From: Coriobacteriia bacterium
Lineage (GTDB): Bacteria; Actinomycetota; Coriobacteriia; Anaerosomatales; Anaerosomataceae
Reading direction: 5' to 3'
Assembly: GCA_016938395.1 (NCBI GenBank)
Contig: JAFGUS010000045.1
Span: 1 to 24,604 of the forward strand
DNA: 24,604 bases
In this document: one piece after another, positions 1 through 24,604 of the stretch
How the letters are laid out: every line of letters begins with the position of its first letter
How positions within the stretch are numbered: the first letter of the stretch is position 1
Notes under the pieces: generated by a model
Database searches by the model: none
Told to the model about the DNA's origin: nothing
The model's input: only the letters and a program-made list of their open reading frames with translations
Made by a program: the position numbers and the translations under genes

Positions 1-750
1 GTTCAGCCGGCGACGCACGCGATGGCCTCAGCGGTACGCCACGTGAGCCCTGGCGGCTATACACAGAGCATCAGGCAGCACCTCGTCCGGGCGGGCCACC
101 CGCGCGGGCTTACGGTCGAAGCGATCCTGGCACTCAAGGTCGTCGGAGCGCTCGCTGCGGGTGTGCTGTGTTTGGGGTTCATGCTCCTTGCCGAGGGTTC
201 GCCGTTCAGTGTGCTGCTGTTCACGACCGCAGCTGCCGTGGCGGGCTTCTTCGCACCCGATCTCTGGCTTCACCAGGTGGAGGCCAACCGCAAGCTCACG
301 ATCAGGCGTGCTCTGCCGGACATGCTCGATATGCTGACGATCAGCGTCGAAGCAGGTCTCGGGTTCGACAGCGCGGTGTCAAAGGTGGCAGCCAACAGCA
401 CCGGGCCGCTCGCCGAGGAGTTCTCGCGCATGTTGCAGGAGATCCGAGCGGGCATCCCGCGGGTGGAGGCGTTCCGCAACCTGTCGACTCGCACAGACGT
501 TCCTGACGTCTCAACGTTCGTGACCTCCATGGTGCAGGCCGACGTCTTCGGCATCAGCGTATCGACGGTACTTCGCAACCAGGCCAAGGAGATGCGCACC
601 AAGCGTCGCCAGCATGCCGAGGAGATGGCGCAGAAGGCGCCGGTGAAGATCGTCTTCCCGCTTATCATCTGCATTCTGCCGGCCACGCTCATCGTCATCA
701 TGGGCCCAGCGCTCGTGAGCATCGGGCGGGCCTTCGGCCTGATCGAGTAA
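1..750 (+). CDS. tadC: Tad/Flp pilus assembly inner-membrane protein TadC (5' partial)
   Basis: This is a type II secretion F-domain protein of the TadC kind, an inner-membrane platform subunit of the Flp/Tad pilus machine. The reading frame is open to the left edge. The first ATG (22) has no ribosome binding site and would give only 242 residues, whereas TadC proteins are usually near 300, so I treat it as truncated by the window. From that ATG, a hydrophobic pair lies at about residues 35-80, and the T2SSF core follows, including LPDMLDMLTISVEAGLGFD (about 99-117), the typical TadC signature. A last membrane segment at about 212-235 precedes the stop. The TadG-like gene follows on the same strand. 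TadB is the closest alternative, but the ISVEAGLGFD stretch and the position just before a TadG-like gene favour TadC. Confidence 0.85.
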   Translation, partial: VQPATHAMASAVRHVSPGGYTQSIRQHLVRAGHPRGLTVEAILALKVVGALAAGVLCLGFMLLAEGSPFSVLLFTTAAAVAGFFAPDLWLHQVEANRKLTIRRALPDMLDMLTISVEAGLGFDSAVSKVAANSTGPLAEEFSRMLQEIRAGIPRVEAFRNLSTRTDVPDVSTFVTSMVQADVFGISVSTVLRNQAKEMRTKRRQHAEEMAQKAPVKIVFPLIICILPATLIVIMGPALVSIGRAFGLIE

Positions 751-859
751 ATCATCCCGTCGGACGCGCCGTTCATCCTTCTGTTGTGTCTCGCATCACC
801 GCATGATGGGTACGTCAGGGTGTAAGGAGTTCTCAGATATCTTCGCGGGGGCGAGCAAG

Positions 860-2482
860 ATGTCCAAATTCTGGCGTGCTGACGACGGCGCTGTGGCGGT
901 TACCGTTGCCGTCATGCTCATCGTGCTCGTCCTCTTCGCGGCGATCGCCGTGGATCTCGGCTACCTCTTTACGGTGCGGCGCCAGCTCCAGACGGCCGCC
1001 GATGCGGCCGCGCTCGCTGGCGCGCGTCTTCTCGCCGAAGGGGACGGCAACGTCGCCATCCTGGCCGAGGCCGCGCATTACGCCGAGGACATGAACGGGG
1101 TTGCGCCCGCCGAGGACCTGTGGATGGTGGCCGGAGCGCCGGAGACCGAGGTTGGCGCCGACTTCGTGCAGGTCACGGTGGCCAAGGACGCGCCGCTCTT
1201 CTTCGGCCGCGTTCTCGGTTCGAGCTTCACCGAGGTAAAGGCTTCAGCGCGTGCGGAGATCGCGTACCTCACCGGGGTGGGCGGCGTCGTGCCATGGAGT
1301 GCGCCGATCATCCGGGCCAACCGCATCGCGGTCCGCATCGATGGCGGACCTGATGTGTGGCTGACAGACCAGGGCGGCGGCCTGTGGTCGGGCACCGTGA
1401 CCGCTCCGGCGGCCGCGGCTGACGGGTACCCGGTCGACGTCGTCCTCTACAACAGCCAGACCGCGTACCCCGACGGCACCTCGGACTATCCGGACGGCGT
1501 ACCCGAGCCGGTGACCGGGGCAGCGGCGGTGTACGTCCCGACCGACACCGCGTCGGTGCGCGCGGTCTGGCTGGACCACCCCGTCGTGACCGCGGGAGAG
1601 ACCTCCTCGGTCACGCTGTACGTGCGCTCGTCCATGTCACCGAGCGCCCGGTTCGACGGCCGCAACTACAACCTCGATGCGGTGGCGGGCGAGCCAGATC
1701 TCTGGAGGGTGGCGCTCGACGTGCCGGCCTCGGACGACCTCCATGCGGTCTATCCGGTCGAGATCAAAGCGGGCCAGGGCAACGCAAGCACAGAGGTGGG
1801 TAACGCGGCGACGCTGCTCGTGCGCCGCTCAACGTTCCCGATGCTCGACGTGACGCTCAGTGACTACTCGCCCGCAGCCGGCCAGGCCGTCACCGTGAGC
1901 GTGAGGCTCCACGACTACATCTACGGCGAACGCTACGCGATGCGTGTCGCCGGCGGCGGTGGCGAAGTGGGCAACTTCTGCGCGATCGATCTCTCCACCG
2001 TGCGCCACACCCCCTACTGGATGAACCCGCAGCATCCTGCGGCTTACGACCTCTCGGCCGACCCCGACTATCGGCCACCGACCTACTACAACTACCTCGA
2101 GAAGCGCTACCCGTTCGTCATTCACATCGGGGACACGATCTGGACCGAACCGGGCGCGATGTCCGGGCCTCAGACTGATCAGGCCCTCCAAATCCGCTTC
2201 GGCGGCGACAACCGCACCTTCGATCAGTGGGTCTCGGATGGGTCCGGCGCGTCGCGACGCATCGTGACGGTGCCGATCGTCGAAAAGATGCAGCTGGTCA
2301 CCGGCACCAGCCCGGTACGAGTGGTGGCGCTCGCCGCCTTCTACGTGGAGCCAGAGAGCGACATCAGGCGTAACGACATCGTCGGCCGGTTCATCGAGTA
2401 CGTCACGCCGTCGGACTCGATCTCCGAGACGCCCACCGACGAGTTCGCCATCACGACCGTGCGCCTGGTGCCGCCGCAGTAG
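860..2482 (+). CDS. TadG-like pilus-locus protein with inserted beta-sandwich domains
   Basis: The protein has 540 residues from ATG 860. An upstream in-frame ATG at 803 would add 19 residues but has no Shine-Dalgarno. The purine-rich stretch at 847-855 and the typical start MSKFWRADDGAVAV favour 860. A short N-terminal TadG-like segment has the usual GAVAV entry, one membrane helix at about 12-35, and the RRQLQTAADAAALAGA motif after it. The rest is extracytoplasmic. Residues of about 150-350 look like two or three beta-sandwich repeats: PDVWL...GYPVDVV and PDLWR...VYPVEI are alignable. The final part (about 370-520) has the TadG-family ending with TEPGAMSGPQ and a VPIVEK...VVALAAFYVE strand pattern. 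It probably belongs to Tad pilus biogenesis or is a surface protein of that locus; its exact role is unknown. Confidence 0.75.
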   Translation: MSKFWRADDGAVAVTVAVMLIVLVLFAAIAVDLGYLFTVRRQLQTAADAAALAGARLLAEGDGNVAILAEAAHYAEDMNGVAPAEDLWMVAGAPETEVGADFVQVTVAKDAPLFFGRVLGSSFTEVKASARAEIAYLTGVGGVVPWSAPIIRANRIAVRIDGGPDVWLTDQGGGLWSGTVTAPAAAADGYPVDVVLYNSQTAYPDGTSDYPDGVPEPVTGAAAVYVPTDTASVRAVWLDHPVVTAGETSSVTLYVRSSMSPSARFDGRNYNLDAVAGEPDLWRVALDVPASDDLHAVYPVEIKAGQGNASTEVGNAATLLVRRSTFPMLDVTLSDYSPAAGQAVTVSVRLHDYIYGERYAMRVAGGGGEVGNFCAIDLSTVRHTPYWMNPQHPAAYDLSADPDYRPPTYYNYLEKRYPFVIHIGDTIWTEPGAMSGPQTDQALQIRFGGDNRTFDQWVSDGSGASRRIVTVPIVEKMQLVTGTSPVRVVALAAFYVEPESDIRRNDIVGRFIEYVTPSDSISETPTDEFAITTVRLVPPQ

Positions 2483-2507
2483 ATCAGCACGGGGCCGGTC
2501 ATCGCGC

Positions 2508-2526
2508 CGAGCAGCAATGATGCTCG
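2508..2526. terminator. short hairpin after the TadG-like gene
   Basis: CGAGCA (2508-2513) and TGCTCG (2521-2526) form a perfect 6-bp stem with a 7-nt loop, 25 nt after the TadG-like stop codon. No T-run follows, so this is a weak terminator candidate that separates the pilus genes from the folate operon. Confidence 0.25.
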
Positions 2527-2532
2527 CTGCGG

Positions 2533-2538
2533 TAGAAT
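2533..2538 (+). promoter_or_regulatory. candidate -10 element for folE
   Basis: TAGAAT lies 33 nt before the folE start, in the only gap between the pilus and folate genes. No good -35 hexamer is visible at the right distance, so the call rests on the -10 match and its position. Confidence 0.3.
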
Positions 2539-2571
2539 CGCCGGTACCGACCCCGAAGCTGCGGAGTGCCG

Positions 2572-3138
2572 ATGGACCGCGAGAAGATCGAGCAGGGCGT
2601 GAGACTCATCCTGGAAGGCGTCGGCGAAGATGTTGCCCGTGAAGGGCTGCTCGACACGCCGCGTCGCGTGGCCGACATGTACGAGGAGATCTTCGTCGGC
2701 CTCGGCCAGGACCCCGCCGAGCACTTCTGCGTCACCTTTAACGAAGGTCACCAGGAGATGGTGCTCATCCGCGACATCCCGCTCTACTCGGTCTGCGAGC
2801 ACCACCTGCTGCCGTTCCTCGGACGTGCGCACGTTGCCTACATCCCCGGCAAGCACGGGCGCATCTGCGGTCTCTCGAAGATCGCGCGCGTGGTGGATGT
2901 GTTCGCCAAACGTCCGCAGGTGCAGGAGCGCATGACGTCGCAGATCGCCGACACGCTTGTGAGCCATCTCGACCCCACTGGCGTGCTCGTCGTGATTGAG
3001 GCCGAGCACCTGTGCATGTCGATGCGCGGCGTGCAGAAGCCCGGCGCTGTTACCACCACCTCGGCGGTGCGCGGCATCTTCGAGCGCAATGCCGCCACCC
3101 GCGCCGAAGCGATGTCGCTCATCAAGGGCGAGCGGTAG
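2572..3138 (+). CDS. folE: GTP cyclohydrolase I
   Basis: This enzyme converts GTP to 7,8-dihydroneopterin triphosphate, the first step of folate synthesis. ATG 2572 is chosen because GGAG (2563-2566) sits 5 nt upstream; an in-frame GTG at 2566 overlaps that site. The 188-residue length is normal for the family. Diagnostic motifs are [10 protein letters not shown] (about 66-75, zinc Cys and catalytic His), [17 protein letters not shown] (about 98-114), QERMTSQIA and the second zinc Cys in [11 protein letters not shown] (about 143-153). The [11 protein letters not shown] ending is also standard. The gene is first in a row with folP and folK. The zinc ligands and catalytic His are intact, which argues for an active type IA enzyme. 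Confidence 0.96.
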
Positions 3139-3142
3139 CCCG

Positions 3143-3994
3143 GTGACCGCCGAGGCGCGCATCTGGCGCTGCGGGCAGTACGCGCTGGCGCTCGACCGCC
3201 CACTCGTCATGGGCATCGTCAACATCACGCCCGACTCATTCTCCGACGGTGGCACGTTCCTCGATCCGGTTGCCGCTCTCAGGCACGGGCATGTGCTTGC
3301 GGCAGCCGGCGCCGATCTCGTGGATGTAGGCGGCGAGTCCACACGTCCCGGGTCAGATGAGGTGTCCGCCAGCGAGGAGCTCGAGCGCGTGCTTCCCGTG
3401 GTCGAAGCGCTCGTGCTCGGCCTGGACATCCCGGTGTCGATCGACACCCGTCATCATGCGGTAGCGCGTGCGTGCGTCGAGGTCGGCGGCAGTGTCATCA
3501 ACGACGTGTCGGGTTTCCGCGACCCCGGGATGATCGACGTCGCGGCCGCCTGTGACGCGGGTCTCGTGGTGATGCACATGCTCGGCGAGCCAAAGAACAT
3601 GCAGGCCGAGCCGTGCTACGACGACGTAGTGGCCGAGGTTCATAGCTACCTCGCCGCACAGGCGGACGCGCTCGAGAGCGCGGGGGTGGCCGCTGACCGC
3701 ATCTGTGTCGACCCGGGTATAGGCTTCGGTAAGACCACGATGCACAACCTGGAGCTGCTGAACCGGCTCCCGGAGCTCGTCGGGCTCGGGTACCCGCTCC
3801 TCGTGGGCGCGTCGCGCAAGCGGTTCATCGGCGAGGTCACAGGCGAGTCCGAGCCGGCGCGGCGGATCGGCGGAAGTGTCGCGGCGGCGCTTACTGCGGT
3901 CGCTCGTGGCGCGTCGGTCGTGCGCGTGCACGATGTGGCTGAAACCGTGCAGGCGTTGCGCGTGTGGCAGGCCGTCGGAGGCGAGACATGGTGA
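3143..3994 (+). CDS. folP: Dihydropteroate synthase
   Basis: This enzyme condenses 6-hydroxymethyl-7,8-dihydropterin pyrophosphate with p-aminobenzoate to give dihydropteroate. The start is GTG 3143, four bases after the folE stop. The open frame extends further upstream, but only inside folE. The 283-residue product has the expected TIM-barrel motifs: GIVNITPDSFSDGG (about 24-37), GADLVDVGGESTRPGS (about 55-70), the INDVSG loop, DPGIGFGKT (pterin site) and the GASRKRFIG loop near the C-terminus. No Shine-Dalgarno is obvious, so translation may be coupled to folE. The end overlaps folK by 7 nt. Confidence 0.95.
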   Translation: MTAEARIWRCGQYALALDRPLVMGIVNITPDSFSDGGTFLDPVAALRHGHVLAAAGADLVDVGGESTRPGSDEVSASEELERVLPVVEALVLGLDIPVSIDTRHHAVARACVEVGGSVINDVSGFRDPGMIDVAAACDAGLVVMHMLGEPKNMQAEPCYDDVVAEVHSYLAAQADALESAGVAADRICVDPGIGFGKTTMHNLELLNRLPELVGLGYPLLVGASRKRFIGEVTGESEPARRIGGSVAAALTAVARGASVVRVHDVAETVQALRVWQAVGGETW

Positions 3995-4845
3995 CTGATG
4001 CGCTCATCGGACTCGGCAGCAACCTGGGCGACCGAGCGGCCAACCTGCGCGCGGCGCTCGAGGCGATCGATCACCTCGACGGCACGCGGGTGATCGCCGT
4101 GTCCTCCATGGTCGAGTCGGAGCCGTGGGGCGTGACCGAGCAGCCGCCGTTCGCCAACGCGGTGGCGCGCGTGGCCACCGAGCTCCGCGCCGATCGGCTG
4201 CTCGAGGCGCTCAAGGACATCGAAGCCGCGCTCGGCAGGGGCGGCGGTCCGCGTTACGGGCCGCGCGTGATCGACCTCGACATCCTGCTCTTCGGCGACG
4301 AGGAGTGGCAGACCGACACGCTCGTGATCCCGCACCCGCGCATGGCCGAGCGCGACTTCGTCATCACGCCGCTGCTCGAGTTGGCGCCCGACGCGACATG
4401 GCCCGACGAGTCTCCTATCACCCGCGACCGTGCCACACAAGGTCGCGTGACTGGCTCGCTCGGCCTCATCCCGGGATACGAGGACATCACGCCACCGGTG
4501 GGTGGGTGGGTCACCGGTGGTCGGATGGAGGGTGGCGCGTGGGAGCGCGTGTCCTCGGCGCAGTTCGGCGCCCAGCGGGGCATGGTCTTCGCCGCGGAGC
4601 TCATGTTCGATGCGGCGATCCTCGAACAGGAGGGCATCCCCATCGCGTGGGACCCGATGCCGCCCACCGAGGAGTACAGCCCGTGGTCCCTGCCGCGGAG
4701 CTACCACCTCCTGGTCCCCGCCGCGTTCGCGGGCCGCGCTCGTCGCGCGCTGCTCGAAGCGCACGCGGCGCAGCCGCTCCCCGGCGGCGAGGCGGACCAG
4801 GGCGGCGGGCCCGATACGGATCAGGAAGGCGGCGACGATGCCTGA
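3988..4845 (+). CDS. folK: HPPK (FolK) with C-terminal DUF2007-like extension
   Basis: This enzyme pyrophosphorylates 6-hydroxymethyl-7,8-dihydropterin with ATP, supplying FolP. ATG 3988 has GGAGG at 3977-3981 and overlaps the folP stop. HPPK motifs fill residues 1-161: IGLGSNLGDR, ESEPWGV, PPFANAV, RYGPRVIDLDILLFG and PHPRMAERDFVITPLLELAPD. The protein is 285 residues long, against about 160 for an ordinary HPPK. After a linker, residues of about 183-260 form a second region (MVFAAELMFDAAILEQEGIP, then a hydrophobic strand and an Ala/Arg-rich helix). It resembles small DUF2007-type (putative signal transducing protein) folds. The last 25 residues are Gly/Asp-rich. No folB lies between folP and folK, where it often sits. 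The function of the extra domain is unknown. Confidence 0.92.
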   Translation: MVTDALIGLGSNLGDRAANLRAALEAIDHLDGTRVIAVSSMVESEPWGVTEQPPFANAVARVATELRADRLLEALKDIEAALGRGGGPRYGPRVIDLDILLFGDEEWQTDTLVIPHPRMAERDFVITPLLELAPDATWPDESPITRDRATQGRVTGSLGLIPGYEDITPPVGGWVTGGRMEGGAWERVSSAQFGAQRGMVFAAELMFDAAILEQEGIPIAWDPMPPTEEYSPWSLPRSYHLLVPAAFAGRARRALLEAHAAQPLPGGEADQGGGPDTDQEGGDDA

Positions 4846-5134
4846 GACAGAGGTGCGGTTCTTCGGCCTGCTGCACGGCGCTCGAGCGGCCGAGGGTCGC
4901 TCGGCGCGCGAGCGGGTCGACATCCCCGAGGGTGGCATCGTCGCGCGTGATCTCGCCGTGCGTCTCAACCTGCCGCTCGACCTCATCGAGGGCATCTTCT
5001 GCGATGGCAAGGTTCACGGTCCGTCACACGTGGTGATGCCCGGGGACCGCGTGGCCTTCGCGTCCAAGGGCGTGCCCGGGCCGCACCGGTTCACTCTCGG
5101 CCTGTGGCAGGCCGGCCGCGAATCCTGGGAGTGA
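4838..5134 (+). CDS. ThiS/MoaD-like ubiquitin-fold protein without C-terminal Gly-Gly
   Basis: A 98-residue protein whose ATG (4838) overlaps the folK stop, with GGAAGG at 4824-4829. A much longer open frame upstream only shadows folK. The body looks like a beta-grasp sulfur carrier: a starting strand EVRFFGLL, a helix VARDLAVRLNLP, then FCDGKVHGPSHVVMPGDRVAF. The VMPGDRVAF pattern is typical of ThiS/MoaD near the C-terminus. It does not end in the Gly-Gly needed for adenylation and thiocarboxylate formation. Instead it continues as GVPGPHRFTLGLWQAGRESWE (the last 22 residues or so). It therefore may not be a sulfur donor, or it may need trimming. Its place in a folate operon, facing a MoaD-ThiF pair, is notable, but its role is unknown. 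Confidence 0.7.
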   Translation: MPETEVRFFGLLHGARAAEGRSARERVDIPEGGIVARDLAVRLNLPLDLIEGIFCDGKVHGPSHVVMPGDRVAFASKGVPGPHRFTLGLWQAGRESWE

Positions 5135-5156
5135 CCGAGAGCACCACGTGTTGCTG

Positions 5157-5181
5157 GCGTGCGGTCGTCAGGACCGTGCGC
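5157..5181. terminator. hairpin between convergent operons
   Basis: GCGTGCGGTC (5157-5166) pairs with GACCGTGCGC (5172-5181), giving 10 bp including two G-U pairs around a 5-nt loop. It lies in the 71-nt gap between the stop codons of two converging genes, so it could act on both strands. There is no clear T-run on either side. Confidence 0.4.
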
Positions 5182-5205
5182 GAGAGCCACCGATCGGCAC
5201 GCGTC

Positions 5206-5832
5206 TTAGGCCTGCGGATAGCCGAGCAGGATGCGCACCGTCATGTGCGCCTGGTGGCCGGCGGCAACCGCAACACGGCTGGCGAACAGCGGGTGTTCCA
5301 CGGAGGCTTCACTCACGAGGTCGCCCACCATCCAGACGTCGCCCATGAGGTGGCGCGTGATGATGTCGTTCGGCGACCCGTACCCGGCCACGCCGGATGC
5401 GGCCACGATCGGCACTCCGGGTAGTTGCTCGGATGCGGCCGCCACGATTATCGCCTTGTCGTGCGCGGAGTCCACTGCCTCCACGAGCACGTGCACGTCG
5501 CCGAAGAGCTCCCCGAGATTGCTCTCGTCGATGTGGGTCTGGAAGCACTCGAGGCCGATGTCGGTGGTGATGCGACGCAGGTTGGCCGAGAGCGCATCGG
5601 TCTTGGGCAGACCGATCTGGTCGCTGAAGTAGAACTGCCGTTCGAGGTTACTCGCGTCCACCGCGTCGTGGTCCGCGAGCGCGAGCGTGCCCACCCCGGC
5701 GCGCGCGAGCATCCACGCGACATTGCTGCCAAGTCCGCCGAGTCCCACGATCCCGACGCGCGCGGCGCGCAGGCGCCGGCGCAGATCCTCGTACTCCTCG
5801 AGACCAGGTGCGGGATTCGGGACGAACGGCAT
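5206..5832 (-). CDS. ThiF/HesA/MoeB-family adenylyltransferase, short form
   Basis: This is an E1-like enzyme that should adenylate the C-terminus of a ubiquitin-fold sulfur carrier. It has 208 residues, with GGAGG 8 nt before the start. The Rossmann nucleotide site GLGGLGSNVA is at about 30-39, the acidic LADHDAVDASNLERQFY segment at about 52-68 carries the Asp, Asn, Arg and Gln expected for ATP and Mg, Lys77 follows, and EAVDSA is at about 118-123. The usual CxxC zinc pairs and the catalytic Cys loop of MoeB and long ThiF are absent; the only Cys is at 96. This fits the short ThiF family 2 rather than MoeB. It is last in the aldehyde oxidoreductase operon, 4 nt after moaD, so MoaD is its likely partner. 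Confidence 0.8.
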   Translation of the reverse strand: MPFVPNPAPGLEEYEDLRRRLRAARVGIVGLGGLGSNVAWMLARAGVGTLALADHDAVDASNLERQFYFSDQIGLPKTDALSANLRRITTDIGLECFQTHIDESNLGELFGDVHVLVEAVDSAHDKAIIVAAASEQLPGVPIVAASGVAGYGSPNDIITRHLMGDVWMVGDLVSEASVEHPLFASRVAVAAGHQAHMTVRILLGYPQA

Positions 5833-5836
5833 GGGG

Positions 5837-6088
5837 TCACCCTCCTGCCACAGGCGGGAAGACGGCCATGCGGTCGCCTTCGGCGAGCACCTGCTCGTCG
5901 GGTTCGTGGCGACCGTTCACGAAGACGATCCGGGGCTCGTCGGGGAGCCCCATGAGAGTGATGACCTGCCCGACGGTTATTCCGTCGGGCAGGTCCATCG
6001 CCCGTGCGTGCGGACTCATACGGTTCTCCGCATCTGCCTCGGGCAGGTACTGCGAGAGGCTGGCGAAGAGCGCGAGCTGTATCCGCAT
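5837..6088 (-). CDS. moaD: MoaD-type sulfur carrier (molybdopterin synthase small subunit-like)
   Basis: An 83-residue beta-grasp protein. Its motifs are MRIQLALFASLSQYLP at the start, DGITVGQVITLMGLP in the helix, FVNGRHEPDEQVLAEGDRMA, and the ending PPVAGG. The terminal Gly-Gly is intact, so it can be adenylated and loaded with sulfur for dithiolene formation on the pyranopterin. It sits 10 nt after the aldehyde:ferredoxin oxidoreductase gene and directly before the ThiF-like gene, so it probably serves the tungsten or molybdenum cofactor of that enzyme. The large MPT synthase subunit (MoaE) is not in the window. The ribosome binding site is weak and translation is probably coupled. Confidence 0.85.
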   Translation of the reverse strand: MRIQLALFASLSQYLPEADAENRMSPHARAMDLPDGITVGQVITLMGLPDEPRIVFVNGRHEPDEQVLAEGDRMAVFPPVAGG

Positions 6089-6098
6089 CTGGTGCTAC

Positions 6099-7898
6099 CT
6101 ACTTCCCGGGGACCGTGATGCCCATCGCAGCAGCGGTCTCGGGGACGAACGAGTACACCGAGTCGAGCTCCTCGTCGGTCACTGTGAACACGACGTCGTG
6201 CGGCGGGAGCTTGTCCTGATAGAAGAACGCGGGCAGCCGGTCATCGGCCGCTGTGAAGCCCGCTGCTTCGTTGTAGAGATGCTCCATTGTCAGGACTTCC
6301 TTGCCGAGACCCATGAGCTCGTCGGCACCCCAGGTCTTGCCGGTGTGCGCGGTCATCATCTCGCCGATGGCATCGAAGGCCGCCGGGATGTCGAGCACCG
6401 CGAACGCGACGAAGATGCACAGCCCGAGGGAGTCGAGCATGGCCGTGGCGATCTGCAGGCCCTGCGAGAGTTCCGCCTGGCCCTCCGGCTTCAATGGATC
6501 GACCGTGCCGCCGACGCCGAGCACGTTGGCCGTGATCGTGTAGCCGGCGGTGTGGTCCGCGCCCATCGTCGACGTGGCATACGTCACGCCGATGCCCTGG
6601 ATCGGCCGTGGGTCGTACGCGGGCAGGCCCTGGTGCTTGACCACCGGGATGCGCGCCACGCCGAACGCCTTGCCGGTCGCCTCCGCACCATCTCCGAGGA
6701 TCTTGCCGAGCTCGGAGCCCTTGCGGATCTCCTTGAGCGCTGCCATGGATGCATCGGCGTCGCCGAAGGCAATCTTCCCGGAGTCCATGTACACACCGAG
6801 CATCACGCCCGTCTCGATGGTATCGAGGCCGAGATCGCCGCACTCGCGATCAAGGTCGGCCACGGCGTCCATGTCCGAGATGCCGCAGTTGGCGCCGAGC
6901 GACCAGGCACTCTCGTACTCAGGTCCCTTCGTCTTGTAGTGACCGTCCTTGTCCACGTAATACCGCGAGCACTGGATGACACAGCCCGCGTGGCAGCCGT
7001 GCTTCACATTGCCGCCGCGCTTAACGGTGATCTCGCGCATCGTCTCGCCCGAGATGCCGTCGACGCCCTCGAAGCGACCGAGCGCGAAGTTGTTGGTCGG
7101 GTAGCCGCCCGCCTCGTTGATGATGTTTGCGAGGATGTTCGTGCCGTACGTGGGCAGACCCTGTCCGGTGACTGGGTGCTCACGGAGGGCCGCGCCGAAC
7201 TTCTTGGATGCCGCGTTGAAGGCCCCCTTGTCGGCGTGCTCGGTGGCGCTGAGTCCCTCGTAGAAGATCGCGATGAGCTTCAGGCCTTTGCTCGCCATGA
7301 CGGCGCCCAAGCCGCCGCGGCCTGCGAACCGGTTGGGGTGACCCTCGGGATCGGTGACCGCGATGCCGGCTGCCTTCATCCCCATCTCACCAGCGGGGCC
7401 GGTGATGATGAACGATGTCTTCTCGCTCATCCGATGCTCGGCGGGCTCGATCCCCTTGGCTACGGCTGCGGTCTCATAGATGCCGAGGCCGGCGAGGTCG
7501 TGCCGGTGGACGATGTCGACATTCCCGTCCGGGAACAGCCGCAGCACGTACCTGCCAAGCTTGTCCTCGGGCTCGCCCTCGATGATGATCGCCGCAACGT
7601 CCAGGCGGGCGAGTGCGTGCGCGGCCGTGCCGCCGGAGTTCGACTCCTTGATGCCGCCGGTGAGCGGGCTCTTTGCGCCGAATGACAGGCGGCCCGTGTT
7701 GGGTCCTGTCGTGCCGCCGAGCAAACCCGGAGCGATGACGAGCTTGTTCTCGGGGCCGAGCGGATCGGCGTCGGGCGGGACTTCGGTGAACACGATCGCG
7801 TCGGTCAGCGCGCGTCCCCCGTAGCCGACCCACTTGTCGGGTACCGGCTCCTTGGTGATGGACAGGTCGCTCATGTTGACGCGCAAAATCGTCCGCAT
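6099..7898 (-). CDS. aor: Aldehyde:ferredoxin oxidoreductase (tungsten/molybdenum bis-pyranopterin enzyme)
   Basis: This enzyme oxidises aldehydes to acids with ferredoxin, or the reverse, in the anaerobic cytoplasm. AAGGAGG at 7908-7914 (minus strand) lies 9 nt before the ATG at 7898, so the 31 residues further upstream in the frame are excluded. The 599-residue length is standard. N-terminal motifs are VGYGGRALTDAI, DPLGPENKLVIAPGLLGGTTGP, GGIKESNSGG and FAGRGGLGAVMASKGLK. The [4Fe-4S] ligands are C302, C306, C310 and C494. The first three are spaced CX3CX3C, not the CX2CX3C of the Pyrococcus enzyme. Cofactor-binding DSLGLCIF (489-496) is present, and DLGLDT (355-360) is the counterpart of the first pterin motif. 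moaD and a ThiF-like gene follow in the same operon. Confidence 0.93.
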   Translation of the reverse strand: MRTILRVNMSDLSITKEPVPDKWVGYGGRALTDAIVFTEVPPDADPLGPENKLVIAPGLLGGTTGPNTGRLSFGAKSPLTGGIKESNSGGTAAHALARLDVAAIIIEGEPEDKLGRYVLRLFPDGNVDIVHRHDLAGLGIYETAAVAKGIEPAEHRMSEKTSFIITGPAGEMGMKAAGIAVTDPEGHPNRFAGRGGLGAVMASKGLKLIAIFYEGLSATEHADKGAFNAASKKFGAALREHPVTGQGLPTYGTNILANIINEAGGYPTNNFALGRFEGVDGISGETMREITVKRGGNVKHGCHAGCVIQCSRYYVDKDGHYKTKGPEYESAWSLGANCGISDMDAVADLDRECGDLGLDTIETGVMLGVYMDSGKIAFGDADASMAALKEIRKGSELGKILGDGAEATGKAFGVARIPVVKHQGLPAYDPRPIQGIGVTYATSTMGADHTAGYTITANVLGVGGTVDPLKPEGQAELSQGLQIATAMLDSLGLCIFVAFAVLDIPAAFDAIGEMMTAHTGKTWGADELMGLGKEVLTMEHLYNEAAGFTAADDRLPAFFYQDKLPPHDVVFTVTDEELDSVYSFVPETAAAMGITVPGK

Positions 7899-7930
7899 AC
7901 GCTGCTCCCTCCTTAGTGCATGGACAGACA

Positions 7931-7962
7931 GGACCGTTTGCTGGGGTCCACTATATAAATAT
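7931..7962 (-). promoter_or_regulatory. candidate aor promoter with small inverted repeat
   Basis: An AT-only stretch (7952-7962) stands out in this GC-rich sequence, 54 nt before the aor start, and offers TATATA on the minus strand as a -10. GGACC (7931-7935) and GGTCC (7945-7949) form an inverted repeat just downstream, near the expected start of transcription, and could be an operator. No clear -35 is visible. The 287-nt divergent gap 7899-8185 holds this element and the panB promoter, and I see no gene in it. Confidence 0.4.
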
Positions 7963-8112
7963 GCCCACCTCGTGCCGGTATGTCTACGCAAGCGGGGCTA
8001 ATCCGTCGAGCGGCGCTCTGATGGCGCTGACCGGGGCGCTCTGGCGCTGGAGGACGCACACCGGACTTCCGCGCCAGGTGCACTGAGGCGCGCACGGTCA
8101 CCGCGCGCGCGA

Positions 8113-8121
8113 TGCTATACT
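8113..8121 (+). promoter_or_regulatory. extended -10 promoter of panB
   Basis: TGCTATACT is an extended -10 (TGn plus TATACT), 64 nt before the panB start. There is no good -35, as is common for extended -10 promoters. It would drive the five-gene pan-nad operon. Confidence 0.5.
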
Positions 8122-8185
8122 CGTCACCCGTCCGAGGGGTGGCCTGGACCGTATGCGGCCGGGACCGCCGGGAAGGAGGCGCACT

Positions 8186-9070
8186 GTGAGTGCAGTGCCC
8201 AGTGGAGCCGCGTCCGCGCGCGTGAGGACCGCCACGTTGGCGGCCATGAAGTCTGCCGGCGAGCGCATCGTCATGATCACCGCGTACGACACGCCCGGCG
8301 CCCGTCTCGCGGATGCGGCCGGTGTCGACGCCATCCTGGTCGGTGACTCTCTCGGCATGACCGTGCTCGGGTACGGGAGCACGCTCCCGGTCACGATGGA
8401 CGACATGGTGCGCGCCACCGCCGCCGTATCCCGTGGCAGTGCGCGTGCCCTCGTGATCGCGGACATGCCATTCATGAGCTACCAGGTAAGCCGCGAGGCA
8501 GCGCTTGCCAACGCTGGTCGGCTGCTCGCAGAGGCCGGTGCTCACGCCGTGAAGCTCGAGGGCGGCGCCACGGTGGCACCGCTCGTGGAGGCCATGGTGG
8601 CCGCCGGAATCCCCGTCATGGGTCACGTGGGCCTCACGCCGCAGTCGGTGAACGTCTTCGGTGGCTACAAGGTGCAGGGTCGCGACGTCACCGGAGCCCT
8701 CACGCTCGTCGAGGACTGCCGTGCGCTGCAGGCTGCGGGCGCGTTCTCCGTCGTGCTCGAGCTCGTGCCAGCCGAACTGGCCGCGCTCGTCACCGCCGAG
8801 CTCGGCATCCCGACCATCGGCATCGGCGCGGGCGCGGGGTGCGACGGCCAGGTGCAGGTGTTCCACGACATCCTCGGGCTGGGCGAGTTCGCGCCGCGTC
8901 ACGCCAAGCGCTACGCCGAAGTGGGCGTTGCGATCACGTCGGCTGTGGCCGAGTACGCGCGGGAAGTGCGGGACGGCGTGTTCCCCGCCGAGGAGAACCT
9001 TACGCACATGGAGCCCTCGGTGGCGGCCGAGATCGGCCGCGCCCTGCCCCGTGCGGGCCGGGAGTCGTGA
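8186..9070 (+). CDS. panB: 3-methyl-2-oxobutanoate hydroxymethyltransferase
   Basis: This enzyme transfers a hydroxymethyl group from methylene-tetrahydrofolate to alpha-ketoisovalerate, giving ketopantoate for pantothenate and CoA. The start is GTG 8186, with GGAAGGAGG at 8171-8179. The protein has 294 residues. Motifs are MITAYDTPGARLADAAGVDAI, VGDSLGMTVLGY (metal-binding Asp), VTMDDM, DMPFMSYQ, AVKLEGG, the MGHVGLTPQS loop and IGIGAGAGCDGQVQV near the active site. It is the first gene of panB-panC-nadA-nadB-nadC and ends one base before panC. The folate operon of this window would supply its cofactor. Confidence 0.96.
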   Translation: MSAVPSGAASARVRTATLAAMKSAGERIVMITAYDTPGARLADAAGVDAILVGDSLGMTVLGYGSTLPVTMDDMVRATAAVSRGSARALVIADMPFMSYQVSREAALANAGRLLAEAGAHAVKLEGGATVAPLVEAMVAAGIPVMGHVGLTPQSVNVFGGYKVQGRDVTGALTLVEDCRALQAAGAFSVVLELVPAELAALVTAELGIPTIGIGAGAGCDGQVQVFHDILGLGEFAPRHAKRYAEVGVAITSAVAEYAREVRDGVFPAEENLTHMEPSVAAEIGRALPRAGRES

Positions 9071-9071
9071 C

Positions 9072-9923
9072 ATGGAGACCCTCGTCTCCAAAGACGAAGT
9101 CCGCCGCGCGGTTGCCGAGGCGCGCGCGGTAGGCCAGCGCATCGCACTCGTGCCGACCATGGGCGCGCTTCACGAGGGCCACCTGTCGCTCGTTCGGGCC
9201 GCCCACGAGCGTGCCGAGTATGTGGTGGTCTCCGTGTTCGTGAACCCCACGCAGTTCGGGCCGGGTGAGGACTTCGAAGCGTACCCACGCGACCTTGAGG
9301 GGGATCTCGAGCTTCTCGAGGCCGAGGGCGTGGCGCTCGTTTTCGCTCCTGCCACCGCGACGATGTACGATCCTGGCGCCACGGTGATCGTAGACCCCGG
9401 TCCGCTCGGCGACGTTCTTGAAGGCGCCATCCGGCCGACCCACTTTCGCGGCGTATGCACGGTGGTGGCGAAGCTCTTCGGCATCGTGGAACCCGACCTC
9501 GCGTTCTTCGGCGAGAAGGACTTCCAGCAGCTCGCGATCGTGCGCACCATGGTCCGCGATCTCGACCTGCCGGTTCGCGTGGTGGGGTGCCCCACGATCC
9601 GCGAGCCGGATGGGCTTGCCATGTCGAGCCGCAACGTGTATCTCTCACCCGATGAGCGTGCAGCCGCCACGGTGCTCTATCGTGCGCTCCGCGCGGCCGA
9701 GGCACGCATGCTCGCGGGTGAGCGTGACGCCCGCGCTCTGGTGGAGGTCATGCGAGCCAAGATCGCCACGGAGCCGCTGGCGGTGCCCGACTACACCGAG
9801 GTGGCCGACGCCGTCACGCTCGCGCCACTCGACGCTCTCGACAGCTCGCCTGCCCGCGCACTCGTCGCAGCGCGCCTTGGCAGCACGCGTCTCATCGACA
9901 ACCTGGCGCTGGAGGTGGGGTAG
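9072..9923 (+). CDS. panC: Pantothenate synthetase
   Basis: This enzyme joins pantoate and beta-alanine with ATP. ATG 9072 is one base after the panB stop and has GGGAG at 9060-9064. A longer open frame upstream lies inside panB and is not used. The 283-residue protein has the HIGH-type site VPTMGALHEGHLSLV (about 30-44), FVNPTQFGPGEDF, THFRGVCTVV, the FGEKDFQQL loop and the KMSKS-like MSSRNVYL. All core catalytic motifs are intact. panD, which makes beta-alanine, is not in the window. The next gene, nadA, begins directly after the stop codon. Confidence 0.96.
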   Translation: METLVSKDEVRRAVAEARAVGQRIALVPTMGALHEGHLSLVRAAHERAEYVVVSVFVNPTQFGPGEDFEAYPRDLEGDLELLEAEGVALVFAPATATMYDPGATVIVDPGPLGDVLEGAIRPTHFRGVCTVVAKLFGIVEPDLAFFGEKDFQQLAIVRTMVRDLDLPVRVVGCPTIREPDGLAMSSRNVYLSPDERAAATVLYRALRAAEARMLAGERDARALVEVMRAKIATEPLAVPDYTEVADAVTLAPLDALDSSPARALVAARLGSTRLIDNLALEVG

Positions 9924-10841
9924 ATGGTCGAGGTTCGCGCGGCGCTTGCCGCCGAGGTCCGGGAGCTCGCCCGCGAGCGGGACGCCGTGATCTTTGCGCA
10001 CAACTACCAGCGCGCGGAGGTCCAGCAGGTTGCCGACATCGTGGGGGACTCGCTCGAACTCGCGCGTCGCGCCTCCGAGGCGGACGCCGCGGTCATCGTG
10101 CTCGCAGGCGTGCGTTTCATGGCTGAGACCGCGGCTATCCTTGCCACCGGCAAGACGGTGCTGCTTCCGCACACGGGAGCCGGGTGTCCGATGGCCGACA
10201 TGATCACCGCCGCGCATCTCTCCGACTGGAAGGCCGAGTTTCCCGGCGTGCCGGTTGTGATGTACGTGAACTCCTCGGCAGAGGTCAAAGCGCTCACCGA
10301 CGTCTGCTGCACGTCAGCGAACGCGGTGGAGGTCGTCCGCTCCCTCGGCTCGCCGCGGGTGCTCTTCGCCCCCGATCGCAACCTCGGCGCGTGGGTGGCG
10401 GCGCAACTCCCCGAGATCGAGGTCATCGCCTGGAACGGGTACTGTCCCGTGCACGATGAAGTGACGCTCGAGCGCGTGCGCGACGCGCAGGCGCTGCACC
10501 CCGATGCGGTCGTCATCGCGCACCCCGAGTGCCGTCCGGAGGTGAGCGCGGCGGCCGACGCGGTGCTCTCCACGAGCCAGATGATGCGGTACGCCGCCGA
10601 GGCTGAGGCGTCCGAGTTCATCGTGGTGACCGAGGCCGGGCTGCTGCACGGCTTGCAGGCCGCCGCGCCGGAGAAGCGCTTCTACCATCTCGCGCCGGCG
10701 ATGATCTGCGCCGACATGAAGCTTACGCGCCTCGAGCACGTCCGCGATGCGCTCGCCGACCTCTCCGGTGAGGTGGTCGTGCCGGCCGCGGTAGCCGACG
10801 CGGCCCGCGCGTCGCTCGAGCGCATGACGGCGATCGGCTAG
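9924..10841 (+). CDS. nadA: Quinolinate synthase
   Basis: This [4Fe-4S] enzyme condenses iminoaspartate (from NadB) with dihydroxyacetone phosphate to give quinolinate, an oxygen-sensitive step of de novo NAD synthesis. The ATG follows the panC stop without a gap, with GGAGG at 9911-9915. The 305-residue protein has AHNYQRAEVQQVADIVGDS near the start. Three conserved cluster cysteines are at C88 (GAGCPMADM), C174 (NGYCPVH) and C262 (MICADMK), matching the spacing of the short NadA type. HPEC and TEAGLLH are also present. Confidence 0.96.
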   Translation: MVEVRAALAAEVRELARERDAVIFAHNYQRAEVQQVADIVGDSLELARRASEADAAVIVLAGVRFMAETAAILATGKTVLLPHTGAGCPMADMITAAHLSDWKAEFPGVPVVMYVNSSAEVKALTDVCCTSANAVEVVRSLGSPRVLFAPDRNLGAWVAAQLPEIEVIAWNGYCPVHDEVTLERVRDAQALHPDAVVIAHPECRPEVSAAADAVLSTSQMMRYAAEAEASEFIVVTEAGLLHGLQAAAPEKRFYHLAPAMICADMKLTRLEHVRDALADLSGEVVVPAAVADAARASLERMTAIG

Positions 10842-10874
10842 GCGCGCACGGTGGGCGTCCGAGGAGGGGGTGCG

Positions 10875-12563
10875 GTGCTCAAAGAGTCCTCGGCAGGGGC
10901 CCTTGCGAGCGCTGCGATCCCGCCCGCGCTCGACACCCGCTATGTCGTCGGCTTCGACACCGACACGCTCCCCTCGGAGCACGCCGATGTGCTCGTCGTC
11001 GGTTCGGGCATCGCGGGACTCACGGCGGCGCTCCACGCATCAAGGCTCGGGAGTGTCACGCTCGTGACCAAGTCCGAGGTCACCGACGCCAACACGTGGT
11101 ACGCGCAGGGTGGCATCGCCGGCGCGGTGGGCGAGGCCGACTCGGTCGAGCTCCACCTCGCCGACACGCTCGTGGTGGGGCAGGGACTCTGCGATCCGGA
11201 CGTGGTGCGCGCGGTGGTGGGCGAGGCCGCCGATGCGCTCGGAGAGCTCGAGGCGCTCGGCGTGAGATTCGACCGCGCCGCCTCCGGCGTGCTCGCGCTT
11301 GCGCGTGAGGGCGGCCACAGTCTGCCGAGGGTGCTCCACTCGGGAGACGCCACCGGCGCCGAGGTGCAGAACACGCTCTCGGCGGTGGTGCGGCAGGCAG
11401 ATGGGATCCGGCTCGTCGAGGACGCGTTCCTCGTGGACCTGCTGACCGACGGCGACCGCTGCGTGGGCGCGCTCGTCATGGACCGCGGCAGCCACGCGCT
11501 CATCGCACTTCACGCCGATGCTGTCGTTCTGGCGACGGGCGGGTCCGGACAGATGTACCGCGTGACCACCAACCCCCTTGTGGCAACGGGTGACGGCGTG
11601 GCGGCGGCCTGGCGCGCCGGTGCCGAGATCGCCGACATGGAGTTCGTGCAGTTCCATCCCACCGCGCTGGACAGCGAGGCGACGCCCAAATTCCTCATCA
11701 CCGAGGCGCTCCGCGGCGAGGGCGCCTACCTGCTCGACTGCGACCTGGAGCGCTTCATGCCCGCCCTCCATCCGCTCGCCGAACTTGCCCCTCGCGACGT
11801 GGTGAGCCGTGAGATCGAGAAGGTGATGCACCGCTGCGGTCGGCCCAACGTCTGGCTCGACGCGCGGCACCTCGGCGCCGCGTTCCTCGAGAGTCGGTTC
11901 CCCACCATCACCGCGGGTTGTGCCGAGGCGGGATACGAGCTCTCGCGTGATCTGGTGCCGGTGGCTCCGGCGGCGCACTACCTCATCGGCGGGGTGCGGA
12001 CCGACATCGACGGCCGTTCGTCGCTGCCGGGGCTCTACGCGGCGGGTGAGTGTTCGGCCTCGGGCCTGCACGGAGCCAACCGTCTTGCGAGTAACTCGCT
12101 CTTGGAGGGGCTCGTCTTCTCGCGACGCATCGTACGGGCGCTTGCCGACGAGCGCGTTCGCACGCGTCCGGTCCGGGTGGTGGCGAGGGCGCCGGAGCCC
12201 GGTACCGCTGACGCAGCCGCCATCCGGGCCGCCCTCCAGGTGACGATGAGCCATCACGGCGCGGTCACCCGTTCGGCGCACGGCCTCGCCGGCGCCGCGG
12301 AGGCTGTCGTTGAACTCGCCGGCAGCGTTGCTGGCGACGGCCCGCACGCGATCGAGACGCGCAACCTCCTGGTAAACGCGGCCCTCACGGTTGCATCCGC
12401 GCTTGTGCGCGAGGAGAGCCGGGGCACGCACTTCCGCAGCGATCGTCCCGCCCGGGATGACGAACACTGGAGGAGCCACATCGTGTGGCGACGCGGCGGT
12501 GAGCTGCGGCTTGAGTCGGTCATCACTGACGAGACCATCCCGCATCCGGAGGGAAACCGATGA
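10875..12563 (+). CDS. nadB: L-aspartate oxidase
   Basis: This FAD enzyme oxidises L-aspartate to iminoaspartate and in anaerobes often uses fumarate as acceptor. GTG 10875 is chosen because GAGGAGG (10861-10867) lies 7 nt upstream; a GTG at 10851 is also in frame but has no site. The 562-residue protein has a 40-residue N-terminal arm before the FAD fold. Motifs are VVGSGIAGLTAAL (FAD), NTWYAQGGIAGAV, HSGDATGAEVQNTL, QFHPTAL, ITEALRGEGAYLL, the catalytic PRDVVSREIE region and GLHGANRLASNSLLEGLVF. The C-terminal helical domain is complete. The end overlaps nadC (ATGA). Confidence 0.95.
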   Translation: MLKESSAGALASAAIPPALDTRYVVGFDTDTLPSEHADVLVVGSGIAGLTAALHASRLGSVTLVTKSEVTDANTWYAQGGIAGAVGEADSVELHLADTLVVGQGLCDPDVVRAVVGEAADALGELEALGVRFDRAASGVLALAREGGHSLPRVLHSGDATGAEVQNTLSAVVRQADGIRLVEDAFLVDLLTDGDRCVGALVMDRGSHALIALHADAVVLATGGSGQMYRVTTNPLVATGDGVAAAWRAGAEIADMEFVQFHPTALDSEATPKFLITEALRGEGAYLLDCDLERFMPALHPLAELAPRDVVSREIEKVMHRCGRPNVWLDARHLGAAFLESRFPTITAGCAEAGYELSRDLVPVAPAAHYLIGGVRTDIDGRSSLPGLYAAGECSASGLHGANRLASNSLLEGLVFSRRIVRALADERVRTRPVRVVARAPEPGTADAAAIRAALQVTMSHHGAVTRSAHGLAGAAEAVVELAGSVAGDGPHAIETRNLLVNAALTVASALVREESRGTHFRSDRPARDDEHWRSHIVWRRGGELRLESVITDETIPHPEGNR

Positions 12564-13468
12564 TCTTCACGCTGCCGACCACAGACGACCTGATCGCCGC
12601 GGCGCTCGCCGAGGACCTCGGCGTACAGCCGTCACGGGTACTCTCGGCCGCGGACACCGGCGCCCCACTTCTCGACCGCGACGTCACCTCTTCGGCCACG
12701 GTGCCCGGCGATGCGGTCTTCACCGGCAGCATCACGGCCCGCGATGCCGGTGTCGCCTGCGGCCTGCCCGCGGTGGCCCGCACCTTCGAAATGCTGGCCC
12801 ACGCCGCTGGTTCCCTGCCGGTGAACTGCTTCCCGCTCGTGGCCGAGGGTGCCGACGTCGCATCCGGCACGGCCGTGATGGAGATCTCGGGACCGGCGCG
12901 GACGGTGCTTGCCGCCGAGCGGACGGCGCTCGACATCGTGATGGTGCTCTCGGGAATCGCCACCGAGGCACGCCGGTGGCAGCGCGCCGCCGGAGACCGG
13001 ATGGCGGTCACCGACACGCGAAAGACGCTGCCAGGACTGCGGGCGCTCTCAAAGTACGCGGTGGCTGTCGGCGGTGCGCACAACCACCGCGCGGGCCTCT
13101 TCGACATGGTCCTCATCAAGGACAACCACATCGCGCACGCTGGCGGGATTGCCGCGGCGGTCGCCGCCGCCCGTGCCGCGCACTCCGATCTTCTTGTGGA
13201 GTGCGAGGCGGACTCCATCGAGCAGGCGGTCGAGGCTGCGCGTGCCGGCGCCGACTACGTGCTGCTCGACAACATGGATGATGCGACACTCACGCGAGCG
13301 GTCGAGGCGGTGCGCGAGACCGCTGCCGGGCGCAAATGTCTCACCGAGGCCTCGGGCCGCGTCATGTTCGATCGCCTGCCGGCGCTTGCGGCAACCGGTG
13401 TCGACCGCGTCTCGTCGAGCGCGCTCACGCTTGCGAGGCCGATGGACTTCGGCTTGGATGCCGGGTAA
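12560..13468 (+). CDS. nadC: Nicotinate-nucleotide pyrophosphorylase (quinolinate phosphoribosyltransferase)
   Basis: This enzyme converts quinolinate and PRPP to nicotinate mononucleotide, completing the nadABC route in this operon. The ATG overlaps the nadB stop and has GGAGGG at 12548-12553. The 302-residue protein has ALAEDLG at the N-terminus, then DTRKTLPGLRALSKYAV, GGAHNHRAGLFDMVLIKDNH (substrate and PRPP site), VECEADS, VLLDNM and a TGVDRVSSSALT phosphate-binding end. Nothing essential is missing. A strong hairpin lies 24 nt after the stop. Confidence 0.96.
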   Translation: MIFTLPTTDDLIAAALAEDLGVQPSRVLSAADTGAPLLDRDVTSSATVPGDAVFTGSITARDAGVACGLPAVARTFEMLAHAAGSLPVNCFPLVAEGADVASGTAVMEISGPARTVLAAERTALDIVMVLSGIATEARRWQRAAGDRMAVTDTRKTLPGLRALSKYAVAVGGAHNHRAGLFDMVLIKDNHIAHAGGIAAAVAAARAAHSDLLVECEADSIEQAVEAARAGADYVLLDNMDDATLTRAVEAVRETAAGRKCLTEASGRVMFDRLPALAATGVDRVSSSALTLARPMDFGLDAG

Positions 13469-13492
13469 GGCGTCACGGCAGCCGCGCGTACG

Positions 13493-13522
13493 GTGCGCCG
13501 CAGCGCGTGCGCTGCGGCGCAC
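13493..13522. terminator. perfect 14-bp inverted repeat after nadC
   Basis: GTGCGCCGCAGCGC (13493-13506) is followed after only 2 nt by its exact reverse complement (13509-13522), giving a very stable GC stem. It begins 24 nt after the nadC stop and is followed by GGGAAATG with no T-run. It could be a terminator without a U-tract or a processing stop. Its position between two operons supports a terminator role. Confidence 0.5.
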
Positions 13523-13624
13523 GGGAAATGGGAACGTCGCCAGACACACCCGAGAGGTCTGTGCATGGTACGCTCGGCAGATGGGAATCGACCCGTTCCG
13601 TCGATCATCACCTAGAGGACGTCC

Positions 13625-14134
13625 GTGACGCCTGAGGGTATCCGCGAGACTTACCTGCGTTGGGTGCGCCGGGCGTCGCCCGCGCTCCTGTTGCCGCTCG
13701 CGCTTACGGGCGTGGTGCAGGCGGCGTCCGCGGCTCCCTGGTGGTCCGAAGGTCCCGCGCCCTCCGGTGCAGGCCGGTACCTGTTCCTCTCGGTGGCAGT
13801 CGCCGCGGTGGTGGTGGGGCGCAACATCCGCACACGCGACACCGCCGACGGGCCGCTCGATGCTGCGGCGCTCACGTCGCTCTCGTGGCGGCTGCTCGTC
13901 TACGCCCTGGCGCCGGTGACCATCGGCGCGGTCCTCGTTATCATGACGCGGCAGCTCTGGGACTTCTACGCGCTCCTACTCGTCACCCTGGTCGGGCTCG
14001 GCGTGCTCTTCCCGCGCTACGAGCAGTGGGTGACATGGTCGGCGCCTGGGTCTCCTGCGCGCGATATCGAAGCGCCGGAGACGCCGCTCGCTACGCCGGA
14101 CGCAGCGGAGACCCCAGGCGGTGAGCCGTCGTGA
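13625..14134 (+). CDS. Hypothetical four-helix membrane protein
   Basis: I do not recognise this 169-residue protein. The start is GTG 13625, with GAGGA about 7 nt upstream. Hydrophobic stretches at about 19-37, 51-66, 88-107 and 112-130 suggest four membrane helices. A short basic N-terminus comes first, and a Pro/Glu/Ala-rich tail of about 30 residues ends the protein. No catalytic motif is visible. Its stop overlaps the GTG of the dedA-like gene by four bases (GTGA), so the two are probably co-translated and may work together at the membrane. The 156-nt gap before it holds the nadC hairpin and no clear promoter. Confidence 0.7.
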   Translation: MTPEGIRETYLRWVRRASPALLLPLALTGVVQAASAAPWWSEGPAPSGAGRYLFLSVAVAAVVVGRNIRTRDTADGPLDAAALTSLSWRLLVYALAPVTIGAVLVIMTRQLWDFYALLLVTLVGLGVLFPRYEQWVTWSAPGSPARDIEAPETPLATPDAAETPGGEPS

Positions 14135-14886
14135 ACGTGCCGCAGACCGGCTTCGCGCCGCTCGACTGGTTCCTGGCAGCCCTCGACACGTGGGGTCACC
14201 TCATTGTCATCGGCTTCACCATCTCGGAGAACCTGTTCGTGATCGGCTCGTTCACGCCCGGCGAGACGGTGGTGATGGCTGCTGGGTTCGTCTCCGAAGC
14301 GGGCGGTCTGAACCCCTGGCTCGTCGGTGTGTCCTCGCTCGTGGGCACGCTCACCGGCAGCAACCTGTCGTACTGGTTCGGCAGACGCGGCGGGCGCGAT
14401 GCGCTGCTGCGCTGGGGCGGGAAGTTCTTCGACGAGGAGCGCATCACCGCGGCAGAGGAGTACTTCGAGTTGCACGGCAACAAGACGGTGCTCGTCTCGC
14501 GCTTTGCCGCCGGGTTTAAGAACTTCGTGCCGGTGATCGCGGGTGCGTCTCGCATGCGGCTGTGGATTTTCGAGCTCTATACGCTCATCGGCGCGCTCAT
14601 CTACACCACGCTTATGATCATGCTCGGCCGGATCTTCGCCGAGAACTTCGACCGCGCGCTTGAGATCGCCCGCAACCTCACGTGGTTCGGCTTCTTCGTA
14701 CTCGTTGCGATGATCGCCTTCCTGCTCTGGGGGCGGCACACGCTCATCGCTCGCAAGGTCGACCGGCTTGCCGAGGCAGCCGAGGTGGAGCGCGAGGCCG
14801 AGGAGGATGCTGCCGAGTTCGAGCGCGGGTTCGAGGAGGATCCCGCAGCACCCGAGGACGGTGACGTGGGTGCGCCCGGCGCGTAG
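14131..14886 (+). CDS. DedA/VTT-family membrane protein
   Basis: DedA proteins are membrane proteins linked to lipid carrier recycling and proton-dependent transport; the substrate here is unknown. The GTG start overlaps the upstream stop. In the 251-residue product, the family motifs are ENLFVIGSFTPGETV (about 33-47), GTLTGSNLSYWFGRRGG (about 72-88) and an amphipathic YFELHG...VSRFAAGFKNFVPVIAGASRM stretch (about 115-142). The usual PGVR after RF is AGFK here, so a Lys replaces the common Arg. Membrane helices follow at about 148-165 and 185-203. The last 45 residues are a charged, mostly acidic tail. The birA start lies inside its 3' end. Confidence 0.88.
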   Translation: MNVPQTGFAPLDWFLAALDTWGHLIVIGFTISENLFVIGSFTPGETVVMAAGFVSEAGGLNPWLVGVSSLVGTLTGSNLSYWFGRRGGRDALLRWGGKFFDEERITAAEEYFELHGNKTVLVSRFAAGFKNFVPVIAGASRMRLWIFELYTLIGALIYTTLMIMLGRIFAENFDRALEIARNLTWFGFFVLVAMIAFLLWGRHTLIARKVDRLAEAAEVEREAEEDAAEFERGFEEDPAAPEDGDVGAPGA

Positions 14887-15838
14887 GGCCGCTGTCGCCC
14901 ACGCTCTCACGTCGGCAGGGGGAGATGGCCTCTCCGGCGAAGCGCTTGCGCGCGCGCTCGGCATCTCGCGGGTGGCGGTAGCCAAGCACATCGACGCGCT
15001 CCGCGAGCTCGGCTATGCGATAGAGGCTGTTCCGCGCACCGGCTACCGGCTCGTCTCAGCGCCCGACATCTGCATTCCCGAGGAGGTCTGCCCGCTTCTC
15101 ACCGATCCACTCTGGGTCGGCTGCGAGGGCGGTCTGGAGACGGCCTCCACCAACAACGACGCCAAGCGGCTCGCCCGCGCGGGCGCTCCCGCGGGCACGC
15201 TCGTCGTGGCCGCACGGCAGACCGGCGGTCGGGGTCGGCTGGGTAGGACGTGGGAGTCACCAGGTGGCGGTGTCTACGCCTCCACGGTGCTCCGGCCCGC
15301 GCTCGCGCCGGCCGCGATGGGGGCCGTGGGGCTCGCGGTCTCCCTCGGCGTCGCACGCGCTCTCGAACGGTTTGGTGTGCCCGTGGGCCTCAAGTGGCCG
15401 AACGACGTCGTCGCGGACGGCAGAAAGCTCGCGGGCGTGCTCGTTGAGATGGCGGCTGAAGCCGACACGGTGGAGTGGATGGTCGCCGGCTGTGGGCTCA
15501 ACGTGGCGGGCGTTGGGCGCGACGACGCAGCATGCGTGCGCGAGTGGGCGCCCTCAACGCGCGTGGCCGAGGTTGCGGCGGCCACGCTCGATGGCATAGC
15601 CGGCGCGTACCGTGCGTTCCAAGTCGGCGGCTTCGGCTCGATCGCTGACGACTACCGGCAGCGGCTCGTGCTCGCCGGACGGGAGGTGGTCGTGCGAGAC
15701 GCCAGCGGTGCGGTGATCGGGCGGGGCGTGGCCGAGACGGTTGACGACCGCGGGGCGCTCGTGGTCGCCCACCATGGGACGATGATGACCGTGGTGGCTG
15801 GAGACGTGACGCTGCGGGACCCACGGCGGCCGTTTTGA
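14870..15838 (+). CDS. birA: Bifunctional biotin-[acetyl-CoA-carboxylase] ligase and biotin operon repressor
   Basis: This protein makes biotinyl-AMP, transfers biotin to carboxylases, and with its DNA-binding domain represses biotin genes. GTG 14870 is preferred because GAGGAC lies 10 nt upstream; GTG 14861 is also possible. It overlaps the dedA end. The 322-residue product has an N-terminal winged helix-turn-helix (about 8-60: LSGEALARALGISRVAVAKHI). The ligase core follows with STNNDAKRLA, QTGGRGRLGRTWESPGGGVY (biotinyl-AMP loop) and LKWPNDVVADGRKLAGVLVE. The C-terminal SH3-like domain has GREVVVRDASGAVIGRG. A matching operator lies just downstream, before bioY. Confidence 0.94.
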   Translation: MRPARRAAVAHALTSAGGDGLSGEALARALGISRVAVAKHIDALRELGYAIEAVPRTGYRLVSAPDICIPEEVCPLLTDPLWVGCEGGLETASTNNDAKRLARAGAPAGTLVVAARQTGGRGRLGRTWESPGGGVYASTVLRPALAPAAMGAVGLAVSLGVARALERFGVPVGLKWPNDVVADGRKLAGVLVEMAAEADTVEWMVAGCGLNVAGVGRDDAACVREWAPSTRVAEVAAATLDGIAGAYRAFQVGGFGSIADDYRQRLVLAGREVVVRDASGAVIGRGVAETVDDRGALVVAHHGTMMTVVAGDVTLRDPRRPF

Positions 15839-15864
15839 CGCGCTGCCTGCGCGTCCTTTAGAGT
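15835..15864 (+). promoter_or_regulatory. bioY promoter (TTGACG-N18-TAGAGT)
   Basis: TTGACG (15835-15840) overlaps the birA stop codon. TAGAGT (15859-15864) follows after 18 nt. The predicted start of transcription, near 15871, falls inside the BirA-type operator, as expected for repression. Confidence 0.5.
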
Positions 15865-15889
15865 AAACCACTCGCATCAGGTGGTTTAC
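15863..15889. promoter_or_regulatory. BirA operator upstream of bioY
   Basis: GTAAACCAC (15863-15871) and GTGGTTTAC (15881-15889) form a perfect 9-bp inverted repeat with a 9-nt spacer. The half-sites GTAAACC and GGTTTAC match the well-known BirA site TTGTAAACC...GGTTTACAA. They are 13 nt apart here, against 16 in Escherichia coli. It lies between a BirA with a DNA-binding domain and the biotin transporter gene, and it overlaps the end of the -10 and the likely transcription start. Confidence 0.85.
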
Positions 15890-15905
15890 AGCTGGGAGGA
15901 CGTCT

Positions 15906-16466
15906 GTGCCCGTCACCCGAACTCGCTCGCTCGTGACCGCGGCACTCCTTGCCGCCCTCCTTGCCGCCTCGGCGTGGGTGAGCGTGCCCGTCGGTCCCGT
16001 GCCCATCACGCTTCAAACCTTCATCGTCGTGATCATCGCCCTCGTTTGCGCGCCCGGTCAGGCAGCAGCAGCGGTGGGGCTGTATCTCCTGCTCGGCGCC
16101 GCCGGGATTCCGGTCTTCTCGGGCGCGCGGGCGGGCGTTGCCGTGCTGACCGGACCCACGGGCGGGTACCTCATCGGGTTCTTGCTCGCGGCGGTGGCGG
16201 GCGCCTGGATCGCACGCCGTCCCGGTCTGCCACGGGCGGCGGCTGAGATGGCCGCCGCCTTCGTCGTGTTGAACCTGGCCTACGTGCCGGGTACGCTGTG
16301 GCTCGCGGTCGCGACCGGTCGCACGATCGCCGAGGCGGCGGCGGTCGGCGTGCTGCCCTTCATCGGCTTCGACATCGCCAAAGCCGCGGGCGCCATCGCG
16401 GCGGTCCGGGCGCTTGCACGCGCCGGTGTGCTAGCATCCCTTGAGCGGCCCAAGCGGGTCGCGTGA
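15906..16466 (+). CDS. bioY: Biotin transporter substrate-binding subunit BioY
   Basis: This is the membrane S-component of an ECF-type biotin uptake system. GTG 15906 has GGGAGGA at 15894-15900. The 186-residue product has about six hydrophobic segments and the BioY motifs VPITLQTFIV (about 32-41), LYLLLGAAGIPVFSG (about 59-73) and GPTGGYLIGF (about 84-93, substrate region). FIGFDIAKA lies near the C-terminus. The energising EcfA/EcfT proteins are not in the window, so it uses shared ones encoded elsewhere or works alone. Control by the BirA operator upstream is very likely. Confidence 0.94.
   Translation: MPVTRTRSLVTAALLAALLAASAWVSVPVGPVPITLQTFIVVIIALVCAPGQAAAAVGLYLLLGAAGIPVFSGARAGVAVLTGPTGGYLIGFLLAAVAGAWIARRPGLPRAAAEMAAAFVVLNLAYVPGTLWLAVATGRTIAEAAAVGVLPFIGFDIAKAAGAIAAVRALARAGVLASLERPKRVA
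16429..16437 (+). promoter_or_regulatory. candidate extended -10 for the FKBP gene
   Basis: TGCTAGCAT (TGn plus TAGCAT) lies inside the end of bioY, 47 nt before the FKBP start. There is no clear -35. It could let the FKBP gene be expressed apart from biotin control. Confidence 0.3.
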
Positions 16467-16484
16467 CCCGACGGGAGGGGTACG

Positions 16485-16997
16485 ATGCCGGCACGCATGG
16501 GAGACACGGTCGCTGTCGACTACGAGGGCCGCTTGGAAGACGGGACGGTCTTCGATTCGAGCGCAGGCAGGGCGCCGCTGCTTTTCACCCTCGGGGCCGG
16601 TCACGTCCTGCCGATGTTCGAAGCGGCCGTAGTGGGCCTCGAGCCGGGCGAGATGGTGACGGTCACCATTCCCGCCGAGGAAGCGTACGGCATCCACATC
16701 GCCGAGGCCGTGCAGATGGTCCCCGTCGACGTTTTCGGCGAGGGCGAACCGCCCATCGGCGGTGAGTTCAACGTCTTCGGCGAAGACGGCCAGAACTACA
16801 CCGGACGGGTCATCAGCATCAGTGAGGACCTGGTGAACGTCACTGTCGACTTCAATCACCCGCTCGCCGGTCACACACTCACCTATGACATAACACTCAA
16901 CGAGATCGTTCCGGAGCAGCCCAAGTCGGTAGGCGGGGCGCAGGCTGCAGCTTCTCCCGCTACTGATGGCGCCGCTTCGGCAGAGGCGGATTCATAA
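16485..16997 (+). CDS. slyD: SlyD-like FKBP-type peptidyl-prolyl isomerase
   Basis: This enzyme catalyses cis-trans proline isomerisation and acts as a chaperone in the cytoplasm; no signal peptide is visible. ATG 16485 follows GGGAGGGG at 16473-16480. The 170-residue product starts with the FKBP half-domain VDYEGRLEDGTVFDSS (about 11-26). GHVLPMFEAAVVGLEPGE comes next, then the IF (insert-in-flap) domain after AEEAYG (about 65-125), and the NHPLAGHTLTYDI return (about 123-135). This order is that of SlyD. The tail is Ala/Ser-rich and lacks the His-rich nickel-binding end of Escherichia coli SlyD, so a hydrogenase nickel role is less likely. Confidence 0.9.
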   Translation: MPARMGDTVAVDYEGRLEDGTVFDSSAGRAPLLFTLGAGHVLPMFEAAVVGLEPGEMVTVTIPAEEAYGIHIAEAVQMVPVDVFGEGEPPIGGEFNVFGEDGQNYTGRVISISEDLVNVTVDFNHPLAGHTLTYDITLNEIVPEQPKSVGGAQAAASPATDGAASAEADS

Positions 16998-17004
16998 GGA
17001 TTCG

Positions 17005-17033
17005 TTGACACGCCCACAGGGCGCCGATAAGGT
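17005..17033 (+). promoter_or_regulatory. promoter of the cytochrome operon, with dyad in spacer
   Basis: A consensus TTGACA (17005-17010), a 17-nt spacer and TAAGGT (17028-17033) form the best sigma-70 promoter in the window besides the one at 24426. The spacer holds a perfect palindrome, CGCCC-ACA-GGGCG (17011-17023), a candidate regulator site. Transcription would start near 17040. Confidence 0.65.
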
Positions 17034-17039
17034 GAAAGC

Positions 17040-17145
17040 GGTCACGCGACCCGAACACGAACCGCCGGTGTCGGTCGCTTCAAACGAGTATGCGAGCGCA
17101 TGGGTGCCGGCACACCCAGTCGAGCGAGCGAGGTCGGTCGTGACC
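17040..17145 (+). ncRNA. candidate structured leader RNA of the cytochrome operon
   Basis: From about the predicted first transcribed base, 17040-17051 (GGTCACGCGACC) pairs with 17132-17145 over 12 bp with one 2-nt bulge. The enclosed 80 nt can form three hairpins: 17052-17058 with 17068-17073 (one bulged A), 17076-17079 with 17095-17098, and 17101-17106 with 17113-17118. A separate stem with a GTAT loop (17159-17174) followed by GTTTT lies between it and the first gene. It matches no riboswitch class I know. High GC content makes chance folding a real alternative. The gap 16998-17192 holds this and the promoter and no convincing gene. Confidence 0.3.
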
Positions 17146-17192
17146 CTGCAGCAGTGGTCTGGGCGTATGCCCGGCTCCGTTTTGGGTAGGGG

Positions 17193-18044
17193 GTGGCGGC
17201 GATTCTCCTCGCGCAAGTGAACGTATGGATGGACGCGGTGTTTGTCCTGCTGTTCATCGGTGTGTGGCTGTTCGTGCTGTTCCATTTCTCCATCAGCATC
17301 CCCAAGGGACGCTTCCGCAAGAAGTGGATCGAGGGCAAGTGGCCCGAGCACGACCACCTTCCGGTCTTCCTGCCCAAGCTCATGCACTGGATCCATCTGC
17401 TGTGCATGCTCGCTCTGGCGTTCAGCGGTCTCTACATCCGGTTCCCGTTCTTCGATGGCGGACGGACACCGATGCGATGGGTCCACTACATCGCGATGAC
17501 GATCGTCGGCATCAACTACCTCTGGCGTCTGTGGTACGCGTTCTTTTCCAAGAACCGCGACTACAAGAAGTTCGTCGTCACTAAGCAAGATCTCCAGTCC
17601 ACGGTCGGCGTTCTCGCGTACTACGGCTACTTCTCGGACAGTAAGCCGCACGTGGCCGAGTACAACGTCATGCAGAAGATGTCGTATCTGCTCTTCGCCG
17701 TGCTCATGATGGCCCAGGGATTCACCGGCCTCTCGCTGCTCACGCAGGAACTGCCCATGATCGGCCTGAGCATGCGGGAGATCCTCGTGGGCTGGTGGCT
17801 CGGCCCGCTCGTGGGTGACATCGCAATCGCGGGCGCCTGGATGCGCGTGCTGCACTACATGATCAACTGGCTCTTCATCATCATGACCGTGGTGCACTTC
17901 TACCTTGCCGTGAACGAGGACTTCCTCATCGGCCTCGACTTCTTCGGCTTCAAGAAGTACCCCAAGGAGAAGCTCGTGTCCCACGGACACGGTCACGCGG
18001 AGTCTCACGCGCCGGCTGCCGCGGCGGCCGCCGAGGCAGAATAG
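17193..18044 (+). CDS. HydC/FdnI-like membrane dihaem cytochrome b
   Basis: This is a b-type cytochrome of the kind that links the membrane quinone pool to periplasmic redox partners. The GTG at 17193 gives 283 residues. The Shine-Dalgarno is poor, and GTG 17217 or ATG 17229 are alternatives. Membrane helices lie at about 14-32, 62-81, 97-117, 161-182 and 215-240. Candidate haem ligands are H65/H68 (MHWIH), H98 (RWVHY), H221 (LHYMINW) and H235 (VVHFYL), the pattern of formate dehydrogenase and Ni,Fe-hydrogenase b subunits. The tail (about 263-272) is His-rich. No hydrogenase or dehydrogenase subunit is nearby; three multihaem cytochromes c follow within 8 nt, so they are its likely partners. 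Whether it oxidises or reduces quinol is unknown. Confidence 0.85.
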   Translation: MAAILLAQVNVWMDAVFVLLFIGVWLFVLFHFSISIPKGRFRKKWIEGKWPEHDHLPVFLPKLMHWIHLLCMLALAFSGLYIRFPFFDGGRTPMRWVHYIAMTIVGINYLWRLWYAFFSKNRDYKKFVVTKQDLQSTVGVLAYYGYFSDSKPHVAEYNVMQKMSYLLFAVLMMAQGFTGLSLLTQELPMIGLSMREILVGWWLGPLVGDIAIAGAWMRVLHYMINWLFIIMTVVHFYLAVNEDFLIGLDFFGFKKYPKEKLVSHGHGHAESHAPAAAAAAEAE

Positions 18045-18052
18045 GAGGCCGT

Positions 18053-18928
18053 ATGGGCTCCCGCATGAGCCGAACGATCATAGCGGCGGCCGTGCTGGCG
18101 ATCGCGCTTGCGGCGCCGGTTGCGGCCTATGGTCAGGGCGTGCAGCCCTCGGTCTCTCCGACCGCGCCCTACGAGCTCGACTTCACGCTGCCCACGGAGT
18201 CCAAAGCGGGCTGCCAGGTCTGCCACGGCGACCCGGCCCTCGTGCGCATCCGCGACGGCGTGATCATGAGTTACTACATCGACGACGCAGTGGTGGCCGA
18301 CTCGGCGCACGCCGACCAGCAGTGCGTGGGCTGCCACATCGACTTCAACTACAAGGCTCCCCACGGCGACGGCGACTGGGCGAACACGGCCAAGGGCGCC
18401 TGCCGCAACTGCCACGAGGAGCAGTCGGCGGCGTTCGGGCTCGGCGTGCACCGCGCCACCGTCTCCAACGGCGACTCGGAGACCGAGGAGCCAAAGCCGC
18501 TCTGCGGTGACTGTCACGGTTCGCATGAGATCCTCATGATCACCGACAACCCCGCCGGGGCGGCGGCGATCCATGCCGACGGCTGGGAGGTCTGCGGCCG
18601 CTGCCACGAGGACTACTGGGACAGCTACGACGACTACTACCACGGAGCCGCGTACAAGCGTGGCGCCGAGGACGCCCCATCCTGTTGGGACTGCCACGGC
18701 TGGCACGACATCCTCCCGTCGAGTGATCGTGGCTCGATGGTGCACGAGTCACACCTCGTGGAGACCTGCGGGCAGGAGGGCTGCCACGTCGGCGTGGATG
18801 AGAAGTACACGGAGTACGCGGTGTTCATCCATGGCCGTGAGGAGATTTCGGCGGCCAACCCGCTCGTCTCGCTCATCCGCTCGGTGCTCGACGCGGTCGG
18901 TGGCCTGTTCGGCGGCGGGGATGCGTAG
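18053..18928 (+). CDS. Exported heptahaem cytochrome c
   Basis: A 291-residue exported cytochrome with AGGAGG 4 nt before ATG 18053. A signal peptide covers about 1-28, perhaps uncleaved. Six CX2CH motifs lie at 54, 91, 117, 151, 181 and 211. A seventh, spaced CX4CH, lies at 239 (CGQEGCH). Features such as DSAHADQQCVGCH, LCGDCHGSHEI and YYHGAAYKRG...CWDCHGWHDI belong to the cytochrome c3-like SVHG/CHGSHDI type that often accompanies membrane cytochrome b. It lies 8 nt after the cytochrome b gene, so it probably takes electrons from it. The last 25 residues are hydrophobic and glycine-rich and could rest on the membrane. The C-terminal half of the next gene is its paralogue. Confidence 0.88.
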   Translation: MGSRMSRTIIAAAVLAIALAAPVAAYGQGVQPSVSPTAPYELDFTLPTESKAGCQVCHGDPALVRIRDGVIMSYYIDDAVVADSAHADQQCVGCHIDFNYKAPHGDGDWANTAKGACRNCHEEQSAAFGLGVHRATVSNGDSETEEPKPLCGDCHGSHEILMITDNPAGAAAIHADGWEVCGRCHEDYWDSYDDYYHGAAYKRGAEDAPSCWDCHGWHDILPSSDRGSMVHESHLVETCGQEGCHVGVDEKYTEYAVFIHGREEISAANPLVSLIRSVLDAVGGLFGGGDA

Positions 18929-18973
18929 GGATCCTCGCACGCTCGGACGGCAGAAGGCAGGTTGGACAGGGGT

Positions 18974-20221
18974 ATGAGCAAGCGACTCCAGGCGTTCGCC
19001 GGCACGGGCGCTTTTCGGTGGTGGATCGTGGCAGCGTTCGCCGCGGTCGCCGTCGTTGCGCCGGCGTTCGCCACGTCGCTCACCGTCGAGTTCGGCGGGG
19101 ATGTCCATCCCGGGAAGTGCCTTCCCTGTCACGCGGACTACGCCACGGCCGAAAGCCCCGACTATGCCTTCACGCATGGTGGTCACCTGACGCACCAATG
19201 CACCACCTGTCATCCTCGATTCCCGCACACAGCGAGCGGCACGGATGTGCCGGTGATGCGGGACTGCTTCAACTGTCATGGCCTCTACCACGGGCCGCAG
19301 GGTGTGATTGCCGGGGCCGAGTGCGAGTCGTGCCACGGCGATGCAGTCGAGAGTCTTCGGCCCGTGTCGCACAGGTTCGACTGGTCGGGCGTTGCGCACG
19401 TCGAGCCCGCGCTCGCCGGTCTCACGACCGAGTGCTCGATGTGCCATGAGCAGTCCGCGTGCGATAGCTGCCACGTGGCGGAAGGCGTGGCGTGGTCGCC
19501 GGCGGAACCGATGGTCTACGACGCCGGTAGCGGGTGCCTCGTGTGCCATGGCAGCCCGAACCTGCAGAAGAACACCCCGGACGGTCTCGTCTCGTTCCAT
19601 GTGACCGGGCTCGAGGACTCGGCACATGCGGACCTCACGTGCCCGCAGTGCCACATCGACTTCGGCTACGCCGAACCGGCCGCGCCCACCAAGCTCTGGT
19701 ACGTGAACGTCGGCATGGCCTGCGCGGAGGGTGTGTGTCACGATCACGACGACCAGGTCGAGGCCTACGCGGCCTCCGTTCACGGTGTAGCCCTGGCTGC
19801 GGGAGACTATGGCTCGGCAACGTGCGGTGCGTGTCACGGCGGGCACGACATCGCCCGTCTCGATACCGATGAGGCCAACACCGCGTTACACTTCTCCAGT
19901 GAAGCGATGTGCGCGCGATGCCATAAGGACCGGTGGGACAATTACAACGACGCGTATCACGGAGCAGCGTACAAACGGGGTGCCGATGACGCCCCCTCGT
20001 GTTGGGATTGCCATCCCGCGCACGACGCGCTACCGTCGTCTGATCCCAAGTCGTCGACACACCCCGCCCGCCTTGCAGCCACGTGCGCTTCGTGCCACCA
20101 ACACGCTGACGCCACGTCGTCCTTCGCGGCCGGTGCGGCGGATACGATCCATCAGCAGGAGGATCTGCGTGCCGAGAACCCGCTCCACAGACTGCTATCT
20201 ACGTTGCCGGGGAGTTGGTAG
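18974..20221 (+). CDS. Exported 13-haem cytochrome c with two modules
   Basis: ATG 18974 is preferred; TTG 18962 is also in frame. The 415-residue product has a signal peptide or anchor at about 16-34. Twelve CX2CH motifs start at 49, 76, 98, 117, 154, 163, 188, 223, 284, 313, 343 and 371, and one CX4CH at 250 (CAEGVCH). Residues of about 48-168 form a hexahaem module of FTHGGHLTHQCTTCH type that also occurs twice in the next gene. Residues of about 185-415 are a copy of the preceding heptahaem protein; AYHGAAYKRGADDAPSCWDCH is almost identical there. The gene therefore looks like a fusion of both cytochrome types, suited to bridge its two neighbours in an electron chain. No catalytic site is recognised. 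Confidence 0.88.
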   Translation: MSKRLQAFAGTGAFRWWIVAAFAAVAVVAPAFATSLTVEFGGDVHPGKCLPCHADYATAESPDYAFTHGGHLTHQCTTCHPRFPHTASGTDVPVMRDCFNCHGLYHGPQGVIAGAECESCHGDAVESLRPVSHRFDWSGVAHVEPALAGLTTECSMCHEQSACDSCHVAEGVAWSPAEPMVYDAGSGCLVCHGSPNLQKNTPDGLVSFHVTGLEDSAHADLTCPQCHIDFGYAEPAAPTKLWYVNVGMACAEGVCHDHDDQVEAYAASVHGVALAAGDYGSATCGACHGGHDIARLDTDEANTALHFSSEAMCARCHKDRWDNYNDAYHGAAYKRGADDAPSCWDCHPAHDALPSSDPKSSTHPARLAATCASCHQHADATSSFAAGAADTIHQQEDLRAENPLHRLLSTLPGSW

Positions 20222-20227
20222 CCGCTC

Positions 20228-21820
20228 ATGACTCGGCGCGCACGCGGACGACTGACGCTCACCGCACTGGTGGCCATCGCGGCTGCCGTTGTGGTGCTGC
20301 TCGCGTATCCGCTCGGCGCCGAGAGCCAGGAGCCGACCACGATCCTCGCGAGCGGACCCGCATCGACGGCCGCGTGCAGTTACTGCCATCCCACGCTTGG
20401 CGCTACAGACCGCGCGGATCTCGTCTTCGACCACGCGCCGCACATCCTCGTGCAGTGCATCGCATGCCACCGCGGTCCCGCGCACGCGGAGGGCAAGACG
20501 GCCACGCCGCCGATGGACACCTGCTTCACCTGTCACGGGCTGACGCACGGCCCGATGGGAGAGCTCGCCTCCGGCGAGTGCCGCAGCTGCCATCCAGAGC
20601 CCACCGAGCTGCGCCCGGCCACGCACATCTCGATCTGGGCCGAGGCACCGCATGCGCGGGCGTCTGCGAAAGACGGTGTGAACCGCTGCATGATGTGCCA
20701 CGAGGCTGCCGCTGACTGCGACGCGTGCCACCGCGATCAGGAGGTGGACGTCGGGCCGATGCCCGCGTTCTACCTGAGCACGATCCCTGTTGAGACCACC
20801 GAGGCCACCGTGACCATCGACCCCGACGCGCCGGTCACGGTCTCGCAGTGTGCGTACTGCCATGCCGACATCGACGACTTCGAGGTAGAGGGGCTCGTGT
20901 TCGGCCACGCGCCGCACCTCGAGCGTGCGTATCGCTGCGAGGCGTGCCATCAGGTCTTCCCGCACGGTCCCGACGGCACGGAGCGCATCGAGATGCGTTC
21001 GTGTTACCGGTGCCACAGTCTCATCCACGACGGGCAGGGCGAGGTGGCCGAGAGCAACTGCGAGAAGTGCCACACCGAAGACTTCGAACTCGTGCCCGCC
21101 GATCACACCGTCGCCTTCCTCTCGGGCGAGCACAACGAGCCCGCTCTGGCCGACGCGGCATACTGTTCGCAGTGCCACACCTCGGAAAGCTGTATCGAGT
21201 GCCACAACGGTGGCGTGGAGCTGGCGAACGGACTCATGGGCGAGAAGGTCATTCCCGAGGATCACACCAAGCCCGAGTGGCTGGAGTCGCACGGCGGGCT
21301 GTACCTCGCGCAGGAGGGCCTCTGCGCGGTTTGCCACACGCCGGAGAGCTGCAACCAGTGCCACATCACCACCATGCCGCACCCGGTCACCTGGCTCACC
21401 GACCACGCCAACATGAACGGCTCGCTCACCAACGACTGCGGTGTGTGCCACACCGACCGCGAGTTCTGCCAGGACTGCCACCACGACTCGGTGCGTTCCG
21501 TGGCACTCATCCCCGAGAACTGCGTGGAGTGCCACGAGGAGATGAATACCGAGCCCGCCACGGCGATCCAGGTAGCCGGCCTCGCCGAGCACGCGGTGCA
21601 CTTCAACGTCGCGGAGAAGAAGGGCGAGCCCTACTACTGCGACGACTGCCACATCGGTTTTGGCGCCGGCGGCATCCACGTGGTGAACCCGGCCACCGGC
21701 CCGCACGACATGCGCATCTGCTATGAGTGCCACGGCGCGCTCGACTTCCAGAACGTGCTGATCGCCGAGTACCGCGGAGCCGAACTCTGTCTCCGCTGCC
21801 ACACCAACCTCAACTTCTAG
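20228..21820 (+). CDS. Exported 20-haem cytochrome c
   Basis: This 530-residue protein carries 20 CX2CH motifs, about one per 26 residues. It starts 6 nt after the previous stop; the best Shine-Dalgarno (GGGGAG, 20209-20214) is rather far away. A signal sequence or membrane anchor is at about 9-31. Two hexahaem modules lie at about 50-168 and 208-325, each with an FxHAPH...CxxCH c7-like core, a CHGLTHG or CHSLIHD segment and a close haem pair at the end. The last 200 residues hold eight more motifs, including pairs only 4-5 residues apart (CAVCHTPESCNQCH). No CX15CH or CXXCK catalytic site is seen, so electron transport or storage is more likely than nitrite or sulfite reduction. Periplasmic or surface placement is inferred. 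Confidence 0.88.
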   Translation: MTRRARGRLTLTALVAIAAAVVVLLAYPLGAESQEPTTILASGPASTAACSYCHPTLGATDRADLVFDHAPHILVQCIACHRGPAHAEGKTATPPMDTCFTCHGLTHGPMGELASGECRSCHPEPTELRPATHISIWAEAPHARASAKDGVNRCMMCHEAAADCDACHRDQEVDVGPMPAFYLSTIPVETTEATVTIDPDAPVTVSQCAYCHADIDDFEVEGLVFGHAPHLERAYRCEACHQVFPHGPDGTERIEMRSCYRCHSLIHDGQGEVAESNCEKCHTEDFELVPADHTVAFLSGEHNEPALADAAYCSQCHTSESCIECHNGGVELANGLMGEKVIPEDHTKPEWLESHGGLYLAQEGLCAVCHTPESCNQCHITTMPHPVTWLTDHANMNGSLTNDCGVCHTDREFCQDCHHDSVRSVALIPENCVECHEEMNTEPATAIQVAGLAEHAVHFNVAEKKGEPYYCDDCHIGFGAGGIHVVNPATGPHDMRICYECHGALDFQNVLIAEYRGAELCLRCHTNLNF

Positions 21821-21843
21821 ATCGATCTGCAAAGGTAGGCCTG

Positions 21844-22851
21844 ATGACGGCACTTTCATCTCGAAACGGCTGGCTCGACTGGGCCGTACGTATCGTCGCC
21901 CTGCTTGTGATCGGCGCGCTCCTCTATCTGGCGTACACCGTCTGGCAGGGCCAGCGGCAGGCGCAGGGGAGTTCGCTCGCAACGCGGGCGATCGCCAACC
22001 TCGAGCAGGCGGTGCGGGACAATCCCGAGAACCCCAACGTCTACATCCTCCTCGGAGACGCGTACCGCGACACCGGACGCCCCGCGGACGCCATCGAGCA
22101 GTACCAGAAGGCGCTCGAGCTCGAGGGCGACCACCCCGTGGCACTCAGCGGCCTCGCACTCGTGGCGATGCAGCAGGAGGAGTGGCGCACCGCCGAGGGG
22201 TACTGGCAACAAGCCGTCGACGTGCTGAGCAAGAACCAGTTCGCGTCGCAGGACCTGCGTCTCGAGAAGGCCTACTACTACTACGGCACGGTGCTCATCA
22301 AGGTGGGCGAGTACGAGGATGCCATCGCGTACCTCAAGGAGGCGCTCCGCATCCGCCGGGGCGATGCCGACACCCACTACGCGCTGTCGGTGGCCTACCG
22401 TGAGGCGGGCTCGCTCAACAACCAGCGCAAGTCGCTCGAAGCGGCGCTGCTCTTCGTGCCCACGATGCCCGAGGCCAACTACGACCTCGGCCTCATCCTG
22501 CTTGCCGAGGGCGATGAGGCGTCGGCAGCCGAGCTCTTCCGCCGGTCCGTGGACAACGCGCCCGGCCGTACCGAGCCGCTGGACGAACTTATGGCGCTCG
22601 GCCCGTTTGAAGATCGGTACGAAGCTGCTGCCGCGCTCGAGGACAGCAATCCTGAAGAGGCGCTCTACGAGGCGCGCATTGCCGTGTCTCTGAATCCCGA
22701 GAACGTCGATGCGCTGCGGCTCACGGCGCGGCTCTGGGAAGAAGCCGGGGAGACCGAAGCGGCGCGCACGGTGTGGGAGCGCGTCCTCGCGCTCGTGCCT
22801 GATGATCCTGAGGCAACCGAGGCCGTTGCGGCCATCGATGACGAGTCCTGA
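21844..22851 (+). CDS. Membrane-anchored TPR protein of the cytochrome operon
   Basis: ATG 21844 (AAAGG about 8 nt upstream) gives 335 residues; the longer open frame upstream is only the end of the cytochrome gene. One membrane helix at about 14-32 anchors the protein. Tetratricopeptide repeats follow at about 62-95 (NPNVYILLGDAYRDTGRP), 97-130, 142-172 (YYYYGTVLIKVGEYEDAIAYLKEAL), 176-206, 210-240 and 272-320. They probably face outwards. TPR proteins with this layout (NrfG, CycH/CcmI) help attach haem to apocytochromes, so a role in maturing or assembling the cytochromes encoded just upstream is plausible but not shown. No CcmF-like haem lyase lies in the window. Confidence 0.82.
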   Translation: MTALSSRNGWLDWAVRIVALLVIGALLYLAYTVWQGQRQAQGSSLATRAIANLEQAVRDNPENPNVYILLGDAYRDTGRPADAIEQYQKALELEGDHPVALSGLALVAMQQEEWRTAEGYWQQAVDVLSKNQFASQDLRLEKAYYYYGTVLIKVGEYEDAIAYLKEALRIRRGDADTHYALSVAYREAGSLNNQRKSLEAALLFVPTMPEANYDLGLILLAEGDEASAAELFRRSVDNAPGRTEPLDELMALGPFEDRYEAAAALEDSNPEEALYEARIAVSLNPENVDALRLTARLWEEAGETEAARTVWERVLALVPDDPEATEAVAAIDDES

Positions 22852-22871
22852 CCCGTAAGGGAGCGTGACCT

Positions 22872-24416
22872 GTGACCGAACGTACCACCAGCCAGATTAC
22901 CGAGTACGCGGCGGAGCGCCGCAAGAAGGGCCGCGTGCGCAAGATCGTGTTGCTCGTCGCGCTCGTCGTCCTTCTCATGCTGCTCATCTGGTCGGCACTC
23001 TACTACGCCGCCAACCGCCGGTTGCCGTTCCCGCCCGTGGACTCCATCGCCGGGGAGACCGTGCTCGTGCCGGAGTTCCTGTACGCGATCTCCGGCCCCG
23101 AGGGCGCCGACTCGCTTCAGAAGCCCGTCGGTGTCGCCGTGAGCGAGGACGGCTGGGTGTTCACGGTCGACGCGTTCTCGCGCACGATACGCTCGTACGA
23201 CACCGACGGTGAGTACCGGTTCAGCTTCAACAGCATCGTGAGCGACAAGGGTGCCCAGCTGCAGCTTCCTCAGCGCGTCACGATCGGCCCTGACGGCAAC
23301 GTGTGGGTCACCGACCGGCGCCTGCGGGGCATCTTCGTCTTCGATCCGGAGGATGGGTCGTTCGTGCGCGAGTTCATCCCCGCAAGCGACATCACCGAGA
23401 CGTGGGGCCCGGTTGCGCTCGCCTTCAATGCCGAGGGCGACCTGTACGTCGCCGACCTCGGCCTGAGCCAAGAGCACCGCATCGTCGCGTTCGACAGCGA
23501 GGGCAACGAGATCGCGCGCTGGGGCACCACGGTGCCCGTCTCCCAGATGACGCAGTCGCCGGGCGGTTTCTACTACCCCAACGGCATCGCGTTCTCCAGC
23601 GAAGGCGACGTCTTCGTCTCCGACATGAACAACCATCGCGTGCAGGTGTTCACGCCCGAAGGCGAGTTCAAGTACCTCATCCGCACGTCCGGCTCGCCGC
23701 TCGGCATGGTCATCGATCCCACGCAGCGCCTCTACGTGGTGGACCCGTTCGCGCACGCGATCGACGTCTACGAGCTCGAGGGCGAGCGGATCGTCGGCTT
23801 CGGCGGCCCCGGCCTCGCGCTTGGGCGGTTCCGCTTCCCGAGTGATATCGCGCTCGACGAGCGCGGGCGCATCTTCGTGAGCGATCGCGAGAACAACCAG
23901 GTGCAGGTGTGGGGTTGGCCGAGCGGCATCATCCCGCCCATCGTGATCCCGGAGGAGCCGCAGGACTGGGCGCTCTGTCTCTCACCGCTCCTGCTCCTGC
24001 TCATCCCGCTGCTGCGCCGCCGCACGGCGTTCGTCGTGACCGCCGACTTCATCGAGGCGATGCGCATCGCCGAAGCCGTGCCGAAGATGGACGACCGCAA
24101 GTTCAGGTGGCTCGTTACCGAGCCGCTGTGGGAGCAGTACGCAGACCAGATCTCAGACGGCGTGCACTTCGAGGAACTGCTGCATGCCGAGACGTACTCG
24201 CGGACCGACGTGGCCGATCTCATAGAGAAGACCGGCGTGGACGAGGCGACGGCGATCGTGCTCACGATGGCCGAGCGCGCGGGGCGGCTCGCAACCGAGG
24301 ATCCGGTGCTCGGCAGCGCCGCGAGCGCACTTGAGATCACGGTGGTCGGTCGTGAACGGTTCCTGCGGGAATACGCCGCTCGCCGCCGCTCCGAGACCGC
24401 TCGGCGCACAGAGTAG
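22872..24416 (+). CDS. NHL beta-propeller membrane protein with C-terminal PIN-like domain
   Basis: GTG 22872 has AAGGGAG 8 nt upstream and gives 514 residues. A basic N-terminus is followed by a membrane helix (about 24-46), then a six-bladed NHL-type propeller (about 60-350). Its repeats show QKPVGVAVSEDGWVFTVD, LPQRVTIGPDGNVWVTDRR, YPNGIAFSSEGDVFVSDMNN and FPSDIALDERGRIFVSDREN. A second membrane helix lies at about 366-382. The last 130 residues are on the cytoplasmic side and look PIN-like: TADFIEAM (391-398), E435/E440, DEATAIVLTMAERAG (457-471) and LATEDPVLGSAASALEITVVG (473-493), with acidic residues where PIN nucleases bind metal. The propeller probably binds cytochromes or the cell envelope. 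The PIN assignment is an inference, and nuclease activity is unproven. Confidence 0.78.
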   Translation: MTERTTSQITEYAAERRKKGRVRKIVLLVALVVLLMLLIWSALYYAANRRLPFPPVDSIAGETVLVPEFLYAISGPEGADSLQKPVGVAVSEDGWVFTVDAFSRTIRSYDTDGEYRFSFNSIVSDKGAQLQLPQRVTIGPDGNVWVTDRRLRGIFVFDPEDGSFVREFIPASDITETWGPVALAFNAEGDLYVADLGLSQEHRIVAFDSEGNEIARWGTTVPVSQMTQSPGGFYYPNGIAFSSEGDVFVSDMNNHRVQVFTPEGEFKYLIRTSGSPLGMVIDPTQRLYVVDPFAHAIDVYELEGERIVGFGGPGLALGRFRFPSDIALDERGRIFVSDRENNQVQVWGWPSGIIPPIVIPEEPQDWALCLSPLLLLLIPLLRRRTAFVVTADFIEAMRIAEAVPKMDDRKFRWLVTEPLWEQYADQISDGVHFEELLHAETYSRTDVADLIEKTGVDEATAIVLTMAERAGRLATEDPVLGSAASALEITVVGRERFLREYAARRRSETARRTE

Positions 24417-24425
24417 GGGATACGA

Positions 24426-24454
24426 TTGACACCGGCATACACTGCCGATAGGCT
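24426..24454 (+). promoter_or_regulatory. strong promoter downstream of the cytochrome operon
   Basis: A consensus TTGACA (24426-24431), a 17-nt spacer and TAGGCT (24449-24454) start 9 nt after the NHL gene stop codon. The spacing equals that of the promoter at 17005. It points to a gene starting just beyond the window. Confidence 0.6.
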
Positions 24455-24467
24455 ACTGTCCGTAGCC

Positions 24468-24522
24468 TTGTAACTAGGGTTACAAACTTACGTGGTAGCA
24501 CGATTGGCCACGTGGGTTACAA
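24468..24522. repeat. inverted and direct GTTACAA repeats in the final intergenic region
   Basis: TTGTAAC (24468-24474) and GTTACAA (24479-24485) form a perfect 7-bp inverted repeat with a TAGG loop. GGGTTACAA recurs at 24477-24485 and 24514-24522, 37 bp apart. Between them ACGTGG (24490-24495) and CCACGT (24508-24513) form another inverted repeat. The stretch 24417-24604 has no gene. The array just after the TTGACA promoter looks like operator sites or a folded leader. GAGGAA near 24592-24597 is a probable ribosome binding site for a gene starting at or just after the window end. Confidence 0.55.
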
Positions 24523-24604
24523 TGGAATAGCGTCTCCGAGCTTGCGGGCCTACAGCGTTCGCGCCAGGGCCCCCAAGCCGATAGGGTGTCAGAGGAAACG
24601 ACGA

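Follow-up and report, generated by a model that had tools for sequence, protein, structure and literature searches.

We think it fairly probable that six adjacent genes in a Coriobacteriia genome are the trunk of a multihaem electron conduit fed by formate or H2, with a cytochrome b as its link to the quinone pool, and that this conduit probably serves extracellular electron transfer. The window (the whole stretch analysed, 24,604 nt of contig JAFGUS010000045.1 from a Coriobacteriia bacterium, forward strand) holds these genes at its 3' end, and the layout in relatives shows a block of about 24 kb of which they form the front third. A preliminary description had taken them for a stand-alone operon, a view that does not hold: in relatives the array is the front of a larger block that includes a dehydrogenase or hydrogenase, and an FKBP gene belongs to the locus too.

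Six genes and their cytochromes

Six co-directional open reading frames (ORFs) were confirmed at 17193-24416, with gaps of 8, 45, 6, 23 and 20 nt when the third (13-haem) ORF is started at the ATG at 18974, in agreement with the 6-45 nt first given. The promoter proposed ahead of them corresponds to a promoter-like site conserved in all five close relatives aligned (its -10 element reads TATGGT in two). Among the six ORFs, Pfam recognizes a cytochrome b of the b561/HydC type, families of multihaem cytochromes c, and TPR and NHL. The features of the locus, all on the + strand, are as follows.

16485..16997, +: FKBP-type peptidyl-prolyl isomerase (PF00254, E=2e-18), the first gene of the locus in the window's family
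17005..17033, +: promoter-like site of the six-gene unit, TTGACA-N17-TAAGGT, kept in relatives
17193..18044, +: cytochrome b of HydC/FdnI type, probably two haems (PF01292, E=4e-21); start codon uncertain
18053..18928, +: 7-haem cytochrome c, 6 CxxCH + 1 CX4CH, a 7-haem unit (Pfam, motif count, unit comparison)
18974..20221, +: 13-haem cytochrome c, 12 CxxCH + 1 CX4CH, a 6-haem unit plus a 7-haem unit
20228..21820, +: 20-haem cytochrome c, 20 CxxCH, two 6-haem units plus an 8-haem part
21844..22851, +: TPR protein (TPR families) with a single hydrophobic helix near the N-terminus, at residues 15-33
22872..24416, +: NHL protein with N-terminal helix, six-bladed propeller, second hydrophobic region and a C-terminal domain with a weak PIN-like signal
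24426..24454, +: promoter-like site of the next unit, TTGACA-N17-TAGGCT, read by eye
24468..24485, +: palindrome TTGTAAC-N4-GTTACAA, putative operator, from its conservation in relatives
24522..24604, +: 5' part of a molybdenum/tungsten cofactor (Moco) riboswitch, RF01055 (41.6 bits against a cut-off of 36; model positions 1-96 of 135)

The 40 c-type haem motifs of the preliminary description (7, 13 and 20) are all present, as 38 CxxCH motifs (6, 12 and 20), every one in the same frame, and one CX4CH in each of the first two cytochromes c. Their chance origin is ruled out, since shuffled proteins contained a mean of 0.04-0.24 motifs and never more than 2 (1000 shuffles). The three proteins are assembled from related units: the C-terminal half of the 13-haem protein has 40% identity with the 7-haem protein (E=2e-51), its N-terminal half matches the 6-haem units of the 20-haem protein at 37-38% identity, and those two units share 34% identity with each other (E=9e-23). 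Complete copies in relatives carry 20 motifs in 27 of 27 cases, 13 in 19 of 23, and 7 in 22 of 25. A structure model of the 20-haem protein had a mean pLDDT of 60.8 and was therefore too poor for a fold search or for haem distances. In the cytochrome b protein there is no CxxCH, and five histidines (65, 68, 98, 221 and 235) are invariant in all 34 alignment rows; the protein belongs to the dihaem cytochrome b family (PF01292) of the FdnGHI gamma subunit, its haem number and its association with an enzyme being predicted.

The last of the six had been called an NHL/PIN protein, and Pfam upholds the first half of that name. The PIN label comes down to one weak profile match: against local PIN proteins the C-terminal profile reached 68% over its last 49 columns only, as compared with 98.8% in a PIN-against-PIN control. 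The C-terminal piece has no Pfam match and gave nothing convincing against PDB sequences (the best was an MCM8 helicase fragment, E=0.021), and the fold matches of the protein cover the propeller alone.

The enzyme genes that follow in relatives

The last 83 bases of the window are the 5' part of the Moco riboswitch, cut by the window end and with a covariance score that passes the curated cut-off; full copies precede the formate dehydrogenase gene in relatives (78.5 bits in locus L033). The window ends inside this riboswitch, and so inside the next transcription unit, which makes the lack of a dehydrogenase an edge effect: the statement that no dehydrogenase subunit is present is true within the window, but relatives carry a formate dehydrogenase or a [NiFe] hydrogenase next. 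The palindrome is exact in 17 of 38 relatives' contigs, always just after NHL; whole-genome scans of eight genomes found a single site, at the post-NHL gap, in five, one elsewhere in genome G004, and none in two genomes that lost the block. As the enzyme genes have a promoter-like site, a palindrome and a riboswitch of their own, the two halves of the block would be separately expressible. Two further Rfam matches, one on the minus strand (E=9.8) and one in the 5' leader (E=2.6), fell below their cut-offs and were dismissed.

In relatives the six genes are followed by a selenocysteine (Sec) formate dehydrogenase, a cytochrome with 6 haems, a propeller protein and a cytochrome with 14, often together with a membrane protein and a lipoprotein-like protein. 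In the single example scanned of each, the propeller protein has cell-wall-binding repeats and the 14-haem cytochrome an MtrC/MtrF-like domain. There is also a second, paralogous version, with the same module ahead of a [NiFe] hydrogenase that has a Tat-like leader. An enzyme gene directly follows NHL in 30 of the 31 loci where the next gene is visible: in one clade of the NHL tree it is formate dehydrogenase (23 of 23 loci), and in the other it is hydrogenase (seven of eight), one hydrogenase-type NHL gene being followed by an ABC transporter. The TPR and NHL proteins track the enzyme type; the cytochromes do not.

The active-site codon of the formate dehydrogenase in relatives is TGA in 25 of 25 cases, and its alpha subunit would be exported, to judge from a Tat-like leader read by eye; the best NCBIfam match of the piece of alpha compared is TIGR01553, below its cut-off. 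Beta subunits end in a hydrophobic segment (10 of 10), and the one scanned has Fer4 domains. Such a C-terminal segment is absent from the hydrogenase small subunit in six of six sequences, so that the acceptor of this enzyme looks as if it were a soluble cytochrome. A tRNA-Sec search exceeded 60 bits in 32 of 41 genomes; it lends weak support to selenocysteine, since it also matched all 14 control genomes (above the cut-off in five), and four carriers of the TGA-type enzyme (G013, G017, G025 and G035) scored 47-54 bits.

The gene order on which the preliminary description had staked its reading is kept: 22 of the 41 relatives searched have all six genes in sequence on a single contig. Module cytochrome genes are spread across one taxonomic order, occurring in 26 of the 41, with a contig-cut trace in one more. 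In two relatives the whole block was lost as a single unit, and it is absent from 11 of 25 same-family genomes, including two near-complete ones of the window's genus; in the nearest genome (100% identity over 1893 bases) the contig breaks off at window position 15992, and the rest of that genome has no copy of the block. From some loci the 13-haem gene is missing, or else a neighbouring cytochrome b. In all 13 same-family loci the FKBP gene lies immediately 5' of the block, and in relatives without the block it is cut in one and retained alone in another.

A profile search with the 20-haem protein returned 39 loci in named genomes and, among 7995 candidates scored, at least 127 proteins at E<=1e-20. 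A 20-haem protein with 95% identity, P0008, is encoded on a contig of 355 kb. Among the 120 proteins listed, ten carry an organism name: nine are Coriobacteriia, Coriobacteriales, Anaerosomatales or 'Actinobacteria bacterium', and one comes from a MAG titled Aeromicrobium, whose genome is placed in the window's family. Overall, the named carriers are titled Coriobacteriia, Coriobacteriales, Anaerosomatales, Actinobacteria or Actinomycetota. The host group consists of little-known soil and groundwater bacteria.

Known systems and the direction of electron flow

Formate dehydrogenase-N (FdnGHI) has a Sec alpha subunit, a beta subunit with a C-terminal anchor and the dihaem cytochrome b FdnI. The block in relatives has a predicted Sec alpha and a beta with a predicted C-terminal anchor, and the window has an FdnI-family cytochrome b; in the block, however, that gene lies at least five genes upstream of alpha and is accompanied by 46 c-haem motifs (7, 13, 20 and 6). 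CbcL of Geobacter is one protein in which a HydC/FdnI-type b part is fused to a multihaem c part. The same two kinds of cytochrome come together in the block, but on separate ORFs and with an enzyme attached; since the b and c parts are separate proteins, and b is free of CxxCH, the CbcL-type build suggested earlier does not apply. In the Qrc and Hmc complexes of sulfate reducers, multihaem c proteins connect a periplasmic enzyme, either hydrogenase or formate dehydrogenase, with carriers in the membrane, as they might here; the block differs from these in having wall-binding and 14-haem proteins and no NrfD-type subunit among the block proteins scanned.

A route of the Qrc/Hmc kind, leading inward from the enzyme through the multihaem proteins and cytochrome b to menaquinone with no electrons leaving the cell, is an unlikely alternative to a conduit out of the cell. 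Cytochromes b of HydC/FdnI type normally reduce quinone, and a hydrogenase whose small subunit has no membrane anchor, in six of six cases, resembles the enzymes that feed soluble cytochromes. However, such a route has no need of a wall-binding propeller protein or of an MtrC/MtrF-like cytochrome, and 40 haems would far exceed what quinone reduction requires. The presence of a b-type cytochrome and multihaem proteins within one unit might also be read as a menaquinol oxidase like CbcL or ImcH that sends electrons out, the enzyme genes being mere neighbours. Seven genomes of the order do have a related cytochrome b outside the module, and the tree suggests G040 as an eighth, but the regularity with which enzyme genes follow NHL, the match of TPR and NHL to enzyme type, and the loss of the block as a unit make that reading very improbable.

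Parts of the block have been seen before. On a biocathode, the formate dehydrogenase (1c0408-1c0406) and 6-haem gene of Coriobacteriaceae EMTCatB1 were among the top 10% of transcripts (PMC7943316). This enzyme very probably belongs to the block: a single alpha match at E<=1e-60 is present in the genome, and the 6-haem gene directly follows beta. The part of that paper available treats the enzyme and the 6-haem gene and does not discuss the six upstream genes; placed by gene number, the 7/13/20-haem genes would fall outside its five named top-10% cytochrome genes. Parvivirga hydrogeniphila, an environmental isolate, lives by obligate Fe(III) reduction with H2 or formate (PMC9686372, PMC12730654), and its authors proposed that a cluster of multihaem cytochromes with 15 consecutive gene numbers (MCL4079376-90), with a formate dehydrogenase (MCL4079382-3) in the middle, determines Fe(III) reduction (PMC9686372). 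Going by gene numbers, this cluster is possibly the same block, which also has 15 genes when the TGA-split alpha is counted twice; unlike the block here, it is reported to be without iron-sulfur and anchor subunit genes. The accessible portion of that account makes no mention of TPR or NHL proteins, a hydrogenase version or conservation, and our 20-haem profile search of named genomes returned no record titled Parvivirga. Prior art is thus close, with the enzyme part known from a biocathode and a possible copy from Fe(III) reduction. The earlier remark that the set was unrecognised stands for the exact six genes, in that the open-access papers searched yielded no description of the set, its 7/13/20 pattern, its order-wide layout or the enzyme swap; it does not stand for the parts noticed in these two papers. 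They also bear on direction. The EMTCatB1 authors proposed direct electron uptake, and its formate dehydrogenase beta gene is in the set higher in closed circuit (PMC7943316), as would suit a conduit that imports outside electrons for the enzyme to make formate or H2. We consider this direction unlikely, because a cultured member of the group reduces Fe(III) with H2 or formate as donor (PMC9686372, PMC12730654), which needs outward flow.

A proposed conduit with exchangeable enzymes

In the outward conduit that we favour, the enzyme would work on the outer face of the membrane, oxidizing formate or H2; electrons would pass into the 6-haem cytochrome and the 7/13/20-haem proteins, which would span the thick wall, and wall-bound cytochromes would hand them on to Fe(III) or an electrode. 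Cytochrome b would couple this chain to menaquinone, TPR and NHL would be enzyme-specific adaptors or assembly factors, and the flow may reverse on a cathode. Of other known conduit types, the MtrCAB porin-cytochrome kind has an outer-membrane beta-barrel porin, and OmcS/OmcE nanowires are polymers of one small multihaem subunit. From their taxonomy the cells here are expected to be monoderm, and Pfam finds no porin family among the six window proteins. The quinone-linked conduit in a single-membrane cell first suggested fits the content of the block and the titling of its carriers as Actinomycetota groups; what has changed is that, in relatives, a dehydrogenase or hydrogenase belongs to the unit.

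We also offer, as a tentative and on balance doubtful proposal, that the block is a plug-in cassette with one conserved 40-haem trunk, made of repeats of the 6- and 7-haem units. Either enzyme, formate dehydrogenase or [NiFe] hydrogenase, would couple to this trunk through its own TPR-NHL pair. Electrons would then cross the wall of a single-membrane cell directly, starting at the membrane's outer face; the quinone pool would be a side branch, and the flow could be reversed for electrode-driven CO2 reduction to formate.

Since the two versions differ in their input enzyme, the roles of the enzyme-linked proteins (TPR and NHL) can be tested against those of the shared trunk (cytochrome b and the 7-, 13- and 20-haem proteins). 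A biocathode bacterium from the literature and, possibly, an obligate iron reducer are also tied to this one locus. How electrons pass through the thick wall of single-membrane bacteria is poorly understood, and the block gives a defined list of parts for it.

The six-gene unit and its haem motifs

The six ORFs encode a b561/HydC-type cytochrome b, three multihaem cytochromes c, a TPR protein and an NHL protein, co-directional and closely spaced as the preliminary description had claimed. They are listed here with the other features of the window.

22-2482 (+): Tad/Flp pilus-type genes (T2SSF protein, TadE/G-like protein)
2566-12563 (+): folate genes first (GTP cyclohydrolase I, dihydropteroate synthase type, HPPK), then the pantothenate/NAD genes PanB, NadA and an NadB-like FAD protein
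5206-5832: ThiF-type adenylyltransferase, adjoining the aldehyde ferredoxin oxidoreductase gene
6099-7991 (-): aldehyde ferredoxin oxidoreductase (PF02730, PF01314), as a rule a tungsten enzyme
17005-17033: promoter-like TTGACA-N17-TAAGGT (TATGGT in two relatives)
17030-17192: conserved leader upstream of cytochrome b, with GGTCACGCGACCC and GGGTGCCGGCACACCC blocks
17193-24416: the six ORFs, separated by gaps of 8, 45, 6, 23 and 20 nt
24468-24485: palindrome TTGTAAC-N4-GTTACAA, just upstream of a riboswitch

Strict CxxCH motifs number 6, 12 and 20 in the three cytochromes c, and one extra CX4CH in each of the first two brings the counts to 7, 13 and 20; the sum of 40 agrees with the figure first reported, and shuffled proteins contain at most two such motifs. 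The promoter placed ahead of the genes corresponds to a promoter-like site kept in five aligned relatives, across which much of the 5' leader is conserved too; an Rfam search of the leader (17030-17192) returned no family above the cut-off. On sequence comparison, the haem numbers resolve into units (7 as one 7-haem unit, 13 as 6 + 7, and 20 as 6 + 6 + 8), because the 13-haem protein matches the 7-haem protein over its C-terminal half (40% identity, E=2e-51) and, over its N-terminal half, two 6-haem units of the 20-haem protein (37-38%), which share 34% identity with each other.

Conservation and loss of the block among relatives

The preliminary description proposed searching relatives for conserved synteny, and the complete six-gene order is found in 22 of 41 genomes searched (25 of the same family and 16 from other families). 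Within the family, 13 of 25 genomes have the full six-gene order, flanked by FKBP upstream and formate dehydrogenase (FDH) downstream; a contig end cuts the block of G024 within or just past cytochrome b, and the block is absent from 11, including G002 and G004, which are near-complete and of the window's genus. In the closest genome, G001, the match to the window is 100% across 1893 bases, the contig stops at window position 15992, and no copy of the block was found elsewhere. In other families, parts of the module occur in 13 of 16 genomes, with all six genes in order on a single contig in 9. A metagenome-assembled genome titled Aeromicrobium sp. (JADIIM010000056.1) also carries the block; that name is probably wrong, the genome being apparently G013, which is placed in the window's family.

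With CX3CH and CX4CH also taken as haem motifs, and with a split 13-haem ORF (L082), contig-cut copies and genes unlisted by the ORF caller left out, complete copies have 20 motifs in 27/27 cases for the 20-haem protein, 13 in 19/23 for the 13-haem protein (the remainder 12) and 7 in 22/25 for the 7-haem protein (the remainder 6). Neither a 13-haem gene nor an adjacent cytochrome b was found on contigs G031_C71 and G032_C225, and a TPR-NHL-enzyme set lacks adjacent 7-, 13- and 20-haem genes on G037_C46, G026_C28, G030_C144 and G035_C83. A related cytochrome b stands apart from the module in seven genomes and, on tree evidence only, in an eighth (G040). Among the neighbours scanned at six such loci are UvrB and metal-type ATPases, a ferredoxin-type protein, a helicase and TypA/BipA, and one had no family match.

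The block acts as a unit. An in-frame fusion in G020 joins the first 60 FKBP codons to the end of the 14-haem gene, and everything between is missing; in G022, FKBP adjoins BioY, the two being separated by ~24 kb in the same-genus G012. The G020 chimera (L150:9711-11318, +), a product of whole-block deletion, retains five CxxCH motifs.

Probable enzyme genes beyond the window

The statement that no dehydrogenase subunit is present is an edge effect, as the window stops inside a molybdenum cofactor (Moco) riboswitch that precedes FDH in relatives. The final 83 bases of the window score above cut-off for RF01055, the molybdenum/tungsten cofactor riboswitch, whose 3' part lies beyond the window end. 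L033 has a full RF01055 between NHL and FDH, as do 9 of the 10 other loci scanned; the tenth (L101) had no match above cut-off. Contigs of relatives contain the exact palindrome in 17 of 38 cases, always just past NHL; in whole-genome scans of eight genomes, five have a single site, at the post-NHL gap upstream of FDH or hydrogenase, G020 and G022, which have both lost the block, have none, and G004, also without the block, has one elsewhere. Because riboswitch and palindrome precede enzyme genes in relatives, the next gene past the window is very probably FDH. Moco riboswitches also occur on contigs bearing hydrogenase-type modules (L081:10600-10738, L092:3175-3301), the former at the head of a set of ABC-transporter genes that includes a PBP-type binding protein.

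In five close relatives, an exported molybdopterin enzyme follows NHL at 471-480 bases, its gene split by TGA at the active site; the sequence HQAR[IL]-TGA-HSSTVAGL is present in 25/25 across all loci examined. Among NCBIfam models the enzyme matches formate dehydrogenase-N alpha best, with the searched piece scoring below cut-off. After alpha come an iron-sulfur beta subunit and a 6-haem cytochrome, often joined by a membrane protein plus a lipoprotein-like protein and in several loci by a second NHL protein; a downstream propeller protein has cell-wall-binding repeats in the single copy scanned. Where the contig reaches far enough, the last cytochrome has 13 CxxCH and one CX4CH, with MtrC/MtrF-like and FG-GAP matches in the single copy scanned. 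A paralogous version has the same module ahead of [NiFe] hydrogenase small and large subunits and, again, a 6-haem cytochrome. A C-terminal hydrophobic segment is present in 10/10 FDH beta subunits and 0/6 hydrogenase small subunits.

The NHL tree (44 rows, including seven second-NHL proteins) contains an FDH clade (25 rows, support 100/99), to which the window and a single contig-cut locus belong, and a hydrogenase clade (12 rows, 92/95). FDH is next in 23/23 loci of the former with a visible next gene, and hydrogenase in 7/8 of the latter, with four more contig-cut and an ABC transporter next in the exception (G032_C286). TPR, for which the tree is a quick one only, shows the same split, whereas no split by enzyme appears in the 20-haem tree (with 13 rows of 13-haem proteins included) or in that of cytochrome b. 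The pattern suggests that the enzyme is served by TPR and NHL and that the cytochromes form a shared trunk. In L103, L107 and L109, the hydrogenase-type TPR-NHL set is placed after a lipoprotein-like gene, in L103 that of the FDH cluster, and therefore both enzymes may share one cytochrome set in such arrays.

Published relatives and the role of the locus

The locus has been partly noticed in earlier papers; the order-wide layout and the enzyme swap were not found in the literature searched. According to excerpts of PMC7943316, EMTCatB1 (announced as a genome in PMC5347234) and a methanogen dominate a thermophilic biocathode; the top 10% of transcripts include the EMTCatB1 FDH genes 1c0408 and 1c0407 together with its cytochrome 1c0406, and the genes higher in closed circuit include 1c0407. 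Given their order and a single alpha match at E<=1e-60, these three are very probably genes of the block. The 7-, 13- and 20-haem genes, located via gene number, are unnamed among the top-10% cytochromes in those excerpts, which speaks against simple co-expression. Excerpts of PMC9686372 describe, in the Fe(III)-reducing Parvivirga hydrogeniphila, a cluster (MCL4079376-90, with FDH MCL4079382-3) suggested to determine Fe(III) reduction; its gene count fits the block, to which it may correspond, but the authors report iron-sulfur and anchor subunits as absent. The donors of this species are H2 or formate only (excerpt of PMC12730654), and an Anaerosomatales isolate is termed obligately hydrogenotrophic (excerpt of PMC11708057, citing PMC9686372). 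We infer its direction, localisation and physical assembly; the locus itself is real and conserved, and most likely a multihaem conduit, coupled to an enzyme, of Anaerosomatales-type Coriobacteriia.
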